DNA of 64,000 nucleotides from Promicromonospora sukumoe (lineage in GTDB: Bacteria; Actinomycetota; Actinomycetes; Actinomycetales; Cellulomonadaceae), in contig NZ_JACGWV010000003.1 in NCBI RefSeq assembly GCF_014137995.1, positions 310,001 through 374,000 on the forward strand, read 5' to 3'. The position numbers and the translations under genes were made by a program. Shown piece by piece: positions 1 through 64,000 of this stretch. The notes below the pieces were generated by a model, which worked only from the letters and a program-made list of their open reading frames with translations, had not been told where the DNA came from and did not search any database. The number at the start of each line of letters is the position of its first letter. The stretch's first letter is position 1.

Positions 1-2
1 GG

Positions 3-404
3 GTCGGCGGCGCGGTCGTGACCGTCGGCGCCTTCGCCGTGATGGCGCTCGGCGCCGTGGGTGCCATCACCGCGCTGGGGTCCGGCAGCTTCCCGCTCTT
101 CTTCGGCTCGTTCCTCGGCCTGTTCGTCGCCACCGGCGTGGGCAACGGCTCCGTCTACCGCATGATCCCGGCGGTCTTCCGGGCCAGCGGCGGGACGGCG
201 AAGGCCGCCGCCGGCTGCATCGGCATCGCCGGCGCGATCGGTGCGTTCGGCGGGTTCCTCATCCCGCGCGGGTTCGCCCTGTCGACCACCGTGGCCGGGT
301 CGATCGTGCCCGCGCTGTGGCTGTTCATCGGGGTCTACGTGGTGATGGCCCTGGTCTGCTGGCTGGTCTACGGGCGCGGCGCCATGGCCGCGGCACGGGT
401 CTGA
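3..404 (+). CDS. narK: NarK-type nitrate/nitrite transporter, C-terminal part (5' end outside window)
   Basis: This is the last ~133 residues of a major-facilitator-superfamily transporter; the reading frame is open to the left edge, so the true start lies upstream. The visible part is a run of hydrophobic segments and contains the GVGNGSVYRMIP region, which resembles the NarK/NasA nitrate-nitrite porter signature of alternating small residues in a helix. The gene stops two bases before the nasA ATG, so the two are almost certainly co-transcribed and the transporter would import nitrate for the reductase. Identity as a nitrate porter rests on the short motif and on the neighbour; the family (MFS) is more certain than the substrate. 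Confidence 0.8.
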   Translation, partial: VGGAVVTVGAFAVMALGAVGAITALGSGSFPLFFGSFLGLFVATGVGNGSVYRMIPAVFRASGGTAKAAAGCIGIAGAIGAFGGFLIPRGFALSTTVAGSIVPALWLFIGVYVVMALVCWLVYGRGAMAAARV

Positions 405-406
405 GC

Positions 407-2935
407 ATGCTCGCCACCCCCGGGACCCCGGTCGAGTCGCACTGCCCCTACTGCGCGCTGCAGTGCGGGATGTCGCTGACGCCGCGCGCCGGTGCGCCGG
501 GCACCGCCGGTGCCGCGGTGCCCGGCGTGCCCGAGGTGCAGCCCCGCGACTTCCCGACCAACCGGGGCGGGCTGTGCCAGAAGGGTTGGACGTCGGCGTC
601 GGTGCTCGGGGCGTCCGACCGGATCACCGTGCCGCTGGTCCGGCGATCCCTGCTGACGGGCGCGGACCACCCGACTGACTCGGCGGACGGGTTCGCCGGG
701 TCTGCGGGTTGGTCCGACCGGCCGGCTGGCTCGGCCGACGAGGCCCGGCGAGTCAGCCCGCTGGTGCCCGTCTCCTGGGACGTGGCGCTCGATCTGGTCG
801 CCGGCCAGCTCGCCGGGATCGCCGCGGAGCACGGCCCGGAGGCCGTGGCCGTCTTCGGCGGCGGCGGGCTGACGAACGAGAAGGCGTACGCGCTCGGCAA
901 GTTCGCGCGGACCGTGCTGCGGACGCCGAACATCGACTACAACGGGCGGTTCTGCATGGCGTCCGCGGCGGCCGGGATGAACCGGTCGTTCGGCGTCGAC
1001 CGCGGCCTGCCCTTCCCGCTGGCCGACCTCGGCGGCGCGCAGGCCGTGCTGCTGCTCGGCTCGAACCTCGCCGAGACCATGCCGCCCGCCGTCCAGCACC
1101 TGGCCGGGGCGCGGGCGGCGGGCGGGCTCGTCGTCGTGGACCCGCGGCGGTCCGCGACGGCCCGGCTCGCCGGGGACCCGGCGTCGGGCGGGCAGGCGGG
1201 CGCGAATGCGAGCGCCGTCGGGCAGGCGGGCGGTTCCGGGCGGGCGGACGGCGCAGGCGCCGGGGCCGGGGCCGCCGCCGCCCAGGGCGTGCACCTCGCC
1301 CCCGTACCCGGCACCGACCTCGCCGTGCTGCTCGGCCTGCTGCACGTGGTGCTCGCGGAGGGCCTCGCCGACCGGGCGTACCTGGACGAGCGCACCACCG
1401 GGTTCGACGACGTCGCCCGCTCGGTCGCGGCCTGGTGGCCCGAGCGGGTCGAGACGGTCTCGGGCGTGCCCACCGCCGACCTGCGCCGCGTGGCCCGGCT
1501 GCTCGCCGCGGCCGCCCCGGTGCACGGCGGGACCGGCGCGTACGTGCTGACGGGGCGCGGCGTCGAGCAGTCCACGCAGGGCACCGCGACCGTGACCGCC
1601 GCGATCAACCTGGCGCTGGCGCTCGGCCTGCCGGGGCGGGTCGGCTCGGGCTACGGCGCGATCACCGGGCAGGGCAACGGTCAGGGCGGCCGCGAGCACG
1701 GTCAGAAGGCCGACCAGCTCCCGGGCTACCGCAAGATCGACGACCCGGCGGCGCGCGCGCACGTCGCCGCCGTCTGGGGTGTGGACCCCGACTCCCTGCC
1801 CGGCCCGGGCCTGCCCGCGGTGCAGCTCCTCAAGTCCCTGGGCGCCGTCGACCCTGAAGGCGTGCCGGCCCCCGGCCGGCCCCGCGCGCTCCTGGTGCAC
1901 GGCTCCAACCTCGTGGTCAGCGCGCCGAACGCCGGCGGCGTGATCGACCGGCTGCGCAGCCTCGACCTCCTCGTGGTCTGCGACTTCGTGCCGAGCGAGA
2001 CGGCCCTGCTGGCCGACGTCGTGCTCCCCGTGACCCAGTGGGCCGAGGAGGAGGGCACGATGACGTCGCTCGAGGGGCGGGTCATCCGCCGTCGGGCCGC
2101 GGTGCGGGCGCCGGGCGAGGCGCGCTCCGAGCTGTGGATCATCGCCGAGCTGGCGCGCCGGCTCGGCGCGCCCGAGACACTGGCCTTCCCGACCGACCCC
2201 GCGGTCGTGTTCGACGAGCTCGCCCGGGCGTCGGCGGGCGGCCCCGCCGACTACTCCGGCTTGTCGCACGCGCGGCTCGACGCCGACGAGGCGGACGGCG
2301 GACCGGGCCTGTTCTGGCCGGTCCCGGCACAGGCGGAGCACGTGTCAGACGCACAGGTCCCTCCCGTGACCTCAGCGTCTGACACGTCGCCGACGGCCCT
2401 GCACCCCGGGACCCCGCGGCTGTTCCTCGACCGGTTCGGGACGCCCGACGGGCGCGCGCGCATGGTCGCCGTCGACCACGTGGGCCCGAGCGACGACGTG
2501 CGCCCGGACGCCCCGTTCTACCTGGTCACGGGCCGGGTGCTGCAGCACTACCAGTCCGGCGCGCAGACGCACCGGGTCGCGGAGCTGGAGCGCCTCGTGG
2601 CCGAGCCGTACGTCGAGCTGCACCCCGTGCTCGGCTTCCGCATCGGCGTGCCCGACGGCGCCCGCGTGCGCCTCACCAGTGCCCGGGGCCGGGTCGAGGC
2701 GACGGCGCGCTGGACCGACGCCGTGCGCCCCGACACCGTCTTCATGCCGTTCCACTGGAGCGGCGTCGGGTCGGTCAACCAGGTGACGACGGACGCCACC
2801 GACCCGATCTCCGGCATGCCGGAGTTCAAGGTGTGCGCGGTGGACGTCTCGATGGTGGACGTCCCCGCGGTGGACGTCCCGGCGGCCGACGCGCTCGGCC
2901 GGCGGGGCACCCTGACGAAGGAGCTCTCGACATGA
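407..2935 (+). CDS. nasA: Assimilatory nitrate reductase catalytic subunit (molybdopterin, 4Fe-4S)
   Basis: Cytoplasmic molybdoenzyme reducing nitrate to nitrite, 842 residues. The N-terminus carries the 4Fe-4S ligands C13-x2-C16-x3-C20 and C57 (GGLCQKGW). C183 in NGRFCMASA is at the position of the molybdenum-ligating cysteine of the NapA/NasA family. The GREHGQKADQLPGYR stretch is typical of assimilatory enzymes, and a C-terminal molybdopterin-dinucleotide-binding domain starts near residue 670. No Tat signal is seen. Two oddities: an Ala/Gly-rich insert near residues 260-290, and a 44-bp palindromic repeat translated as VSDAQVPPVTSASDT in the linker before the C-terminal domain. The gene follows the transporter by 2 bp and overlaps the next gene by 4 bp (ATGA). 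The ATG at 407 was chosen because the cluster motif follows it at once. Confidence 0.93.
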   Translation: MLATPGTPVESHCPYCALQCGMSLTPRAGAPGTAGAAVPGVPEVQPRDFPTNRGGLCQKGWTSASVLGASDRITVPLVRRSLLTGADHPTDSADGFAGSAGWSDRPAGSADEARRVSPLVPVSWDVALDLVAGQLAGIAAEHGPEAVAVFGGGGLTNEKAYALGKFARTVLRTPNIDYNGRFCMASAAAGMNRSFGVDRGLPFPLADLGGAQAVLLLGSNLAETMPPAVQHLAGARAAGGLVVVDPRRSATARLAGDPASGGQAGANASAVGQAGGSGRADGAGAGAGAAAAQGVHLAPVPGTDLAVLLGLLHVVLAEGLADRAYLDERTTGFDDVARSVAAWWPERVETVSGVPTADLRRVARLLAAAAPVHGGTGAYVLTGRGVEQSTQGTATVTAAINLALALGLPGRVGSGYGAITGQGNGQGGREHGQKADQLPGYRKIDDPAARAHVAAVWGVDPDSLPGPGLPAVQLLKSLGAVDPEGVPAPGRPRALLVHGSNLVVSAPNAGGVIDRLRSLDLLVVCDFVPSETALLADVVLPVTQWAEEEGTMTSLEGRVIRRRAAVRAPGEARSELWIIAELARRLGAPETLAFPTDPAVVFDELARASAGGPADYSGLSHARLDADEADGGPGLFWPVPAQAEHVSDAQVPPVTSASDTSPTALHPGTPRLFLDRFGTPDGRARMVAVDHVGPSDDVRPDAPFYLVTGRVLQHYQSGAQTHRVAELERLVAEPYVELHPVLGFRIGVPDGARVRLTSARGRVEATARWTDAVRPDTVFMPFHWSGVGSVNQVTTDATDPISGMPEFKVCAVDVSMVDVPAVDVPAADALGRRGTLTKELST
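2342..2385. repeat. 44-bp palindromic element, copy 1 (inside nasA)
   Basis: Left arm GTGTCAGACGCACAGGTC, 8-nt loop, right arm GACCTCAGCGTCTGACAC; arms pair at 16 of 18 positions. It is read in frame as VSDAQVPPVTSASD in the linker before the C-terminal domain of NasA. Confidence 0.9.
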
Positions 2936-4767
2936 ACCTGCGTGTCCCTGTGAAGGTCGTCGTGGTGGGTTTCGGCATGGTCGGCTCGCGGCTCGTCGAC
3001 GAGCTCCTGCGCCGCGAGCCCGAGGCGTTCGACATCACGGTGCTCGGCAGCGAGCCGTACGAGCCGTACAACCGGGTGCTGCTGAGCGACGTCGTGGCGG
3101 GACGCACCGATGTCGCCGCCATCACGATGCCCCTGCCCGACGGCGCCCGCGTCTCCGTGCGCCGGGGCGTCGTCGCGGCGTCGATCGACCGCGGCGCGCG
3201 GGTGGTGCACGCCGACGACGGCACGGTGCACCCGTACGACCACGTGGTCCTGGCGACCGGCGCCGCCGCCCGCATCCCGCCGATCCCCGGCCTGCGTACG
3301 CCCGACGGCGGACTGCCCGCCGGCGTCCACGCGCTGCGTACCCTCGACGACGCCCGCGAGATCGTGGCCGCGACCGTGAACTCGCCGCGCGCCGTCGTGG
3401 TCGGCGGCGGCGTGCTGGGTCTGGAGGCCGCCGTCGGGCTCGCGGGCCGCGGCCTGAACGTGACGCTCGTCCACCACGGCGAGGGCCTCATGGAGCGGCA
3501 GCTCGTCACGGAGGCCGCCGACGTCGTCCGGGCCGGCCTGGAGGGGCAGGGCGTGATCGTGCGCCCGAACAGCCTGTCCAGCGAGGTACTTGTCGCGGGC
3601 GGCCGCGCCGTCGGCATCCGGGTCCGGGACAACGGTGCCGCTGCTGCTGCGGCGGCGGCTGGCGCGGCCCCGGCGGGTGTGGCTCGGGCTGGCGCGGCCC
3701 CGCGCGACGAGGTGGTCGCGGCGCGCCTGATCGTGTTCTCCGTGGGCACCATTCCGGAGACCGGCCTCGCCGCGGCGGCGGGGCTGACGACGGACCGCGG
3801 CGTCGTCGTCGGGTACGACCTCGCCAGCCCCGACGACCCGCGCGTGCACGCGATCGGCGACTGCGCGCAGCCGCCCAACGGCTCGCGGGGGCTCGTCGCC
3901 GAGGGCTGGGACCAGGCGCGGCGGTTGGCGGAGCACCTGGTCTCGCTGGTCGAGCCGGTCACGCCGGTTGCGGTGGTCAGCCCGGTTGCGGTGGTCGCGC
4001 CGGTCGCTGCAGCGGCGGAGGCCGGCTTCACTGGCGCCGCGCCCGCCGGTGCCGTAGCTGGCGGTGTCGCGGCCGGCGGGGCCGCGGCCGGCGGGGCCGG
4101 ACTCGCTGGGGCCGGACTCGCCGGGACCCGGCCGCTCGCGCACCTGCGCCTTCCGGACGACGGCGCCCAGCCCAGCATGGCGGTGCGCCTCGGAGCCCTG
4201 TTGACCAGCGGCGCGACGTCGAGCCGCGCGCAGACGGACCGGGGGATCGACACCCGGGGGACCGACGTCGTGAAGGTCAAGGCGGGACCGCTCAGCGTCA
4301 CCACGATGGGGGTCTGCGGCCCGTCGCGCCCGGACGAGCCCGCACACCGCTCGATCCGCCTCGCCGACCCCCGGGCGGGCCGGTTCATCGAGGTCGTGGT
4401 CTCCGACGGCGTCCTTGTGGGGGCGACCTGCGTGGGCGACGCGCGTGTCGCCGCAGACCTCACCGCCGCCTACACCCGCCGCACCCCCACGCCGCTGGAC
4501 CCCGCGTTCCTGCTTCTCACCCCGGTGATGGCGGCGGCGGCCCCGGCGTCGTCCCCCGAGCACATGCCCGAGGACGCCGTGGTGTGCCGCTGCAACGGCG
4601 TGACCAAGGGCGACATCGCGGGCGCGTGCCCGCCGGGAGCGCACTCCGTCGAGGACGTCGTGCGCGAGACCCGCGCGACGACAGGCTGCGGCTCCTGCAA
4701 GGACGCCGTGTGCGGCCTGGTCGACTGGCTCCGCGCATCGGCGGAGGCGATCCCGGAGCCGGCGTGA
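2932..4767 (+). CDS. nasB: NasB-like FAD/NAD(P)H oxidoreductase with [2Fe-2S] BFD domain
   Basis: Predicted electron-transfer partner of NasA, 611 residues. A Rossmann motif VVVGFGMVGSRL lies at the N-terminus and EPYEPYNRVLLS is the usual flavoprotein segment of NirB/NasB proteins. A second nucleotide-binding site, VVVGGGVLGLEAAVGLA, falls near residues 158-175. The C-terminus holds a BFD-type iron-sulphur domain with CRC near residue 550 and CGSC near residue 590. It lacks the siroheme sulphite-reductase-like domains of NirB, so it is not itself a nitrite reductase. Two long Ala/Gly/Val-rich tracts (about residues 230-255 and 340-400) interrupt the fold and are encoded by imperfect tandem repeats. 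The start overlaps the nasA stop in ATGA. The name follows the Bacillus NasB model and the neighbourhood; it is inference. Confidence 0.85.
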   Translation: MNLRVPVKVVVVGFGMVGSRLVDELLRREPEAFDITVLGSEPYEPYNRVLLSDVVAGRTDVAAITMPLPDGARVSVRRGVVAASIDRGARVVHADDGTVHPYDHVVLATGAAARIPPIPGLRTPDGGLPAGVHALRTLDDAREIVAATVNSPRAVVVGGGVLGLEAAVGLAGRGLNVTLVHHGEGLMERQLVTEAADVVRAGLEGQGVIVRPNSLSSEVLVAGGRAVGIRVRDNGAAAAAAAAGAAPAGVARAGAAPRDEVVAARLIVFSVGTIPETGLAAAAGLTTDRGVVVGYDLASPDDPRVHAIGDCAQPPNGSRGLVAEGWDQARRLAEHLVSLVEPVTPVAVVSPVAVVAPVAAAAEAGFTGAAPAGAVAGGVAAGGAAAGGAGLAGAGLAGTRPLAHLRLPDDGAQPSMAVRLGALLTSGATSSRAQTDRGIDTRGTDVVKVKAGPLSVTTMGVCGPSRPDEPAHRSIRLADPRAGRFIEVVVSDGVLVGATCVGDARVAADLTAAYTRRTPTPLDPAFLLLTPVMAAAAPASSPEHMPEDAVVCRCNGVTKGDIAGACPPGAHSVEDVVRETRATTGCGSCKDAVCGLVDWLRASAEAIPEPA

Positions 4768-4792
4768 TCGAGCTCGGGACAAGGTCGGCAAA

Positions 4793-4865
4793 GGTGCGCT
4801 TCTACCCCGTCATTCCGCCCGAGAACAGCGTGATTTCGGGCCCAATGACGGGGCAGAAGCGCACC
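4793..4865. repeat. 73-bp inverted repeat, copy 1
   Basis: 22-bp arms (GGTGCGCTTCTACCCCGTCA and two more bases, and the complement at 4844-4865) with one G/A difference that would still pair as G-U in RNA. It starts 26 bp after the nasB-like stop and may act as its terminator. A second copy of the same length follows 204 bp later. Confidence 0.85.
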
Positions 4866-4871
4866 CTCAGC

Positions 4872-4940
4872 GGTGCCCGGTGCCCGGTGCCCGGTGCCCG
4901 GCGCATGCTGCGCCTGCTGCGCCTGCTGCGCCTGCTGCGC
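4872..4940. repeat. Two short tandem arrays
   Basis: Four perfect copies of the 7-mer GGTGCCC (4872-4899) are followed, after a short gap, by 3.7 copies of the 9-mer CTGCGCCTG (4908-4940). Not coding as far as can be seen; likely slippage-prone. Confidence 0.85.
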
Positions 4941-4996
4941 GAAGCGTCCCGGGGGTGGTCGGCTGTTGTGGAGCCGGCGTGCCCCAGCTCGGGGAA

Positions 4997-5069
4997 GGTG
5001 CGCTTCTACCCCGTCATTGGGCCCGGAACCAGCCTGATGTCGGGCCCAATGACGGGGCAGAAACGCACC
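4997..5069. repeat. 73-bp inverted repeat, copy 2
   Basis: Same element as the copy at 4793, same length, but with better arms: 29 bp ending in ...CATTGGGCCCG and its complement, with a 15-nt loop at 5026-5040 and a single G/A difference. The core is shared with copy 1 and only the loop-proximal bases differ. Confidence 0.85.
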
Positions 5070-5428
5070 CTCAGCTCAGCAGGCGGCGAATGCCTGCTGT
5101 GCGAGGTGCCTGCTGTGCGACGTGTCCGGGGTGCTGAGGTACCCGGTATGCGACGTTTCCGCTGTGCGAGGTGCCCGTGGGGCGGACAGCATTGTGGTGG
5201 GGGTGGCCGGGTGGGCCGAATTTCGTTCGACTGGGACCCGCGGAATCTTGCTCAGGCTGACTGTCCGGCTGAGGCGAATCGGCCGGGGTCAGGGTGGCCG
5301 AAATCAAGCCCACGCGGCCACCCACCGTTTTACTGCACTCGCTGCGACGGTGAACCCGCACGAACCGGACACGGCTGCCTGGGTTCCTCTCGCGTGGGCC
5401 TGGTGTCCGCCCGGACCTGATTCACCTG

Positions 5429-5512
5429 GTGTCGCGCCGTTTCATTCCTCGTGCCGCGACACCTCACCGCTCGCGCCGTTTCATTCCTAGTGCTGCGGCA
5501 GCTCAGCCCTCG
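5429..5512. repeat. Imperfect direct repeats with a small hairpin
   Basis: The unit GCGCCGTTTCATTCCTCGTG followed by a CGCGACACCTCA-like tail occurs twice with changes (from 5434 and from 5477), and a third partial tail follows. The first unit is bounded by GTGTCGCG (5429-5436) and CGCGACAC (5455-5462), an 8-bp stem. It lies just past the 3' end of the convergent methyltransferase gene. Confidence 0.6.
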
Positions 5513-5524
5513 TGCCGCGGCGCC

Positions 5525-6295
5525 TCATCGCGGTCGGGTCCACTCCAGCGTGTACCGGAAGAACAGTCGACGGCGGACCCGTGCCCCCGGGAGCACCGCG
5601 CCGGCGGTCCGGGAGATCTCCGAGAACGACTCGGCGGGGTCGCGCACCGGCATCACGGGTCCGCCGCTCGCCACGGGTCCGCCGTCGTCTACAGGGGCAC
5701 GGACCGGCTGTGGATGTTTCATCAGCCCCACCAGCGGGTTGAGCAGGGACGACGGGAGGTCCCAGGCGAGGTCGGTCAGGGAGTCGGCCCGCGCCAGCCC
5801 CACCACGAGCAGCCGACCACCGGGAGCGAGCAGCTCGCCCGCGTGCCGGAGGGCCGGTTCGAGCGGCAGGTGGTGCAGCACCGCGATCATCGTGACGGCG
5901 TCGAACGTGCCGTCGATCTCCTCGAACCGGGCTCGGCGCACGGTCACCGAGGGGTCGTCCGCGAACCGCTCGGCGGCGACCGTAGCCATGGCTGCGTCCG
6001 CATCGATGCCCAGCACCTCGTCGAACCGCCCGCGCAGCCGGCTCAGCAGGAGCCCTCGGCCGCAGCCGACGTCGAGCACACGGAGCGGCCGAGCCGGGAG
6101 CGACCGGTCCCTGGGCGTCCGGCCCGGCCGCCGTCCGCCCGCGAGCGTCAGGCCCGGGGCCGTCCGGCCGGGCAGCCGCCGCAGCACCCAGCCGTGGAAG
6201 TGGTCGTTGTGGCTCCACGGGTGCCGGTCGTTGACCCGGCGCAGCCAGCGGCCGCCGGCCTGCACGATCGGGTTGCCGACGGTCCGGATGTCCAT
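5525..6295 (-). CDS. Class I SAM-dependent methyltransferase
   Basis: 256 residues with a class I methyltransferase core: motif I VLDVGCGRGLLLSRL, an acidic residue after the next strand (GIDADAAM), FDAVTMIAVLHHLP as motif post-II, and LLAPGGRLLVVGLARAD after it. These fit the small-molecule Methyltransf_11/25 type. The substrate cannot be told from the sequence. A Pro/Arg-rich stretch (about residues 48-70) precedes the core and looks disordered. The gene faces the nasAB genes and is back to back with nirB across a ~190-bp divergent region, splitting the nitrogen locus. The ATG is preceded by GAGGG at a usable distance. Confidence 0.85.
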   Translation of the reverse strand: MDIRTVGNPIVQAGGRWLRRVNDRHPWSHNDHFHGWVLRRLPGRTAPGLTLAGGRRPGRTPRDRSLPARPLRVLDVGCGRGLLLSRLRGRFDEVLGIDADAAMATVAAERFADDPSVTVRRARFEEIDGTFDAVTMIAVLHHLPLEPALRHAGELLAPGGRLLVVGLARADSLTDLAWDLPSSLLNPLVGLMKHPQPVRAPVDDGGPVASGGPVMPVRDPAESFSEISRTAGAVLPGARVRRRLFFRYTLEWTRPR

Positions 6296-6488
6296 GTGCC
6301 CTCACGGTAGCGGCGATGAACGCGGACCTGGTGGCGTTCCGGGCGCGGATTCCGCCACCCGACCCGCGCTCACCGACCCACCACCCGGCCCGCGCTCACC
6401 AGGGCACGCCAGTCCCTGTGAGGAAGATGTTCGGCCCGGGTAACCACGGGCGCACCAGCGCGAAAAACCCGCGACCTACGGTCAAGAC

Positions 6489-9101
6489 ATGGTCAATTCC
6501 GGCAATCCCCAGCACCTCGTGGTGATCGGCGGTGGCATGGTCGCGCAGCGGCTCGTCGAGGCGCTGCGCGCCCGGGACGACGCCGGTCGCTACCACGTCA
6601 CCGTCTTCGCGGAGGAGCCCCGCGCGCCCTACGACCGCGTGGGCCTGACCCGCTGGTTCGAGGAGGGCCCCGAGGGCATCGCCCTGGGCGACCCGGCCCT
6701 GTGGGCGGACCCGCACGTCACCCTGCACACCGACCGCAGAATCGAGTCGATCGACCGCGAGGCGAGGACGGTCACCGACCGCCTCGGCAAGGTGCACGCG
6801 TATGACGAGCTGGTGCTCGCCACGGGCTCCAGCGCCGCGATGCCGCCGATCCCCGGCAACGACCTGCCCGGCGTATTCGTGTACCGGACCATCGACGACG
6901 TGGCCGCACTCCGCGGCTGGGTCGAGGAGAAGCGCCGCAGCTACCCGGAGGGCAAGCCGGTGCGCGGCGCCGTCATCGGCGGCGGCCTGCTGGGCCTGGA
7001 GGCCGCGGGCGCGCTCACGGCGCTCGACGCGCAGGCCACCGTGATCGAGTTCGGCACCCACCTGATGGGCGTGCAGGTCGACCTCGGCGGCGGCCACGCG
7101 CTCAAGCGCCTCATCAACGCCAAGGGCATCGGCGTCCGCGCCGAGACCGCGACCAGCCAGATGAAGCCGCACCGGCGCACCGGCCACGTGGGCCGCCTCG
7201 ACTTCGCCGACGGCGGCCGGCTCGACGTCGACGTCGTCGTGGTCGCCACCGGCGTCCGCCCCCGGGACGAGCTCGGCCGGGCGGCCGGGCTGGCGGTCGG
7301 GGAGCGCGGCGGCGTCGTCGTCGACCTGACCTGCCGTACCGAGGACCCGCACGTCTGGGCCGTCGGCGAGGTCGCCTGCATCGAGGGCCGCTGCCTGGGC
7401 CTGGTCGCGCCGGGCAACACCATGGCCGAGGTGGTCGTGGACCGGCTGCTCGGCGGCCAGGCCGAGTTCCCGGGCGCGGACACGGCGACCAAGCTCAAGC
7501 TCTCCGGCGTCGACGTCGCCTCCTTCGGCGACGCGCACGCCCGGACCGAGGACGCCGTCGAGGTCGTCTGGGCCGACCCCGTGGCCGGCGTCTACAAGAA
7601 GCTCGTCCTGTCCGACGACGCGCGCACCCTCCTGGGCGGCGTCTTCGTGGGCGACGCCGGACCCTACGCCAGCCTGCGCCCCATGCTCGGCGAGGAGCTT
7701 CCCGGTGACGACCCGAGCGCGTTCCTGCTCCCCGAGGGCGGCGGCGGTGCGCCGGGCCTGGAGCTGCCCGACGATGCCAACGTGTGCTCCTGCAACAGCG
7801 TCTCGGCGGGCACCATCCGGGGCGCCGTGACCGAGCATCAGTGCACCGACGTGCCGGGCGTGAAGGCCTGCACCCGGGCCGGCACCACCTGCGGCGCCTG
7901 CCTGCCGCTGGTCAAGAAGCTCGTGGACACCGAGCTGGAGCGCGCCGGCATCGAGGTCAGCACCGCCCTGTGCGAGCACTTCGAGTTGTCCCGCGCCCAG
8001 CTCTTCGACGCCGTCCGGGTCGCCGACCTGCACTCGTTCAGCGACATCGTGGCCCGCTTCGGCAAGCAGCCGGAGGGCGGCGCCGGGAAGGGGCGCGGCT
8101 GTGACATCTGCAAGCCCGTCGTCGCCTCGATCCTGGCGAGCCTCGGCAACGGGCACATCCTCGCGGGCGAGCAGTCCACGCTCCAGGACACCAACGACCA
8201 CATGCTCGCCAACCTGCAGAAGGACGGCACCTACTCCGTGGTGCCCCGGATGCCCGGCGGCGAGGTCACGCCGGAGGGGCTGATCGTCGTCGGGCAGGTG
8301 GCCAAGGACTTCGGGCTGTACACGAAGATCACGGGCGGCCAGCGCATCGACATGTTCGGCGCGCGTGTGGAGCAGCTCCCGGACATCTGGCGCCGGCTGG
8401 TCGACGCGGGCTTCGAGTCGGGGCACGCGTACGGCAAGTCGCTGCGCACCGTGAAGTCGTGCGTCGGGTCGACGTGGTGCCGCTACGGCGTGCAGGACTC
8501 CGTGGGCATGGCCGTCGAGCTGGAGCTGCGCTACCGGGGCCTGCGCTCGCCGCACAAGCTCAAGATGGGCGTGTCCGGCTGCGCCCGCGAGTGCGCGGAG
8601 GCGCGCGGCAAGGACGTGGGCGTCATCGCCACGGACAAGGGTTGGAACGTGTACGTCGGTGGCAACGGCGGCCAGACGCCGCGGCACGCCAGACTGCTCG
8701 CCGAGGACCTGACGTCGGAGGAGCTGCTGCGCACCGTCGACCGCTTCCTCATGTACTACGTCCGCACCGCCGACCGCCTGCAGCGCACCGCGCCCTGGAT
8801 CGAGGAGGTCGACGGCGGCCTGGAGGGCGTGCGCGAGGTGATCATGGAGGACTCGCTCGGCATCTGCGCCGACCTGGACGCCGCGATGGCCCGCCACGTC
8901 GAGAACTACGAGGACGAGTGGAAGGCCGTGCTGGAGGACGCGGAGAAGCTGCGTCGGTTCTCCTCCTTCGTCAACGCCCCGAAGGACGCCGACCCGTCGC
9001 TCGCCTACGTCACCGAGCGCGGCCAGCGCCGCCCGGCGACGTCCGCGGAGCGCGCGTCCGGCGTCGTCATCGCGGGCCCGAAGCTGGAGGTACGAGCATG
9101 A
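6489..9101 (+). CDS. nirB: NAD(P)H-dependent nitrite reductase, large subunit
   Basis: 870-residue cytoplasmic enzyme reducing nitrite to ammonium with siroheme. Order of parts: FAD-binding Rossmann motif (VVIGGGMVAQRLVEAL), NAD(P)H-binding motif GAVIGGGLLGLEAAGAL, a BFD [2Fe-2S] domain (CSC near residue 433 and CGAC near 466), ferredoxin-like half, and the siroheme/4Fe-4S half with C658-x5-C664 and C698-x3-C702. All expected ligands are present and the length is normal. It starts the nirB-nirD-cobA-hemD operon and overlaps nirD by 4 bp (ATGA). The upstream 190 bp should hold the nitrogen-regulated promoter; no clear GlnR site was seen there. Confidence 0.97.
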   Translation: MVNSGNPQHLVVIGGGMVAQRLVEALRARDDAGRYHVTVFAEEPRAPYDRVGLTRWFEEGPEGIALGDPALWADPHVTLHTDRRIESIDREARTVTDRLGKVHAYDELVLATGSSAAMPPIPGNDLPGVFVYRTIDDVAALRGWVEEKRRSYPEGKPVRGAVIGGGLLGLEAAGALTALDAQATVIEFGTHLMGVQVDLGGGHALKRLINAKGIGVRAETATSQMKPHRRTGHVGRLDFADGGRLDVDVVVVATGVRPRDELGRAAGLAVGERGGVVVDLTCRTEDPHVWAVGEVACIEGRCLGLVAPGNTMAEVVVDRLLGGQAEFPGADTATKLKLSGVDVASFGDAHARTEDAVEVVWADPVAGVYKKLVLSDDARTLLGGVFVGDAGPYASLRPMLGEELPGDDPSAFLLPEGGGGAPGLELPDDANVCSCNSVSAGTIRGAVTEHQCTDVPGVKACTRAGTTCGACLPLVKKLVDTELERAGIEVSTALCEHFELSRAQLFDAVRVADLHSFSDIVARFGKQPEGGAGKGRGCDICKPVVASILASLGNGHILAGEQSTLQDTNDHMLANLQKDGTYSVVPRMPGGEVTPEGLIVVGQVAKDFGLYTKITGGQRIDMFGARVEQLPDIWRRLVDAGFESGHAYGKSLRTVKSCVGSTWCRYGVQDSVGMAVELELRYRGLRSPHKLKMGVSGCARECAEARGKDVGVIATDKGWNVYVGGNGGQTPRHARLLAEDLTSEELLRTVDRFLMYYVRTADRLQRTAPWIEEVDGGLEGVREVIMEDSLGICADLDAAMARHVENYEDEWKAVLEDAEKLRRFSSFVNAPKDADPSLAYVTERGQRRPATSAERASGVVIAGPKLEVRA

Positions 9102-9538
9102 CCGTCCACGACGTGTCAGACACACAGGTCCCCGGGGTGACCTGGGGGTCTGACAAGCCGGGCGAGGTGCGCTGGGAGCGGGTCTGCCCGCTCGCCGACC
9201 TGTTCCCCGAGCGCGGCGCGGCCGCGCTCTTCGGGGACGTCCAGATCGCCCTCTTCCGCCTGCCCGACGACGCCGCCTACGGCGTCCACGCCGGACGGGT
9301 GTACGCGGTGCAGAACCTGGACCCGTTCTCGGCGGCGAACGTGATGTCGCGGGGGATCGTCGGCACGCGGGGCGGCGAGCCGACGGTGGCGGCACCCGTC
9401 TACAAGCAGGTGTTCTCCCTGGCCACGGGCGCGTGCCTGGCCCTGGCGGACAAGGCTCCGAAGGACGACCTCCCCGCCGACCTCGTGACCTACCCGGTCG
9501 AGGTCCGCGAGGACGTGGTCCACGTGGGCCTCCGATGA
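9098..9538 (+). CDS. nirD: Nitrite reductase small subunit (Rieske fold without cluster ligands)
   Basis: 146-residue partner of NirB. VCPLADLFPERGAAALF and VYAVQNLDPFSAANVMSRG are the usual NirD segments. The C-x-H pairs that bind a Rieske cluster are absent, as is normal for NirD. Unusual feature: the start codon is separated from the conserved domain by a 44-bp palindromic repeat, translated VSDTQVPGVTWGSDK, so residues 6-20 come from a repeat and not from the ancestral protein. The gene overlaps nirB and cobA by 4 bp each. A start downstream of the repeat cannot be ruled out, but no better ATG/GTG with a ribosome site is visible before the VCPL motif. Confidence 0.93.
   Translation: MTVHDVSDTQVPGVTWGSDKPGEVRWERVCPLADLFPERGAAALFGDVQIALFRLPDDAAYGVHAGRVYAVQNLDPFSAANVMSRGIVGTRGGEPTVAAPVYKQVFSLATGACLALADKAPKDDLPADLVTYPVEVREDVVHVGLR
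9113..9156. repeat. 44-bp palindromic element, copy 2 (N-terminus of nirD)
   Basis: Left arm GTGTCAGACACACAGGTC, 8-nt loop CCCGGGGT, right arm GACCTGGGGGTCTGACAA; 15 of 18 arm positions pair. Read in frame as VSDTQVPGVTWGSD directly after the first five codons of nirD. Confidence 0.88.
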
Positions 9539-10404
9539 ACGTGTCAGACGCACAGGTCACCCGAGGGACCTGGGGGTCTGACAAGGTGGGGCGGGTGACG
9601 CTCGTCGGGGGCGGGCCCGGCGCCGTCGACCTGCTGACGGTGCGCGCGTGGCGGGCGCTGCAGTCGGCCGACGTCGTGGTCGCCGACCGGCTCGGCCCCG
9701 TCGAGATCCTCGCCGAGCTGCCGCCGCACGTCCGCGTGGTCGACGTCGGCAAGGAGCCCGGCCGGCACCCCGTCCCGCAGGAGCGCATCAACGAGCTGCT
9801 CGTGGAGCACGCGCTGGCGGGCGCCCACGTGGTGCGGCTCAAGGGCGGCGACCCCTTCGTGCTGGGCCGCGGCGGCGAGGAGGTGCTCGCGTGCGCGGCG
9901 GCCGGCGTGCCGGTCGAGGTGGTCCCGGGCGTGACGTCCGCCGTCGCCGTGCCGGGGCTGGCCGGCATACCGCTCACCCACCGCGGGGTAACGACGGGTT
10001 TCCACGTGGTCTCGGGCCACTGCGCCCCCACCCCGGAGGTGTCAGACGCACAGGTCCCTCGGGGGACCCACAGGTCTGACACGGCAGGGCCGCTCGACAA
10101 CGCCGCCCTCTCCTGCGTGCGGGACGGCACGGCTACGCTTGTCGTACTGATGGGCGTGCGGTCCCTCGGCGCGATCGTGGCGCAGTCCCTGGCCGCGGGC
10201 GCCGATCCCGGAACTCCCGTGGCGATGGTGGAGAACGGTTCCACGCCGGAGCAGCGTGTCACGCGGTCCCGTCTCGACGAGGCGCCCGAGGTGGCGGCGG
10301 CCCGTGGTGTGCGGTCGCCCGCGGTCGTCGTCATCGGCCGCGTGGCCGCGGCAGGGCTTCTGGAGGCTACGAGTGAGCGACGCTTGGCAGGTGCCGGTGT
10401 CTGA
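9535..10404 (+). CDS. cobA: Uroporphyrinogen-III C-methyltransferase (SUMT)
   Basis: 289 residues. Methylates uroporphyrinogen III to precorrin-2, the precursor of the siroheme used by NirB. Family motifs are clear: VTLVGGGPGAVDLLTVRA, VVVADRLGP, VVRLKGGDPFVLGRGGEE, PVEVVPGVTSAVAVPGLAGI, PLTHRG, and TLVVLMGV in the C-terminal half. Two copies of the 44-bp palindrome are translated here: VSDAQVTRGTWGSDK directly after the initiator MN, and VSDAQVPRGTHRSDT in the loop between the two halves, where homologues have a variable segment. The gene overlaps nirD by 4 bp and the hemD start by 32 bp. Confidence 0.93.
   Translation: MNVSDAQVTRGTWGSDKVGRVTLVGGGPGAVDLLTVRAWRALQSADVVVADRLGPVEILAELPPHVRVVDVGKEPGRHPVPQERINELLVEHALAGAHVVRLKGGDPFVLGRGGEEVLACAAAGVPVEVVPGVTSAVAVPGLAGIPLTHRGVTTGFHVVSGHCAPTPEVSDAQVPRGTHRSDTAGPLDNAALSCVRDGTATLVVLMGVRSLGAIVAQSLAAGADPGTPVAMVENGSTPEQRVTRSRLDEAPEVAAARGVRSPAVVVIGRVAAAGLLEATSERRLAGAGV
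9541..9584. repeat. 44-bp palindromic element, copy 3 (start of cobA)
   Basis: Left arm GTGTCAGACGCACAGGTC, loop ACCCGAGG, right arm GACCTGGGGGTCTGACAA (15/18 pairing). It begins at codon 3 of cobA and is read VSDAQVTRGTWGSD. Confidence 0.88.
10039..10082. repeat. 44-bp palindromic element, copy 4 (middle of cobA)
   Basis: Left arm GTGTCAGACGCACAGGTC, loop CCTCGGGG, right arm GACCCACAGGTCTGACAC; most degenerate copy (13/18 pairing, changes clustered mid-arm). Read VSDAQVPRGTHRSD in the inter-domain loop of the methyltransferase. Confidence 0.85.
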
Positions 10405-11548
10405 CGTCGCAGCGCCCTCCAGCACGCAGGCCGCCCACCCGGCGCTGGGCCAGGTCATGGCCGGCGCGACCGTGCTGGTCACGGCGGAGCGCCGGGCCTC
10501 CGAGCTCGCCGCCGCCCTGGAGCGCCGTGGCGCCACGATCCGGCACGCGCCCGCGCTCAGCATGATCCCGCACGTCGACGACCAGACGCTGATCGCCGCG
10601 ACCCGGGCCATCGTCGCCGCGCCGCCGGACGTGCTGGTCGTGACCACGGGGATCGGCTTCCGCGCGTGGATCGAGGCCGCCGACGCGCACGGGCTCGCCG
10701 AGCCGCTGCTCGGCATGCTCGACGGCGTCCGGCTGGTCGCGCGCGGCCCCAAGGCACGCGGCGCGATCCAGGCCGCCGGGCTGCAGGCCGACTGGGTGGC
10801 CGAGTCCGAGACCTCCGCCGAGGTGGCGGAGGTGCTGCTCAGCGAGGGTGTGCAGGGGCTGCGCATCGCGATCCAGCACCACGGCGCGGGCGCCGACGGG
10901 CTCGACGAGGTGTTCGAGAAGGCCGGCGCGCAGGTCGCGAGCCTCGTCGTCTACCGCTGGGGTCCCGCGCCCGACCCGGCGGCGGTCCGCGACTCCGCGC
11001 ACGCGGTGGCCGACGGCGAGATCGACGCCGTGGTGTTCACGTCCGCCCCCGGCGCCGAGGCGTGGATGCAGGCCGTCGAGGCGGAGGGGCTGGTCGAGCG
11101 GGTCCGCGCGCGGTTCGTCGACGGCGCGACGGTCGCCGCCGCCGTCGGGCCCGTGACGGCGAAGCCGCTGGAGCACCGGGGCATCATGCCGCTGCAGCCC
11201 GAGCGCGGCCGGCTCGGCGCGCTCGTGCGCGCGCTGGTGGGGCACTACGAGCACATCGAGTCGGTCGCGCTGAGCACCGTCGCCGGGTCGCTGGTGATCC
11301 GCGCGCGCGTCGCGGTGCTGGACGGGCAGGTGCTGCCGCTGTCCCCGACGGGTGTCGCGGTGCTGCGGCTGCTCGCGGCGGCGGCGGGCGACGTCGTGCC
11401 GCGCGAGGAGGTGCTCGCCGCGCTGCCGGGCGACTCGCAGGACACGCACGCCGCGGAGGTCGCGATCGCGCGGCTGCGCGAGGCGGCCGGCCGCCGCGAC
11501 CTGATCCGCACGGTGGTCAAGCGCGGCTACCGCATAGAGCTGGCCTGA
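10373..11548 (+). CDS. hemD: Uroporphyrinogen-III synthase fused to a winged-helix DNA-binding domain
   Basis: 391 residues from a GTG inside the end of cobA. Residues ~25-275 form a HemD domain (TVLVTAERRASELAAALERRG, VVTTGIGFRAWIEAADAHG, FTSAPGAEAWMQAV), which cyclises hydroxymethylbilane. The last ~90 residues resemble the OmpR-type winged-helix domain (LPLSPTGVAVLRLLA, PREEVLAALP, RTVVKRGYRIEL). The same two-part architecture is known in actinobacteria, for example Mycobacterium Rv0260c, where the protein lies near nir genes; a role as regulator of nitrite/nitrate genes is plausible but inferred. The N-terminal VSDAWQVPVSD faintly resembles the palindrome-encoded peptide. The start codon choice is the main uncertainty. 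Confidence 0.88.
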   Translation: MSDAWQVPVSDVAAPSSTQAAHPALGQVMAGATVLVTAERRASELAAALERRGATIRHAPALSMIPHVDDQTLIAATRAIVAAPPDVLVVTTGIGFRAWIEAADAHGLAEPLLGMLDGVRLVARGPKARGAIQAAGLQADWVAESETSAEVAEVLLSEGVQGLRIAIQHHGAGADGLDEVFEKAGAQVASLVVYRWGPAPDPAAVRDSAHAVADGEIDAVVFTSAPGAEAWMQAVEAEGLVERVRARFVDGATVAAAVGPVTAKPLEHRGIMPLQPERGRLGALVRALVGHYEHIESVALSTVAGSLVIRARVAVLDGQVLPLSPTGVAVLRLLAAAAGDVVPREEVLAALPGDSQDTHAAEVAIARLREAAGRRDLIRTVVKRGYRIELA

Positions 11549-11581
11549 GGCTTTCCGGGTCCCTTTTCGGGGCTGACCCCA

Positions 11582-11653
11582 TTCCCCTTTGAGACCTAAG
11601 TTTCTTCGCTTTGGGCCGCTCCAAAGCGAAGAAACTTAGGTCTCAAAGGGGAA
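11582..11653. repeat. 72-bp perfect inverted repeat (33-bp arms, 6-nt loop)
   Basis: Left arm 11582-11614 (begins TTCCCCTTTGAGACCTAAG), loop GCCGCT, right arm 11621-11653 is its exact reverse complement. It lies between the convergent hemD and GyrI-like genes, so it could terminate transcription from both sides. It is clearly richer in A+T than its surroundings, which suggests an acquired element. Confidence 0.93.
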
Positions 11654-11704
11654 CGGCCCACCGGGGACCTGCCGGGACGGCCCCCGGCCCCCGGGAAACC
11701 CGGA

Positions 11705-12202
11705 TCAGTCGGCCAGCTTGAACGCGAGCTCCGTGTCCCACTGCGCCATGTCGGGCTGTTCGGCGGGGTCCGTCAGGTAGTGCTCGAGCCGGCTCGCCCA
11801 GGCGTCACCGGCTTCGGTGTCGTGCCGGTCGAACGTGAGCCCCTCCGCGGCGGCCCAGCGCAGCAGCGCACCGGTGGCGTCGACCAGGCCGTCGGGGTGC
11901 CCGTGGTGGACGGTCGTCACGTACCGCCCGGCCGGGATCGCGCCCACCGTGACGTCGCCGGACGGGGTGAGCGCGGCGTCGTCGGGCACGGGGAAGCCGA
12001 CCTCGACGACGAGCTTGGCCGCCATGTCGATCACGTGGTACCGGAAGTACGGTGCGCCGGCGGGGTGCGAGCCGTGCTCGACGATCCAGCCCGCGATCTC
12101 GGGGATGCGGTCGGCGATCCTGGCGATCTCGGTCATGGTGACCGTGTCGGTGATGCCGGCGGTGGGGATCTCGGGGCGTGTCTCGACGCGGTAGGTGGTC
12201 AT
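11705..12202 (-). CDS. GyrI-like small-molecule-binding domain protein
   Basis: 165 residues resembling stand-alone GyrI-like/AraC effector-binding domains: a start of the type MTTYRVETRPEIPTAGITDTV, a central GHPDGLVDATGALLRWAAAEGL helix, and the HYLTDPAEQPDMAQWDTELAF end seen in many actinobacterial members. Such proteins bind small, often cationic or hydrophobic ligands; the ligand here is unknown. There is no DNA-binding part. An upstream in-frame ATG at 12235 would add 11 residues and has a TACGAC box six bases before it. The gene is divergent from the first sigma-factor gene. Confidence 0.75.
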   Translation of the reverse strand: MTTYRVETRPEIPTAGITDTVTMTEIARIADRIPEIAGWIVEHGSHPAGAPYFRYHVIDMAAKLVVEVGFPVPDDAALTPSGDVTVGAIPAGRYVTTVHHGHPDGLVDATGALLRWAAAEGLTFDRHDTEAGDAWASRLEHYLTDPAEQPDMAQWDTELAFKLAD

Positions 12203-12274
12203 GAGGGTCGGACCGCCGGGGCTGCTCCGACTCATCGGTCCGTCGTAGCCTCTGACATCTCGACGACGACGTCT

Positions 12275-12301
12275 CAACGGTCCGCGCTCCCCGTCCGTTA
12301 C
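12275..12301 (+). promoter_or_regulatory. Candidate ECF-type promoter of the first fused sigma gene
   Basis: CAACGG, 15-bp spacer, CGTTAC, ending 26 bp before the ATG. AAC in the -35 and CGT in the -10 about 17 bp apart is the usual actinobacterial ECF pattern. The same arrangement recurs upstream of other members of the array. Confidence 0.5.
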
Positions 12302-12326
12302 GAGCGGCAGAAGAGGGGAGACCTAC

Positions 12327-14123
12327 ATGGTCCGGTGGGAGGACGAGCTGACGGAGCTCGTGGTCCGTCGAGGCGGCGCGCTCGTGGGGTACGCGTACTC
12401 GCTGACGCGGGACAAGGCGCAGGCCGAGGACCTGGTGCAGGACGCGCTGGTGAAGATCTACTCGCGGCTGCGCCGTCCGCCGTCGGCCGGAGGACAGACG
12501 CAGCTCGACCTGGACCGCCCGGAGGCGTCCAACGCCGAGGGGTACGTGCGGCGCGCCATCCTGACCATCTACCTGGACGGCTACCGGCGGCGGAACCACT
12601 GGGCCGGCCTCAAGCACCTCCTGGCGGACGACGCCTCCGCACCTGGGGCGGACCGGGCCGCGACGGCGCGGGTCGACGTCGGGACGGCGCTCGAGCGCCT
12701 CACGCCCCGGCAGCGCGAGGCGGTGCTGATGCGGTTCTTCGACGACCTGACCGTGCCGCAGATCGCGGCGGCGCTCGGCACGAGCCAGGGCACGGTCAAG
12801 CGGCACCTGTTCGACGCGACCGCCGCGCTGCGCCAGGCCCTGGCCGAGGTCTCCGTGCCCGCCGTGGAGACGGCGCTCGACGAGCGGCTGGACGCAGTGG
12901 CGGGTGCGGTGCGCCGGCGTCGGACGGCGAAGGTGGGTGCCGTGGCCGGTGTGTCGATGGTGCTGGCCGTCGCGCTCGCATGGGGCGCGTTCGCCGTCAG
13001 GCCGCTGCTCCGGTCCGAGCCGCTGCCGGCGGACGACAAGGTCGAGTACACGCCGGGGTACGTGCCGGCCAACTGGTCCCGCGACGCCGGGGTCTACTGC
13101 GGTATGCCGCTCGACGAGCTGCGGGCGCTGGACACCGGCGTGTTCGACGTCGAGATCACCGGCGAGCTGGCACCGGTCGCCGAGGGAACGGGCGCGCACT
13201 GGGAGCTTCCGGTCACGATCTCCGGCGCCGTGCCGGACAGCGTGACCGAGGAGAACCGTGCGTACTTCATCACCTCGCCGCTGATCGTGTGGGCGCACGA
13301 GGGCCGGGTGGTCGATCTCGGCGCCGGATGGCGCGAGGCCGACCCGGACGTCTCACGATCGTTGTCCGACGACGGCACCTGGTCCGGCGCGGCCGTCGCG
13401 GGCGGCTCGACGTCGTGCCTCGAGGACACGCTCGTACCCGAGAGCCTCGGTGAGTACCGGAACGAGCGGCCCGGGGCGGAGTACGAGCTGCTCGTGGTCC
13501 TCTCGTACGAAGGTCTCCTGCTCAGCGACCCGGTCACGGTGGACCTGGACAGCGGCGTCGCCCCGGCGCCGACCTTCGCGGCGCCGTCGGGCGACTGCAG
13601 CGGGGCCGCCTATCAGGACCGGGCCGTCACGGCTCAGGACCTCCCGGACGACGCGCGGGCCGCCGCCGCCGAGATCCTCGCGGCGGTCACCACCTGCGAC
13701 GAGGGACGGCTCGCGGAGCTGGGGACGATGCTGGACCTGGACCCGATGTCACGGCCCGACACGACCTCCGTCAACGACGTCTTCGCGCTTCCCGAGACGG
13801 ACGGCCGGATGCCGTACGCCATGGTCGCGCGGCTGCTGAGCGAGACCCTGCCCGTGAGCGACCCGGAGGGGCTGACGTGGACGTGGCCCCGGGTATCGGA
13901 GCAGGTCGACGACGACGCGGCATGGCAGGAAGCCGTCGACGCCGGTGCCGTCACCGAGGAGCAGGCCGCGGCCGACCGCGCCGAGGGCGTCTATACCGGG
14001 TGGCGGTTGCAGATCGACCAGTGGAACGACGCCCCGCTGGAAAGGACCTGGACCGCCTTCTACGAGGGTGACGACGAGTGGTGCTCGAGGCCCGGCGCCG
14101 AGTCCGATCCGGAGTGCGACTAG
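12327..14123 (+). CDS. SigE-family ECF sigma factor fused to membrane anchor and extracytoplasmic domains
   Basis: 598 residues in one frame. Sigma region 2 lies at ~15-90 (AEDLVQDALVKIYSRLRRP, AILTIYLDGYRRR) and region 4 at ~118-175 (LTPRQREAVLMRFFDDLTVPQIAAALGTSQGTVKRH). A basic stop-transfer RRRR and a single transmembrane helix at ~203-224 follow. Outside the membrane are an 'A' domain (GYVPANWSRDAGVYCGMPLDEL to about residue 410, with VWAHEGRVVDLG) and a 'C' domain that begins VFALPETDGR and contains WTWPR and AVTEEQAAADR. There is no zinc anti-sigma motif. AGAGGGGAG precedes the ATG. A membrane-tethered sigma factor would need proteolytic release or action at the membrane; which one is not known. 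Confidence 0.85.
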   Translation: MVRWEDELTELVVRRGGALVGYAYSLTRDKAQAEDLVQDALVKIYSRLRRPPSAGGQTQLDLDRPEASNAEGYVRRAILTIYLDGYRRRNHWAGLKHLLADDASAPGADRAATARVDVGTALERLTPRQREAVLMRFFDDLTVPQIAAALGTSQGTVKRHLFDATAALRQALAEVSVPAVETALDERLDAVAGAVRRRRTAKVGAVAGVSMVLAVALAWGAFAVRPLLRSEPLPADDKVEYTPGYVPANWSRDAGVYCGMPLDELRALDTGVFDVEITGELAPVAEGTGAHWELPVTISGAVPDSVTEENRAYFITSPLIVWAHEGRVVDLGAGWREADPDVSRSLSDDGTWSGAAVAGGSTSCLEDTLVPESLGEYRNERPGAEYELLVVLSYEGLLLSDPVTVDLDSGVAPAPTFAAPSGDCSGAAYQDRAVTAQDLPDDARAAAAEILAAVTTCDEGRLAELGTMLDLDPMSRPDTTSVNDVFALPETDGRMPYAMVARLLSETLPVSDPEGLTWTWPRVSEQVDDDAAWQEAVDAGAVTEEQAAADRAEGVYTGWRLQIDQWNDAPLERTWTAFYEGDDEWCSRPGAESDPECD

Positions 14124-14162
14124 CGTGCTGCGCACCAGCTCGACGGCGACCGGGCTCGCCGA

Positions 14163-14190
14163 GAACTTACGCCCCCGGCATCATCGTTCT
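14163..14190 (+). promoter_or_regulatory. Candidate ECF-type promoter of the second fused sigma gene
   Basis: GAACTT, 16-bp spacer, CGTTCT, 49 bp before the ATG. This is close to the classical GGAAC/CGTT actinobacterial ECF promoter, with one base more between AAC and CGT than the related sites in the array. Confidence 0.5.
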
Positions 14191-14238
14191 GCCCCTCCCG
14201 TCCGTCGGAGTGGATGAGAGGGAAAGGGGGCGTCACCG

Positions 14239-15978
14239 ATGGCGCAGTGGGAGAACGAGCTCGAGGAGCTCATGGCGCGGCGGGGCCGCGCGCTGGTGGG
14301 GTACGGGTACACGCTGTGCCGGGACCGCGGGCAGGCCGAGGACCTGGTGCAGGACGCGCTCGTCAAGGTGTTCTCACGCCTGCGGCGTCCGCGCGGCATG
14401 TCCGACGACGGCGGGCAGGTCGTGGACCTGGACCAGCCCCGGCTGACCAACGCGGAGGCGTACGTGCGCCGGGCGATGCTGACCATCTACCTGGACGGCT
14501 ACCGGCGCCAGACGAGCTGGACGGGCATCAAGCACCTGCTGGCCGACGAGGACCGTGCGCCCGCGGCGGAGCGCGTCGCGACGGCCCGGGTCGACGTCGG
14601 CGTGGCGCTCGCCAAGCTCTCCCCGCGGCAGCGCGAGTCGGTGGTGCTGCGGTTCTTCGAGGACATGACGGTGCCGCAGATCGCCCAGACCCTCGGCACG
14701 AGCCCGGGCACCATCAAGCGGCACCTGTCCAACGCGATGGAGGTGCTGCGCGGCTCGCTCGCGGAGATCTCCGTCCCGGAGATGGACACGGCGCTGGACG
14801 AGCGGCTCGACGCCGTGTCCGGCATGGTCCGCCGACGTCGTGCGGTGAAGGTGGGCGCGCTGAGCGGCGCCTCGCTGGTGCTGGCGGGCCTGCTGGCGAT
14901 GGCGGCGCTGTGGGGGCCGTCGCGGCTCCTGTCCGAGCCGGTGGTCCCGGCCACGCAGAACCCGGACGCGCAGGCCGGCGGCCAGGTGCCGATGCAGTGG
15001 AGCGAGCACGGCCCCAAGTACCAGTGCGGCATGGAGGTCACGGAGCTGACGTCGACGTCGGACACGGTGGAGCTGGAGCTGACGGGCGGCCTGGAGCCCG
15101 ACGACCGCGGCCTCACCGCCCCGGTCCGCATCACCCGCACCGACGCCGAGGGACCGGCGCTCGACGGCGGCTATCCCATGCTGGTGTTCGCGCAGAACGG
15201 CCAGGTCGTCGACCTGGGGCCGGGCTGGCACGAGGGCGGGTACGTGCTGCCGGACGCCGGAAGGTCCAAGGACGACGTCGCCCAGGCCACCGCGGTGACG
15301 GCGTGCGGCGACTGGACGACCGGCATGACCTCCGAGACCTTCCTGGACGAGCGGCCGGCCGGCCGGTACGACGTCTATGCGGTCATGCCGTGGAGCGACC
15401 TCGACGGGACGGGCGGGATGGCCGTCAGCGAGCCCGTCACGATGGACGTCCCGGCGGTCGACATGCCGGACCGTGAGTCGCTGAGCGTCGACATCCGCGA
15501 CGGCTACCAGCCGGCGTGGCTCGAGGACACGGACCTGGCGTGCGGAGCCAGCGCGGCGGCCGTCCCGGCCGGACCGCACGTGCCGTGGGAGCGGGCGGGC
15601 CTGTCCCTGTCGGCGGACGCCGACGACCACTACCTCGCGCCCCGCGAGCTGACGATCACGTTCACCGAGACCGCCGGCAAGGCCGTCGACACCACCCGTA
15701 CGCCGATCACGCTGGTCTGGCTCAGCGCGGGACGAGTGGTCGGGATCGGTCAGGACATCTGGTCCGAGCCCACGGAGGACCTCCGGGTGGACCCCAAGGG
15801 CGACACCTCCGTCGTCGTCCCCGTCGAGCCGGACCTGACCTGCCTCACCGATCCCGAGGCCGGCCTGCCCGACGGCAACTACGACCTGTTCGCGCTCACC
15901 GAGCTCGACCCCGGGTCGGACGGCGAACCGCAGTACCTGGGCGTCGAGGCGTTCCCCGACTACCTCGTGCAGGAGTGA
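14239..15978 (+). CDS. SigE-family ECF sigma factor fused to membrane anchor and two A-type domains
   Basis: 579 residues; AAAGGGGG lies at ribosome-site distance. The sigma part is a close paralogue of the previous gene (AEDLVQDALVKVFSRLRRP; LSPRQRESVVLRFFEDMTVPQIAQTLGTSPGTIKRHL). After VRRRRAVK comes one transmembrane helix at ~205-226. The outer part differs from its neighbour: it has two A-like domains in tandem, one with CGMEVTELTSTSD and VFAQNGQVVDLGPGWHEGGY, the second starting DGYQPAWLEDTDLACGAS with LVWLSAGRVVGIG and LPDGNYDLFALTELD, and no C domain. Each A domain has a Cys pair that could form a disulphide outside the cell. The signal sensed is unknown. Confidence 0.85.
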   Translation: MAQWENELEELMARRGRALVGYGYTLCRDRGQAEDLVQDALVKVFSRLRRPRGMSDDGGQVVDLDQPRLTNAEAYVRRAMLTIYLDGYRRQTSWTGIKHLLADEDRAPAAERVATARVDVGVALAKLSPRQRESVVLRFFEDMTVPQIAQTLGTSPGTIKRHLSNAMEVLRGSLAEISVPEMDTALDERLDAVSGMVRRRRAVKVGALSGASLVLAGLLAMAALWGPSRLLSEPVVPATQNPDAQAGGQVPMQWSEHGPKYQCGMEVTELTSTSDTVELELTGGLEPDDRGLTAPVRITRTDAEGPALDGGYPMLVFAQNGQVVDLGPGWHEGGYVLPDAGRSKDDVAQATAVTACGDWTTGMTSETFLDERPAGRYDVYAVMPWSDLDGTGGMAVSEPVTMDVPAVDMPDRESLSVDIRDGYQPAWLEDTDLACGASAAAVPAGPHVPWERAGLSLSADADDHYLAPRELTITFTETAGKAVDTTRTPITLVWLSAGRVVGIGQDIWSEPTEDLRVDPKGDTSVVVPVEPDLTCLTDPEAGLPDGNYDLFALTELDPGSDGEPQYLGVEAFPDYLVQE

Positions 15979-15979
15979 C

Positions 15980-16006
15980 CAACGATTCCTCCCCGGTGCG
16001 CGTCAT
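15980..16006 (+). promoter_or_regulatory. Candidate ECF-type promoter of the third sigma operon
   Basis: CAACGA, 15-bp spacer, CGTCAT, starting two bases after the stop of the previous gene and 48 bp before the next ATG. Same spacing as the sites before the first and fifth sigma genes. Confidence 0.5.
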
Positions 16007-16053
16007 GGGGTGTGTGGAGACGATGACAGCACACACGCACCGGGGAGGTGGCC

Positions 16054-16626
16054 ATGGCGGGATGGGAGACCGAGCTCGATGAGCTCATGAGGACGCGCGG
16101 GAGCGCGCTGGTCCGCTACGCCTACATGCTCTCCGGCGACCGCGCCCTCGCGGAGGACCTGGTCCAGGACGCACTGGTGAAGGTCTACTCGCGGTTGCGC
16201 CGCCCCGGCCGGGGCGGGGTGGGTGTGTCGGCGGGGAGCAGGGCGCACGACCTCGACTCCCCGTTCACCAACATCGAGGGCTACGTGCGGCGCGCGGTGC
16301 TGACCATCTACCTGGACGGCTACCGCAAGCGCCAGCGCTGGTCCGGCATCAAGCACCTGCTCGCCGAGGACCCGAGCACGCGCGGCGCCGACCAGGCGGC
16401 GTCGGCCCGGGTCGACGTGATGACGGCGCTCGCGAAGCTCGGTGCCCGGGAGCGCGCCTGCGTGGTGCTGCGCTACTTCGAGGACATGACGGTGCCGCAG
16501 ATCGCCGACGCCCTGGGCACCGCCCAGGGCACGGTCAAGCGGTACCTGTCCGACGCGACCAAGAACCTGCAGGAGATCCTGCGCCCCGACGACTTCCGAC
16601 CCGCCGAAGGGAGGGCCGCCCGATGA
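16054..16626 (+). CDS. SigE-family ECF sigma factor (third locus)
   Basis: 190-residue stand-alone sigma factor. Region 2 AEDLVQDALVKVYSRLRRP and AVLTIYLDGYRKRQ, region 4 LGARERACVVLRYFEDMTVPQIADALGTAQGTVKRYL. The gene overlaps the membrane-protein gene by 4 bp (ATGA), so the pair is translated together; in the two loci to the left the equivalent parts are fused. The ATG at 16054 was chosen over the in-frame GTG two codons upstream because GGGGAGG sits at the right distance. It is predicted to direct RNA polymerase to its own promoter and perhaps those of its paralogues; target genes are otherwise unknown. Confidence 0.9.
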   Translation: MAGWETELDELMRTRGSALVRYAYMLSGDRALAEDLVQDALVKVYSRLRRPGRGGVGVSAGSRAHDLDSPFTNIEGYVRRAVLTIYLDGYRKRQRWSGIKHLLAEDPSTRGADQAASARVDVMTALAKLGARERACVVLRYFEDMTVPQIADALGTAQGTVKRYLSDATKNLQEILRPDDFRPAEGRAAR

Positions 16627-18347
16627 GCCACGACGACCTGAACGACCGATCCGACCAGAACGACTTCCTGAGCGGCGCGCTCCATGGTGCTGCCGACGCG
16701 ATGCCCGGTGGGGAGGTGAACGACTTGCACGTCTCGTTCGGAGTGGTGCGCGACCGCGTGCGGCGGCGTCGTGCCGTGAAGGTCGGCAGCCTCGCCGGCG
16801 CGAGCCTGGCGGTGGCGGGCGTGCTCGCCTTCGGCGTCACGCAGTCGCCCGTGTGGAACAGCGAACCGGTGCTGCCCGGGTCGCCGACCGAGAACGTCGC
16901 TCCGAACCGGTCCGCGGACCCGTCGCCGTCGGGACCGCCCGCGACGAGCGTGATCCAGGACGGGTACGTGCCGTCGTGGATCGACGGCCTCGGCGTCGGT
17001 CTGTCGTGCGGCATGCCCGTCGACGACCTGGGGTCGACGACGGACACCTGGTCCGCGACGTCGATCGGCGACATCTACTCCGTGACCTCGGAGCTGGGCG
17101 GAGAGCCCTCGACGAGCCTGGGCATGGCAGCGTCCGTCGAGGGGACCGAGGGGTCGGTCGACGTCCCGCCGGTGCTGGTCTGGAGCCAGGACGGCGTGGT
17201 GGTGGACCTGGGGCCGAACGTCTTCGACGGATCCACGCTGCGCGAGCCGCTGGTGGGTTCCGCCGGCAACGCGACCGAGGCGCAGGACAGTGCGCTCACG
17301 TCGTGCGCGCCCACCGAGACCGAGACCAGGGACACCTTCCAGACCTCGCTGCCCGAGGGCGACTACGAGGTGCGGGTGGTCGCCTTCCCGCAGCTCGACT
17401 CGGGTGACTGGGCGACGGCGGTGAGCGAGCCGGTCGCCGTCCGCCTCGACGCCGACGGCGCGCACAGCCCCACCGGCACGCGCGGTGGCGACGCGACCAT
17501 CGAGCCGCCGGAGCGCGCCGAGGGCGAGCTCACCCGGATGGTGCTGGACCGCAGCACGAGCTGGGTGTCCGCGCAGGAGACGCAGTTCGGGTACGTGACG
17601 ACCGGAACGCCCGTGATCACCGCGGAGTGCGAGAGCACCGACCCGGCGGACGTGGTGTCGATCGAGGTGGTGCAGCCGTCCACCGACGAGTCGTTCGCGA
17701 CCTTCGACGTGCCCTGCGACGGTGAGCGGTTCGTGTCGGACGAGGTGGTCGGCGGCGGCAGCGAGGAGGTCGTGGACCTCCGGCTGGCGAGCGTGCCCGA
17801 CGGCGTCTCCCGGTTCTGGGCGACGCTCGCCCCGAACGCCGACGGCAGCAGCGGCGGCGGGGGCGGGGCCGACGCCGCCGGCGCCTGCTCTGCGGACGGC
17901 CTCGACCTGCCCCACGACCCGCCGAGCTCGCCGAGTGCGGCCGCCGGGGCCACGGCGCAGGCCGTCCTGGACGCAGCGCTGGCCTGCGACCAGGACCGGC
18001 TCGTCGAGCTGGCGACTCAGTACCCCACGGAGCTGCTGGTCCCCGCCCAGCCTGCCGAGGAGGTCTTCGCCCTGCCCGAGGACGACGCGCTGCACTACCT
18101 GACGGTGGCCGGGCTCCTCGCCGGTACGGTGGGGGCCGACCGCGGGGACGGGACGGTCGTCTGGCCGCGGGTCGCGACCGAGGAGTTCCGCGACTCGGAC
18201 GAGGCCTGGGACGAGGCGGTGGAGGCCGGCCTGCTCACGCAGGGTGAGGCCGACGCCCAGCGTGCCGACGAGACGTTCGGTTACACGGGGATGGGGATCG
18301 CGATCGACGACGCCGGCAACTGGCGGTACTACTCCGCCACCCCGTGA
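16623..18347 (+). CDS. Single-span membrane protein with A-B-C extracytoplasmic domains, sigma partner
   Basis: 574 residues, probable regulator or sensor of the overlapping sigma gene. A ~50-residue cytoplasmic N-terminus, RRRRAVK, then a transmembrane helix at ~54-73. Outside: domain A (GYVPSWIDGLGVGLSCGMPV, VWSQDGVVVDLGPNVFDG, LPEGDYEVRVVAFP), domain B (LTRMVLDRSTSW, ITAECESTDPADVVSIEV, PCDGERF, DLRLASVPDGVSRFW), and domain C starting VFALPEDDALHYL with VVWPRVATEEFRDSDEAWDEA. No HxxxCxxC zinc anti-sigma motif is present in the short cytoplasmic part. Domain A and C are also found in the fused sigma proteins, so this gene is the split version of the same design. Confidence 0.8.
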   Translation: MSHDDLNDRSDQNDFLSGALHGAADAMPGGEVNDLHVSFGVVRDRVRRRRAVKVGSLAGASLAVAGVLAFGVTQSPVWNSEPVLPGSPTENVAPNRSADPSPSGPPATSVIQDGYVPSWIDGLGVGLSCGMPVDDLGSTTDTWSATSIGDIYSVTSELGGEPSTSLGMAASVEGTEGSVDVPPVLVWSQDGVVVDLGPNVFDGSTLREPLVGSAGNATEAQDSALTSCAPTETETRDTFQTSLPEGDYEVRVVAFPQLDSGDWATAVSEPVAVRLDADGAHSPTGTRGGDATIEPPERAEGELTRMVLDRSTSWVSAQETQFGYVTTGTPVITAECESTDPADVVSIEVVQPSTDESFATFDVPCDGERFVSDEVVGGGSEEVVDLRLASVPDGVSRFWATLAPNADGSSGGGGGADAAGACSADGLDLPHDPPSSPSAAAGATAQAVLDAALACDQDRLVELATQYPTELLVPAQPAEEVFALPEDDALHYLTVAGLLAGTVGADRGDGTVVWPRVATEEFRDSDEAWDEAVEAGLLTQGEADAQRADETFGYTGMGIAIDDAGNWRYYSATP

Positions 18348-18382
18348 CGGCACCGGGTGGTTTCTTCACCCCATCGGATCCC

Positions 18383-18416
18383 GTGCCCCGCTCGTGTTTC
18401 AGACCGAGCGGGGCAC
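18383..18416 (+). terminator. 12-bp hairpin after the third sigma operon
   Basis: GTGCCCCGCTCG (18383-18394), 10-nt loop, exact complement CGAGCGGGGCAC. It is placed 36 bp after the stop, as expected for a terminator, although no T tract follows. Confidence 0.6.
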
Positions 18417-18444
18417 AGGGGCCCGCAGGGTGAGGAGCAGGCAC

Positions 18445-18504
18445 ATGACCAGCAAGCGATCCGTCGCGGGGACGAGGGTGCGTGATGACCACACGGTGGG
18501 ATGA
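18445..18504 (+). other. Possible 19-codon leader ORF overlapping the next sigma start
   Basis: ATG preceded by GAGGAG at seven bases, then 19 codons ending at TGA 20 bp inside the sigma gene in another frame. The ribosome site is better than that of the sigma gene itself. It could couple translation or be chance. Confidence 0.3.
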
Positions 18505-19036
18505 CGAGCTCACGGAGCTCGTGACCGCCCGGGGACGCGCACTCGTGGGATACGGGTACGCGCTGACGGGCGACGTACGCAAGGCGGAGGACCTCGTGCA
18601 GGACGCCCTGGTCCGCGTCTTCCGGCGGTTCCGCCGCCCGGAGGCCGCCGGTACCGAGGGGCGTACCGAGTTCCCGCTGAACGACGCCGGGAACCACGCG
18701 GGCATCGAGGCGTACGTGCGCCGGACGATGCTCAACCTCTACCTTGACGAGACCCGCCGCTTCGCGCTCTGGCGCAAGGCCCAGCCCAAGGTCGCGGTCG
18801 AGGACCGGGTCAAGGCACCGGCGTCGGACATCACCGCCCGCGCCGACGTCACGGTCGCGCTGCGCGGCCTGAGCCCGCGCCAGCGCGCCTGCGTGGTGCT
18901 CCGTTACTACGACGACATGACCGTGCCCCAGATCGCCGCCACGCTCGGCATCGCGCAGGGCACGATCAAGCGACACCTGGCCGACGGCATCCACGCCCTG
19001 CGTGGCGTGCTCGTGCCGGAAGGAGAGCTCCGATGA
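18485..19036 (+). CDS. SigE-family ECF sigma factor (fourth locus)
   Basis: 183 residues: TRWDDELTELVTARGRALVGYG at the start, region 2 AEDLVQDALVRVFRRFRRP, TMLNLYLDETRR, region 4 LSPRQRACVVLRYYDDMTVPQIAATLGIAQGTIKRHL. The gene overlaps the membrane-protein gene by 4 bp. The start could be the ATG at 18485 or the GTG just before it; GAGGG lies six bases before the ATG. Unlike the other four sigma genes it has no AAC-N17/18-CGT signature upstream, and a short ORF with a good ribosome site overlaps its start. It may rely on transcription from the previous operon or on a different promoter. Confidence 0.88.
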   Translation: MTTRWDDELTELVTARGRALVGYGYALTGDVRKAEDLVQDALVRVFRRFRRPEAAGTEGRTEFPLNDAGNHAGIEAYVRRTMLNLYLDETRRFALWRKAQPKVAVEDRVKAPASDITARADVTVALRGLSPRQRACVVLRYYDDMTVPQIAATLGIAQGTIKRHLADGIHALRGVLVPEGELR

Positions 19037-20073
19037 GCGGGCACGACGACCTCGGGTTCGACGACCTCGGCCCCGGCGACGGCCTCGGTCCCGGCCGCGA
19101 CGTCCTGAAGCAGACCATCGGCGCCCTGGTCGACGGCGCTACGTCCCCGGGCGTACCGAGCGGGCCGGAGGAGAACCTGGGCCGCCTGCGGCGCAGGGTG
19201 CGCACGTGGCGCATCGCCAAGGCCGGTGCGGTCGGCGTGGGTACTGCCGTCGTGATCGGCACGCTCGCCTTCAGCGCGGCGCAGGCCTCGACCTGGACCC
19301 GGTCCGAGCCGCTGCCCGGCCGGCCCACCGTGCACGCCACCGACTCGGGCCCGATGCCCTCGGAGGTCCCGACGACCCGGGTGTCACAGGGCACCACGGC
19401 CAGCCCGTCGCCCTCGCCCAGCCCGTCGGACGTCCCCGTCGGGGAGCCGACGCCGGACCCGAGCGCGTCGTCCACGGGCGAGGCGACGGGATCGGGCACG
19501 GCGGCGGGCGCGTGGCCGCCGTTCGAGCCCTTCGACGAGGGGTACGCGGCATGGGACCTCGGCCGGCCGATCGCGTGCGGCATGGCGATCGAGGACCTGC
19601 CGGCCGACCCGGTCCGGTTCACGGTCCAGGCGAACGACGCGCCCGCCGACCGGCAGGTCTCGGGCTTCACCATCACCGAGGTGGCGGGGGAGTCGCACGA
19701 GCTCGCCAGCGGCCGGCCCCCCGAGTACCTCCTGTTCCAGGACGGGCGCATGGTCAGCTCCAGTGACGGCCCGTCGGACGGCGGTTTCTGGGCGCAGGAC
19801 GAGCAGACCGTGGTCGACGGACCCGACGACACCTACGAGCCGGTCACCCCCGGTCAGACGTGGGAGCTCGGGGACGCCTACGCCGTCGGGCTGGAGGACT
19901 TCTCGACGTGCGGTGAGCAGGTGTACGACGACCAGTTCTTCACGACCGACTACCTCACCCCCCTTCCGGCGGGCGAGTACGAGATCGTGTTCGTCGCCCC
20001 GTACAGCCTGCGCGGCGAACCGGACTCCTTCCAGTTCGCCTACAGCGACCCCTACCCGGTCACCTACCCCTGA
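19033..20073 (+). CDS. Single-span membrane protein with Ser/Pro linker and one A-type domain, sigma partner
   Basis: 346 residues. An Asp/Gly-rich cytoplasmic N-terminus of ~60 residues, basic RRRVRTWRIAK, a transmembrane helix at ~64-84, then a Ser/Pro/Thr-rich linker (TASPSPSPSPSDVPVGEPTP) like those that span cell wall, and a divergent A domain from ~175 (AAWDLGRPIACGMAIEDL, LLFQDGRMVSSSDGPSDGGF, CGEQVYDDQFFTTDYLTPLP, AGEYEIVFVAPY). It has neither B nor C domain, so it is the shortest sensor of the set. It is translationally coupled to the sigma gene before it and ends two bases before a 44-bp palindrome shared with the convergent gene. Confidence 0.8.
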   Translation: MSGHDDLGFDDLGPGDGLGPGRDVLKQTIGALVDGATSPGVPSGPEENLGRLRRRVRTWRIAKAGAVGVGTAVVIGTLAFSAAQASTWTRSEPLPGRPTVHATDSGPMPSEVPTTRVSQGTTASPSPSPSPSDVPVGEPTPDPSASSTGEATGSGTAAGAWPPFEPFDEGYAAWDLGRPIACGMAIEDLPADPVRFTVQANDAPADRQVSGFTITEVAGESHELASGRPPEYLLFQDGRMVSSSDGPSDGGFWAQDEQTVVDGPDDTYEPVTPGQTWELGDAYAVGLEDFSTCGEQVYDDQFFTTDYLTPLPAGEYEIVFVAPYSLRGEPDSFQFAYSDPYPVTYP

Positions 20074-20074
20074 G

Positions 20075-20118
20075 GTGTCAGACGCTCAGGTCACGGGAGT
20101 GACCTGAGCGTCTGACAC
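20075..20118. repeat. 44-bp palindromic element, copy 5 (between convergent genes)
   Basis: Perfect 18-bp arms GTGTCAGACGCTCAGGTC / GACCTGAGCGTCTGACAC, loop ACGGGAGT. It begins one base after the stop of the sensor gene and contains the stop codon of the opposing mpaB-like gene. A bidirectional terminator role is likely. Confidence 0.92.
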
Positions 20119-21531
20119 GTCGTGGAGCGGGTGGTAGCTCGCGAGGATGGCGGCGCTCCGCCGTCGGCCCCACTGCTCGAGGCGCTCCCGGCCCCGCCGG
20201 GAGCGCCCGAGCACGCGGTACCTCCACGTGTTCAGCGGCAGCAGGTACGCGTGGGCCCACGGCGGGCGCAGCGGCAGACCGAGGTCGCGCATGCTGCGCA
20301 CCCCGAGGAACGCCGTGAGCATCGACAGCAGCCGTTCCCGCTCGAACCGGGCCCGCCACGGCTGCCCCCACGCCGGTCCGGGATACGTCCGCTCGGCCTG
20401 GGCGGCGACCACCGCCCGGGCCAGCCGCGGACCGGCCTCCGAGACCCCGGCCTGCGCGAGCAGCACGTGGTGGTTGAGACGGTGCCGCGCCCACTCGTCG
20501 TCGACCAGGAAGTCGGGGTGCACACCCATCAGGTGCCCCACCCACTTCCACAGGTGCATCAGGGCCCGGCTGTCCGACGGCGGGACAGGCACCCCCAGCG
20601 CGCGGCACCCCAGGATCAGCGTGCCGTCGAACAGGCCGAGCGTCGCCGCCTGGTCCGCCTGGTTGATCGGCAGGCCCCAGCGTGCGGTGTCCCAGCGGGT
20701 CGTGTCCCGGCTCTGGCTGCCCGGCGGTTCGGTGAACGACGCCGCGACCAGCGCGTGCATCACCCGGACGTGGACGGTGGCCCGCCACGCGGGGCCGTAG
20801 GGGCGCAGCGCGCCGGGCTCCGTCAGCCCCACGGTCCACTCCTGCGTCTCGGCGAGCCGGCGCAGGGTGCCGCTGGTCAGGGCGCCGGTGGCCACGAGCA
20901 GGTCCGTCGGCCCGCCGAACCGGTACCCGCCGACGAGCGAGAGCTGGAGCAGCACGTCGGCGGCGTTCTGCCCGAGCCGCCGCTGCACCGCGGCACCCTG
21001 CTCGACGAGGTCCCAGTCGACCCACCCGGGCACGGCGGTGACCTCCTTGAGGAACTCCCGTAGCACGGGCGGCCACCCCTGGCCGCCCCCGAGCTCGGCA
21101 CCCTCCTGGTGCCCGGAAATGAGCTCGGTCGGTTGCATCGAGACCGGTCGGTCGATGGACCGGTCTCGACGCAAGGGACCGAGCTCATTTTCGCCGTCGG
21201 GCAAGGTGCCGAACTCGCTGCCGCCAGGGCGAGGCGCCGGTGCAGGGTCCGGGGCCGCGAGCGCCGTCCGCAGCATCGCGTGCGTGACCCGGTCCGGGTC
21301 GCCGGACGGGAGACGCATGGCGGCGGCGAGCGCCGCGGCGGCGTCGTCCTGCTCGGAGAAGGCGCGGCCGATCCGGTCCAGGAGCGCCTCGTCCACCCCG
21401 CGGACCCGGCCGAGCACGCGCAGCGGGCGGCCGATCCGCGTCCCGCGTGCCTCGGCGCTGCGGAACCGCCGCGGGTAGGTCGCGGCGGGGACGCCGACGT
21501 CGTCCACAGGGTTGTCCACAGGTTTGCCCAT
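20086..21531 (-). CDS. Oxygenase MpaB family protein (DUF2236)
   Basis: 481 residues resembling the MpaB/latex-clearing-protein-like heme oxygenase family. Helical segments with WDLVEQGAAVQRRLGQNAAD, LSLVGGYRFGGPTDLLVATGAL, TVHVRVMHALV and DTARWGLPINQADQAATLGLF are typical, the last two carrying the conserved Arg-x-x-His and Gln/Asn-rich signature. The substrate is unknown. Two repeats shape the protein: an internal 74-bp palindrome encodes residues near 115-140, and the 3' end runs into the 44-bp palindrome, giving the C-terminal VSDAQVTPVT and the stop. The gene interrupts the sigma/sensor array on the other strand. ATG at 21531 is chosen; upstream frames extend but lack support. Confidence 0.78.
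   Translation of the reverse strand: MGKPVDNPVDDVGVPAATYPRRFRSAEARGTRIGRPLRVLGRVRGVDEALLDRIGRAFSEQDDAAAALAAAMRLPSGDPDRVTHAMLRTALAAPDPAPAPRPGGSEFGTLPDGENELGPLRRDRSIDRPVSMQPTELISGHQEGAELGGGQGWPPVLREFLKEVTAVPGWVDWDLVEQGAAVQRRLGQNAADVLLQLSLVGGYRFGGPTDLLVATGALTSGTLRRLAETQEWTVGLTEPGALRPYGPAWRATVHVRVMHALVAASFTEPPGSQSRDTTRWDTARWGLPINQADQAATLGLFDGTLILGCRALGVPVPPSDSRALMHLWKWVGHLMGVHPDFLVDDEWARHRLNHHVLLAQAGVSEAGPRLARAVVAAQAERTYPGPAWGQPWRARFERERLLSMLTAFLGVRSMRDLGLPLRPPWAHAYLLPLNTWRYRVLGRSRRGRERLEQWGRRRSAAILASYHPLHDVSDAQVTPVT
21117..21190. repeat. 74-bp imperfect palindrome inside the mpaB-like gene
   Basis: 33-bp arms (21117-21149, beginning AAATGAGCTCGGTC, and 21158-21190) with three mismatches and an 8-nt loop GGTCGATG. 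It is translated on the minus strand as a hydrophilic segment containing ENELGPLRRDRSIDRPVSMQ. Unrelated in sequence to the 44-bp family. Confidence 0.88.
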
Positions 21532-21578
21532 GACCTCATCCTCACCCGGCGAACTTCCGCGGACCAGGAATCCGACCC

Positions 21579-21605
21579 CAACCCTTTCGCGGTCCCCGGC
21601 GTCAC
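21579..21605 (+). promoter_or_regulatory. Candidate ECF-type promoter of the orphan sensor gene
   Basis: CAACCC, 15-bp spacer, CGTCAC, 43 bp before the ATG. Same layout as upstream of three sigma genes, although this gene has no sigma factor of its own. Confidence 0.45.
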
Positions 21606-21647
21606 AAGGGGTGAAAAGCAAAACAACCCACCACGGGGAGACGGACC

Positions 21648-22775
21648 ATGAGCCACGAAGGAAACCGCACGGACCACGACCTCGCGAACCGGGCGACGGA
21701 CCGGTCGCGGCGGGCGCGGCGCGGACGGACGGCGCGGCTGGCCGGCGTCGGCGGCGGCGCGGTCGTCGCGGCCGGAGCGCTCGTCCTGGGGGCCACGCAG
21801 CTCGCGACGCCGGGCCTGGCCTCGCCGCTGCCCACCTACGAGCCGGTGGCGATGGACGTCACGCAGCAGGACGTCGCGCTGCGCGACGTCCCGCAGCCGG
21901 ACCTGCTGGCGGGGACCCCGCTGCGGTGCGGCGCGAACGTCGCCGACCTGAGCTTCTCCGACGACGTCGTGCTGGCGGCCACCGGGGACCTGACCACGGA
22001 CTCGGTGTACTACGAGGAGGAGTGGTCGAGCTACGACTCGTTGGCGCTGCGGGCGGCCGACGCCGCCGGGGACGACGTCTCGGAGAACGACCTCAACTCG
22101 CCCACGTTCGTCTGGGTGGCGCAGGACGGGACGGTCGTCGACCTGGGCGGCTGGGAGGAGTACCCGATGTACCTGGCGCACGAGGACGGCGTCCCGACGG
22201 CGCAGGAGGACCGCACGTCGAGCTGCGCCGAGGGCGCGGAGCAGTGGCTCGCCGACGGCGAGTACACGGTCTACCCGATGACCGTCGAGTACTCGACGGA
22301 CACCCTGGTGGCGGGCGAGCCGCGGCCGGCGACCGTCGTGGACGGCGAGCCGCAGTGGGCCAAGGGCGGCCAGGAGGCACCGGTGCCGTTCGAGCTGCCG
22401 GGCGACCCCGACCAGACGCTGCTGCCGGACCGCGGGTTCGGCAGCGTGGTGGTCGACCGCACCGGGACGTGGGAGCGCCACGACACCTACCGCGCCGTCT
22501 GGCCGGAGCAGGACCTCACCGAGGGTGAGGGCTACGTGGTCCAGGCGCGCTGCACCTCGGCCGACCCGGACGACAGCATCACCTACGAGCTGTCCGGCGC
22601 GTGGGGCGACGTCACCGGCGAGATCGCGTGCGACGGGCACGACCGTACCGACGGCACCTGGGGCTACCAGGCCCCGGACGTCCCGGGCGAGCCGGTAGGC
22701 ATCAAGCTGACCGACGTGCCGGACGGCGTCGCGCTGGCGTACGCGCGTCTGGTCCCCGCCTCCGTGGCGAGCTGA
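21648..22775 (+). CDS. Orphan single-span membrane protein related to the sigma-linked sensors (A-B)
   Basis: 375 residues with GGGGAG at the ribosome-site position. Short basic cytoplasmic N-terminus (RSRRARRGRTAR), transmembrane helix at ~31-52, then a diverged A domain (TPLRCGANVADLSFSDDVVL, FVWVAQDGTVVDLGGWEEYP, CAEGAEQWLADGEYTVYPM) and a B domain (GSVVVDRTGTWERHD, VQARCTSADPDDSITYEL, IACDGHDRTDGTWGYQ, VGIKLTDVPDGVALAYARL). It has no adjacent sigma gene in front; the next sigma gene starts 276 bp downstream. The reading frame is intact and the architecture complete apart from domain C, so it looks like a working orphan and not a fragment. It may share a sigma factor with a neighbouring locus. 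Confidence 0.75.
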   Translation: MSHEGNRTDHDLANRATDRSRRARRGRTARLAGVGGGAVVAAGALVLGATQLATPGLASPLPTYEPVAMDVTQQDVALRDVPQPDLLAGTPLRCGANVADLSFSDDVVLAATGDLTTDSVYYEEEWSSYDSLALRAADAAGDDVSENDLNSPTFVWVAQDGTVVDLGGWEEYPMYLAHEDGVPTAQEDRTSSCAEGAEQWLADGEYTVYPMTVEYSTDTLVAGEPRPATVVDGEPQWAKGGQEAPVPFELPGDPDQTLLPDRGFGSVVVDRTGTWERHDTYRAVWPEQDLTEGEGYVVQARCTSADPDDSITYELSGAWGDVTGEIACDGHDRTDGTWGYQAPDVPGEPVGIKLTDVPDGVALAYARLVPASVAS

Positions 22776-22832
22776 CCCGACCGGACCACACCGCTGGTCG
22801 ACCCGGCCCCCGCCGGTCGACCCCACCCCGCA

Positions 22833-22966
22833 GGTCGAGCCTGTCGAGACCCCTGGTCCCGGCAGGCTCGACCCGTGTCCGGGCTCGGCAGGGTCTCGAC
22901 AAGCTCGACCACCGGGCCCTGCCCGCGCTGGTGGAGCTGCCCCCGCTGGTCGAGCTTGTCGAGACC
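22833..22966. repeat. Cluster of three 19-bp inverted-repeat units
   Basis: GGTCGAGCCTGTCGAGACC at 22833-22851, its reverse-oriented variant GGTCTCGACAAGCTCGACC at 22892-22910, and GGTCGAGCTTGTCGAGACC at 22948-22966, plus shorter fragments between them. The opposed units could fold into larger hairpins. The cluster fills most of the gap between the orphan sensor gene and the fifth sigma gene. Confidence 0.88.
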
Positions 22967-22994
22967 CGTACGAGAATCGGTTCCCGAACCCGCA

Positions 22995-23021
22995 CAACCT
23001 CCTGGCGGCCTGGTTCGTCGA
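22995..23021 (+). promoter_or_regulatory. Candidate ECF-type promoter of the fifth sigma operon
   Basis: CAACCT, 15-bp spacer, CGTCGA, 31 bp before the ATG. Same AAC-N17-CGT arrangement as the first and third sigma loci. Confidence 0.5.
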
Positions 23022-23051
23022 CACGGTCAGGACGGCAGGAAGGAGCCGGCA

Positions 23052-23666
23052 ATGGGCTGGCACGAAGACCTGGAGAGGCTCGCCACCGAACGTGGCGGCG
23101 CGCTCGTCGGGTACGCGTACACGCTGTGCGGCGACGTGCGGCAGGCCGAGGACCTGGTGCAGGAGGCGCTGGTCAGGTACTGCTCGCGCCTGGTCCGGCC
23201 GGGCGGGTCGGGGCCGGGCGGGCGGCGCGGCCGCGCGACGTCGGGCATGCGCACGGTGCCCCTCGACGGGGCCGGCACAGGGAACGGGACCGGGGACCTG
23301 GACAGCGGCCGGAGCGCCCGCCACCCCGAGGCGTACGTGCGCCGCACGGTGCTGAACCTGTACCTGGACGGCTGGCGGCGCAGCAAGAAGTGGGCCGACA
23401 TCGCCCCGCGGGTTGCCGTGGAGGACGTCCGGTTCCCCGACTCGGGCGTCACGGCCCGGGCCGACGTCGTGCACGCGCTGACCCGGCTCCCGCCGAGGCA
23501 GCGCGCGTGCGTGGTGCTGCGGTACTTCGAGGACCAGACGATCGCGCAGGTCGCCGACTCGATGGGGACCGCGCCGGGCACGGTCAAGCGCTATCTGCAC
23601 GACGCCCTGCGCACGCTGCGCGACGTGCTCGAACCAGTGGACGCGACGACGGAAGGGAAGCGGTGA
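23052..23666 (+). CDS. SigE-family ECF sigma factor (fifth locus)
   Basis: 204 residues, GGAAGGAG before the ATG. Region 2 AEDLVQEALVRYCSRLVRP and TVLNLYLDGWRRSKK, region 4 LPPRQRACVVLRYFEDQTIAQVADSMGTAPGTVKRYL. A longer Gly/Arg/Ser-rich loop than in the paralogues (about residues 53-90) separates the region 2 helices. The stop overlaps the start of the membrane-protein gene by one base, so the pair forms an operon. It is one of three stand-alone sigma factors in the array. Confidence 0.9.
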   Translation: MGWHEDLERLATERGGALVGYAYTLCGDVRQAEDLVQEALVRYCSRLVRPGGSGPGGRRGRATSGMRTVPLDGAGTGNGTGDLDSGRSARHPEAYVRRTVLNLYLDGWRRSKKWADIAPRVAVEDVRFPDSGVTARADVVHALTRLPPRQRACVVLRYFEDQTIAQVADSMGTAPGTVKRYLHDALRTLRDVLEPVDATTEGKR

Positions 23667-25366
23667 TGAACCAGCACGACGGCAGGGACCAGAACCACGG
23701 CTGGGTGGACCCCGAGGGCACGGACCTCCTGGCGCAGACCCTCGGCGCGATGGCGGGCGGCGTCGACCCGGCGTCGCCCACCGGCCCGGCCGCGGCGACG
23801 TCGGCCATGGGTCGGCGGGTGCGGAGGCGCCGGGGCGCGAAGCTGGGCGGGCTCGGCGGGGGCGCGCTGGCGCTCGCGGCGGCGGTGGCGCTCGGCGCCG
23901 GCCAGCTCGCGCCGCCGGACCAGGCCGAGGTGTTGCCCGGTTCCCCGGCACCCGCGCCGGCGTTCCAGGTCCAGGACGGCTACCAGCCGCCCTGGCTGGA
24001 GTGGAGCGACCTGACGTGCGGCATGCCGGTGGACGACCTGACGTCCACGGCGCAGGGCTGGTCCGTGGCCCCGGCCGGTGACATCTACGCCCGGACGACG
24101 GATCTCGGCGGCGGACCGTCGACGTCCTGGGGCATGGCGGCCACGGTCGAGGAGGGCGACGGGTCCCTGGACGTGGCCCCGGTGCTCGTGTGGAGCCAGG
24201 ACGGTGTGGTGGTCGACCTGGGGCCGGACGTTTTCGACGCGCCGGGCGCGCAGTCCGGGCCGCTGCTCGGCGGCAGCGACGGGGACGTCGCCGCCGCCGG
24301 AGGACCGGCATCGACCTGTGTGCCGGCCGAGCCCGGGTCGCGGGACACCTTCGGGACACCCCTGCCCGACGGCGACTACGAGGTGCGGGCGGTGGCCTTC
24401 CCGGAGGCCGGTCCGGGCGAGCGGGCGACGGCGGTGAGCGAGCCGGTGCCGGTCCGCCTCGACGCCGACGGCGCGCACGGCCCGGGCGCAGCACGGGACG
24501 ACGAGCCGCTCTTCGGGTTCCCGGTACCGGTCCAGGGCCATGTCTCGCTGTTGACGCTGGACCGCACCACGGACCTGGTCACCGCCGAGATGACGCAGCT
24601 GGAGCCCCTGTCGGACGTGCCGATGGCGGTGTTCGCCCAGTGCGTGGGCGGGGACCCGGAGGTCGGGCCGCAGATCGAGCTGGTGCTGCCCTCCACAGGG
24701 GAGGTGGTCGGGGGCATGGGCGTCTCCTGCGACGGGGAGGAGGCAGGGACCGAGGTCGGGGTCCTGCCCGGCGCCGAGGGCGGAGAGGTCGTCGACATCC
24801 GCCTGAAGGACGTGCCCGACGGAGTCTCCCGGCTCTGGGTGTCCCTCGACTCGGCGGGGCCACCGCTGAGCCGGAGCGGCGGTCCCGAGTGCTCGGCGAC
24901 CGGGTTCGAGCCGAAGTTCGACCTGGACGGCTTCCCGACGGGGGACGTCGCGACGGCCGCCGCGAACATCGTGCTGGCTGCCATGGACTGCGACTCCGAG
25001 GCGCTGATCGCGTTGGCGGAGGACTCGGGGACGGAGCTCATGCCCGGCAGCGGGACCCCGGAGCAGGTCTTCGCCCTGCCCGAGCCCGGCACCGACCACT
25101 ACCTGATGATCGCCGCCCTGTTGTCCGACACCCGCGGCGAGATCGTCGGCGACGTGGCAGGCGACGTCACGGGCGACGAGACGGTCGTCTGGCCCCGGGT
25201 CGCGACCGAGGAGTTCCGCGACTCGGAGGAGGCCTGGGACGAGGTGGTGGCCGCGGGCCTGCTCACGGCCGAGGAGGCCGAGGCCCAGCGGGCGCACGGC
25301 TACCAGGGGCCACGGATCGCCATCGGCACGGACATGACCTGGCAGTCCTACACCGCGGGCGAGTAG
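23666..25366 (+). CDS. Single-span membrane protein with A-B-C extracytoplasmic domains, sigma partner
   Basis: 566 residues and the closest relative of the third-locus sensor. Cytoplasmic part of ~55 residues, RRRRGAK, transmembrane helix at ~59-80, then domain A (GYQPPWLEWSDLTCGMPVDDL, VWSQDGVVVDLGPDVFD, LPDGDYEVRAVAFP), domain B (LTLDRTTDLVTAEMTQL, CVGGDPEVGPQIELVLPST, SCDGEEAG, DIRLKDVPDGVSRLW), domain C (VFALPEPGTDHYLMIAALL, VVWPRVATEEFRDSEEAWDE). The near-identity of WPRVATEEFRDS in both proteins shows recent duplication or strong constraint on domain C. No enzymatic motif or zinc anti-sigma site was recognised. A 44-bp palindrome follows 10 bp after the stop. Confidence 0.8.
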   Translation: MNQHDGRDQNHGWVDPEGTDLLAQTLGAMAGGVDPASPTGPAAATSAMGRRVRRRRGAKLGGLGGGALALAAAVALGAGQLAPPDQAEVLPGSPAPAPAFQVQDGYQPPWLEWSDLTCGMPVDDLTSTAQGWSVAPAGDIYARTTDLGGGPSTSWGMAATVEEGDGSLDVAPVLVWSQDGVVVDLGPDVFDAPGAQSGPLLGGSDGDVAAAGGPASTCVPAEPGSRDTFGTPLPDGDYEVRAVAFPEAGPGERATAVSEPVPVRLDADGAHGPGAARDDEPLFGFPVPVQGHVSLLTLDRTTDLVTAEMTQLEPLSDVPMAVFAQCVGGDPEVGPQIELVLPSTGEVVGGMGVSCDGEEAGTEVGVLPGAEGGEVVDIRLKDVPDGVSRLWVSLDSAGPPLSRSGGPECSATGFEPKFDLDGFPTGDVATAAANIVLAAMDCDSEALIALAEDSGTELMPGSGTPEQVFALPEPGTDHYLMIAALLSDTRGEIVGDVAGDVTGDETVVWPRVATEEFRDSEEAWDEVVAAGLLTAEEAEAQRAHGYQGPRIAIGTDMTWQSYTAGE

Positions 25367-25376
25367 CCCAGCGGAC

Positions 25377-25420
25377 GTGTCAGACGCTCAGGTCCCTCGG
25401 GGGACCTGAGCGTCTGACAC
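25377..25420. repeat. 44-bp palindromic element, copy 6 (after the fifth sigma operon)
   Basis: Perfect 18-bp arms GTGTCAGACGCTCAGGTC / GACCTGAGCGTCTGACAC with loop CCTCGGGG; starts 10 bp after the stop codon and is placed like a terminator, 40 bp before the next gene. Confidence 0.92.
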
Positions 25421-25447
25421 GTAGGTCGGGGGACGGGCGGCGGCGGA

Positions 25448-25453
25448 GATAAT
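25448..25453 (+). promoter_or_regulatory. -10 box of a likely leaderless gene
   Basis: GATAAT followed by six bases and the ATG of the aminopeptidase gene, so transcription should start at the start codon itself. No ribosome-binding site is present. Confidence 0.55.
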
Positions 25454-25459
25454 GGCCGG

Positions 25460-26890
25460 ATGACGGACCAGAACCTCACCACCGCCCAGTCCGGAGCAGC
25501 ACAGTCCGGATCAGCCGAGTCCGGATCAGCCGAGATCGCACCCGTCCAGCCCGCCGTCGTCCCGCAGGAGGCTCGCGCCCACGCCGAGGACCTGGGCGCG
25601 TTCGTCGCGGCGTCGCCGTCGTCGTACCACGCGGCCGCGGAGGTGGCCCGGCGCGCGCAGGCGGCCGGCTTCACGCTCCTCGCCGAGGACGCCGCCTGGG
25701 GCGTGACCCGCGGTGGGCGCTACGTCGTCGTCCGCGACGGCTCGGTCATCGCCTTCACCGTGCCCGACGCCGCCGGCCCCACCACCCCCTTCACCATCGT
25801 GGGCGCCCACACCGACTCCACCGGCTTCAAGCTCAAGCCGAAGCCGACCACGCGCGGCGCGGGCGGCTGGTGGCAGGTCGGGGTCGAGGTGTACGGCGGG
25901 CCGCTGCTCAACTCCTGGCTCGACCGCGAGCTGGAGCTGGCCGGCCGCATCGTCACGCACGACGGCACCGAGCACCTGGTCCGCACCGGGCCGATGCTGC
26001 GCATCCCGCAGCTCGCCATCCACCTGGACCGCGGCGTGAACGACAACGGCCTCGCCCTGGACAAGCAGCGGCACACCCAGCCCGTCTGGGGCCTCGGCGA
26101 CGCGCAGAGCGCCGACGTGCTGGCGGCGCTCGCCGCGGACGCCGGCGTGGACCCCGCCGAGATCGGCGGGTACGACGTGGTGCTCGCGGAGACGCAGCCG
26201 GCCCGGGCGTTCGGCGCCGGCCAGGCCCTCTTCGCGTCCGCGCGACTCGACAACCTGCTCTCCACGCACGCGGGCCTGACGGCGCTGCTCGGCCGCGCCG
26301 CCACGGGGGTTGAGCCTGTCGAAACCGGGGTCTCGACAAGCTCGACCAGCGAGAGCTCGACCGGCATCGAGATGTTCGCCGCCTTCGACCACGAGGAGAT
26401 CGGCAGCGCCTCCCGCTCCGGCGCCGCGGGCCCGTTCCTGGAGGAGGTGCTGGTCCGCATCTCGACGGCCCTGGGCGCGACGGCGGAGGAGCGGTCCCGC
26501 GCGTTCGCGGCGTCGCTGCACGTGTCGTCCGACGTCGGGCACGCGGTGCACCCGAACTACCCGGAGCGGCACGACCCGGCCAACCACCCGGTCGCGGGCG
26601 GCGGCCCGATCCTGAAGATCAACGCGAACCAGCGCTACGCCACGGACGCCCACGGGGCGGCCGCCTGGAACGCGGCGTGCCGGGACGCGGGGGTGCCCAC
26701 GCAGGAGTTCGTCTCCAGCAACGTGGTCCCGTGCGGATCGACGATCGGACCGATCTCGGCGACGCGTCTGGGCATTCGCACTGTCGACGTCGGAGTGCCA
26801 ATTTTGTCGATGCACTCGGCCCGTGAGCTCACCGCGGTGGTCGATCCCTGGTACCTCTCGCGCGCGATGAGCGCCGTCCTGCGGGGGTGA
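25460..26890 (+). CDS. M18 family aminopeptidase
   Basis: 476-residue zinc aminopeptidase releasing N-terminal, typically acidic, residues from peptides in the cytoplasm. Metal and active-site segments are clear: IVGAHTDSTGFKLKPKP, HLDRGVNDNGLALDKQ, FDHEEIGSASRSGAAGPFLEE, HPNYPERHDPANHP, SNVVPCGSTIGPISATRLG and SMHSARE. Two insertions are foreign to the family: three copies of a Ser-Gly-Ala repeat near residues 10-25, and VEPVETGVSTSSTSESSTG near 284-302, encoded by a head-to-head pair of the 19-bp repeat in a surface position just before the FDHEE motif. The gene is probably leaderless, with a GATAAT box six bases before ATG. Confidence 0.93.
   Translation: MTDQNLTTAQSGAAQSGSAESGSAEIAPVQPAVVPQEARAHAEDLGAFVAASPSSYHAAAEVARRAQAAGFTLLAEDAAWGVTRGGRYVVVRDGSVIAFTVPDAAGPTTPFTIVGAHTDSTGFKLKPKPTTRGAGGWWQVGVEVYGGPLLNSWLDRELELAGRIVTHDGTEHLVRTGPMLRIPQLAIHLDRGVNDNGLALDKQRHTQPVWGLGDAQSADVLAALAADAGVDPAEIGGYDVVLAETQPARAFGAGQALFASARLDNLLSTHAGLTALLGRAATGVEPVETGVSTSSTSESSTGIEMFAAFDHEEIGSASRSGAAGPFLEEVLVRISTALGATAEERSRAFAASLHVSSDVGHAVHPNYPERHDPANHPVAGGGPILKINANQRYATDAHGAAAWNAACRDAGVPTQEFVSSNVVPCGSTIGPISATRLGIRTVDVGVPILSMHSARELTAVVDPWYLSRAMSAVLRG
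26308..26347. repeat. Pair of opposed 19-bp repeat units inside the aminopeptidase gene
   Basis: GGTTGAGCCTGTCGAAACC (26308-26326) and GGTCTCGACAAGCTCGACC (26329-26347) form a near-perfect inverted pair of the same family as the cluster at 22833. They are read in frame as part of a hydrophilic insert. Confidence 0.85.
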
Positions 26891-27004
26891 AAAGCCGAAT
26901 CGTCCCGGAACAGGGCGAGAAGCGCGGTTGATCGGAGCGACCTGCGCTTTTGCATGTTTCCGTTGGTTCTGTCCGGGTATACATTTGACGCAATGCGGAC
27001 ATGA

Positions 27005-27022
27005 CTTGGACGATTGTCCAAG
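27005..27022. promoter_or_regulatory. Small inverted repeat upstream of the HTH/TPR regulator
   Basis: CTTGGAC-GATT-GTCCAAG, perfect 7-bp arms, ~110 bp before the regulator gene in a noticeably A+T-richer 240-bp gap. It could be an operator for that regulator; nothing else supports this. Confidence 0.3.
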
Positions 27023-27130
27023 AAAGAATCAGCCTGACCTGCGAAAACGTCTGATCCTCACCCTCGGTCGGTCTGGAGAAAAATACCTAGTACCGTCCGG
27101 ATGCATGGACCTCGTGGGGGTGATACCACT

Positions 27131-28813
27131 GTGGTCATCCAGAGCCGTGAACTCGGCAAAAGAGAAATGCCGGACCATCAGGAGCCCCCTGTGCCTCGTG
27201 CAACCGTACGCACCTGTGCTCGATGCGGCTGTGTCCTCAGCCGCTACAACTCCGAAGCGCGTTGCGCCGCCTGCCGGCGCACCGAGTCAGTCCCCGTGGT
27301 GTCGCTGCCCAGCGTCCCGTCGCGGGTCTGGCAGGACGATGCCGTCCGCTCGGCGCTGGCCGACTGGGACTTCGGTCAGGTCAGCCGCATGGTGCGGCAG
27401 CTCGTCCCGCTCCGGCAGGAGGACGTGGCAGCCCTGACCGGGCTCAGCCAGTCCTACCTGTCGATGCTGGAGTGCGGCGACCGCCGCCTCACCGACGTCT
27501 CGCGCGTCGTCCAGTTCCTCACGGGGCTGGGCACGCCGCCGGACCTGGTGCGACTCCCGCTGCCGGGCATCAGCCCGCTGCCCGACGCCGCCGAGCCCGC
27601 CCGGACCACGACGTCCGGCCAGGTCAGCAGCGCGCCGGTGCAGGTGACGCCGACGGCGCCCGACCCCACGCTGCCGTGGACCGCGGACCGCATGCTCACC
27701 GCGCTCCGCCTGGCGCACGTCGCCGACAGCACGGCGGACTGGCTGCCCTCGGACGCGAACGGCCCCGTGTCGGCCACGGCGATGGCCGACGCCGCCGGGA
27801 CGGACACCCCGCGCCCGGCGTCGGGCATCGCGCTGAACTCGATGATCCAGCGCTGGGACGCCGAGCAGGCCGAGCCGCTGCGCCGGGCCACGGTCGGCAC
27901 GAGGGTGTCGCTCGAGCTCTGCGGGCACCTGCAGGGCACGCTGGACGAGCTGCGGGTCATGGACAAGGGCTCGGGCAGCGGGGCGGTGGCCGACCTGGCC
28001 CGCGCCCACCTCGCCCTGGTGGTCCGCATCCTGGAGCGCAGCACCTACGACGAGGTCACGGGCCGGCTGCTCGCCGCCGTCGCCGCGGACACCGCCACGC
28101 AGGCCGGCTGGTTCGCATTCGACGCGGGTCGGACGGACTCGGCACGCGCCTACATGCTCGCCGGGCTGCGCGCCGCGCACGCGGCGGCCGACGACCGGCT
28201 CGGCGCGGGCGCGCTGTCCTACCTCGCCATCCACGGCTACTCCAGCGGCGACCCGCGCGACGCGGTCCGCGCCGCGGAGGCGGGCCGACGTCGGATCGCC
28301 CGCCTGGACGCGCCGCACCTCTCCGCGACGCTCCTGACCCGGCAGGCCCGCGGCCACGCGGCCGCCGGCGAGGGCGAGGCCGCGCGCCGCGCCCTCGGGG
28401 AAGCCTCGGAGCTGTGTGCCCGCGGCCGCGGCGAGGACGACCCGCACTGGCTGTACTGGATGAACGAGGGCGAGATCCACGGGCAGTCCGGTTCGGCGCA
28501 CCTGGCGCTCGGCAACACGGCGCGCGCGGTCGAGAGCTTCGGGCACGCGATCCGCGCCGAGCGCGCGGGCGAGCGCCGCACGCACGGGCTGTTCCTCAGC
28601 CGGGCCGCCCAGGCGCACGCCCGGGCGGGCGACCTCGACGCGGCCTGCGCCACGGGCGAGGAGGCGGTGAGCATCGCGGAGACCGTGCAGTCGGCGCGGC
28701 TGCGCGACCACCTGCGGGACCTGTCCGCCGACCTCCGGCGCGGCGGCTCGACGCGGCGCTCCGGCGTAGGAGCGCGAGTCCTGACGGAACGGATCGCGGC
28801 ACTGTCGTCGTGA
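27131..28813 (+). CDS. XRE-type helix-turn-helix regulator with TPR-like C-terminal part
   Basis: 560 residues from a GTG preceded by GGGGGTGAT. A CARCGC...CAACRR zinc-ribbon-like pair near the N-terminus is followed by an HTH (LRQEDVAALTGLSQSYLSMLECGDRRL, ~residues 90-120), then a long helical region from ~300 whose repeated helices (AGWFAFDAGRTDSARAYMLAG, YLAIHGYSSGDPRDAVRAAE, HLALGNTARAVESFGHAIRAE, AAQAHARAGDLDAACATGEEA) look like tetratricopeptide repeats. Such proteins are common in actinobacteria, often sensing a peptide or small ligand. Alternative starts are ATG 27101 and ATG 27167. The next gene overlaps by 4 bp. The target genes are unknown. Confidence 0.8.
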   Translation: MVIQSRELGKREMPDHQEPPVPRATVRTCARCGCVLSRYNSEARCAACRRTESVPVVSLPSVPSRVWQDDAVRSALADWDFGQVSRMVRQLVPLRQEDVAALTGLSQSYLSMLECGDRRLTDVSRVVQFLTGLGTPPDLVRLPLPGISPLPDAAEPARTTTSGQVSSAPVQVTPTAPDPTLPWTADRMLTALRLAHVADSTADWLPSDANGPVSATAMADAAGTDTPRPASGIALNSMIQRWDAEQAEPLRRATVGTRVSLELCGHLQGTLDELRVMDKGSGSGAVADLARAHLALVVRILERSTYDEVTGRLLAAVAADTATQAGWFAFDAGRTDSARAYMLAGLRAAHAAADDRLGAGALSYLAIHGYSSGDPRDAVRAAEAGRRRIARLDAPHLSATLLTRQARGHAAAGEGEAARRALGEASELCARGRGEDDPHWLYWMNEGEIHGQSGSAHLALGNTARAVESFGHAIRAERAGERRTHGLFLSRAAQAHARAGDLDAACATGEEAVSIAETVQSARLRDHLRDLSADLRRGGSTRRSGVGARVLTERIAALSS

Positions 28814-29568
28814 CCACCGCGGTCACCTCGGGTGGCGAGGTCCGCGCCGGTGAGGCCAGGGCACTGGTGCTCTGGGACATCGACCGGACGCTCGTCTACG
28901 TGGGAGAGGTGGACCGGACGGCATACCGGGAGGCGTTCGCCGAGGTCGTGGGACGACCGGCGGAACGCCTCCCGGCCAAGGGCACCGGCGTGACGATGCC
29001 CCTGGCGATCCGCGAGCTGCTCGCGGACAACGGCGTCCCCGCGCACGAGGCCGAGGCCCTGCTGCCGCGGATGCTGGAGGTGGTGCCGCTGCGCTTCGCG
29101 GCGCACACCGACGACGTGCGCCGCCTCGGGTACGTGCTCCCCGGGGCCATGGGCGCGCTCAAGGCGGTCGCGGCCGAGCCCGACCTCGTGGCCACGGTCG
29201 TGACGGGCAACCTCGAGGAGAACGCCCGGATCAAGCTCGGCGTCTTCGGCATCGACAAGTACGTCGACGCCGCGGCCGGCGCCTACTCGTCCGACGACGC
29301 GCACCGGCCCGCGCTCGTGGCCGTCGCCCAGCGCCGCGCGGGCGACCGGCACGCGGGCTCCTTCCACAAGGGCAACACCGTGATCGTCGGGGACTCGCTG
29401 GAGGACGTCCGCACCGGGCTCGAGGGCGGCGCGCGCGTGGTCGCGGTGGCCTCGGGGACCACGCCGGCGGACCGGCTGGCCGAGGCGGGGGCCGACGTCG
29501 TGCTGCCCGACCTGACGGACTCGGGCCGGCTGATCCAGGAGATCCGGGTGCTCACCGACACGGCGTGA
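28810..29568 (+). CDS. HAD-superfamily hydrolase
   Basis: 252 residues from a GTG overlapping the previous stop (GTGA). The four HAD motifs are visible: nucleophile motif LWDIDRTLVY, motif II Thr in VATVVTGNLEENARIKLGVFG, Lys in the HKGNTVIVGDSLEDVRTG region, and the motif IV acidic residues in GDSLEDV. The cap insert after motif I is of the phosphoglycolate-phosphatase (C1) type. The likely reaction is phosphoester hydrolysis of a small metabolite; the substrate cannot be assigned. Co-transcription with the upstream HTH/TPR regulator is implied by the overlap. Confidence 0.85.
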   Translation: MTTAVTSGGEVRAGEARALVLWDIDRTLVYVGEVDRTAYREAFAEVVGRPAERLPAKGTGVTMPLAIRELLADNGVPAHEAEALLPRMLEVVPLRFAAHTDDVRRLGYVLPGAMGALKAVAAEPDLVATVVTGNLEENARIKLGVFGIDKYVDAAAGAYSSDDAHRPALVAVAQRRAGDRHAGSFHKGNTVIVGDSLEDVRTGLEGGARVVAVASGTTPADRLAEAGADVVLPDLTDSGRLIQEIRVLTDTA

Positions 29569-29635
29569 GTGCCCCGCCGACGCGCCCCGATCCGGGGTGC
29601 GATCCAGGGTGCGGCGACCTTGATGTTCCGACATA

Positions 29636-29649
29636 GTGACTGGCGTCAC
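29636..29649. promoter_or_regulatory. Small inverted repeat in the hppA upstream region
   Basis: GTGAC-TGGC-GTCAC, perfect 5-bp arms, followed after 7 bp by GTAGACT, which could be a -10 box. The 210-bp gap before hppA holds no gene; this is the only palindrome seen in it. Confidence 0.3.
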
Positions 29650-29779
29650 ATGTGGGTAGACTCTGGTCTCTTCCCGCCATCGACGTTGCTGGCGGGTCGC
29701 ATCCGCCTTGCACGGGTCAAGCCTGTGCCGGGCAATTCGTATCTGGGGGAACAGCCCCGGAGCTCGTCGAGGAGGACGA

Positions 29780-32083
29780 ATGCTCGAAGACGGCATTGTT
29801 TTCGGCGCAGGCAGCTACACCACGGTGGCGGTGATCGCCGTCATCGCGGTCGCTGCCCTGGTGTGCGCGTTCGTGCTGCGCCGCCAGGTGCTCGCCGCGC
29901 CTGATGGGACCGCCAAGATGCAGGACATCGGCCAGGCCGTGCAGGAGGGCGCGTCCGCTTATCTGAAGCGGCAGTTCCGCACGCTGGTGCTGTTCGCCGC
30001 GGTCGTGTTCGGGCTGCTCTTCCTGCTGCCGGGCGACGGCGGCGTGCGGGTCGGGCGCTCCGTCGCGTTCGTCTTCGGCGCCGGGTTCTCCGCGGCGATC
30101 GGCTACCTGGGCATGTGGCTCGCGGTGCGGGCCAACGTCCGTGTCGCCGCGGCCGCGACGCGTCCCGGCGGCCGCGCCGAGGGCGCCCGCATCGCGTTCC
30201 GTACCGGCGGCGTCGTCGGCATGTCCGTGGTGGGCCTGGGCCTGCTCGGCGCCGCGCTCGTCGTGCTCGTGTACGACGTCGACGCGCCGGCCGTGCTCGA
30301 GGGCTTCGGCTTCGGCGCCGCGCTGCTCGCCATGTTCATGCGGGTCGGCGGCGGCATCTTCACCAAGGCGGCCGACGTCGGCGCCGACCTGGTCGGCAAG
30401 GTCGAGCAGGGCATCCCCGAGGACGACCCCCGCAACGCCGCCACCATCGCGGACAACGTGGGCGACAACGTCGGCGACTGCGCCGGCATGGCGGCCGACC
30501 TCTTCGAGTCCTACGCCGTGACCCTCGTGGCCGCCCTCATCCTGGGCAAGGCCGCGATGGGCGAGGAGGGCCTCGTGTTCCCCCTCATCGTCACCGCGAT
30601 CGGCGCGTTCGTCGCGCTGCTCGGCGTGTTCATCACGCGGGTGCGCGGGTCCGAGAGCGGGCTTGCCGCGATCAACCGCGGCTTCTACATCTCCGCCGTC
30701 GTCGGCGCCGTGCTGGCCGGTATCGCGGCCTTCGTCTACCTGCCGTCGTCGTTCGCCCAGGTGCCCGGAACGGCAGACCTCTCCGGCGTGACCGCCGACC
30801 CACGCGTCGTCTCCGCGCTCGCCGTGCTCATCGGCGTGGTGCTCGCCGGCGTCATCCTCTGGGTCACGGGCTACTTCACCGGCACGGACAAGAAGCCGAC
30901 GCTGCACGTGGCCGAGACCTCCCGGACGGGCGCGGCGACCGTCGTCCTGTCCGGCATCGGCGTGGGCTTCGAGTCCGCCGTCTACACCGCGGGCATCATC
31001 GCCGCCGCGATCTGCGGCGTCTTCCTGCTGGCGGGCGGCTCCATCCCGCTCGCGCTGTTCCTCGTGGCCCTCGCGGGCTGCGGCCTGCTCACCACGGTCG
31101 GCGTCATCGTCGCCATGGACACGTTCGGGCCGGTCAGCGACAACGCGCAGGGCATCGCCGAGATGTCGGGCGACGTCGACGAGGAGGGCGCGCAGATCCT
31201 CACCGACCTGGACGCCGTCGGCAACACCACCAAGGCCATCACCAAGGGCATCGCCATCGCCACGGCCGTGCTCGCCGCGACCGCGCTGTTCGGCTCCTAC
31301 GCCGACGCCGTGTCGCACGCGCTCGGCCAGGTGGGCGACGTCGGCACCGGCCTCGTGACCTCGATGCTCAGCTACGAGATCATCTCGCCGGTCACCCTCG
31401 TGGGCGTGATCCTCGGCGGGGCCACCGTGTTCCTGTTCTCCGGCCTCGCGATCGACGCCGTGACCCGTGCGGCCGGCGCCATCGTGTTCGAGGTGCGCCG
31501 CCAGTTCCGCGAGCACCCGGGCATCATGACGTACGAGGAGCGCCCCGAGTACGGCAAGGTCGTGGACATCTGCACCCGGGACTCGCTCCGCGAGCTCGTC
31601 ACGCCGGGTCTGCTGGCCGCGTTCGCGCCCATCGCGGTGGGCTTCGGCCTCGGCGTCGGGCCGCTGGCCGGGTTCCTGGCCGGTGCCATCGGCACGGGCG
31701 TGCTCATGGCGATCTTCCTGGCCAACTCGGGCGGCGCCTGGGACAACGCGAAGAAGATCGTCGAGGACGGCAAGTACGGCGGCAAGGGGTCCGAGGCGCA
31801 CGCGGCCACCGTCATCGGTGACACCGTGGGCGACCCGTTCAAGGACACCGCCGGCCCGGCGATCAACCCGCTGATCAAGGTGATGAACCTGGTCGCGCTG
31901 CTCATCGCGCCCGCCGTGGTCGCGGTCAGCGTCCCGGCGGACGCCAACCACGCGCTCCGCATCGGCATCGCGCTGGTGGCGGCGGCCGTGGCGTTCGGCG
32001 CCGTGATCTGGTCCCGCGTGCGGGCGTCCCGCGTCGACGCGGCCCAGCAGGCCGAGCAGGACCGCACGGCGGCGGCAGTCTGA
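29780..32083 (+). CDS. hppA: Membrane-bound H+-translocating pyrophosphatase, K+-independent type
   Basis: 767-residue integral membrane enzyme with about 15-16 hydrophobic segments that hydrolyses pyrophosphate and pumps protons. The catalytic loop is GGGIFTKAADVGADLVGKVE followed by EDDPRNAATIADNVGDNVGD, and DNAQGIAEM and the late GDTVGDPFKDTAGPAINPL loop are also intact. K485 in GNTTKA occupies the position where K+-dependent enzymes have Ala, so this enzyme should not need potassium. GGAGGA lies before the ATG. No cation-binding change suggesting Na+ transport was noticed. The gene stands alone, followed by a complex inverted-repeat region that may terminate it. Confidence 0.96.
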   Translation: MLEDGIVFGAGSYTTVAVIAVIAVAALVCAFVLRRQVLAAPDGTAKMQDIGQAVQEGASAYLKRQFRTLVLFAAVVFGLLFLLPGDGGVRVGRSVAFVFGAGFSAAIGYLGMWLAVRANVRVAAAATRPGGRAEGARIAFRTGGVVGMSVVGLGLLGAALVVLVYDVDAPAVLEGFGFGAALLAMFMRVGGGIFTKAADVGADLVGKVEQGIPEDDPRNAATIADNVGDNVGDCAGMAADLFESYAVTLVAALILGKAAMGEEGLVFPLIVTAIGAFVALLGVFITRVRGSESGLAAINRGFYISAVVGAVLAGIAAFVYLPSSFAQVPGTADLSGVTADPRVVSALAVLIGVVLAGVILWVTGYFTGTDKKPTLHVAETSRTGAATVVLSGIGVGFESAVYTAGIIAAAICGVFLLAGGSIPLALFLVALAGCGLLTTVGVIVAMDTFGPVSDNAQGIAEMSGDVDEEGAQILTDLDAVGNTTKAITKGIAIATAVLAATALFGSYADAVSHALGQVGDVGTGLVTSMLSYEIISPVTLVGVILGGATVFLFSGLAIDAVTRAAGAIVFEVRRQFREHPGIMTYEERPEYGKVVDICTRDSLRELVTPGLLAAFAPIAVGFGLGVGPLAGFLAGAIGTGVLMAIFLANSGGAWDNAKKIVEDGKYGGKGSEAHAATVIGDTVGDPFKDTAGPAINPLIKVMNLVALLIAPAVVAVSVPADANHALRIGIALVAAAVAFGAVIWSRVRASRVDAAQQAEQDRTAAAV

Positions 32084-32085
32084 CG

Positions 32086-32207
32086 CCGAAGTAGAACCGC
32101 AGCGAGATAGAACTGCAGCGAAGTAGAACCCTGGCGATCCCGCCAGGGTTCTACTTCGCTGCAGTTCTACTTCGCCAGGGTTCTACCTCGCTGCGGTTCT
32201 ACCTCGG
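32086..32207. repeat. Complex inverted repeat with seven copies of an 11-mer
   Basis: The word GTTCTACYTCG or its complement CGARRTAGAAC occurs seven times in 122 bp: three on the left side and four on the right. The innermost arms GCAGCGAAGTAGAACCCTGG... pair perfectly over 22 bp around an ATCC loop near 32136. It lies between convergent hppA and the DinB-like gene and should be a strong two-way hairpin. Confidence 0.9.
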
Positions 32208-32215
32208 CACAGGGG

Positions 32216-32791
32216 TTACTGGCCCACGCGGCCGTCGACGCACTCGCGGAGCAGGTCGGCGTGGCCCACGTGCCGGGAGTACTCCTCGATCATGTGCACC
32301 AGCACGTCCCGGACCGGGATCTGCTCGTCGCCGCGGGTGACGGTCGCGCCCAGCCCGTCCTCGGGCAGCCCCTCCATCCACGTGTCGGCGTCCCGGACCT
32401 CGCGCCGCCAGTTCTCCCACGCGTCCTCGACGACGGCGGGATCGGCCACGGCGCCGTCGAAGTCCGCGTCGGGGTTCTCCGACTTGCCGAACAGCTTGGG
32501 CAGCTCCGGCTGCTCCCTCAGCACCCGCTGGAACCAGGTCTGCTCCACGTGGGCCAGGTGCCGCACCAGCCCAAGCAGCGACATGGTCGACGGCGGCACC
32601 GACCGGCGCGCGAGCTGCTCGGCGTCGAGCCCCTCGCACTTCATCTCCAGCGTGAGCCGGTAGTGCTTGAGGTAGTTCCAGAGCGTCTCCTTCTCGCCGA
32701 CCGGGTTCGACAGCGCCTCGCGCGGGTCGTCGTCCGGGTCCGCCCACATGTCGGGGTAGACGGTCGCTGAGGTCCATCGTTCGGTCGTCAT
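32216..32791 (-). CDS. DinB-like four-helix protein (DUF664)
   Basis: 191 residues of the DinB/YfiT-like putative metal-binding superfamily. The three metal-site histidines are visible in spacing typical of the family: one in TLWNYLKHYRLTL or LLGLVRHLAHVEQTWFQRVL, and the last in DVLVHMIEEYSRHVGHADLLRE. The second segment (LVRHLAHVEQTW) and the last (HMIEEYSRHVGHADLLRE) are the DUF664 signatures. Actinobacterial relatives include mycothiol-dependent enzymes, but no specific reaction can be claimed. The gene is monocistronic on the minus strand, converging on hppA. Confidence 0.88.
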   Translation of the reverse strand: MTTERWTSATVYPDMWADPDDDPREALSNPVGEKETLWNYLKHYRLTLEMKCEGLDAEQLARRSVPPSTMSLLGLVRHLAHVEQTWFQRVLREQPELPKLFGKSENPDADFDGAVADPAVVEDAWENWRREVRDADTWMEGLPEDGLGATVTRGDEQIPVRDVLVHMIEEYSRHVGHADLLRECVDGRVGQ

Positions 32792-32941
32792 GAGCTCAGT
32801 GCACCCCTCGGTGCGGGCCCGGTCAACGGGATTGTCGGACGGCGGCGCCGCGGGTGCCGGCCACGGACTCACCGCACTTCTGTCCCGTTCGGCCCTCCTG
32901 ATGGTCCAGACTGGGCCGGATCGCCGCTGGGGAGGCACCCG

Positions 32942-35587
32942 TTGTCCGCTCGTACTCGTCTGGTCGCCGCGCTGACCGGCGCGACGCTCGTCGTCGCCCC
33001 GTTCGCGCCCGCGACGGCCGCGCCCGCGACGCCCGCGACGGCGGCGCCCGCGACCGTGGCCGGGCTGCCGGCCGTCGTCGACGTCCGGACCGGTCCCGTC
33101 GACGGCCCGACCGACCCCGGGGCCTTCGTCGCCTCGTACCTCCCGCCCGACCCCGTCCCGCGGGACGAGCCCCCGCTGCGCATGCCGACGTCGTACCCGT
33201 ACCAGCCGGACCTGCGCGTCTACCCGCAGGCCGGGCGCGACGCGACGGACCGGAACGGGACCGTCAGCCACGCTGACCTCGCGCCGCGCCTGAACCGGCT
33301 GATGGAGCGCAGCGACCGGGTCTCGGCGCAGGTGGTGGGACGCTCGACCGAGGGCCGCGACCTCTACCTGGTCACCGTGACGGCGCCGGAGGCCCGGGCC
33401 GAGACCGCGCGGCAGTCCGCCTGGCGGGCGGACGTCCGGGAGCGTCCGGACCGCGCCGCGCGGGACACGGCCCTGCGCGCGGGCTACAAGACGCCGGTCT
33501 GGATGACCGCGAACATCCACGGCGACGAGTGGGAGGGCACGGACGCGGCGCTGCGCGTCATCGAGGACCTGGCCACGGGGCGCGACCGCGCCACCCGGGA
33601 GACGCTCGCGCACCACCGGCTCGTGTTCAGCCTGACGCTCAACCCGGACGGCCGGACCCACGCGACCCGGACGACGTCCCTGGGCCTCGACGCGAACCGC
33701 GACATGATCACGCTCGCCACCCCGGAGGCGCGCTCCTACGTGCGCACCCTGAAGGCGGTCCAGCCGCTGTTCACGGCGGACTTCCACGGCTACACGGACG
33801 TGCTCCAGGTCGAGCCGGCGGGCCCGCCGCACGGCGAGGGCTACGAGTACGACCTGCTCCTGCCGCACGCCTACGCGATCGCGCGCCAGGTGGAGGACGA
33901 CGTCGTCGCGGCCGACATCGACGGCAACACCTCCTACGACCCCCGCACGGGCGAGGCGACCGAGGAGGACACCGGCTTCGTCAAGATCCCGTACCGGGAC
34001 ACGCCGTCGGGCTGGGACGACTGGCCGCCGGTCTTCACGGCGCAGTACGCGGCGCTGCACGGCGCGGTGGCGAGCACGGTCGAGCTGCCCCTGGGCCGCA
34101 CCGGCACGACGACGACCCGGGCCGACTCGGCCGTGGACGTCGAGGTCGCCGCCACGACGATGACGTCGATGATCGGCTACGTCCGCGCGCACTCGGACGC
34201 CATGCTCGCCAACCAGGTCGAGACGTTCGGGCGCGGGGTGGCAGGCGCGCCGAAGACCGTGCTGACCAGGGAGAACATCGACGAGGTACCCGGCCCGGGG
34301 GAGTGGAGGCGGCACTGGGACGCCGCGGACGACCAGGCTCCCGTGCACCTCCCGCGCGCCTACGTGGTCCCCGTGGGCGCGGGTCAGCGGTCGGCGAGCG
34401 ACGCCGAGGACCTGGTCGACACGCTGCTCTTCCACGGCATCGAGGTGGGGCGGCTGACGGCGCCCGCCCACGTGGCCGGCACCACCTATCCCGCCGGCTC
34501 GTACGTGGTGGACCTGCACCAGCCGCTGCGGGGCCTGGCGAGCTCGCTCCTGGGCCCCGGCTCGGACATCTCCGCCGAGGTCCCCGGCATGTACGACATC
34601 TCGGCGTGGTCGCTGGCCGCCCTCTGGGGCGCGACGGTGGACCCCGTGGGCGCCACGACGGACGGCCCCCTCGGGCCCACCACCCCGGTCGACGCCGACA
34701 CCGCCGGCGCGCCCGGCGACGTCCCGCGCGGGGTGCGCTGGGTGGGCTTCGACCTGGCCGGCCTCACCGACCACCGGGCCCTGAACGACCTCCTGGACCA
34801 GGGCGTCACGGTGCGGCTGACGGGCGACGGCCGCGCCGTCGTCGGGCCGCGGGGGCGCCAGGCGGCCCGAGAGGCGGCCGGCCGGTACGGCATCGACTTC
34901 GAGGCCGTGCCGCGCGCCGACTGGACGGCGGCCGAGCCGGCCGAGGACCTCACGATCGCCTACGTGGGCGACCGGGACGACCGCCTGTCGCTCCTGGCGC
35001 TCGGCTTCGACGACCTGGTGGCCGTCTCGGCGGGCGGGATCGGCACCAGCGCGGCCCTGGGCCGGCCGACGGGCCTCGAGGACGCCGACGTCCTGTGGGT
35101 GGGCACGTCGCTGGACCTGCCCGCGGGATCGGCCGGGCACGCCGCCGTCGCGTCCTGGTTGCGCGACGGCGGCGCGATCGTCGGGCGCGGGGCCGGGGCG
35201 TTCGCGGCCGCGGAGTCGTTCGGGCTGGTCAGCGGCAAGGCGGTGACGGGCGACGCCGCCGGGAACGGCATCGTCGAGACCCGCGTCCCGGGCGACGTGC
35301 TCGACGACCACCCCCAGGACCGGGGGTTCGTGTACCCGGCCGTGTGGTTCACCGGCCTGGGCCGGGGGACCACGGCGGAGCTGACCTACGGGAGCTTCCT
35401 CGCCGGGCACTGGTCGTCCGACCGGGCCGCGAAGGGGCCCGCGGCGGCCGACGGGCAGGTCGCCGCCGTGTCCGGCGAGAGGGGCCAGGCGCGGGCGTTC
35501 GTGTTCGGCACGTCGGTGTTCTTCCGCACCCATCCCCGGGGCGGACTGAGCCAGGCGGCGACGGCGATCCACTGGGCCGCCCTCTGA
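32942..35587 (+). CDS. Secreted M14 zinc carboxypeptidase-like protein
   Basis: 881 residues starting at a TTG with GGGGAGG at the proper distance. An N-terminal signal peptide (ARTRLVAALTGATLVVAPFA, cleavage after ATAAPA) sends it out of the cell. The M14 domain has the first zinc motif H193-x2-E196 in NIHGDEWEG, the substrate-binding Arg/Asn in LNPDGRTHATRTTSLGLDANRD, the later His in ADFHGYTD and the general-base Glu in STVELPLGR. The C-terminal ~450 residues include a GATase-like/Rossmann part (VLWVGTSLDLPAGSAGH, VGRGAGAFAAAESFG), as in other large actinobacterial M14 proteins. Probable role: extracellular peptide or peptidoglycan-peptide trimming. Confidence 0.88.
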   Translation: MSARTRLVAALTGATLVVAPFAPATAAPATPATAAPATVAGLPAVVDVRTGPVDGPTDPGAFVASYLPPDPVPRDEPPLRMPTSYPYQPDLRVYPQAGRDATDRNGTVSHADLAPRLNRLMERSDRVSAQVVGRSTEGRDLYLVTVTAPEARAETARQSAWRADVRERPDRAARDTALRAGYKTPVWMTANIHGDEWEGTDAALRVIEDLATGRDRATRETLAHHRLVFSLTLNPDGRTHATRTTSLGLDANRDMITLATPEARSYVRTLKAVQPLFTADFHGYTDVLQVEPAGPPHGEGYEYDLLLPHAYAIARQVEDDVVAADIDGNTSYDPRTGEATEEDTGFVKIPYRDTPSGWDDWPPVFTAQYAALHGAVASTVELPLGRTGTTTTRADSAVDVEVAATTMTSMIGYVRAHSDAMLANQVETFGRGVAGAPKTVLTRENIDEVPGPGEWRRHWDAADDQAPVHLPRAYVVPVGAGQRSASDAEDLVDTLLFHGIEVGRLTAPAHVAGTTYPAGSYVVDLHQPLRGLASSLLGPGSDISAEVPGMYDISAWSLAALWGATVDPVGATTDGPLGPTTPVDADTAGAPGDVPRGVRWVGFDLAGLTDHRALNDLLDQGVTVRLTGDGRAVVGPRGRQAAREAAGRYGIDFEAVPRADWTAAEPAEDLTIAYVGDRDDRLSLLALGFDDLVAVSAGGIGTSAALGRPTGLEDADVLWVGTSLDLPAGSAGHAAVASWLRDGGAIVGRGAGAFAAAESFGLVSGKAVTGDAAGNGIVETRVPGDVLDDHPQDRGFVYPAVWFTGLGRGTTAELTYGSFLAGHWSSDRAAKGPAAADGQVAAVSGERGQARAFVFGTSVFFRTHPRGGLSQAATAIHWAAL

Positions 35588-35667
35588 CCTCCACGGACGT
35601 CGCGTGTGCACCGATTCCGGGGCGCCGCTGATCACCGGGGGGTGTGTGGAAGAGCGGGTGAAGCCGC

Positions 35668-35673
35668 TATCGT
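35668..35673 (+). promoter_or_regulatory. Possible -10 box upstream of the M20 peptidase gene
   Basis: TATCGT with TGTGGA 17 bp upstream; about 95 bp before the GTG start. Weak -35, so only moderately convincing. Confidence 0.3.
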
Positions 35674-35773
35674 CTGCGGTGTTGTGCTCCCGAGCGCCCC
35701 GTGACCGCGGGCAGGGACGGGAGCCCCGACGCAGGGGGCCCCGACGGGGGATACCCGGAGCAGGAGAAGGTCC

Positions 35774-37462
35774 GTGAGTGCCGATATCGACCCGACCGAG
35801 GCCATTCCTCAGGTCACGGCCGAAATGATCGCCAGGGCGGCAGCCCGGCAGGCCCCGCCGTCCGAGCGCGAGGCGGCCGCAGCGCCCGCCACACCGCAGC
35901 GCACCGCACCGGAGCGCCCCGCACCCGAGCGGAGCGTGCCGCAGCCACCCGCGCCCCAGCCACCCGCGCCGCAGCCGCCGGCCCCGACGCCGACGCGCGC
36001 GACGGACCGGCCGGTCGCCGAGCAGCCGGCGGCGCCGGACGCCGTGCTGTCCTCGCGACCGGGCTCGTCGCCCTTCGTCCCGTCGGAGCCGTACGGCGAC
36101 CGGCACACCTCGGCGGGGCACATCGCCGCCGGCCACCTGTCCTCGCTCGTGCAGATCCCGACGGTCTCGGTCTGGGACCCGCAGTACCTGGACCACGAGT
36201 CGTTCGCCCGCCACCGGGCCGCGCTGGCGACGTTCTACCCGCGCGTGCACGCCCTGCAGAGCGAGCCGGCGGGCGACCACGGCCTGCTCTACCGCTGGCC
36301 CGGCCGCGGCCGCCAGGACGTGCTGCACCCCTACCCGGTGGTGCTCATGGCGCACCAGGACGTGGCACCCGTCCGGTTCGCGGACTGGCCCGGCAACCCG
36401 TTCTCGGGCGAGATCCGCGACGGCGTCGTGCACGGCCGCGGCACGCTCGACGACAAGGGCGCCCTCGTCGCGGTGCTCGACGCCGTGGAGACCCTGCTCG
36501 GCGAGGGCTTCGTGCCCGAGCGCGACATCTGGCTGTTCTTCGGCGCGGACGAGGAGACCACCGGCGACTCCGCCCAGACGGCCGTCCGGCGCCTCTACGA
36601 GCTCGGCGTGCGCCCGTGGCTCGTGCTGGACGAGGGCGGCTCCGTCGCGACCGACGTCTTCCCCGGCCTCGACCGCAGGACGGCGCTGGTCGGCGTCGCG
36701 GAGAAGGGCCTGGTGGGGATCAACCTCTACACCACCGACGTCGGCGGGCACGCCTCCACGCCCGGGCGGTGGACCGCGACCACGCGGCTCTCCCGGGCCG
36801 TGACGCGCGTGGGCCGGCACCGGTTCGCGGCGCGCGTCAGCGCGCCCACCGCGGAGATGCTGGGCAAGGTCGCGCCCGGTGCCACGGGCACCAAGGGAGC
36901 CACGCTCCGGGCCGTGACCCGGCTGGCGGCAGGGCCGCTGCGCAAGCTCGCGGCGTGGATGCTGGCCGGCGGCGGCCCCGAGGCCGCGGCGACCGTCCGG
37001 ACCACGGTGTCGGTGACCGAGCTGGAGGGCAGCCCCGGCGCGAACGTCGCGGCCGCCACGGCCCGGGCCCGCCTCGACGTCCGCGTGGCGCTCGGCGACA
37101 CGGTGGACAAGACCGTGGCGCGGCTGCGCCGCGTCATCCGGGACAAGAGGGTCGAGATCGAGGTCGTGGAGAGCACCGAGCCCAGCGAGGTCTCGCCCAC
37201 GGACAGCCAGCAGTTCGCGCTGCTGGGCGAGGCGGTCGGGGCCGCGTACCCGGACGCCCTCGTGGTGCCGTACGTGACCCCCTCCGCCACGGACGCCCGC
37301 CGGTTCACGCCGATCAGCGACCACGTCTACCGGTTCAGCCCGTTCGTCATGACGCGCGAGCAGCGGCAGTCGGCGCACGGTTCCGGCGAGCACCTGAGCG
37401 TCGATTCCCTGAGCCGCGGAGTGCATTTCTATCGCGAGGTGCTGCGCAAGATCCCGGGCTGA
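35774..37462 (+). CDS. M20 family metallopeptidase
   Basis: 562 residues from a GTG with GGAGAAGG upstream. The M20 di-zinc site is complete: H in VVLMAHQDVAPV, D and G in VHGRGTLDDKGALV, the catalytic/bridging EE in FFGADEETTGDSA, D in LVLDEGGSV and the late His in the SAHGSGEHLSVDS region. A dimerisation lid domain lies between (GINLYTTDVGGHASTPGR). It is closest in pattern to the PM20D1/carboxypeptidase-like branch acting on N-acyl amino acids or dipeptides. The first ~95 residues are a Pro/Ala-rich, low-complexity extension (PQPPAPQPPAPQPPAP) without a signal peptide. Confidence 0.9.
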   Translation: MSADIDPTEAIPQVTAEMIARAAARQAPPSEREAAAAPATPQRTAPERPAPERSVPQPPAPQPPAPQPPAPTPTRATDRPVAEQPAAPDAVLSSRPGSSPFVPSEPYGDRHTSAGHIAAGHLSSLVQIPTVSVWDPQYLDHESFARHRAALATFYPRVHALQSEPAGDHGLLYRWPGRGRQDVLHPYPVVLMAHQDVAPVRFADWPGNPFSGEIRDGVVHGRGTLDDKGALVAVLDAVETLLGEGFVPERDIWLFFGADEETTGDSAQTAVRRLYELGVRPWLVLDEGGSVATDVFPGLDRRTALVGVAEKGLVGINLYTTDVGGHASTPGRWTATTRLSRAVTRVGRHRFAARVSAPTAEMLGKVAPGATGTKGATLRAVTRLAAGPLRKLAAWMLAGGGPEAAATVRTTVSVTELEGSPGANVAAATARARLDVRVALGDTVDKTVARLRRVIRDKRVEIEVVESTEPSEVSPTDSQQFALLGEAVGAAYPDALVVPYVTPSATDARRFTPISDHVYRFSPFVMTREQRQSAHGSGEHLSVDSLSRGVHFYREVLRKIPG

Positions 37463-37529
37463 CCTGGGCATTCAACAAATCGCCGAAATTGGACTAAGTT
37501 CTCCCTCTACATCGGCGAGGGAGACTTTC

Positions 37530-37859
37530 ATGAGTGGCTCCGCAACACCGTCCGGGACGCCGGCTGGGTCGCGTGCGCCCGTGAACGTCAACGTCCACAC
37601 GTACCCCGCGCAGCTGCAGTACCCGCCGAAGTCGTATCTCGTCTTCAGCATTCTGATGACCATCTGCATCTGGCCCACGGGAATCGTCGCGCTCGTGAAT
37701 GCGGCGCGCGTGAACGGGCTCTGGAAGACCGGTCAGCACGACAAATCACGCAAGGCGTCCCGCCGCGCCCGCAACTGGGGGCTGGCGTCCCTCGTCATCT
37801 GGCTGGTCGTGCTGGTCGTGGTCGTCTTCTGGGCGAGCATCACCTACCTGAACGGGTAG
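37530..37859 (+). CDS. CD225/dispanin family small membrane protein
   Basis: 109 residues, GGGAG before the ATG. The N-terminal 35 residues are Ser/Pro/Thr-rich, followed by two hydrophobic helices (~36-57, LVFSILMTICIWPTGIVALV; ~83-105) joined by a basic loop NAARVNGLWKTGQHDKSRKA. Helix 1 followed by a VNA-R-V-N---G/D-D-A--AS-like loop is the CD225 (interferon-induced transmembrane-like) signature. Bacterial members have no settled function. The gene is single and lies between the M20 peptidase and an unrelated membrane protein. Confidence 0.85.
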   Translation: MSGSATPSGTPAGSRAPVNVNVHTYPAQLQYPPKSYLVFSILMTICIWPTGIVALVNAARVNGLWKTGQHDKSRKASRRARNWGLASLVIWLVVLVVVVFWASITYLNG

Positions 37860-37937
37860 CACTTCACCCGCAGTTCGTCAGCTATCACACGATTGCCCCT
37901 CCTGTCTTCCCCGGTTCTGCGGGTAAAGTGCGCGGCT

Positions 37938-39122
37938 ATGAGTGCGACACGGCGCAAGGGCTCCCGGGGTGGTCGTGCTGCTTCCCGCGCCGGTGGTCCC
38001 CCCGCGAGCAACGCGCTCACCTGGGCGGAGAGCCTCGCTGCGGGTGAGCCGGCGCCGGGCGCCAGCGCGCTGGAGTGGGCCGAGGGGCTCGCGCAGAACG
38101 GCGACGCGCCCTCGCCCAGCCCGTGGGGCGGCTCGGGCGCGTCCGCGCCCGCCGAGCCCGCACCGGCCGAGGACGGCGGTACGCCCTGGGGTCCGGTCCC
38201 GGCGCCCGCTGTCGCCGGCGGTGACGCTGACGGCGGCGGCGAGGCCGAGCCGGACGCCGCCGACGCCAATCCGTGGGGCACCGTCGCGGCCGCGGAACCG
38301 GCGGCGACCCGTGGCCGGGGCAAGAACGCCGGCGGCAAGGGCGCCGGGGGCAAGAGCGGCCGGTCCCGGTCCAAGGGCAAGGGCGCCACGTCCGGCACCA
38401 AGGGCGCGCCGAAGGACGAGACGGCGCCCACCCCCGCGGGCGGTTTCCCGCTGCTCACCGGGGGCGCCGTGGCGCCGGCGGCCGACGAGGGCCCGGAGGA
38501 GCCGCTGCCCGAGGACGACGGCCCGTCCGCGCGGCCGAGCGCACCCGGTTCCCGCGCGTCGGGCTCCGCGAAGAAGGCGGGGAAGGGCCCCAAGGGGCGT
38601 ATCCCCGCCCCCAGCACGGCGCAGCAGCGCAAGATCAGGAAGACCCTCCGGCGCGGCCTGCCCGCGTTCCTGGACCGCCCCATGGTGCTGGTGACGGCCG
38701 GCGTGCTCGCGGCGGGCCTGGGCCTGGGCACGGGCTGGGGCATGGACACGTTCGGCTCGTCGGGCGGCGAGATGTCCTCGGCGGACGCCGCGTCGTGCGC
38801 GCAGACGCAGATGGCGTGGACGCAGGCCGCCAACGCGCAGTCGGCGATGGTCGAGGACCAGCCCGAGACCCTGCGCAAGGGCTTCATCAACGCCCGCAAC
38901 GCGCTGGACGGCGTGACGCCGCCCGAGGCGATCTCCGCGGACTGGGCGGTGGCGTTCACCTACTACTCGACGGTGGCGAACAACATCGAGAAGGTGAAGG
39001 CCAACGACGGCCCCGCCGTGCTCTCCGCCGTCGGCGGGGCGCAGGAGGAGCTCGACACCGCGGCCATGATCGAGGCGACCAAGACCATCGGGCTCTACGT
39101 CAACTCGAACTGCACGCAGTAG
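37938..39122 (+). CDS. Single-span membrane protein with long Ala/Gly/Lys-rich cytoplasmic part
   Basis: 394 residues. Residues 1-~245 are low complexity: two WAESLA/WAEGLA short repeats, then Ala/Pro/Glu-rich stretches and a basic KNAGGKGAGGKSGRSRSKGK tract that may bind nucleic acid or acidic polymers. A transmembrane helix follows at ~249-268 and then a ~120-residue extracytoplasmic helical domain (CAQTQMAWTQAANAQSAMVE, GFINARNALDGVTPPEAI, AMIEATKTIGLYVNSNC) with a Cys at each end. No family was recognised. A TAAAGT box lies eight bases before the ATG and no ribosome site is seen, so it may be leaderless. Confidence 0.65.
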   Translation: MSATRRKGSRGGRAASRAGGPPASNALTWAESLAAGEPAPGASALEWAEGLAQNGDAPSPSPWGGSGASAPAEPAPAEDGGTPWGPVPAPAVAGGDADGGGEAEPDAADANPWGTVAAAEPAATRGRGKNAGGKGAGGKSGRSRSKGKGATSGTKGAPKDETAPTPAGGFPLLTGGAVAPAADEGPEEPLPEDDGPSARPSAPGSRASGSAKKAGKGPKGRIPAPSTAQQRKIRKTLRRGLPAFLDRPMVLVTAGVLAAGLGLGTGWGMDTFGSSGGEMSSADAASCAQTQMAWTQAANAQSAMVEDQPETLRKGFINARNALDGVTPPEAISADWAVAFTYYSTVANNIEKVKANDGPAVLSAVGGAQEELDTAAMIEATKTIGLYVNSNCTQ

Positions 39123-39127
39123 CCCGT

Positions 39128-39133
39128 CAGGAT
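39128..39133 (+). promoter_or_regulatory. Possible -10 box of a leaderless methyltransferase gene
   Basis: CAGGAT, six bases, GTG. It lies just after the previous stop. The same six-base spacing is seen at three other genes in the window. Confidence 0.35.
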
Positions 39134-39139
39134 GGGGCC

Positions 39140-40723
39140 GTGCACCCTCCTGTGACCGACCCCGTCCTCGTCGCCTCCCTCCGGGACGACCTGGCCTCCT
39201 CCGCCTACGACGTCGACGGCGTCGAGGACGTCCTGGGCCCGCTCGCCGCGTCCGCGCTGCACCGCGAGCAGGCGCTGCCGGCTCGCCGGGCGGTCGCCGC
39301 GGCGGTGGCCGGCAAGCCGCCGTCGGACCGCGATCCCCGCGCCACCCTCGCGGGCCTGTTCCTGCTGGGCGAGCCCGTGGCGCGCGCCGCGCTGGACCGC
39401 GCGCTGCCCGCGACTGGGACGGCGGGAGCGGAGCGCCTGGGCCTGGTCGCGGCGCAGGGCACGGGGGACGACGACGAGGTGCGCGCCGTCGTGGACCTGC
39501 GGCCCTACTCGTCCGTCGACGCCGTGGGCGACGCGCGCTGGTGGCTCGCGTCCGACCTGGGCGAGCTCGCCCTCGGCGGGCGGCTGTCGACCGACCACGT
39601 GCTCGGGGCGGGCGGCGCCTCCCTGACCCTCGTCCAGGTGACCGTGCGCACCCCCACCGGCCGGGTGCTCGACCTCGGCACCGGCTGCGGCATCCAGGCC
39701 CTGCACGCGGCGCGGCACGCCAAGCAGGTGGTGGCCACGGACATCTCGCACCGCGCGCTGGCGTTCGCGGGCTTCAACGCGGCGCTGAACCGGCCGGGCG
39801 AGGTGGAGCTGGACCTGCGGCACGGCTCGATGCTGGAGCCGGTCGCGGGGGAGCGGTTCGACCTCGTGGTCTCGAACCCGCCGTTCGTCATCACCCCGCA
39901 CGCGGGCGCCGCGGGGCGCGCCGTGGCCGACGCGATCGGTGACTACGAGTACCGCGACGGCGGCCGGGCGGGCGACGACCTGGTGCGCGACCTGATCCTC
40001 GGCGTCGGCGACGTGCTCGCCCCGGGCGGCACCGCCCAGCTCCTGGCGAACTGGGAGCACCGCCGCGGCGAGCCGTGGACCGAGCGCGTGGGCCGCTGGC
40101 TCGACGAGGCGGGCCTGGACGGCTGGATCATCCAGCGGGAGGTGCTCGACCCCGCCGAGTACGCCGAGACCTGGATCCGCGACGGCGGCACCACGCCCGA
40201 CCGCGAGCCGGCCGCCTGGGCCGCCGCGTACGGGGCGTGGCTCGACGACTTCGCCTCCCGGGACGTGGAGGCGGTCGGCTTCGGCATCGTGACCCTCCGG
40301 CGCCCCGTCTCGGGCGCCCCGACGCTGCGCCGCCTCGAGGAGCACACCGGGTCGGTGCGCCAGCCGCTCGGGGCGCACATCGCGCGCAGCCTCGCCGGGC
40401 ACGACTGGCTCGTGGCCCGGGACGACGCCGCGCTCGCCGCGGCCCACCTCGTGACGGCCGCCGACATCACCGAGGAGCGGTACCTGACGCCGGGCGCCGC
40501 CGACCCGAACGTCGTCGTGCTGAGGCAGGGGGACGGGCTGGGGCGGGGCGTGCACGCGTCGAGCCCGCTCGCGGCCCTCGTGGGCGCGTGCGACGGCGAG
40601 CTGACCGTCGGGCAGATCGTCGGAGCCCTCGCGTCGCTGTTCGAGGTGCCGGCCGACGCGCTGGCCGCCGAGCTGCTCCCGGCGGTCCGTGGGCTGGTCC
40701 GGGACGGTTTCCTGGAGGGCTGA
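39140..40723 (+). CDS. Class I SAM-dependent methyltransferase of the NPPF (HemK/RlmG-like) type
   Basis: 527 residues. The SAM-binding motif RVLDLGTGCGIQALHAARHA and the catalytic VVSNPPFVITP mark an N-methyltransferase of the N5-glutamine/N6-adenine group. An N-terminal ~150-residue all-helical domain and a C-terminal ~150-residue winged-helix-like part (LVGACDGELTVGQIVGALASLF, VRGLVRDGFLEG) flank it, a layout common in actinobacterial proteins annotated only as methyltransferases. The target (protein, rRNA or DNA) is not known. Start GTG chosen because the conserved DPVLVASLRDDL follows directly. Confidence 0.85.
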   Translation: MHPPVTDPVLVASLRDDLASSAYDVDGVEDVLGPLAASALHREQALPARRAVAAAVAGKPPSDRDPRATLAGLFLLGEPVARAALDRALPATGTAGAERLGLVAAQGTGDDDEVRAVVDLRPYSSVDAVGDARWWLASDLGELALGGRLSTDHVLGAGGASLTLVQVTVRTPTGRVLDLGTGCGIQALHAARHAKQVVATDISHRALAFAGFNAALNRPGEVELDLRHGSMLEPVAGERFDLVVSNPPFVITPHAGAAGRAVADAIGDYEYRDGGRAGDDLVRDLILGVGDVLAPGGTAQLLANWEHRRGEPWTERVGRWLDEAGLDGWIIQREVLDPAEYAETWIRDGGTTPDREPAAWAAAYGAWLDDFASRDVEAVGFGIVTLRRPVSGAPTLRRLEEHTGSVRQPLGAHIARSLAGHDWLVARDDAALAAAHLVTAADITEERYLTPGAADPNVVVLRQGDGLGRGVHASSPLAALVGACDGELTVGQIVGALASLFEVPADALAAELLPAVRGLVRDGFLEG

Positions 40724-40761
40724 ACGGGGCCTCCTGGGCGGCCGCTGGACGCCTCGGGGCC

Positions 40762-40802
40762 GTTACCGGGACGTAACGTTCAGGGTCGCGCACCGATAAA
40801 TT
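40762..40802 (+). promoter_or_regulatory. Promoter and operator-like inverted repeat of the LysR gene
   Basis: GTTAC-CGGGAC-GTAAC (40762-40777) is a perfect inverted repeat (6-bp arms if the outer C/G is counted). It overlaps TAACGT (40774-40779), which stands 17 bp before TAAATT (40797-40802). Transcription would start at the ATG at 40809. The overlap suggests autorepression, the usual LysR mode. Confidence 0.45.
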
Positions 40803-40808
40803 TCGTCC

Positions 40809-41804
40809 ATGCCCGAGACATATCGGGCTATGACAGATATTTTCCACCGTGTGGAACTCGACATGCGGCACTTGAGGATGGTTGTCGCTGTTGCCGAGTC
40901 GGGCAGCGTCACGAAGGCGGCCGCTGCCCTCGGCATCGCGCAGCCGGCGTTGACTGCGCAGCTCAACCGGATCGACCGGTCGCTGGGCGGGAACGTGTTC
41001 GTCCGCGACCGGTTCGGTGCACGACCGACCGAGCTCGGTGAGCTGGTACTCAGGCACGCTCGCGTGCTTCTCCCCGCCATGGCGGCCCTCGCGGACGACG
41101 CCGAGCGACTCGTCAACGGCGACGTCGCCCACGGCGAGACCGTGCGGGTCGGCATCACCGGGACCGGGCTGGGCGGCCTGTTCGTCAACCAGCTGCACAT
41201 CGGCATGCCCGGCGCGCAGGTCACCACGGCCATGCCGCCCCTGCCCGACGACGTGGCGTCCCGGCTCGCCCGCGGCACCATCGACGTCGGGCTGGTCGGG
41301 ATGTGCTCCGACGTCTCGCCGCCGGCGGCCGTCGAGGTGTCCTGGACCCGGGTCTGCACCGACCCGATGTTCGTGCTGATCGACGCGCACCACCCCTACG
41401 CGGGCAAGCCGGAGGTCTCGCTCGCCGAGCTGGCCGAGGAGATGTGGCTCTGCGTCCCGTCGCACGGCTGCCTCGAGGAGTGCTTCGTGTCGGCGTGCGT
41501 GCGGGCCGGGTTCACGCCGCTCGGCATGGGCGAGGCGGAGTGGACCACCGCCGTCGACCAGGTGCGGGCGGGGCGCGCCGTCGCGCTCGTGGAGCCCGGG
41601 CAGCCGGACCCGCCGGGTGTCGCCACCGTCCCGCTGGCCGGGGCGCCCCTGCGCCGCACCCACTACCTGGGCTGGCGGCACGACGCCGACCTGCGCGTGG
41701 ACCTGGAGGCCGTCGAGGGCGCCGCGCACCGGGCCCACCGCGACGCCGTCCGCCGCAGCCCGCAGTACGAACAGTGGCTCGCGATGTACGGCATGCTCGG
41801 CTGA
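40809..41804 (+). CDS. LysR-type transcriptional regulator
   Basis: 331 residues. N-terminal winged helix: MRHLRMVVAVAESGSVTKAAAALGIAQPALTAQLNRIDRSLGGNVFVRDR. The rest is the periplasmic-binding-protein-like effector domain (HGETVRVGITGTGLGGLFVNQ, DVASRLARGTIDVGLVGM, DPMFVLIDAHHPYAGKPEVSLAELAEE). The ligand is unknown. ATG 40809 is preferred over internal ATGs at 40830 and 40863 because a promoter places the transcript start there, making it leaderless. No divergent gene is adjacent, so the regulated genes cannot be read from context. Confidence 0.88.
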   Translation: MPETYRAMTDIFHRVELDMRHLRMVVAVAESGSVTKAAAALGIAQPALTAQLNRIDRSLGGNVFVRDRFGARPTELGELVLRHARVLLPAMAALADDAERLVNGDVAHGETVRVGITGTGLGGLFVNQLHIGMPGAQVTTAMPPLPDDVASRLARGTIDVGLVGMCSDVSPPAAVEVSWTRVCTDPMFVLIDAHHPYAGKPEVSLAELAEEMWLCVPSHGCLEECFVSACVRAGFTPLGMGEAEWTTAVDQVRAGRAVALVEPGQPDPPGVATVPLAGAPLRRTHYLGWRHDADLRVDLEAVEGAAHRAHRDAVRRSPQYEQWLAMYGMLG

Positions 41805-41815
41805 CCTCCCCCCAC

Positions 41816-41859
41816 GTGTCAGACGTACAGGTCCCCCCGGTGACCTGTACGTCTGACAC
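41816..41859. repeat. 44-bp palindromic element, copy 7 (after the LysR gene)
   Basis: Perfect 18-bp arms GTGTCAGACGTACAGGTC / GACCTGTACGTCTGACAC, loop CCCCCGGT. The mid-arm differs from copies 5, 6 and 8 (GTAC instead of GCTC) with the matching change on the other arm. Confidence 0.92.
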
Positions 41860-42020
41860 GTGCGTGCCCCGAGCACGTACGTGGTTTGCCCTCCATAGGA
41901 AATATGTATGACCTGAGTGTGATCTGGGCGTGAAGTCCAACTCCTCCTACTGTGGCGGTGCGGGTGAAAAATCATCCGTGGGTGGAAATTCACCCCCTCC
42001 GACCCAAGGAGTCGCTGGAG

Positions 42021-43142
42021 ATGAGTCGTACATCCCTCCGGGGCGTCGCCGTGGCAACCGCCACCGTGGGCCTCTTTGCCGGCACCATCAGCGCCGTCGC
42101 CGCCGCACCGTCCGACGTCGAGGCCGCGACCGCCGGCTACGCACCGGGCCTGGTCTCCGCCATGGAGCGCGACCTGAACCTGAGCACGGCGGAGGCCGTC
42201 GCCCAGCTCGAGTCGCAGGAGCTTCTCGCCGACACGCAGCAGAGCCTGGAGAAGTCGCTCGGCGCCTCCTACGCCGGGGCCTGGGTCGAGGGGTCGGACG
42301 CGCTGCACGTCGCCGTGACCGACGCCGCCGAGGCCGCCGACGTCCGCGCGGCCGGGGCCACCCCCGTGACCGTGGACAACTCGCTCAAGGCGCTCGACGC
42401 CTGGACGGCGGACCTGGACGGCGCGCTGTCCTCGGCCGACGTGACCTCGTACCACGTGGACGTGGAGACCAACGAGATCGTCATCGACGTGGTCAAGGGC
42501 GCCACGGCCGACGTGCGTGCCGCGGTGGCCGAGGCGGGCGTTCCCGCCGACGCCGTCGCGCTGACGCAGTCCACGGAGCGTCCCCGCACGTTCGCCGACG
42601 TGATCGGCGGCGAGGCGTACTTCATCAACGGCAGCGCGCGCTGCTCGGTCGGCTTCGCCGTGACCGGCGGCTTCGTGACCGCTGGTCACTGCGGCTCGGT
42701 GGGCGCCTCGGCGAGCGAGCCGAGCGGCACCTTCGAGGTCTCGGAGTTCCCGGGCAGCGACTACGCCTACGTCTCGGTCAGCTCGGACACCCCGGTGGGC
42801 GTCGTCGACGACTGGAACGGTGGCACCGTCGCCGTCCAGGGTTCGACGCCGGCCGCCGTGGGCGCCAACGTCTGCCGCTCGGGCTCGACGACCGGCTGGC
42901 ACTGCGGCACCATCCAGGCGCTGAACGCCACGGTGAACTACGCCGAGGGCAGCGTCTCCGGTCTCATCCAGACCAACGTCTGCGCCGAGCCGGGCGACTC
43001 GGGCGGCTCGCTGCTCGCGGGCTCGCAGGCCCAGGGCATGACCTCCGGTGGGTCGGGCAACTGCTCCTCCGGCGGCCAGACCTTCTTCCAGCCGGTGGGC
43101 GAGGCGCTGAGCGCGGCCGGTGTGTCGCTCCTGACGAACTGA
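42021..43142 (+). CDS. Secreted S1 serine protease with pro-region (alpha-lytic/streptogrisin type)
   Basis: 373-residue preproenzyme. Signal peptide (TSLRGVAVATATVGLFAGTI), then a ~160-residue pro-region that would assist folding, and a mature chymotrypsin-like domain beginning near DVIGGEAYFING. The triad is H223 (VTAGHCG), D247 (GSDYAYVSV) and S327 (PGDSGGSL). Cysteines around His and Ser match the family disulphides. It ends right after the catalytic domain, unlike its downstream paralogue. AAGGAGTCGCTGGA precedes the ATG, and the same leader word precedes the next gene, showing duplication including the 5' region. Confidence 0.95.
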   Translation: MSRTSLRGVAVATATVGLFAGTISAVAAAPSDVEAATAGYAPGLVSAMERDLNLSTAEAVAQLESQELLADTQQSLEKSLGASYAGAWVEGSDALHVAVTDAAEAADVRAAGATPVTVDNSLKALDAWTADLDGALSSADVTSYHVDVETNEIVIDVVKGATADVRAAVAEAGVPADAVALTQSTERPRTFADVIGGEAYFINGSARCSVGFAVTGGFVTAGHCGSVGASASEPSGTFEVSEFPGSDYAYVSVSSDTPVGVVDDWNGGTVAVQGSTPAAVGANVCRSGSTTGWHCGTIQALNATVNYAEGSVSGLIQTNVCAEPGDSGGSLLAGSQAQGMTSGGSGNCSSGGQTFFQPVGEALSAAGVSLLTN

Positions 43143-43161
43143 CGTCCTGAGGAACCGCGGG

Positions 43162-43186
43162 GCGGGTAGGGGAACTCCCTACCCGC
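43162..43186 (+). terminator. Hairpin after the first protease gene
   Basis: GCGGGTAGGG and CCCTACCCGC, perfect 10-bp stem with loop GAACT, 20 bp after the stop. Good terminator position between the two protease genes, each of which then has its own promoter region. Confidence 0.65.
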
Positions 43187-43310
43187 TCTGCGGCATGTCC
43201 GCATATTGCGCCGATATGTCCAAAGCGGTATCTGGGAGTTGCCTGAAAGCGACCATACAGTGTGCCGCACTGGGTGAATCCATTGCCCCGACGACAAGGA
43301 GTCGCTGGAC

Positions 43311-44765
43311 ATGAGACGCACATCCTTCAAGGCGTTCACCGTGGCCACAGCCGCGATGACGCTTCTCGCCGGCAGCATCACCGCTGCTACCGCAAGCGCA
43401 GCTGCCGGAGCGGACAAGCCCGAGGTGACCAGCTACGCCCCGGGCATGGTCGCGGCCCTGGAGCGCGATCTCGGCCTGACCACCTCCCAGGCCGTGGACC
43501 GCCTCAAGACCGACGAGGCTCTGTCCGACAAGCAGCACTCCATCGTCAAGGCCCTCGACAAGGGCTACGCGGGCTCGTGGGTCGACGGCTCCGAGCTGTA
43601 CGTCGCCGTCACCGACAAGGCCGGTGCCGCCGAGGTCCGTGCCGCCGGTGCCACCGCGGTCACCGTCGACAAGTCCCTGGCCCAGCTCGACCGCCTGGCC
43701 ACGAAGGCGTTCCAGGCCGCTCCGGACACGAAGGTCGCCGGCGCGTACGTGGACGTCGAGTCCAACGCGGTGGTCCTGGAGGTCGCCAAGGGCTCGAAGG
43801 CAGCCGTCGCGGCCGCCGTCGCGCGGGCCGGGATCGCTGCCGGCACGGTCTCCCTCGTCGAGGTCGCGGAGATGCCCCGCACCTTCATCAACGTGATCGG
43901 CGGCAACGCCTACTACATCGGCGGCGGCCGCTGCTCGGTGGGCTTCTCGGCCACCGGCGGCTTCGTCACCGCGGGCCACTGCGGTGCCCGTGGCGCCACG
44001 ACCACCCAGCCGAGCGGCACCTTCCAGGTGTCCTCGTTCCCGGGCAACGACTACGCCTACGTGAACGTCGGCTCCGACGACACCCCGATCGGTGCGGTCA
44101 ACAACTACAGCGGCGGCACCGTGAACGTCGCGGGCTCGACCCAGGCCGCCGTCGGCTCCACCGTCTGCCGCTCCGGTTCCACGACCGGCTGGCACTGCGG
44201 CACCATCCAGGCCTTCAACGCGTCGGTCACCTACGCCGAGGGCACCGTGTCCGGCCTGATCCGCACCAACGTCTGCGCCGAGCCGGGTGACTCGGGCGGC
44301 TCGCTGCTCGCTGGCACCCAGGCCCAGGGCATGACCTCGGGCGGCAACGGCAACTGCTCGTCCGGCGGCACCACGTACTTCCAGCCGGTGGGCGAGGCGC
44401 TCAGCGCCGCGGGCGTCGCGCTGATCACCGGTGGCGGTGGCACCACGCCGCCCACGGGCTGCGCGAGCCAGGAGACGGCGTTCAGCGGTTCGCTGAGCAG
44501 CGGCGCCTACGCGTTCAAGCCGAGCAGCAGCGGGTTCTCGTCGTCGGCCGGCACCATCACGGGCTGCCTCGACGGCCCGAACGGCACCGACTTCGACCTG
44601 TTCCTGCAGAAGGTGAGCGGCAGCAGCTGGGTCACCGTGGCGCAGGGCATCACGTCGTCGCCGGACGAGAGCGTGAGCTACAACGGCACGGCGGGCACCT
44701 ACCGCTGGGTCGTCGAGTCCTACTCGGGCTCGGGCTCGTACACGGGCGGCTACTCCACCCCGTGA
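43311..44765 (+). CDS. Secreted S1 serine protease with extra C-terminal domain
   Basis: 484 residues, tandem paralogue of the preceding protease. Signal peptide, pro-region (YAPGMVAALERDLGLTTSQA), mature domain with H223, D247 and S328 (PGDSGGSL). After the catalytic domain (~372) a GGGGTTPPTG linker leads to a ~105-residue beta-rich domain (CASQETAFSGSLSSGAYAFK, CLDGPNGTDFDLFLQKVSGS, VAQGITSSPDESVSYNGTAG, YRWVVESYSGSGSYTGGYS) of the pre-peptidase C-terminal (PPC) kind, often used for substrate or surface binding. TACAGT at 43256 may be the -10. The preceding hairpin separates it from the first gene. Confidence 0.94.
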   Translation: MRRTSFKAFTVATAAMTLLAGSITAATASAAAGADKPEVTSYAPGMVAALERDLGLTTSQAVDRLKTDEALSDKQHSIVKALDKGYAGSWVDGSELYVAVTDKAGAAEVRAAGATAVTVDKSLAQLDRLATKAFQAAPDTKVAGAYVDVESNAVVLEVAKGSKAAVAAAVARAGIAAGTVSLVEVAEMPRTFINVIGGNAYYIGGGRCSVGFSATGGFVTAGHCGARGATTTQPSGTFQVSSFPGNDYAYVNVGSDDTPIGAVNNYSGGTVNVAGSTQAAVGSTVCRSGSTTGWHCGTIQAFNASVTYAEGTVSGLIRTNVCAEPGDSGGSLLAGTQAQGMTSGGNGNCSSGGTTYFQPVGEALSAAGVALITGGGGTTPPTGCASQETAFSGSLSSGAYAFKPSSSGFSSSAGTITGCLDGPNGTDFDLFLQKVSGSSWVTVAQGITSSPDESVSYNGTAGTYRWVVESYSGSGSYTGGYSTP

Positions 44766-44780
44766 TCCCCTTCGGATGAC

Positions 44781-44824
44781 GTGTCAGACGCTCAGGTCAC
44801 GGGAGTGACCTGAGCGTCTGACAC
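44781..44824. repeat. 44-bp palindromic element, copy 8 (between convergent protease and PAP2 genes)
   Basis: Identical to copy 5, loop included: GTGTCAGACGCTCAGGTC, ACGGGAGT, GACCTGAGCGTCTGACAC. It starts 15 bp after the protease stop and ends 26 bp before the PAP2 stop. Confidence 0.92.
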
Positions 44825-44850
44825 GTGCGCGGAGTCCCGGCCGGCCGGGA

Positions 44851-45801
44851 TCAGGGGCGCGCGGTCGACTGGCGGACCAGCAGGATCAGGGCGAACGACG
44901 CCAGGGTCACAGCCACCACCCCGAGCGCCCCGCCCATGTACGCGGTGAGGTCGCCGCCGACCGGCAGCGCCCAGCCGTAGCCGCGCACGGCGCCCAGGGC
45001 GCCCACCCCGAGCACGCCGCTGCCGGCGGCGCCGAGCAGCAGCAGCCCGGCCGCGCTCGACGTCCCGGGCTCCGCCCCGGTCCGCGGCAGGTCCAGGGAC
45101 GACGTCGAGCTCAGCACGCAGACGCCGGCGCCCCAGGCGAGCACCACGAGGATCGCGGCGACGACGTCGGACGGCCGGTGCCACTGCCCGATCAGCGTGG
45201 ACACCCCGGTCGCGGCCGTGTACGCGGCGCCCGCGACCGCGACGAGCGGGCGCCAGCGCCGCGGCACCGCGATGAGGAGCCCGGCGGCGATCGAGGCGGC
45301 GACGGTCGTGTGGCCGCTGGGCAGGGTGTTGATGTCGGCGCGTGCGGTGTCGAGCAGGGCGGGCCGGTCGAGCACGACGTGCTTGAGCACCTGCGTGGTG
45401 AGGTTGGCGCCGGCCACCAGGATGACCACCTGGGCCGCGAGCCACCACCGGCCGCGGGCCAGCGCGAGCACGACGGCGACGGCCAGGCCGAGGCCGATGA
45501 ACGAGTTGGACACCACACCGAGCACCGGCTCGGCGAGATCCCACAGGACGCCCTGCCCGGTGGCAGCGCCCTCGAGCGCGAGCTGGTCGGCGTGCTGGCC
45601 GCGCCCGGAGTTGACGAACGTGTCCCACGTGGCCCACACGCCCCACATGCCGAGGGCGGCGACGGCGGCGGCCACCACGCGCGGCCCCACCCGGGGCCGG
45701 TGGCCGGGCGTCCGACCAGGCATGGGGCTGCCGACGCTGTCGATGGCGTGGCCCTCTGCGGGCTGCGGCAGCTCGGGCGGCGGGAGGGTGCGCTCGGTCA
45801 T
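44851..45801 (-). CDS. PAP2-family membrane phosphatase
   Basis: 316 residues, about six hydrophobic helices. The three phosphatase motifs are present: K-x6-RP in KHVVLDRPALL, PSGH in TLPSGHTTVAA, and the last one as VSTLIGQWHRPSDVVAA. Members dephosphorylate lipid phosphates such as phosphatidic acid or undecaprenyl pyrophosphate; the lipid here is not known. The active site would face outwards. GGTGGGG lies two bases before the ATG at 45801. Two more hydrophobic helices follow the last motif, as in many actinobacterial members. The gene is divergent from topA across ~220 bp. Confidence 0.9.
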   Translation of the reverse strand: MTERTLPPPELPQPAEGHAIDSVGSPMPGRTPGHRPRVGPRVVAAAVAALGMWGVWATWDTFVNSGRGQHADQLALEGAATGQGVLWDLAEPVLGVVSNSFIGLGLAVAVVLALARGRWWLAAQVVILVAGANLTTQVLKHVVLDRPALLDTARADINTLPSGHTTVAASIAAGLLIAVPRRWRPLVAVAGAAYTAATGVSTLIGQWHRPSDVVAAILVVLAWGAGVCVLSSTSSLDLPRTGAEPGTSSAAGLLLLGAAGSGVLGVGALGAVRGYGWALPVGGDLTAYMGGALGVVAVTLASFALILLVRQSTARP

Positions 45802-46021
45802 GGCCCCACCGTAGAGGAGTCGGCTGAAGAGACGGTGTCGCTGTTGTGTGACTCTCCGTGTCTTTGACGCCACGAGTGAAAATCACCACGGTCATGTGAA
45901 ACCGCCGGGCAGCCCGCTGTGACCCCGGATAGGGTGCGATCCGTCGCGCCTGGCGTACCGTGAACTCTCCAACGCCACCCGGCGCACGTCCCCAGACCCC
46001 GCAGGAAGCAGGCAGGACCGG

Positions 46022-48823
46022 ATGTCCCAGGCACGCAAGCTCGTGATCGTCGAGTCGCCCACGAAGGCTCGCAAGATCCAGAGCTATCTCGGTGACGGCT
46101 ACGAGGTCGAAGCCAGCGTGGGGCACATTCGCGACCTCCCGCAGCCCAAGGATCTCCCCGCGGAGATGAAGAAGGGGCCGTACGGCAAGTTCTCCGTCGA
46201 CGTCGACAACGGGTTCGACCCGTACTACGTGGTCCACGCGGACAAGAAGAAGAAGGTCTCCGAGCTCAAGAAGGCGCTCAAGGACGCCGACGAGCTCTTC
46301 CTCGCGACCGATGAGGACCGCGAGGGCGAGGCCATCGCCTGGCACCTGATCCAGGAGCTCAAGCCCAAGGTCCCCGTCAAGCGCATGGTCTTCCACGAGA
46401 TCACGCGGGACGCGATCCTCCGCGCGCTGGAGAACACCCGCGAGCTCGACCAGGACCTCGTGGACGCCCAGGAGACGCGGCGCATCCTTGACCGCCTCTA
46501 CGGCTACGAGGTCTCGCCGGTGCTGTGGCGCAAGGTGCGGCAGGGCCTGTCGGCCGGCCGCGTGCAGTCGGTGGCGACGCGCCTGGTGGTCGAGCGGGAG
46601 CGCGAGCGCATGGCGTTCGTCTCCGCGGACTACTGGGACGTGGCGGGCACGTTCGCGGTCGCGGAGGCGTCCGACGGCGGACAGCCCTCCTTCCGCGCCC
46701 GGCTCACCCAGCTCGCCGGCCAGAAGGTCGCGTCCGGCCGGGACTTCGACGACCGGGGCCGGCTGAAGGTCCGCACCGGCACCGTGCAGCTCGACGAGAC
46801 GGCCGCCCGCGCCGTCGTCGCCGGGCTGGAGGCCGCCGACTTCTCGGTCCGCAGCCTGGAGACCAAGCCGTACACGCGCCGCCCCGCGGCGCCGTTCACC
46901 ACCTCCACGATGCAGCAGGAGGCGGGCCGCAAGCTGCGGATGTCGTCGCGCCAGGCGATGCGCACCGCGCAGGGCCTGTACGAGAACGGCTACATCACCT
47001 ACATGCGTACCGACAGCCCCTCGCTGTCGAAGGAGGCGACGGACGCCGCCCGCCGGCAGGCCGCCGAGCTGTACGGCACGGAGTACGTGCCGGGCGCGCC
47101 CCGTCTCTACAACAGCAAGTCGAAGGGCGCCCAGGAGGCGCACGAGGCGATCCGCCCCGCCGGAGACTCGTTCCGTACCCCGGCGCAGGTCGCGAACGAG
47201 CTGAGCGGCGACCAGTTCCGGCTGTACGAGCTGATCTGGAAGCGCACGGTCGCCTCGCAGATGGCGGACGCGAAGGGCTCGACGGCGTCCGTCCGGCTCG
47301 GTGCGACCGTCGTCGGCGGCGCGCAGGACGGCAACGAGGCGGTGTTCTCGGCGTCGGGCACCGTGATCTCGTTCCGCGGCTTCCTCGCCGCGTACGAGGA
47401 GGGTGCGGACGCCGACAACGACGCCGCCGAGGGCGCAGCGGCCGCGAAGGAGACCCGCCTGCCGACGATGGCCGAGGGCGACGCGCTGACCGGCACCGAC
47501 CTCGCCGCGGACGGCCACTCGACGACGCCGCCCGCCCGGTACACCGAGGCCTCGCTGGTCAAGGCGCTGGAGGAGCGCGGCATCGGCCGCCCGTCCACGT
47601 ACGCCGCGACGATCTCGACCATCCAGGACCGCGGCTACGTGATCACGCGGGGCCAGGCGCTGGTGCCGACGTGGCTCGCGTTCGCGGTGATCCGCCTGCT
47701 GGAGGAGCACTTCGACCGGCTGGTCGACTACGACTTCACGGCCACCATGGAGGAGGACCTCGACCAGATCGCGGCCGGCTCCCGGGAGCGCGTGGCCTGG
47801 CTGCAGGAGTTCTACTTCGGCGAGGGCCCGGGCAACGTCGGCACGTCGGACGCGCTCGGCGTCGACAGCGACGGCGGCGGCCTGCGGGCGCTCGTGGAGA
47901 ACCTGGGCGAGATCGACGCCGCGGCGATCAACTCCGTGGACATCGGCGAGGGCATCCGGGTGCGCGTGGGCCGCTACGGCCCGTACCTGGAGGACCTCGC
48001 GGCCGAGGTCGAGGAGGGCAAGACCCCGCCCCGCGCCTCGGTGCCGGACGACGTCGCGCCCGACGAGCTGACGGTCGACAAGGCGCGCGAGCTCCTGGCG
48101 GCGGGGGCCGACGACGGCCGCGTGCTCGGCACGCACCCCGAGTCTGGCAACCCGATCGTCGCGAAGAACGGCCGGTACGGCCCGTACGTGACGGAGCAGC
48201 TCCCGGAGCCGGACCTCGACCCCGACCTGTCGGCCGCGGCGAAGAAGCGGGCGCTGGCCGCCCTGCCCAAGCCGCGCACGGCGTCGCTGCTCAAGACGCA
48301 GGCCCTCGACTCGGTGACCCTGGAGGACGCCCTGCAGCTCATGTCGCTGCCGCGCGTCGTGGGCACCGACCCGGAGTCGGGCGACGAGATCACCGCGCAG
48401 AACGGCCGCTACGGCCCGTACCTCAAGAAGGGCACGGACTCGCGGACCCTGCCGTCCGAGGAGGCCATGTTCACGGTCACCCTGGACGAGGCGCTGGAGA
48501 TCTACAAGCAGCCCAAGCGGGGCCGCGGCCGCACCGCGACGCCGCCGCTGCGCGAGCTCGGCGACGACCCGACCAGCGGCAAGCCGATCCAGGTCAAGGA
48601 CGGCCGCTTCGGCCCGTACGTGACCGACGGCGAGACCAACCGCACCCTGCCGCGGGACGTCACCCCGGAGTCGATCACCGCGGAGCGGGCCATCGAGCTG
48701 CTCGCGGACAAGCGTGCCCAGGGACCGGCCAAGAAGCGGACCCCCGCGAAGAAGGCCCCGGCGAAGAAGGCGGCCCCGGCCAAGAAGGCCCCCGCCAAGA
48801 AGGCACCGGCCAAGAAGTCCTAG
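46022..48823 (+). CDS. topA: DNA topoisomerase I
   Basis: 933 residues, type IA topoisomerase relaxing negative supercoils. TOPRIM domain at the N-terminus (KLVIVESPTKARKIQSYLG; FLATDEDREGEAIAWHL), catalytic Y327 in GYITYMRTDS, RPSTYAATISTIQDRGYV in domain IV. The C-terminus has no zinc fingers but several short repeats of the GRYGPY type (VGRYGPYLED, KNGRYGPYVTE, QNGRYGPYLKK, KDGRFGPYVTD), as in other actinobacteria. It ends in a Lys/Ala/Pro tail (about residues 900-933, repeats of PAKKA) that should bind DNA electrostatically. A 44-bp palindrome follows the stop by two bases. Confidence 0.98.
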   Translation: MSQARKLVIVESPTKARKIQSYLGDGYEVEASVGHIRDLPQPKDLPAEMKKGPYGKFSVDVDNGFDPYYVVHADKKKKVSELKKALKDADELFLATDEDREGEAIAWHLIQELKPKVPVKRMVFHEITRDAILRALENTRELDQDLVDAQETRRILDRLYGYEVSPVLWRKVRQGLSAGRVQSVATRLVVERERERMAFVSADYWDVAGTFAVAEASDGGQPSFRARLTQLAGQKVASGRDFDDRGRLKVRTGTVQLDETAARAVVAGLEAADFSVRSLETKPYTRRPAAPFTTSTMQQEAGRKLRMSSRQAMRTAQGLYENGYITYMRTDSPSLSKEATDAARRQAAELYGTEYVPGAPRLYNSKSKGAQEAHEAIRPAGDSFRTPAQVANELSGDQFRLYELIWKRTVASQMADAKGSTASVRLGATVVGGAQDGNEAVFSASGTVISFRGFLAAYEEGADADNDAAEGAAAAKETRLPTMAEGDALTGTDLAADGHSTTPPARYTEASLVKALEERGIGRPSTYAATISTIQDRGYVITRGQALVPTWLAFAVIRLLEEHFDRLVDYDFTATMEEDLDQIAAGSRERVAWLQEFYFGEGPGNVGTSDALGVDSDGGGLRALVENLGEIDAAAINSVDIGEGIRVRVGRYGPYLEDLAAEVEEGKTPPRASVPDDVAPDELTVDKARELLAAGADDGRVLGTHPESGNPIVAKNGRYGPYVTEQLPEPDLDPDLSAAAKKRALAALPKPRTASLLKTQALDSVTLEDALQLMSLPRVVGTDPESGDEITAQNGRYGPYLKKGTDSRTLPSEEAMFTVTLDEALEIYKQPKRGRGRTATPPLRELGDDPTSGKPIQVKDGRFGPYVTDGETNRTLPRDVTPESITAERAIELLADKRAQGPAKKRTPAKKAPAKKAAPAKKAPAKKAPAKKS

Positions 48824-48825
48824 CC

Positions 48826-48869
48826 GTGTCAGACGTACAGGTCACCCCGGTGACCTGTACGTCTGACAG
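48826..48869. repeat. 44-bp palindromic element, copy 9 (after topA)
   Basis: Arms GTGTCAGACGTACAGGTC / GACCTGTACGTCTGACAG (17/18 paired), loop ACCCCGGT. It lies two bases after the topA stop and 20 bp before the convergent gene's stop. Confidence 0.92.
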
Positions 48870-48889
48870 GTCGCGGGGCCGGGTCCGGC

Positions 48890-49291
48890 TCAGCGCCGCA
48901 GGCGGCGGCCCGTCACGTGGGTGGGCGTGATGCGCACCCACGTGTCCCGGGTCTCCTCCAGGTAGCTGATCAGGTTGGTGGACTCGGCCGCCGCGATGTC
49001 GGCGTCGGTCTCCAGGATCTCGGCGGTGCCCTTCACGACGACGCTGTACGCGATCTCCGGGCCCCACTGGTCGACCTCGAACGCGACCTTCTCGTTGATC
49101 GCCACCTCGGCGACCTTCGTGCCGGGGATGGTGTGGAAGTAGATGGTCCGGTCCGCGACGGCGAAGTTCAGCGGGAAGATCTCGGGCTCGCCGCCGACGG
49201 CGGTGCCGAGGCGCCCGATGGGCTGCATGGAGAGGAACTCCCAGCACTCGTCCTCGGTGATCGCCGTGATGCTCTGCTCGTTGTCGTCCAT
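48890..49291 (-). CDS. Pyridoxamine 5'-phosphate oxidase-like flavin-binding protein
   Basis: 133 residues, split-barrel fold: ECWEFLSMQPIGRLGTAVGGEPEIFPLNFAVADRTIYFHTIPGTK matches the short PPOX proteins of actinobacteria, several of which bind FMN or F420. AFEVDQWGPEIAYSVVVKGTAEIL is the usual middle part. The enzyme reaction cannot be assigned. A GGGGAG directly abuts the ATG. The gene converges on topA, with the palindrome between, and is divergent from tmk. Confidence 0.88.
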   Translation of the reverse strand: MDDNEQSITAITEDECWEFLSMQPIGRLGTAVGGEPEIFPLNFAVADRTIYFHTIPGTKVAEVAINEKVAFEVDQWGPEIAYSVVVKGTAEILETDADIAAAESTNLISYLEETRDTWVRITPTHVTGRRLRR

Positions 49292-49363
49292 CTCCCCATC
49301 GTGCGCCGGGTGCGCGGACGTCGCCCAGCGGGAGCTGCCCGGGTCGATGTCGGCGGTCGCGGT

Positions 49364-49369
49364 TAGGGT
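49364..49369 (+). promoter_or_regulatory. -10 box of a likely leaderless tmk gene
   Basis: TAGGGT, six bases, GTG. No ribosome-binding site precedes the start codon, so the transcript probably begins at the GTG. Confidence 0.45.
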
Positions 49370-49375
49370 GGCGGC

Positions 49376-50068
49376 GTGAACGCACCTGGCTACTTCATCT
49401 CCTTCGAGGGCGGCGAGGGCGTGGGCAAGTCGACCCAGTCACGCCTCCTCGGCGACTGGCTCGCGGACCTGACCGGCCGCGAGGTCGTGCTCACGTTCGA
49501 GCCGGGCGGCACCGCGCTCGGCAAGGAGCTGCGGGCCGCCGTCATGCACGGGCAGGACATGGGCCCGCGGGCCGAGGCGCTCATCTACGCGGCGGACCGC
49601 GCCCACCACGTCGACACCGTGGTGCGGCCCGCGCTGGAGCGCGGCGCCGTGGTCGTCACCGACCGCTACGTCGACTCGTCGGTCGCCTACCAGTCCGGCG
49701 GCCGGGACCTGCCCGCCGGCGAGGTGGAGCACCTGTCCCTCTGGGCCACCAAGGGCCTGCGCACCGACATCACGATCGTGCTCGACCTCGACCCTCAGGC
49801 TGCCGCCGCCCGCCGCGCGGCGGCCGAGGGCAAGGGCGAGCTGGACCGGCTGGAGCGGGCCGGCGTGGAGTTCCACACCCGGGTCCGGGACACGTTCCTC
49901 CAGCGCGCGTCGGCCGACCCGGAGCGCTACGTGGTCATCGACGCCTCGGCCCCGGTCGACGACATCCAGGCGCAGATCCGGGTCGACGTCGCGGCTCGGC
50001 TAGGCCTGACCCCCGTGGTCACCGAGGCCGCCGCCGTCGGGGTCCCCCAGGACGAGGACCGCTCGTGA
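49376..50068 (+). CDS. tmk: Thymidylate kinase (dTMP kinase)
   Basis: 230 residues. Phosphorylates dTMP to dTDP. P-loop FEGGEGVGKST with K18, the DR motif VVVTDRYVDSSVAYQSGGR, and a lid region ARRAAAEGKGELDRLERAGVEFH. LTFEPGGTALGKELR supplies the substrate-binding Arg region. The 4-bp overlap with holB and this gene order are common in actinobacteria. The initiator is a GTG, probably leaderless. Confidence 0.96.
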   Translation: MNAPGYFISFEGGEGVGKSTQSRLLGDWLADLTGREVVLTFEPGGTALGKELRAAVMHGQDMGPRAEALIYAADRAHHVDTVVRPALERGAVVVTDRYVDSSVAYQSGGRDLPAGEVEHLSLWATKGLRTDITIVLDLDPQAAAARRAAAEGKGELDRLERAGVEFHTRVRDTFLQRASADPERYVVIDASAPVDDIQAQIRVDVAARLGLTPVVTEAAAVGVPQDEDRS

Positions 50069-51201
50069 CCGTGTGGGACGACGTCGTCGGGCAGGAGTCC
50101 GCGGTCGCCGTGCTGCAGGCCGCCGTGGCCAACCCGGCCGCGATGACGCACGCGTGGCTGGTGACGGGCCCGCCCGGCTCGGGCCGGTCGGTGGCCGCGC
50201 GCGCCTTCGCCGCCGCGCTGCAGTGCCCGGACGGCGGGTGCGGCGTGTGCCGCTCGTGCACCACCACCATGGCGGGCACCCACCCGGACGTGACGCTGCT
50301 GGCCACCGAGAAGGTGGTCATCGCGATCGACGAGGTGCGCGACCTGATCATGACGGCGTCCCGGTCGCCGTCGGGCGGCCGGTGGCGCGTGATCGTCATC
50401 GAGGACGCCGACCGCATGGCGGAGCGCACCACCAACGTGCTGCTCAAGGCCATCGAGGAGCCGCCGCCGCACACGGTGTGGGTGCTGTGCGCGCCGTCGG
50501 TCCAGGACGTGCTGCCGACCATCCGGTCGCGCTGCCGCTCCGTGGTGCTGCGTGTGCCGCCACCCGAGGCCGTCGCCGACCTGCTCGTACGGCGCGACGG
50601 CGCGGACCCCGCGGTCGCCCTCAGCGCCGCCCGCGCGGCCCAGAGCCACGTCGGCCTGGCCAAGCGCCTGGCGCGCGACGCCGGGGCACGCGAACGCCGC
50701 ACCGCGGTGCTGAGCATCGCGCGGCGCATCCGCGGCGTCGGCGACGCCGTGCTGGCCGCGGGCGAGCTCGTCGACGTCGCCAAGGCGGAGGCCGTGTCGG
50801 CCACGCAGGAGCGCGACGCCGCCGAGAAGGCCGAGCTGCTGCGCGCGCTGGGCGTCGCCGACGGCGAGACCCTGCCGCCGCGGCTGCGCTCGCAGCTCAA
50901 GCAGCTCGAGGACGACCAGAAGCGGCGTGCCACGCGGCACCAGCGCGACGTGCTCGACCGCGCGATGGTGGACCTGCTCTCGCTCTACCGCGACGTGCTC
51001 GTGGTGCAGCTCGGGGCGGAGGTCGACCTGGTCAACGCCGAGCTCGCCGAGACGGTGCGCGCGCTCGCCGCGGACTCGACCCCCGAGCAGACCGTGCGGC
51101 GCATGGACTCGATCGGCGTGGCCCGCACCCGCCTGGACGGCAACGTGGCGCCGCTCCTGGCGCTGGAGGCGATGGCGATCGCGCTGCGTCCGCAGGGTTG
51201 A
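50065..51201 (+). CDS. holB: DNA polymerase III delta' subunit
   Basis: 378 residues, clamp-loader subunit. TVWDDVVGQESAVAVLQAAV at the start, a degenerate P-loop GPPGSGRSVAARAFA, zinc cysteines in CPDGGCGVCRSC, IDEVRDLI and the clamp-loader arginine-rich IRSRCRSVVLRVP region (SRC motif). Delta' is expected to be ATPase-inactive or weak, but this P-loop has R in place of the usual K, as in many actinobacterial delta'. The start GTG overlaps the tmk stop. A hairpin follows the stop. Confidence 0.95.
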   Translation: MTVWDDVVGQESAVAVLQAAVANPAAMTHAWLVTGPPGSGRSVAARAFAAALQCPDGGCGVCRSCTTTMAGTHPDVTLLATEKVVIAIDEVRDLIMTASRSPSGGRWRVIVIEDADRMAERTTNVLLKAIEEPPPHTVWVLCAPSVQDVLPTIRSRCRSVVLRVPPPEAVADLLVRRDGADPAVALSAARAAQSHVGLAKRLARDAGARERRTAVLSIARRIRGVGDAVLAAGELVDVAKAEAVSATQERDAAEKAELLRALGVADGETLPPRLRSQLKQLEDDQKRRATRHQRDVLDRAMVDLLSLYRDVLVVQLGAEVDLVNAELAETVRALAADSTPEQTVRRMDSIGVARTRLDGNVAPLLALEAMAIALRPQG

Positions 51202-51221
51202 CCGTCTACCGCAGCGGCCGT

Positions 51222-51244
51222 CCCGTGTGAAGATTTCGCACGGG
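51222..51244 (+). terminator. Hairpin after holB
   Basis: CCCGTGTG, loop AAGATTT, CGCACGGG; 8-bp stem with one G-U type mismatch, 20 bp after the stop. No T tract. Confidence 0.45.
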
Positions 51245-51267
51245 TGAATCTCAACCACCGCGTCGCA

Positions 51268-51296
51268 TTGTCCCGAATGCCGTCCCTGGTTAGGCT
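51268..51296 (+). promoter_or_regulatory. Promoter of the hypX-like gene
   Basis: TTGTCC, 17-bp spacer, TAGGCT. A housekeeping-type promoter with good spacing that would give a ~45-nt leader before the ATG. Confidence 0.55.
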
Positions 51297-51346
51297 GCGG
51301 GGCGCCCCCAGAGCTGTTTCGTTCAACTAAGGAAGTCCACGGTCCG

Positions 51347-53017
51347 ATGAGGATTCTCCTGCTGGTTTCCGCCTTCAACGGTCTTACCCAGCGGGTCTGG
51401 TGCTCCCTTCGGGAGCAGGGGCACGACGTCGGAGTCGAGCTTGCCCCGACCTTCGAGTCGGGCGCCGCCATGACCCGCGCCGTCGAGCGGGCCGACCCCG
51501 ACCTGATCCTGTGCCCGTTCCTCAAGCACCGCGTGCCGGACACGGTCTACGACCGCTGGCCGACCGTGATCGTGCACCCGGGCCCGGTGGGCGACCGGGG
51601 GCCCTCGTCGCTGGACCACGCGATCCGCGACGGCCGCGACCGGTGGGGCGTCACGGCCCTGTCCGCGGTCGAGGAGCTGGACGCCGGCCCCGTGTGGGCC
51701 ACCGCCGTGTTCGACATGCCGGACTCGCCGATCTCCAAGAGCGCGCTCTACAACAGCCGCGTCGCGGACGCCGCGATGGCCTGCATCGGCGAGGTGGTCC
51801 GCAAGGTCGCGGACGGCGAACGGCCCATCCCGGCGGAAGCCTGCCTGCGGATCGTGCCGGTCAGCGGCGAGCTGCCGCTGCTGCGCCGCGAGGACTTCCG
51901 GATCGACTGGAGCCGCCCCGCGACCGAGCTGGAGCGGCTCGTCGCCGCGGCCGACGGCGCCCCTGGCGCCCCGGCGGGCGTGAACGGCCGGTCGGTCTGC
52001 ATCTTCGACGCCGTCGCGTCGCCCGAGCACACCGGCGCGCAGCCCGGCACCGTCGTGGGCCGCAACCTGGACGCCGTGGCCATCGCCTGCGGTGTCGGCA
52101 CGCTCTGGGTCGGCTACGCCGCCGAGCTGAGCGGCCGCCGCGGCACCAAGCTCCCGGCCGCGCAGGTGATCGACGCGGGCAACGCGCCGTTCCGCCGCAT
52201 CCCGGACGCGCTGGCGGAGACGACCTACGTCCGCGACGGCGCCGTCGGCTACCTGACGTTCCGCTCCTACAGCGGCGCGATGTACACCGAGCAGTGCCGC
52301 CGGATGACCACCGCCGTCGAGAAGGCCCTCACCGAGGACACCCGGGTGCTGGTCCTCAAGGGCACCGAGCACGCGTTCTCCAACGGCATCCACCTGGGCA
52401 CCGTCGACGCGTCGCCCGACCCGGCCGCCGAGGCCTGGGACAACATCTGCGCCATCGACGAGCTGTGCCTCGCCATCGCGACCGCCGACCAGCTCACCGT
52501 CGCCGCGTTCACCGCGAACGCCGGCGCGGGCGGCGTCATGGCGGGCCTGTGCGCGGACGTGACGCTGGCCCGCGAGGGCGTCGTCCTCAACCCGTACTAC
52601 GACATGGGCATCTACGGCTCCGAGCTGCACTCGTGGAGCATGCCCGCGCGGGTCGGGGACCACCGGGCGTCGCTGCTGCTGTCGCGCAAGCTGCCGATCT
52701 CGGTGGCCGAGGCGGCCCGCATCGGGCTGATCAGCGCCGTCGGGCCGCGCGAGTGGGGCGAGTTCACCACCTGGCTGTCCTCCGCGGCGCAGGGGTACGA
52801 GGAGCCCGCGACGCTCGGCTGGATGCTCGCGGCGCGTGCCGAGCGCCGGGCGACCGACCGGCCTCTGTCGTACTACCAGACCATCGAGCTGGCCGAGATG
52901 GCGCGCGACTTCTTCGACGACCGCAACGCGTTCTCGGTGCACCGCCGGGCGTTCCTGCGCAAGACGGCGGCGGACGCCACCCCCGAGAAGCTCCGCTTCT
53001 CCACGGCCCGCGTCTGA
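51347..53017 (+). CDS. hypX: HypX-like protein: formyltransferase-like domain fused to enoyl-CoA-hydratase-like domain
   Basis: 556 residues. The N-terminal ~200 residues look like an N10-formyl-THF-dependent hydrolase/formyltransferase (LILCPFLKHRVPDTVY, VIVHPGPVGDRGPSSLDHAI, WGVTALSAVEELDAGPVWA). The C-terminal ~250 residues are a crotonase fold (VLVLKGTEHAFSNGIHLGTV, AFTANAGAGGVMAGLCADVT, YYDMGIYGSELHSW). This pairing is HypX, which in aerobic [NiFe]-hydrogenase maturation makes CO from formyl-THF for the active site. No hydrogenase or hyp gene is in the window, so those would lie elsewhere, or this copy has another use. It is single, with its own promoter and terminator-like hairpins. Confidence 0.88.
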   Translation: MRILLLVSAFNGLTQRVWCSLREQGHDVGVELAPTFESGAAMTRAVERADPDLILCPFLKHRVPDTVYDRWPTVIVHPGPVGDRGPSSLDHAIRDGRDRWGVTALSAVEELDAGPVWATAVFDMPDSPISKSALYNSRVADAAMACIGEVVRKVADGERPIPAEACLRIVPVSGELPLLRREDFRIDWSRPATELERLVAAADGAPGAPAGVNGRSVCIFDAVASPEHTGAQPGTVVGRNLDAVAIACGVGTLWVGYAAELSGRRGTKLPAAQVIDAGNAPFRRIPDALAETTYVRDGAVGYLTFRSYSGAMYTEQCRRMTTAVEKALTEDTRVLVLKGTEHAFSNGIHLGTVDASPDPAAEAWDNICAIDELCLAIATADQLTVAAFTANAGAGGVMAGLCADVTLAREGVVLNPYYDMGIYGSELHSWSMPARVGDHRASLLLSRKLPISVAEAARIGLISAVGPREWGEFTTWLSSAAQGYEEPATLGWMLAARAERRATDRPLSYYQTIELAEMARDFFDDRNAFSVHRRAFLRKTAADATPEKLRFSTARV

Positions 53018-53032
53018 GCGGTTCGACCGCTC
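53016..53032 (+). terminator. Short hairpin overlapping the hypX stop
   Basis: GAGCGGT-TCG-ACCGCTC, perfect 7-bp stem beginning inside the stop codon. Possible mRNA-stabilising structure; a better terminator lies 35 bp further on. Confidence 0.4.
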
Positions 53033-53065
53033 GTGAGGGGTTCCGTGCGGTTCTGAGTGGTTCCC

Positions 53066-53105
53066 GGACAGGTGATCGGCGGCTCGACATGCCGATCACC
53101 TGTCC
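53066..53105 (+). terminator. Strong hairpin downstream of hypX
   Basis: GGACAGGTGATCGGC, 10-nt loop, exact complement; 15-bp perfect stem followed by TCTT. Good intrinsic-terminator candidate. Confidence 0.65.
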
Positions 53106-53229
53106 TCTTGCCAAGGTTGGCCGGAGTGTCGTGCAAGATCCACGCCGCCCGCCACATGACAGGGGTGGAGGCGTCGCAGACCTGCGACACACACCTGGTG
53201 GTGTCAGAGGCGAGTGGAAGGAGCTGGGC

Positions 53230-53901
53230 ATGAAGATCGAGCGGACGAACCGGACGGGTACGGTGGCACAGGTTCTGGCGCGCAGGGGCGCGTCGGCACT
53301 GGGCATCGGGGTGGTCGCGGTCCTCGCGCTGGCGGGGTGCGCGCAGTCCGACGTCGGAGGTGCCCAGACGGGCGGGTCGGCGCAGACCTCGTCCCCGGAG
53401 GAGAGCGACATGACCAGCCCCAGCCCGAGCGCGTCGGACGGCGAGGGCGCCGAGGACGGCAAGCTGCCCGAGGCGAGCGAGATGGAGATCGCCGCCGGGA
53501 ACTCCGGCCGCGGCCTGCCGCCGGGCCTGGAGGGCAGCACCGACTCGACGGCGGGCGTCGCGTGGTCGCCGGAGCCCGGCCTGCTCTACGTCGTGACCAA
53601 CGGGTCCAGCTCGTGCCCCACCTTCGCGGAGCCCGAGGCGACCATCGGCGACGGTGCCAAGCCGGCCGGCAAGTCCGCCGGCGTCGCCGCTGCCGACGGC
53701 GTGCTCACCGTGACCTTCGTGCCCGCCGACAACGGCATCTGCACCATGGACTTCGTGCCCACGACCACGGTCGTCGAGGTGCCCGCCGAGTCGGACACCG
53801 GCAAGCCGGTGCCGGTCCAGCTCGACGACAGGGGCAAGGTCGAGCTCCAGCCGCGCAGCGCCGACGGCGAGCCCGGACCGGTCGCCTGGCTCGACTCGTG
53901 A
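53230..53901 (+). CDS. Predicted lipoprotein of unknown function
   Basis: 223 residues with GGAAGGAG upstream of the ATG. An N-terminal signal ends in a lipobox VLALAGC near residue 39, so the mature protein should be lipid-anchored outside the membrane. A Ser/Glu/Asp-rich linker (~45-80) is followed by a small beta-rich domain with two Cys (SSSCPTFAEPEATIGD; NGICTMDFVPTTTVVEVP) likely joined by a disulphide. The pattern resembles short uncharacterised actinobacterial secreted domains, but no family could be named. It is followed after 60 bp by another lipoprotein gene in the same direction. Confidence 0.75.
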   Translation: MKIERTNRTGTVAQVLARRGASALGIGVVAVLALAGCAQSDVGGAQTGGSAQTSSPEESDMTSPSPSASDGEGAEDGKLPEASEMEIAAGNSGRGLPPGLEGSTDSTAGVAWSPEPGLLYVVTNGSSSCPTFAEPEATIGDGAKPAGKSAGVAAADGVLTVTFVPADNGICTMDFVPTTTVVEVPAESDTGKPVPVQLDDRGKVELQPRSADGEPGPVAWLDS

Positions 53902-53952
53902 GGGTCGCGTGTCGGTTCGTCAGCGGGTAGGAAATCCACCGAGCACAACCGG

Positions 53953-53958
53953 TAGGTT
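53953..53958 (+). promoter_or_regulatory. -10 box of a likely leaderless hydrolase gene
   Basis: TAGGTT, six bases, GTG, with no ribosome-binding site before the start. Confidence 0.4.
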
Positions 53959-53964
53959 GGCCGG

Positions 53965-55509
53965 GTGATTCGCCCCGCCCGCCGTCGTCGTCAGCCTGCG
54001 GCCGTCGTCGCCACGCTGCTCTCCGCCGCCCTGCTCCTCGCCGCCTGTGGAGCGCCACCGAAGGTGCAGACGGCGCTGGAGGACGTGGGCAAGTCGGACG
54101 GTTCGGCCATCGAGGGCGCGCCGAAGGGCTACGAGGACTACTACGGCCAGTCGCTGGAGTGGACCGAGTGCGGCGAGGACTTCCAGTGCGCCACGGCGTC
54201 CGCGCCGCTGTCGTGGCACGACCCGGGGGCGGGGAGCATCGAGGTGGCGCTCAAGCGCATCCCCGCCGCCGGGCAGAAGATCGGGTCGCTGCTGGTCAAC
54301 CCGGGCGGGCCGGGCGGCTCCGGGGTGGACTTCGTGGCCGACCCGACCCGCTTCGGGCAGTCGCTGCGCTCGTCGTTCGACATCGTCGGCTTCGACCCGC
54401 GCGGGGTGGGCCAGTCGACGCCGGTCAAGTGCTACGACGACGCCGGCAAGGACGAGTTCCTCAGCACCGACTACCCCTACACGCCCGAGGGCCTCGCCGA
54501 GCGCCAGGACGCGGTCCGGGCCTGGGGCCAGGCCTGCGCCGAGAACACCGGGCCGCTGCTCGGCAACGTGGACACGCAGTCCGCGGCGCGTGACATGGAC
54601 ATGCTCCGGGGCGTGCTCGGCGACGACGAGCTCAACTACCTCGGCTACTCCTACGGCACCCAGCTCGGGGCCACCTACGCGGGTCTGTTCCCGGACCGCG
54701 CGGGGCGCCTGGTGCTCGACGGCGCGCTCGACACCACGCTCGGCTCGGACGAGGTCGCGCTCCAGCAGGCAGAGGGCTTCGAGAGCGCGCTGCGCGCCTA
54801 CGTCGCCGACTGCCAGGCGGGCAGCGACTGCCCGCTCGGCGACGACGTGACCAGCGGCCTGCAGAAGATCCAGGCCATGGTCGAGGACGCCGAGCCCAAC
54901 CCGATCCCGACCTCCTCGGGACGTGACGTCACCAAGAAGCTCGCGTTCTACGGCGTGGCCGTGACGATGTACGACGAGGCCTCGTGGTCGTTCCTCACGC
55001 AGGCGCTGCGGGAGGTCTTCTGGGAGGGCACCGGCGACGACCTGCTCTACCTGGCCGACGTCTACAACGACCGGAACGACGACGGCACCTTCAAGTCCAA
55101 CAGCGAGGAGGCGTTCCGCGCGATCAACTGCGCCGACGCCCGCGCCGAGGAGGACATGACGAAGATGGCCGAGATCGCCGACGAGATCGAGGCCGCCGCG
55201 CCCACGCTCGGCGAGTCGTTCGGGTACTCCGGCATCGAGTGCACCGACTGGCCGTACCCGGCCGCGGAGCAGGAGTTCGACCCGGCCGCCGAGGGCGCGC
55301 CGCCCATCGTCGTCATCGGCACCACGAACGACCCGGCCACCCCGTACCGCTGGGCCGAGGCGCTCGCCGGCACGCTGTCGTCGGCCGTGCTCGTCACCTA
55401 CGAGGGCGAGGGGCACACGGCGTACGGCCGCTCCAACACCTGCGTGAGCAACGCGGTGGAGACCTACCTGCTGGAGGGCAAGGTGCCGGAGGACGGGCTC
55501 ACCTGCTGA
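53965..55509 (+). CDS. Secreted alpha/beta hydrolase (tripeptidyl aminopeptidase-like lipoprotein)
   Basis: 514 residues from a GTG. Signal peptide with lipobox LLAACG near residue 29. The serine-peptidase (S33, SlpD/SlpE-TAP) fold has oxyanion-region NPGGPGGSGVDF, nucleophile S229 in LGYSYGTQLG, acid D456 in TTNDPATP and H484 in EGEGHTAYG. The C-terminal 'TAP-like' segment with its two Cys is complete. Streptomyces relatives cleave tripeptides from protein N-termini; the same is likely but unproven here. The gene is the last chromosomal gene before the tRNA. Confidence 0.93.
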   Translation: MIRPARRRRQPAAVVATLLSAALLLAACGAPPKVQTALEDVGKSDGSAIEGAPKGYEDYYGQSLEWTECGEDFQCATASAPLSWHDPGAGSIEVALKRIPAAGQKIGSLLVNPGGPGGSGVDFVADPTRFGQSLRSSFDIVGFDPRGVGQSTPVKCYDDAGKDEFLSTDYPYTPEGLAERQDAVRAWGQACAENTGPLLGNVDTQSAARDMDMLRGVLGDDELNYLGYSYGTQLGATYAGLFPDRAGRLVLDGALDTTLGSDEVALQQAEGFESALRAYVADCQAGSDCPLGDDVTSGLQKIQAMVEDAEPNPIPTSSGRDVTKKLAFYGVAVTMYDEASWSFLTQALREVFWEGTGDDLLYLADVYNDRNDDGTFKSNSEEAFRAINCADARAEEDMTKMAEIADEIEAAAPTLGESFGYSGIECTDWPYPAAEQEFDPAAEGAPPIVVIGTTNDPATPYRWAEALAGTLSSAVLVTYEGEGHTAYGRSNTCVSNAVETYLLEGKVPEDGLTC

Positions 55510-55547
55510 CCCAGTTCTGCGGATCGGGCACGTCACACGGTTTCGCT

Positions 55548-55577
55548 TTGGAACCTGGGTCATGCATTGGGTACAGT
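55548..55577 (+). promoter_or_regulatory. Promoter of tRNA-Thr
   Basis: TTGGAA, 18-bp spacer, TACAGT, 46 bp before the mature tRNA. Position and sequence suit a housekeeping promoter. Confidence 0.5.
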
Positions 55578-55622
55578 TGGGCCCGCTCACCCATCCGGTC
55601 CTGACCGGTGTGCGGTGCGTGC

Positions 55623-55698
55623 GCCGCCTTAGCTCAGTCGGCAGAGCGTCTCACTCGTAATGAGAAGGTCGTGGGTTCGATTCCCACAGGCGGCTCCA
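55623..55698 (+). tRNA. tRNA-Thr (anticodon CGT)
   Basis: 76 nt with encoded CCA. Acceptor GCCGCCT pairs with AGGCGGC, the anticodon stem TCTCA/TGAGA encloses CTCGTAA (anticodon CGT), and the T arm GTGGG-TTCGATT-CCCAC is intact. Its 3' end is followed within 60 bp by a convergent integrase gene, so it is the integration target of the element to the right, which must have restored the 3' end of the gene. Confidence 0.97.
55660..55698. other. Presumed attachment site (attL) in the 3' half of tRNA-Thr
   Basis: Tyrosine-integrase elements of the pSAM2 type recombine in the 3' part of tRNA genes, and the integrase is next door. The exact core cannot be defined because the second copy should lie beyond the right edge. 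Confidence 0.4.
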
Positions 55699-55758
55699 CC
55701 AAGAAAACCCCGTTCGACCAGGCCATATGTGCCTCGGTTGGCCGGGGTTTCTTGCATC

Positions 55759-56841
55759 TCAGGCTCCGTTGCGGGCATCTCGCGCACCCCCCGCGCTCCC
55801 CGGGTCGTTGTTCAGCCTGTTCAGCCCTGCCTTGTCGGCGTCGGTCCCGAGGAAGTGCAGGTACCGGTTCGTGGTCGCGATCGACTCGTGGCCGCACCAC
55901 GCCTGGACCGTTCCCGGAGCGACGCTGCGGGACAGCCAGAGGCACGCGGCAGTGTGCCGCAGGTCGTGCAGGCGTCGGCCCTGCCCCGTCTTCTCCCACG
56001 ACAGAACGCGGACCGTCGCCGTGCGCCAGAGCTGCGAACCGCCGTCGCTCGTGAACAGCAGATCATGCGGAGCACGACCGTCCGCCAACCCCTGCACGAT
56101 CGACAGCACACGATCAGCGAGCGGCACGCGGCGCATCGACCGGCCCTTGGTGGCCTTGACCGGCGACCCCTCCGGCTGGCTACGACGGACCATCAGACCC
56201 GGTGTCGGGACCTCCACGAAGTTCGCCACCTGCATGGCGCGCATCTCGCCCCAGCGCAGCCCGGTCCAGCCCATGACGAGCAGGATGTCCGCCAGGCGCT
56301 CGTCCTTCATCCGCCAGACCAGATAGGCCGCCTCCAGGCCGTCCTCGGTGAACGGATCCATCTCCGTCAGCTCGTCAGAGCCCTTGGGCACCTTGACGCC
56401 GGTCACCGGGTTCTTCCCGACCAGACGCTCACGCACGCACCAGGCGAAGAACACCGACAGGCTTGCCCGGTACCTGACCACGGACGAGTCAGCGAGCCCG
56501 CCCGCAAGCAGCACCTCGAACGACCGAGCCACCTCACGCTCAGACACCGCCGACAGGTGCACGTTCTGCATGCTCGTCGGAATGAGCCGCCGCAGGTCCA
56601 GGTCCGCCGTGTACGTCTTCTTCGCGACCGTGATCTTGCGGACCGCCAACCACCGGTCAAGCACGAGGCGGAGGCGTTCCTTGCCCGCCCGGGGATCGAC
56701 GCCGCCGTCGAGCGCAGCTCGTTCCCGGTTGAGCCAGTTCTTGGCCTCGGTCTTGGTGTCGAACGTGCGCGACCCCACGAACTGACGACCGTTCTTCAAC
56801 TGCGCACGAAACCGGCCCGTCGCCGTCTTGGTGATGCTCAC
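55759..56841 (-). CDS. int: Tyrosine-recombinase integrase
   Basis: 360 residues. N-terminal arm-binding and core-binding (SAM-like) parts, then the catalytic domain with R196 (TGLRWGE), K near 231, H292-x2-R295 (LHDLRHTAA), H318 (WCGHES) and nucleophile Y327 (TTNRYLHF), a complete set. It integrates and, with Xis, excises the element at tRNA-Thr. The stop is ~60 bp from the tRNA 3' end, as expected for an integrase next to attP. Its start overlaps the xis stop by 4 bp, so the two are co-expressed. Confidence 0.96.
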   Translation of the reverse strand: MSITKTATGRFRAQLKNGRQFVGSRTFDTKTEAKNWLNRERAALDGGVDPRAGKERLRLVLDRWLAVRKITVAKKTYTADLDLRRLIPTSMQNVHLSAVSEREVARSFEVLLAGGLADSSVVRYRASLSVFFAWCVRERLVGKNPVTGVKVPKGSDELTEMDPFTEDGLEAAYLVWRMKDERLADILLVMGWTGLRWGEMRAMQVANFVEVPTPGLMVRRSQPEGSPVKATKGRSMRRVPLADRVLSIVQGLADGRAPHDLLFTSDGGSQLWRTATVRVLSWEKTGQGRRLHDLRHTAACLWLSRSVAPGTVQAWCGHESIATTNRYLHFLGTDADKAGLNRLNNDPGSAGGARDARNGA

Positions 56842-57011
56842 GCTGCTACCGCTTCCAGCCAGGTCGCCACGTGGTCACGCCGGTATCGCGGCAGCGACGG
56901 GGATAGCCACGTCACGCGCGGACCCTTCCCAGCCATACGCCACCGGCACACCGTGGACGGCGCGACCTTCAACCAGGCAGCCACTTCCTCAGTCGTCATG
57001 TACTCGTCCAT
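56838..57011 (-). CDS. xis: Excisionase / MerR-like HTH protein
   Basis: 57 residues: MTTEEVAAWLKVAPSTVCRW then GKGPRVTWLSPSLPRYRRDHVATWLEA. This is the small winged-helix (helix-turn-helix 17) type used as excisionase in AICEs. GGGGAAG precedes the first ATG; a second ATG four codons later is also possible. Placed between rep and int, overlapping int by 4 bp. It should bend attachment-site DNA and direct Int towards excision. Confidence 0.85.
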   Translation of the reverse strand: MDEYMTTEEVAAWLKVAPSTVCRWRMAGKGPRVTWLSPSLPRYRRDHVATWLEAVAA

Positions 57012-57021
57012 CGCTTCCCCC

Positions 57022-58590
57022 TCACCGTCGTGTTTCACGTGGAGCCTTCTGACCTGCCTTCCACTGCGCGTACTCGCGGGCACGAGCTGCGGCGGCCTCA
57101 GCGAGCTCCTTCTCGCCGTTGCTGGCCCAGCCGGTCCCGGAGTAGGACCACGAGCCCTCGACGACGAGCGTGGTTTCCTCGTTGTCGGCCAGGAGGCGGC
57201 GTTCCAGGTCGGCCACGTCCAGCGGCTCCCCGGCCCGCTCAGCCTCAGCAGCCATGCGGGCGAACCTGGCCCGAGCGGTGCGGAGGCGGCCGAGGGTGAC
57301 GGAGTAGCGGCGTGACTTGGACGAGAAGTGGCCCCTGAAGCCGAGCATGTGCGCCCACTTCGCCAGCAGCCGGTACGGCGAGTTGATGCACTCCCCGCAC
57401 ACGCACCCGTCCTCGTCCTCCTCCGGCTCGTATCCGTCCGGACGGCAGGCGGTGGCAGCACGGTCAGCCAGGCGGCGGCACTGCCGGGTCAGGCGGGACA
57501 GATGCGGGCGGGGTGCGACAGGGTCGACGTTGGTGGACTTGGTGGCGTACTTCGCCAGGTACCCCGCGACCTGTTCCGGGCCGAGAGTGTCGCTGGAGCG
57601 TGCTTCGTCGGCGACGCTGCCCGGCAGGCCAGTGCTCACGGTCCGCGTATCAACCTGGACCCCGAAGGCCAGTTTGCGCGGCACGTCGGCACCATCGACC
57701 GGAACAGCTACGTACTCCACCCCGAGAGCGGCAGACTCGATCAGACCCTTCAGCGTGTCCCCGTCCACGGGCGCCATCGACCCCGGACCGTCCGGACCGT
57801 CCAGGCGCACCAAGGCGTGGAAGTGAACGGACCCGCGCGCCTGGTACTCAGCCACCTTGGCGTACTGCATGGAGACCGCGTGCTTCAGCTCGGTGTCCGT
57901 CAGGCCCAGGTAGGACGCGAGGGCACGCCGGAGCGCGATCGTGAACCGGCGCCACAGTTCCGGGGCGTGCCACTGCCAGACGATGGCGGTGTCCCAGTCG
58001 TAGCAGTCCCAGCACAGCGGCGAGCCAACAGCCTGGTCGTTCTCGGTGTGGACGCGCATGCAGGACTTGGACCGGCCATGCGGGCAGACCTTGGCGCGGT
58101 CGAAGGGGCGGCAGGTGCCTCCGGTCTTGTGCCCGTCCTTTTTCCGGATGCCGTGGACGTGCCCGAACGACGGCGCGGTCAGGGTCGCGAACACCAGGGG
58201 TGCGTCTGCGACGGTCTCGGGGACGGTCTTGCCGCCGAGGAGGCCGGATCGGATCATCGCGAACGTGTCGCGGGCGTAGACACGGGAGCAGGCCGGGCAG
58301 ATGTCGGCACGCCGGTTCCCGCACGGCCGGTAGAGCTGGCCCATCGGGGCGTCGGCCGAGTGGTACTCGGAGACGACCTCACCGGTCGTGGTGTCGACGG
58401 TCATGGAGGACCCGTTGAGGCGGATCGGGTGGGAGCAGTAGCCGACAGCCGCGGCGGTGTCGGCGAAGGCGTCCAGGGCGTTGCGGAAGGTGCGGCCACG
58501 GGCGGACTGGGTAGCGAACCCCAGAGCGCCCGGGCCGACCTCCAACGGTGCGTGCTCCCCGAAGCCGGAGAACGTCAGAGCGGTGTTCAT
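57022..58590 (-). CDS. Rolling-circle replication initiator (RepSA-like)
   Basis: 522 residues. The HUH-endonuclease signature is present: motif 1 FATLTAPSFGHVH, metal-binding H256-x-H258 in GSVHFHALVRLDG, and the Tyr/Lys motif at 344-351 in AGYLAKYATKSTN, where Y344 or Y348 would nick the origin. Cysteine pairs (CGNRRADICPAC, CWDC, CVCGEC) suggest zinc binding. This is the RepSA family of pSAM2-type elements, which replicate as a circle before transfer. The origin is usually in or near the gene; none could be marked. The start overlaps the WhiB-like stop. Confidence 0.9.
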   Translation of the reverse strand: MNTALTFSGFGEHAPLEVGPGALGFATQSARGRTFRNALDAFADTAAAVGYCSHPIRLNGSSMTVDTTTGEVVSEYHSADAPMGQLYRPCGNRRADICPACSRVYARDTFAMIRSGLLGGKTVPETVADAPLVFATLTAPSFGHVHGIRKKDGHKTGGTCRPFDRAKVCPHGRSKSCMRVHTENDQAVGSPLCWDCYDWDTAIVWQWHAPELWRRFTIALRRALASYLGLTDTELKHAVSMQYAKVAEYQARGSVHFHALVRLDGPDGPGSMAPVDGDTLKGLIESAALGVEYVAVPVDGADVPRKLAFGVQVDTRTVSTGLPGSVADEARSSDTLGPEQVAGYLAKYATKSTNVDPVAPRPHLSRLTRQCRRLADRAATACRPDGYEPEEDEDGCVCGECINSPYRLLAKWAHMLGFRGHFSSKSRRYSVTLGRLRTARARFARMAAEAERAGEPLDVADLERRLLADNEETTLVVEGSWSYSGTGWASNGEKELAEAAAARAREYAQWKAGQKAPRETRR

Positions 58591-58874
58591 GCTGCTGCCT
58601 GTTCGGGCAGATCGAGACCGGGCAGCGTGTCCTGCACAGCGACCGCCGCCGAGGACTCCGGCCAGACGGTCAGGTCACGCCCAGCCCAGAACCCGGCCGT
58701 GGTCTCGGTGACGACCGTGGAGACCTCACACGCGGCCAGCACGGGGCAGGCGGCGCACACCCGGGCCATGCGGGCACGGTCGGCGGGGGAGGTGTCCTCG
58801 GCGGTCCAGGGCAGATCCCGCAGGCCCTCACGGGCGCACGCGGCGCCGAGCATCCAGCCCGTGGCGGGGATCAT
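58587..58874 (-). CDS. WhiB-family iron-sulphur protein
   Basis: 95 residues with the four cluster cysteines C13, C40, C43 and C49 (C-x26-C-x2-C-x5-C in CAACPVLAAC) and a GFWAGRD turn in place of the usual G[VI]WGG. WhiB proteins bind a 4Fe-4S cluster and region 4 of the housekeeping sigma factor to alter transcription. An element-encoded copy may tune host or element genes during transfer. It lacks the strongly basic C-terminal tail of the DNA-binding chromosomal members and ends in an acidic LPGLDLPEQ. It overlaps rep and the SpdB-like gene by 4 bp each. Confidence 0.88.
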   Translation of the reverse strand: MIPATGWMLGAACAREGLRDLPWTAEDTSPADRARMARVCAACPVLAACEVSTVVTETTAGFWAGRDLTVWPESSAAVAVQDTLPGLDLPEQAAA

Positions 58875-59560
58875 GCTTCGGCCGCCGTCAGGTTCAGGCC
58901 GGGCAGGTCCAGGGCGTCCTGAGTGATCGGACGGACCCGACCAAGACGCGGACGCCGAGCAACCGGAGCAGGAGCGGCAGCCGGGGCTGCGGCCGGAGCG
59001 GGCGATTCGGCCGGCAAAGGCTCAGGGACCGGCACGGGCTCCGGCTCGACGACGGGCGCAGGCTCGATGACTGTCACCGGCTCCGGCTCGACCACGGCCA
59101 CCTCGGCCACCGGTGCGGGCTCGATGGCGGGACGGTCAGCGACCACGAGAGACGCCAGGGCGTGGGTCGAGGTCAGGACTGAGAGCGGGGCCAGCGCCAC
59201 CAGGACGACGCCGACGATGGTCCGCAGCTCGGGGCCGACGTCGTAGGCGTGGGCGGCGTTCGCGCCGATGCTCACGACGGTGAACCCGAACATCAGGGTC
59301 CAGGCCCACGCCGAGGAGTGCCCACGGTCGCGCAGCACGAGGGCCACCAGGCCGTACACGAGCACCGAGGCGTCGATGACGACGGGCACGAGGAACGCCA
59401 GCGCCTCCGGCACCCGACCCCACAGCGCGGCATCCCGGAGAGACGCGAAGGACAGTGCGAACGAGGCCAGTGCGACAGCCAGAGTCAGGACGACGGTGAA
59501 GACGAGCACGGGCCGGGAATCGGCCGCGATCCGGGCCACAGGCCCAGGGGTGCGATTCAT
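58871..59560 (-). CDS. SpdB-like membrane protein (DUF2637)
   Basis: 229 residues with four transmembrane helices in the first ~125 residues (VLVFTVVLTLAVALASFALS, ALAFLVPVVIDASVLVYGLV, SAWAWTLMFGFTVVSIGANA, TIVGVVLVALAPLSVLTSTH). A Pro/Glu/Val-rich cytoplasmic tail follows (VVEPEPVTVIEPAPVVEPEP). DUF2637 proteins are regularly found beside tra genes of AICEs and plasmids and are thought to help intramycelial spread. Its position between traB-like and whiB-like genes fits. Confidence 0.85.
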   Translation of the reverse strand: MNRTPGPVARIAADSRPVLVFTVVLTLAVALASFALSFASLRDAALWGRVPEALAFLVPVVIDASVLVYGLVALVLRDRGHSSAWAWTLMFGFTVVSIGANAAHAYDVGPELRTIVGVVLVALAPLSVLTSTHALASLVVADRPAIEPAPVAEVAVVEPEPVTVIEPAPVVEPEPVPVPEPLPAESPAPAAAPAAAPAPVARRPRLGRVRPITQDALDLPGLNLTAAEA

Positions 59561-59562
59561 GA

Positions 59563-61209
59563 TCAGACCTCCTCAGGGGTAGCGGCCGGAACGGCCGGAC
59601 GGGTCGTGCGGGGCTTGCGCGGTGCGCGAGGCTTACGGGTACGAGTACGAGGCGCGGGAGCGTCCTCGTTGGTGGGCTTGCCCGCGTTGTCGTTCGGCGT
59701 GGTGCGGCGAGCAGCAGCGGCCCAGGCGTTGGCAGCGTCGGCACCGTCGCGGGGCTCGGGGGCGGCGTGGGAGGCCGGGGCGGCGTACCGCTGGGCGACC
59801 TCGCGGATGAGTTCGTCGGGCCAGTACGCGAACCGGACCATTACCGGTGCGCCGTCCTCCCGGACGAGGTACCCGGTGCCGGGGTCCGAGCGGGAGATTT
59901 CGTGTGCCGGGGCCTGGAGTGCGGCCGGGCCGAGCACCATGTCCGACTCGACGTCGGAGTCCAGGCGCAGGGCGATCTTCTGGGGGTAGAGGTTGCGCTG
60001 GCCCACGGCCTCCTGGCGGGGGTTCTGCACGCAGGAGACGACCACGACACCGAGCGCGCGACCCTGGGTCAGGATCTTGGACATGAGCCGGTCGGCCTCA
60101 CGCCGGGTCTCGAACTCGGAGTACGCCATCAGGTCGGCGAGCTCGTCGATCATCAGGACGTGCAGCGGCTCCGCAGAGGTCGGGACGTGCAGGCGGGAGA
60201 CGCCGCGCATGGACTCCTTGCGGCGGTCGATGACCCGCATCAGAGCCCGCAGGACCTCGATCGAGTCCTCAGTGGTGTAGGCGACGCGGCCGAACAGGGC
60301 ACGGCCCATCTCGAGTTCCACGCCGCCCTTGAGGTCGAGACCCCAGGCGCAGACGGTGCCGTCGTGGATCGCGGGGGCCAGGCCGCCGATGACCGACCAC
60401 AGCACCGACCCCTTACCGGCACCGGTGGCACCCGCCACGAGGGTGTGACGGCCCCGCACGACCATCTCAGCGACGTGACCGGTCCGGGACAGGCCGACGG
60501 GCAGGGCGTCCGGGTTGGCGCCCTCCAGGACGGGCATGCGAGCCATGACGGGGGCGATGCGGTAGGTGGTGAACAGGGCCAGGTCCAGGACGCCGGGCTT
60601 GACCGGGGTGACCTCGAACCCGTGCGCCCGGTACGCCGAAGCGATGGCCGGGGCGGCGCGGTGCAGGGTGTCTGGGGTCTGGCCAGGGAACGTCTCGACC
60701 CGGAGCACGACCGCGCCGGGCTGGTGGGAGACGTGCCGCAGCTTCGAGACCGTGACGGTGCCGTCCGGCTCGGCGCGGTACAGGGAGCAGGAGCGGGCGA
60801 CCTCGGGCCAGTACGCGGCCATCCTGTGCGCGTGGACCCGACGCCGGTACCGGGCCGGTGCGATCATCGCAAACAGGCCCAGCACGATCCCCGGGGACAG
60901 GAAGACCAGCAGCGCCAGGAGCGGGCCGGTGATCCGGTCCCCGGGGGTCTCGGCCAGGGTGAGGATGCCCCACCAGCCGACCGAGACGACGACGCCGAAC
61001 ACGGTCGGCATCCAATGCCGGGCAGCCCACACGGTCAGGGCCCGCGTGAACATCCAGTCCCGATACGCGATCCACGCCGCGACCCGCCACGTCTTGCCCA
61101 TCCAGTCGGAGCGACCCACCGTGGAGGCACGAACCGCGGTACGGGCCGAGGTGACTCGGGCGTCCAGGCGGGCACGCAGTCCCGTGTTCGGCGTCGTCGG
61201 GGTGCTCAT
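59563..61209 (-). CDS. FtsK/SpoIIIE-type DNA translocase (TraSA/TraB-like transfer protein)
   Basis: 548 residues. Two membrane helices (~83-103 and ~110-140), then the motor domain with Walker A VAGATGAGKGSVLW near 268 and Walker B LHVLMIDELADLM near 352. The RQEAVGQRNLYPQKIALRLD region is typical of actinomycete Tra proteins. It would pump double-stranded element DNA into a recipient cell, the only protein needed for transfer in pSAM2-type systems. A Lys/Arg/Pro-rich tail replaces the usual gamma-like winged helix, so recognition of transfer repeats (clt) is uncertain. The start overlaps the next upstream gene by 4 bp. Confidence 0.93.
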   Translation of the reverse strand: MSTPTTPNTGLRARLDARVTSARTAVRASTVGRSDWMGKTWRVAAWIAYRDWMFTRALTVWAARHWMPTVFGVVVSVGWWGILTLAETPGDRITGPLLALLVFLSPGIVLGLFAMIAPARYRRRVHAHRMAAYWPEVARSCSLYRAEPDGTVTVSKLRHVSHQPGAVVLRVETFPGQTPDTLHRAAPAIASAYRAHGFEVTPVKPGVLDLALFTTYRIAPVMARMPVLEGANPDALPVGLSRTGHVAEMVVRGRHTLVAGATGAGKGSVLWSVIGGLAPAIHDGTVCAWGLDLKGGVELEMGRALFGRVAYTTEDSIEVLRALMRVIDRRKESMRGVSRLHVPTSAEPLHVLMIDELADLMAYSEFETRREADRLMSKILTQGRALGVVVVSCVQNPRQEAVGQRNLYPQKIALRLDSDVESDMVLGPAALQAPAHEISRSDPGTGYLVREDGAPVMVRFAYWPDELIREVAQRYAAPASHAAPEPRDGADAANAWAAAARRTTPNDNAGKPTNEDAPAPRTRTRKPRAPRKPRTTRPAVPAATPEEV

Positions 61210-61448
61210 CGGTCCCGTCCCTCCTTCTCGATCTCGTCGGCGAGGGTGCGCGAGGCGCGGTCGGCGGTCTCCTGGGCGTCTTTGAGCGCGATGAACGCGG
61301 CGTACAGGGCCTCGGAGACGTCATCCAGGCCAATCTCGGTGGCCCACTGGTCCATCCGCCCGACCATGACCCGGGAGGTCTCCAGGTCCTTGCCCATCTC
61401 CGCCAGCAGGTCGGGGTGGTCCTTCTTCGTGATCTGTCGCTTGAGCAT
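61206..61448 (-). CDS. Small protein of unknown function, element-borne (80 aa)
   Basis: 80 residues, almost entirely predicted helix (DLLAEMGKDLETSRVMVGRM, EALYAAFIALKDAQETADRASRTLADEIEK) with a heptad-like pattern that could form a coiled coil. No family was recognised. It overlaps the translocase start by 4 bp and shares one base with the preceding gene's end, so it belongs to the transfer operon. No membrane segment or DNA-binding motif is visible. Confidence 0.7.
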   Translation of the reverse strand: MLKRQITKKDHPDLLAEMGKDLETSRVMVGRMDQWATEIGLDDVSEALYAAFIALKDAQETADRASRTLADEIEKEGRDR

Positions 61449-61693
61449 CAGCCCATCTCCTTCTGTCCGAGTCGTCGCTTGGTCTCATCGAGCTGTTCGA
61501 CCAGGGCCGCCGAGGCCCGGTCCATGCGGTCGTACTGGTCGGCCGTAGCCGGGTCGGTCGGGGACTGCGGGAAGACGGTCAGGGCCCACGCGAGGGCATC
61601 GATCGCTTCCCCAAGGCACCCGGAGACCTGCCACCACGCCTCCTGTTCGGTGCGCGGCATCACGTCGCCGTCGCCGGGGCCGGTCGTCATCAC
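61448..61693 (-). CDS. Small protein of unknown function, element-borne (81 aa)
   Basis: 81 residues, helical, with WWQVSGCLGEAIDALAWALTVF as a hydrophobic helix and DRASAALVEQLDETKRRLGQ as an amphipathic one. No known family. Overlaps both neighbours in the operon by 1-4 bp. An internal ATG (MPRTEQEAWW) nine codons... near residue 12 is an alternative start. Confidence 0.65.
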   Translation of the reverse strand: MMTTGPGDGDVMPRTEQEAWWQVSGCLGEAIDALAWALTVFPQSPTDPATADQYDRMDRASAALVEQLDETKRRLGQKEMG

Positions 61694-61935
61694 TGGCCCT
61701 CGTCCTCAGCACGCAGGCGACGGGCCACGTCCTCACGCGCGGCACCGATCCGGGTAGCCACCGCGCGCAGCTCTTCGAGGGCCGGGTCGTGGGCGTTGGT
61801 GTACTTGCTCAGGCCCGCCAGCGGCTCGACCGCGCGCAGCACATTGAAGTTCGCCTCACCAAGGCGGTGGTTCGCCTCGTCCAGCGCGTTCACCGCCCGC
61901 TGGTTGACCTGTCGGGTCGTCTCGTCCAGTGCCAT
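61690..61935 (-). CDS. Small helical protein, paralogue of the preceding gene in the operon (81 aa)
   Basis: 81 residues. The start ALDETTRQVNQRAVNALDEA closely resembles the start of the adjacent upstream gene, showing tandem duplication. The rest is helical (GAAREDVARRLRAEDEGQ). It overlaps its neighbours by 4 bp and 1 bp. Function unknown. Confidence 0.7.
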   Translation of the reverse strand: MALDETTRQVNQRAVNALDEANHRLGEANFNVLRAVEPLAGLSKYTNAHDPALEELRAVATRIGAAREDVARRLRAEDEGQ

Positions 61936-62183
61936 CAGCTCTTCCCCTCCTGTTCCATACGCAGCCGCACGGCGATCAAGTGACGGGTCTGGGACATCCG
62001 TCCGGACGTGGTCTCGGCGTCCTCGATCAGGTCGTCATATGCCCCGGTCAGCACCGCCACATCGATCACGTGACGCTGGGCGCGGTTCCACGCCTCTGAG
62101 GCCTGAGCACCCGCGATCTGGGCGGCCAGCAAGGCGTCGACCACCTCCTGATTGACCTGCCCAGTCGTCTCGTTGGTTGCCAT
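61935..62183 (-). CDS. Small helical protein, paralogue of the following gene in the operon (82 aa)
   Basis: 82 residues beginning ATNETTGQVNQEVVDALLAA, shared in pattern (ETT-QVNQ--V-AL) with the next gene. The C-terminal half TTSGRMSQTRHLIAVRLRME also follows the same helix-Arg-rich plan. No family recognised. One-base overlaps at both ends show tight coupling in the operon. Confidence 0.7.
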   Translation of the reverse strand: MATNETTGQVNQEVVDALLAAQIAGAQASEAWNRAQRHVIDVAVLTGAYDDLIEDAETTSGRMSQTRHLIAVRLRMEQEGKS

Positions 62184-62488
62184 CAGCTCTTCCCCTTCCC
62201 TCGGCGGCCGACCCAGGTGCCGGACTCGTCGTAGAACTCGGGCCGCTCGGCCCGGTGCGCGGTCGACGCCGCGAGACTGATTTCCGTGTGCAGGGTCTCG
62301 GCCTGCTCATGCATGCCCCGGACCTGCTCAGCAGTGCCGAAGACCCCGGCACGGTCGAGGGTTCGGGCCGCACCGTTCAGCGCGGTCACGGCCTCAGACA
62401 TGTACGTCGCCGCGTTGCCCAGCGCCTCGGCCCTGCCCGTGGGGGCGGGTAGTGGAGCGCCCGCCCCCGAGCAGTTGTCGCCGGTCAT
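62183..62488 (-). CDS. Small protein of unknown function, element-borne (101 aa)
   Basis: 101 residues. A Pro/Ala-rich start, then two long helices (EALGNAATYMSEAVTALNGA, TAEQVRGMHEQAETLHTEIS) and a basic tail WVGRRGKGKS. It resembles the neighbouring small genes in being all-helical, with no recognised family. It lies three bases after the pra-like gene. Confidence 0.7.
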   Translation of the reverse strand: MTGDNCSGAGAPLPAPTGRAEALGNAATYMSEAVTALNGAARTLDRAGVFGTAEQVRGMHEQAETLHTEISLAASTAHRAERPEFYDESGTWVGRRGKGKS

Positions 62489-62491
62489 CGG

Positions 62492-62929
62492 TCAGGCCGC
62501 CTTGCCCGCGTCGGGGCGGGCCGAGGTCGGGACGTCGGCCTTGCCGGGCTCGCACACGTCGTCGGCCTTGTACGACCAGGCCAGGCGCGGCCGGGTGCCG
62601 TTGTCGTCGACGTAGGGCAGGGCCGTCAGGCCCACGAACTCGATGGGCGTCCAGGGGAACGGCGTCTTGTTCTCCGGCGGGACCGGCTGGTGCGGGGCCG
62701 CGATCTTCACGGTCACGGCGGTGTCCTTCTTGCCCGCCTCCTCGTCGGCGTCCAGGACCACCACCTGCCACAGCGGCAGACCGGTGTCCTTGTCCCGCTG
62801 CTGCGGACGCGACCCGTCGGGGCGCTTGTCGGCGTTGAAGTCCTGCACGGGCTCGACCTCGCCCTTCAGGAACGCTCCCTTGGGGAACACGTCCTCGTGA
62901 GCCACTGCAAACCGTCGCTGCATCGCCAT
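62492..62929 (-). CDS. Pra-like activator of element replication, integration and excision
   Basis: 145 residues from the ATG after AGGAGA: RRFAVAHEDVFPKGAFLKGE, VEPVQDFNADKRPDGSRPQQ, RDKDTGLPLWQVVVLDADEE, TVKIAAPHQPVPPENKTPFP, FVGLTALPYVDDNG. This pattern is that of proteins named after pSAM2 Pra, which activates replication and excision genes. It is first in the minus-strand operon, directly behind a strong promoter overlapped by operator-like repeats, which suits a tightly repressed activator. Upstream in-frame starts exist but would enter the operator region. Confidence 0.75.
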   Translation of the reverse strand: MAMQRRFAVAHEDVFPKGAFLKGEVEPVQDFNADKRPDGSRPQQRDKDTGLPLWQVVVLDADEEAGKKDTAVTVKIAAPHQPVPPENKTPFPWTPIEFVGLTALPYVDDNGTRPRLAWSYKADDVCEPGKADVPTSARPDAGKAA

Positions 62930-62943
62930 GTTGTCTCCTGGTG

Positions 62944-63045
62944 TTGAGGGGCCTAAACATCGACCCGTCATGTGAACCCGTCGAAGTTGAGGGGCCTAAA
63001 CATGAAGATAGGCCTCGCGACCCGCCCCGTCAAGGGGTCTAAACT
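62944..63045. promoter_or_regulatory. Three operator-like repeats at 43-bp intervals
   Basis: TTGAGGGGCCTAAACAT at 62944-62960 and again, identical, at 62987-63003; the diverged AAGGGGTCTAAACTC at 63032-63045. The GGGG cores start at 62948, 62991 and 63034, exactly 43 bp apart, about four helical turns, so bound proteins would sit on the same face. They flank and overlap the pra promoter and lie before the divergent HTH gene. Confidence 0.8.
63005..63033 (-). promoter_or_regulatory. Promoter of the pra-led operon
   Basis: On the minus strand TTGACG (63033-63028), 17-bp spacer, TATCTT (63010-63005): close to consensus, rare in such GC-rich DNA. One operator-like repeat covers the -35 side and the next the start region, as for a repressed promoter. 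Confidence 0.7.
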
Positions 63046-63053
63046 CGGGAACC

Positions 63054-63878
63054 ATGAACATCGACGAGTTCGAGCAGACCAGGGCGGAGAAAGACCCTCT
63101 CCGTCAGGCGCAGCGCGCCACCGAACTCATCGACGTCTACAAGAACCGGAGCGCAGAGCTCGCTCGCCTCCGTAAGGCCGCCATCGACCGCGCGTACGCC
63201 GAGGGTCGCTCCTACACAGATATCGCGAAGGCGAGCGGGATCACCAAGGGCCGGATCACACAGATCCGAAAGAGCGCCCCTCCGGTCGCCCGAGCGTTCT
63301 TCGGCGTCGGCCCGGTCACGGTGGCAATTCCTCGGCGCGCACTCGATGAACGGCCGCTCGGCGTCATCGCCGCCGAAGACCAGGCAGCAGCGGATGCCAT
63401 GGCAGAACTGCTTGTGCTCCTCGGACACCAGCCGCGCTCCTTTGAGATCCCACCCAGCGGCGAATGGGAACCGCCCGCCGATGCGGTGGCGATCTGCGGC
63501 CCGAAGTCTTCTCACGTCACGGCCGAGGCGATCCAGTCCGATCCTTATCTGTCGTTCGAGCCGGACAGCGAGGGCCGATGGGTCATCACCGATCGGCAGA
63601 CCGGTGAAGTGTTCGTCTCGCCGTGGGATGACATCGGTGACAAGACGCGGGACATCGCCTACGTGGCGCGCCTTACCCGCAACAACCGGCAGGTGCTCGT
63701 CGTCGCAGGTGTACACGCGCTCGGGTCGATCGGGGCCGTGGAGTACCTCCGACGCAACCTCGATGACCTGTTCGACGCCGTGAACGAACGGCCGTTCTCG
63801 CTCGTCGTCGCGAGCACCTTCGACGACCTGACTGTGACCGAAACCGAAGCGCTATGGGGGCCGAAGGTTCACTCGTGA
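63054..63878 (+). CDS. HTH regulator with C-terminal domain of unknown fold, paired with PP2C
   Basis: 274 residues. A helical N-terminus (RQAQRATELIDVYKNRSAEL) leads to an HTH (YTDIAKASGITKGRITQIRK, ~residues 60-78). The C-terminal ~180 residues are alpha/beta (LGVIAAEDQAAADAMAELLV, DAVAICGPKSSHVTAEAIQS, WVITDRQTGEVFVSPWDD, DIAYVARLTRNNRQVLVVAG, VHALGSIGAVEYLRRNL), reminiscent of a nucleotide- or ligand-sensing domain; no family name can be given. It is divergent from the pra operon and 8 bp from an operator-like repeat, so it is a good candidate for the repressor. The next gene overlaps it by 4 bp. Confidence 0.75.
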   Translation: MNIDEFEQTRAEKDPLRQAQRATELIDVYKNRSAELARLRKAAIDRAYAEGRSYTDIAKASGITKGRITQIRKSAPPVARAFFGVGPVTVAIPRRALDERPLGVIAAEDQAAADAMAELLVLLGHQPRSFEIPPSGEWEPPADAVAICGPKSSHVTAEAIQSDPYLSFEPDSEGRWVITDRQTGEVFVSPWDDIGDKTRDIAYVARLTRNNRQVLVVAGVHALGSIGAVEYLRRNLDDLFDAVNERPFSLVVASTFDDLTVTETEALWGPKVHS

Positions 63879-64000
63879 AGACACTCGCCGCAACACTTGC
63901 CGGTGCATCCCGCAACCAGGACCGCTACGTCATTGGAGAGAGATTCGCCGCAGTGCTCGACGGGGCGACCTCCGTAGCCGGAGACCGGTCCCACGATCCA
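63875..64000 (+). CDS. PP2C-like protein phosphatase, N-terminal fragment (runs off window)
   Basis: 42 codons are visible from a GTG overlapping the HTH gene stop (GTGA). TLAATLAGASRNQDRYVIGE and FAAVLDGATSV match the start of PP2C phosphatases: the N-x-D-R (usual N-E-D) segment and the metal-binding VLDG(A/M) motif. The catalytic remainder lies beyond the edge, so whether the enzyme is complete is unknown. Coupled translation with the HTH protein suggests a joint function. Confidence 0.65.
   Translation, partial: MKTLAATLAGASRNQDRYVIGERFAAVLDGATSVAGDRSHDP

Follow-up and report, generated by a model that had tools for sequence, protein, structure and literature searches.

Fused and split ECF sigma factor-receptor genes in an array of Promicromonospora sukumoe: candidate two-helix membrane anti-sigma receptors

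Known systems and the layout of the array

Sigma factors direct RNA polymerase to particular genes. Actinobacterial ECF52 (SCO4117), like ECF48 and ECF53, is described as a single chain in which the sigma factor is joined to one membrane region and to an outer part (PMC5826349, PMC8999054). The fused genes of the array analysed here share this plan with ECF52. However, ECF52 is described there with a zinc-finger domain, a proline-rich stretch and a carbohydrate-binding module, whereas the array fusions have a linker of 25-28 residues and A/C domains, and a Pfam search found no ECF52-type zinc finger in this linker between sigma part and span. Similarly, IutY (ECF243) of Pseudomonas putida is presented as a sigma factor and a membrane anti-sigma factor fused in one protein (PMC8999054), and it resembles the fused array genes in joining the sigma factor to a membrane protein in one chain. 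IutY belongs to another phylum, has a different outer part, functions in iron signalling and is released by Prc and RseP, whereas release of the array fusions is presumed.

Short anti-sigma factors without a fusion are also known. According to PMC7406223, the class II anti-sigma factor CnrY has a short cytosolic part that places one helix on sigma-4 and another on sigma-2, and RsbN, the class III anti-sigma factor of BldN, shows three helices in the structure of the BldN/RsbN complex. The receptor tails of the array are of a size class similar to CnrY, with putative helices suggested by a sequence pattern. RsbN is short, zinc-free and actinobacterial like the tails, but has three helices compared with their two stretches.

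With the SigE family (TIGR02983) the array shares gene order, a 4-bp overlap and a short basic tail. Among the 10 SigE loci of this genome above the cut-off, seven are split pairs that show this overlap and tail plan and three are fusions; all genome search counts are lower bounds, as only a share of the initial candidates was scored (23 per genome in one search, 11 and 12 in two others). The window sigma factors differ from this family in scoring below the curated cut-off and forming their own long branch in the tree, as well as in the A/B/C outer domains of their receptors and in that two of the array's genes are fusions. Going by titles and abstracts, we found no description of the receptor family, although the ECF classification papers may include the group, and the papers found on Promicromonospora and sigma factors look unrelated by the same measure.

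The array is located at 12327-25366 of the window, the whole stretch of 64,000 nucleotides analysed from the soil actinobacterium Promicromonospora sukumoe (GCF_014137995.1, NZ_JACGWV010000003.1). It comprises five ECF sigma modules and six single-span receptors with outer domains of three kinds (A, B, C). This content had been read from the DNA in the original prediction, and every architecture was recovered in its place. In the following, TM denotes the membrane span, H1 and H2 the two helix-like stretches of the tails, and a promoter core a match to CWWCSN16CGT.

12275..12298, + strand: promoter core of the sigma-TM-A-C gene
12327..14123, + strand: fused gene sigma-TM-A-C (sigma about residues 1-176, linker with H2, TM 199-229)
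13032-13574 and 13590-14120, + strand: its A and C domains
14182..14205, + strand: promoter core of the sigma-TM-A-A gene
14239..15978, + strand: fused gene sigma-TM-A-A (A1 14950-15456, A2 15475-15975)
15980..16003, + strand: promoter core of the first split pair
16054..16626, + strand: sigma gene of the first split pair
16623..18347, + strand: its receptor TM-A-B-C (tail with H1 and H2, residues 1-53)
16944-17450, 17451-17837 and 17874-18344, + strand: A, B and C domains of this receptor
18372..18395, + strand: promoter core of the second split pair; a strong hairpin (18376-18425) overlaps it
18485..19036, + strand: sigma gene of the second split pair
19033..20073, + strand: its receptor TM-linker-A (A 19510-20070)
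20086-21621, opposite strand: MPAB/Lcp oxygenase-domain gene within the array (domain match)
21579..21602, + strand: promoter core of the lone receptor
21648..22775, + strand: lone receptor TM-A-B (tail without H1 and H2; A 21855-22355, B 22356-22772)
22995..23018, + strand: promoter core of the third split pair
23052..23666, + strand: sigma gene of the third split pair
23663..25366, + strand: its receptor TM-A-B-C (start GTG 23663 or ATG 23666)
23960-24466, 24467-24847 and 24890-25363, + strand: A, B and C domains of this receptor

Sigma factors, receptors and promoters

The Pfam model for sigma-70 region 4 scored above cut-off in all five window sigma factors and that for region 2 in four, with P0002 at 22.3 bits compared to a cut-off of 24. 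A fused protein also matched ECF sigma folds structurally (E 5e-6, probability 1.00). TIGR02983 was the top NCBIfam model for all five (106.3-127.2 bits), but none reached its curated cut-off of 141.55 bits.

Each window receptor has one strongly hydrophobic span, and pairwise BLAST among them gave E-values down to 2e-144, which indicates homology beyond chance; the proposal of one related receptor family is supported. The seven A domains of the window share 21-58% identity with the first one, and a genome search found none outside the array. In agreement with the original prediction, A, B and C matched no family among the Pfam and NCBIfam profiles, and neither zf-HC2, the zinc anti-sigma domain said to be missing, nor another anti-sigma model was detected by Pfam in the array proteins at E <= 1. 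Below E 0.001 the receptors matched just one family: the tail and span of the lone receptor hit SCO2400 weakly, with 20.5 bits against a cut-off of 55. Structural comparison yielded weak matches of the A domain to Ig/FN3-like folds and of the B domain to sandwich-like, carbohydrate-module-like folds. Two cysteines are invariant in 34/34 A domains and two in 15/15 C domains, which would fit a location outside the cell.

The array recurs in 13/13 Promicromonospora clusters read, as judged with domain profiles built from the window's own domains, and related genera carry simpler split pairs. SigE-type matches occurred in 40/40 genomes sampled from the class (27/40 above cut-off), and a membrane protein follows downstream at 40/49 SigE-type loci read from the class (20/49 of them hand-picked). 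As a refinement, the combination of a split sigma factor and a short-tailed receptor is not peculiar to the array.

An ECF-type promoter core precedes all five window sigma genes and the lone receptor. The ECF hallmark of an AAC-type -35 and a CGT-type -10 element upstream of the own gene was found in 5/5 cases, with CATC replacing CAAC in 2/5 sites. In the 13 Promicromonospora clusters the core stands at a fixed spacing before 60 of 61 sigma genes, compared to a mean of 0.5 and at most 2 at that spacing in shuffles, which preserve base composition only, and with orthologous upstream regions as non-independent samples. It was also present upstream of 29/30 sigma genes in related genera and was rarer beyond the array (5/10 other SigE loci of the genome, 13/45 of the class). 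The core occurs by chance too, with 45 sites in the window versus 21 expected. The sites may serve their own sigma factors in positive autoregulation.

Cytoplasmic tails, fusions and the proposed mechanism

In all three split pairs of the window the receptor overlaps the sigma gene by 4 bp. The same holds for 65/67 split receptors, a count on which the choice of the start codon nearest to the overlap point bears. Their cytoplasmic tails comprise 43-66 residues with H1 and H2. H1 was detected in 65 of 66 split tails (L034 6879, gap -101, was excluded) compared to 0/25 fused linkers, although this absence in part restates the linker length of 25-28 residues, which leaves no room for H1. The H2 positions -1, -5 and -8 are hydrophobic in 61, 62 and 62 of 65 split tails (one of the 66 lacked a score) and in 24, 25 and 25 of 25 fused linkers, and position -12 in 25/25 fused but only 25/65 split sequences. 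Neither stretch is present in the five readable lone receptors, namely the A-B receptors of the window, L020 and L021 and the C receptors of L018 and L024. Of the 17 receptors without a preceding sigma gene, eight are accounted for by these tails and by the half-sigma cases below; L033 6788, 8607 and 8744 fall outside both groups, and the comparison did not cover L014 6335 (masked), L015 3238, L015 5986 and L028 8547 (no span read). Exceptions to the tail rule are L033, L035 and L051, where a sigma-2-only half precedes the receptor tail; no promoter core was found upstream of the three half-sigma receptors that were checked.

We consider it probable, with some reservation, that these proteins are minimal two-helix membrane anti-sigma receptors which form self-amplifying switches in a lineage-specific array, and that fusion replaces H1. 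The split unit would consist of an ECF sigma factor and a translationally coupled single-span receptor, whose short tail would serve as an anti-sigma factor in a minimal form, with two helices and no zinc. If it works like CnrY, H1 would bind sigma-4, and H2, next to the membrane, would bind sigma-2. The A/B/C domains may sense something outside, and the signal would disable the tail, most simply through regulated proteolysis. The freed sigma factor could then transcribe its own operon and further targets at CWWCSN16CGT promoters, as the sites suggest. In the fused proteins the sigma factor would be tied in cis, with the covalent link doing the job of H1 and H2 retained. The lone TM-A-B receptor has a sigma-type promoter without a sigma-binding tail, and we therefore place it among the products of the regulon rather than its regulators.

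Arginine-rich juxtamembrane stretches are common topogenic signals, and H2 may merely orient the span. It is conceivable, but in our view unlikely, that the tails are not anti-sigma factors and that the receptors accompany the sigma genes for some other purpose, for example as positive co-regulators or sigma chaperones. Arginine blocks before the span also occur in lone receptors (RRARRGR in the window, RRRR in L021), and the predicted structures, with pLDDT under 50 in tail and linker regions, give binding no backing. However, split and fused proteins retain the hydrophobic face ahead of the arginines, which lone receptors have lost, and H1 follows the presence of a separate sigma gene, both of which favour the anti-sigma reading.

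In the tree the 25 fused sigma factors form one clade (100/99), to which split pairs stand closest (94/84). The A-C and A-A types of fused gene are intermixed rather than forming two clades, so outer domains were exchanged after fusion. A second, separate fusion elsewhere in the genome (L056-L058, 100/95), sister to the split L055 (99/94), made the same cut, with H2 retained and H1 absent. Together with the cluster architectures, the tree supports the earlier proposal that the genes were duplicated repeatedly, gained and lost domains and underwent fusion; it rejects a single origin of all fusions. Sequencing error is rejected as their cause by 25 fused genes across 13 clusters. Fusion is not peculiar to the array either, as three more fused sigma factors were found in the genome and one (L132) in the class sample.

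Since the sigma factor is tied in cis, activation of the fused proteins would need cleavage between sigma part and membrane, or action in place. For the latter, CadC/ToxR-type one-component regulators provide the model of membrane-tethered action: the fused proteins would initiate transcription at the membrane without proteolytic release, and the outer domains would shift their conformation or oligomerisation. In favour of this, sigma-2 and sigma-4 are both intact, and no more than 25-28 residues, with no anti-sigma domain among them, separate them from the span. Nevertheless, we regard it as improbable, since the tethered sigma factor has to reach RNA polymerase at the membrane and the characterised fused ECF, IutY, operates through cleavage (PMC8999054). 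The M50 site-2-protease family is encoded in the genome, but also in 14/14 control genomes, and its presence therefore says little on release. Mostly neutral duplication with fused and lone genes as functionless decaying copies is very hard to credit: fused genes do vary from one to four per Promicromonospora cluster, at least one fragment exists (L015 5986-6813) and the A-C and A-A types are mixed in the tree, but 13/13 clusters hold at least one fused gene, 24/25 fused genes keep the promoter core (L017 4310 has no match) and the frames are long and intact.

A fuller version of the anti-sigma reading is offered tentatively, as somewhat less likely than not. In this version SigE-type sigma factors would be held under a minimal two-helix zinc-free membrane anti-sigma tail with interchangeable outer domains. 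At least two independent fusions would have dropped H1 and kept H2, lone receptors would have dropped both, and in two related genera the sigma factor fused to the receptor would have been reduced to a sigma-2-only half. This natural deletion series would assign H1 to sigma-4 and H2 to sigma-2.

Implications for receptor biology

What appears to be new here, at the level of sequence, are the promoters of the sigma genes and the lone receptor, the H1/H2 tail pattern across split, fused and lone receptors, and the tree of the fused clade. The natural fusions allow the pairing of tail helices with sigma domains to be tested directly, and one-chain sensors with known promoters could be modelled on them. 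Should the short tail prove to be an anti-sigma factor, many receptors on bacterial surfaces could be interpreted from their sequences, with outer domains swapped in the manner of sensor heads. In Promicromonospora and related genera, the A, B and C domains would constitute a new family of receptors.

Composition and distribution of the array

On the + strand between 12327 and 25366, we found two fused sigma-receptor genes, three split pairs with separate genes for sigma and receptor, and one lone receptor, which has no sigma gene directly before it. The original prediction of an array of sigma factors and single-span receptors was right. Each receptor carries one membrane span. The sigma parts are of the ECF type, with the SigE-family model TIGR02983 as top NCBIfam model at a score below its cut-off. 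Relatives of the array proteins in P. sukumoe records share 88-91% identity, and an unrelated sigma has a relative of 96%. The genome carrying the window is a Promicromonospora genome of 6.5 Mb. The array is of a known kind, an ECF sigma with a membrane regulator; new are the unnamed outer domains, the short zinc-free tail and the repeated fusion with the same cut. Three further genes lie at or within the array:

11705-12277 (-), GyrI-like domain protein flanking the array, with its listed start at the first promoter
20086-21621 (-), MPAB/Lcp oxygenase-domain gene within the array, on the opposite strand
25460-26890 (+), M18 aminopeptidase flanking the array

A genome-wide search found no A-type outer domain elsewhere in the own genome. 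In the family, 38 of the 150 genomes searched have A domains, and these represent 10 of 25 genera. Across the order the figure is 18 of 297, and for C domains across the class it is 2 of 296; the own genome is included in these last two counts. Among the family genomes listed, 13 are of the same genus, and all of them have A-domain matches. The named C matches (20 loci) belong to Promicromonospora, Myceligenerans, Isoptericola, Krasilnikoviella, Antribacter and one Micrococcales bin. C domains also match two open frames, 237 and 200 residues long, from another family of the order (L096 and L098, genome G211).

We compared the window with 40 stretches, 12 from Promicromonospora and 28 from other genera. 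Counting the window, there are 13 Promicromonospora clusters. Each has one to four fusions of a full sigma, and the total of 25 is confined to this genus. In other genera sigma and receptor are encoded separately, and 30 receptor genes follow directly behind a sigma gene; the exception is a group with a half sigma, described below.

Promoter sites before the sigma genes

Across the 13 clusters, 60 of 61 sigma genes have the core C[AT][AT]C[GC]-16 bases-CGT upstream; the gene without a match is a fused one (L017 4310). Other spacers from 10 to 21 gave 0-6 matches, and shuffled upstream regions a mean of about 0.5 with a maximum of 4 at any spacer and 2 at spacer 16. AAC and CGT are described as hallmarks of ECF promoters in the excerpted text of PMC8103513. 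The core also precedes 29 of 30 sigma genes in other genera, a few at a distance from the start, and is less frequent at other SigE loci (5/10 in the own genome, 13/45 in the class). Such sites number 45 in the window as a whole versus 21 expected, so one site by itself is little proof; what counts is how precisely they are placed before each sigma gene. For the lone receptor of the window, a site lies 46 bp ahead of the start. The L021 counterpart also has a site, and the L020 counterpart has one that deviates at the fifth base; in L014 this region is masked.

A stricter pattern matched six places in the genome versus one for the control. Two of the six lie in the array and one seemingly inside coding sequence. 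The others lie 34-81 bases before possible gene starts, and the genes behind them are candidate targets:

C1:1024866, C1:2233589 and C1:3273955 (L149-L151), candidate promoters before possible genes for a gamma-glutamyltransferase-like protein (our reading), a small membrane protein and an exported protein

A strong hairpin at 18376-18425 (-37.9 kcal/mol, z -5.7) overlaps the -10 region of the second split pair and perhaps terminates transcription of the gene upstream. The counterparts inspected show similar inverted repeats.

Cytoplasmic tails and descent of the fused sigmas

In 65 of 67 cases the split receptor starts exactly 4 bp within the sigma gene, and these 65 tails measure 43-66 residues (median 57). 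Two stretches recur in them: H1, which is amphipathic (like D-x-L-x-x-x-L-x-x-A), and H2, which lies next to the membrane and has arginines at its end; a loose H1 criterion holds for 65 of 66 split tails. The linker between sigma-4 and the span is just 25-28 residues long in all 25 fused proteins, too short for H1, and H2 is retained. H2 is hydrophobic at positions -1, -5 and -8 in 24, 25 and 25 of 25 fused and in 61, 62 and 62 of 65 split proteins, and at -12 in 25/25 fused versus 25/65 split. The lone A-B receptors (window, L020, L021) score 0/4 for H2 and lack H1. The lone C receptors (L018, L024) score 1/4 for H2, that of L024 with a weak H1 score from two of three possible starts; the two lone A-A receptors of L028 had tails too short for scoring.

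The overlap extends to other SigE loci. Of the own genome's ten loci over the cut-off, three are the fusions described below, and the other seven are split pairs in which the genes overlap by 4 bp and the receptor has a similarly built short tail. Our class sample held 49 loci, 29 from the class search and 20 hand-picked, many for a long open frame. A downstream membrane protein was present at 40 (4-bp overlap in 30); one was fused, two had other extensions, three had a downstream frame without a span, and at three no downstream frame was found.

The 25 fused sigmas form a single clade (100/99). Its nearest kin come from two other genera (L030 5227, L041 6140; 94/84), where the sigma is paired with a separate TM-A-A receptor whose tail contains both H1 and H2. 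Therefore, a single fusion of a split pair took place before the species of the genus parted. Copying followed, with A and C domains exchanged.

In two genera, the front of some receptors aligns to sigma-2 (profile positions 1-78 to 1-81) without sigma-4, with the span and A domains behind:

L035, 6835-8742 (-), half-sigma receptor, sigma-2 match of 20 bits
L033, 4055-6094 (+), half-sigma receptor, sigma-2 match of 13 bits
L051, 5236-7047 (-), half-sigma receptor, sigma-2 match of 33 bits, A domain 25 bits
L035, 5359-6834 (-), half-sigma receptor, similar start judged by eye

Stretches resembling H1 or H2 are present in their tails. Upstream of three of them we searched for the promoter core and did not find it. 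These genes resemble fused receptors with the sigma reduced to half; one idea is that the half sigma might act as a decoy competing for polymerase or tail. In L033 the front and back parts of a sigma gene (6191-6822) are open in two different frames, either a broken gene or an assembly error.

A second fusion and the possible role of the tail

Outside the window, the own genome has three more SigE-family sigmas joined to a span; their outer part is of another, repeat-like kind, which we read as propeller-type:

C1 near 1805405 (L058), 1884650 (L057) and 2632072 (L056), further fused sigma-TM proteins

Their relatives, among the 120 listed, occur throughout Promicromonospora and once in Myceligenerans. 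The three sigmas cluster (100/95) beside a split sigma of the own genome (99/94) and away from the window sigmas, in a tree whose bootstrap had not fully converged. The H2 of the split neighbour's receptor is retained in their linker, and H1 is again absent.

The sequences themselves show the architecture, the overlap of the genes, the promoter sites, which tail stretches were gained or lost, and the phylogeny. The receptor tail would act as an anti-sigma, with H1 on sigma-4 and H2 on sigma-2 by analogy with CnrY (excerpt of PMC7406223). A signal from outside would free the sigma, and cleavage might bring about its release as for IutY, going by a portion of PMC8999054. In structure models the confidence of the tail is low, and the models do not support its contact with the sigma. 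The strongest clue is the occurrence of two separate fusions with the same cut: the covalent bond may substitute for the helix that would otherwise sit on sigma-4.
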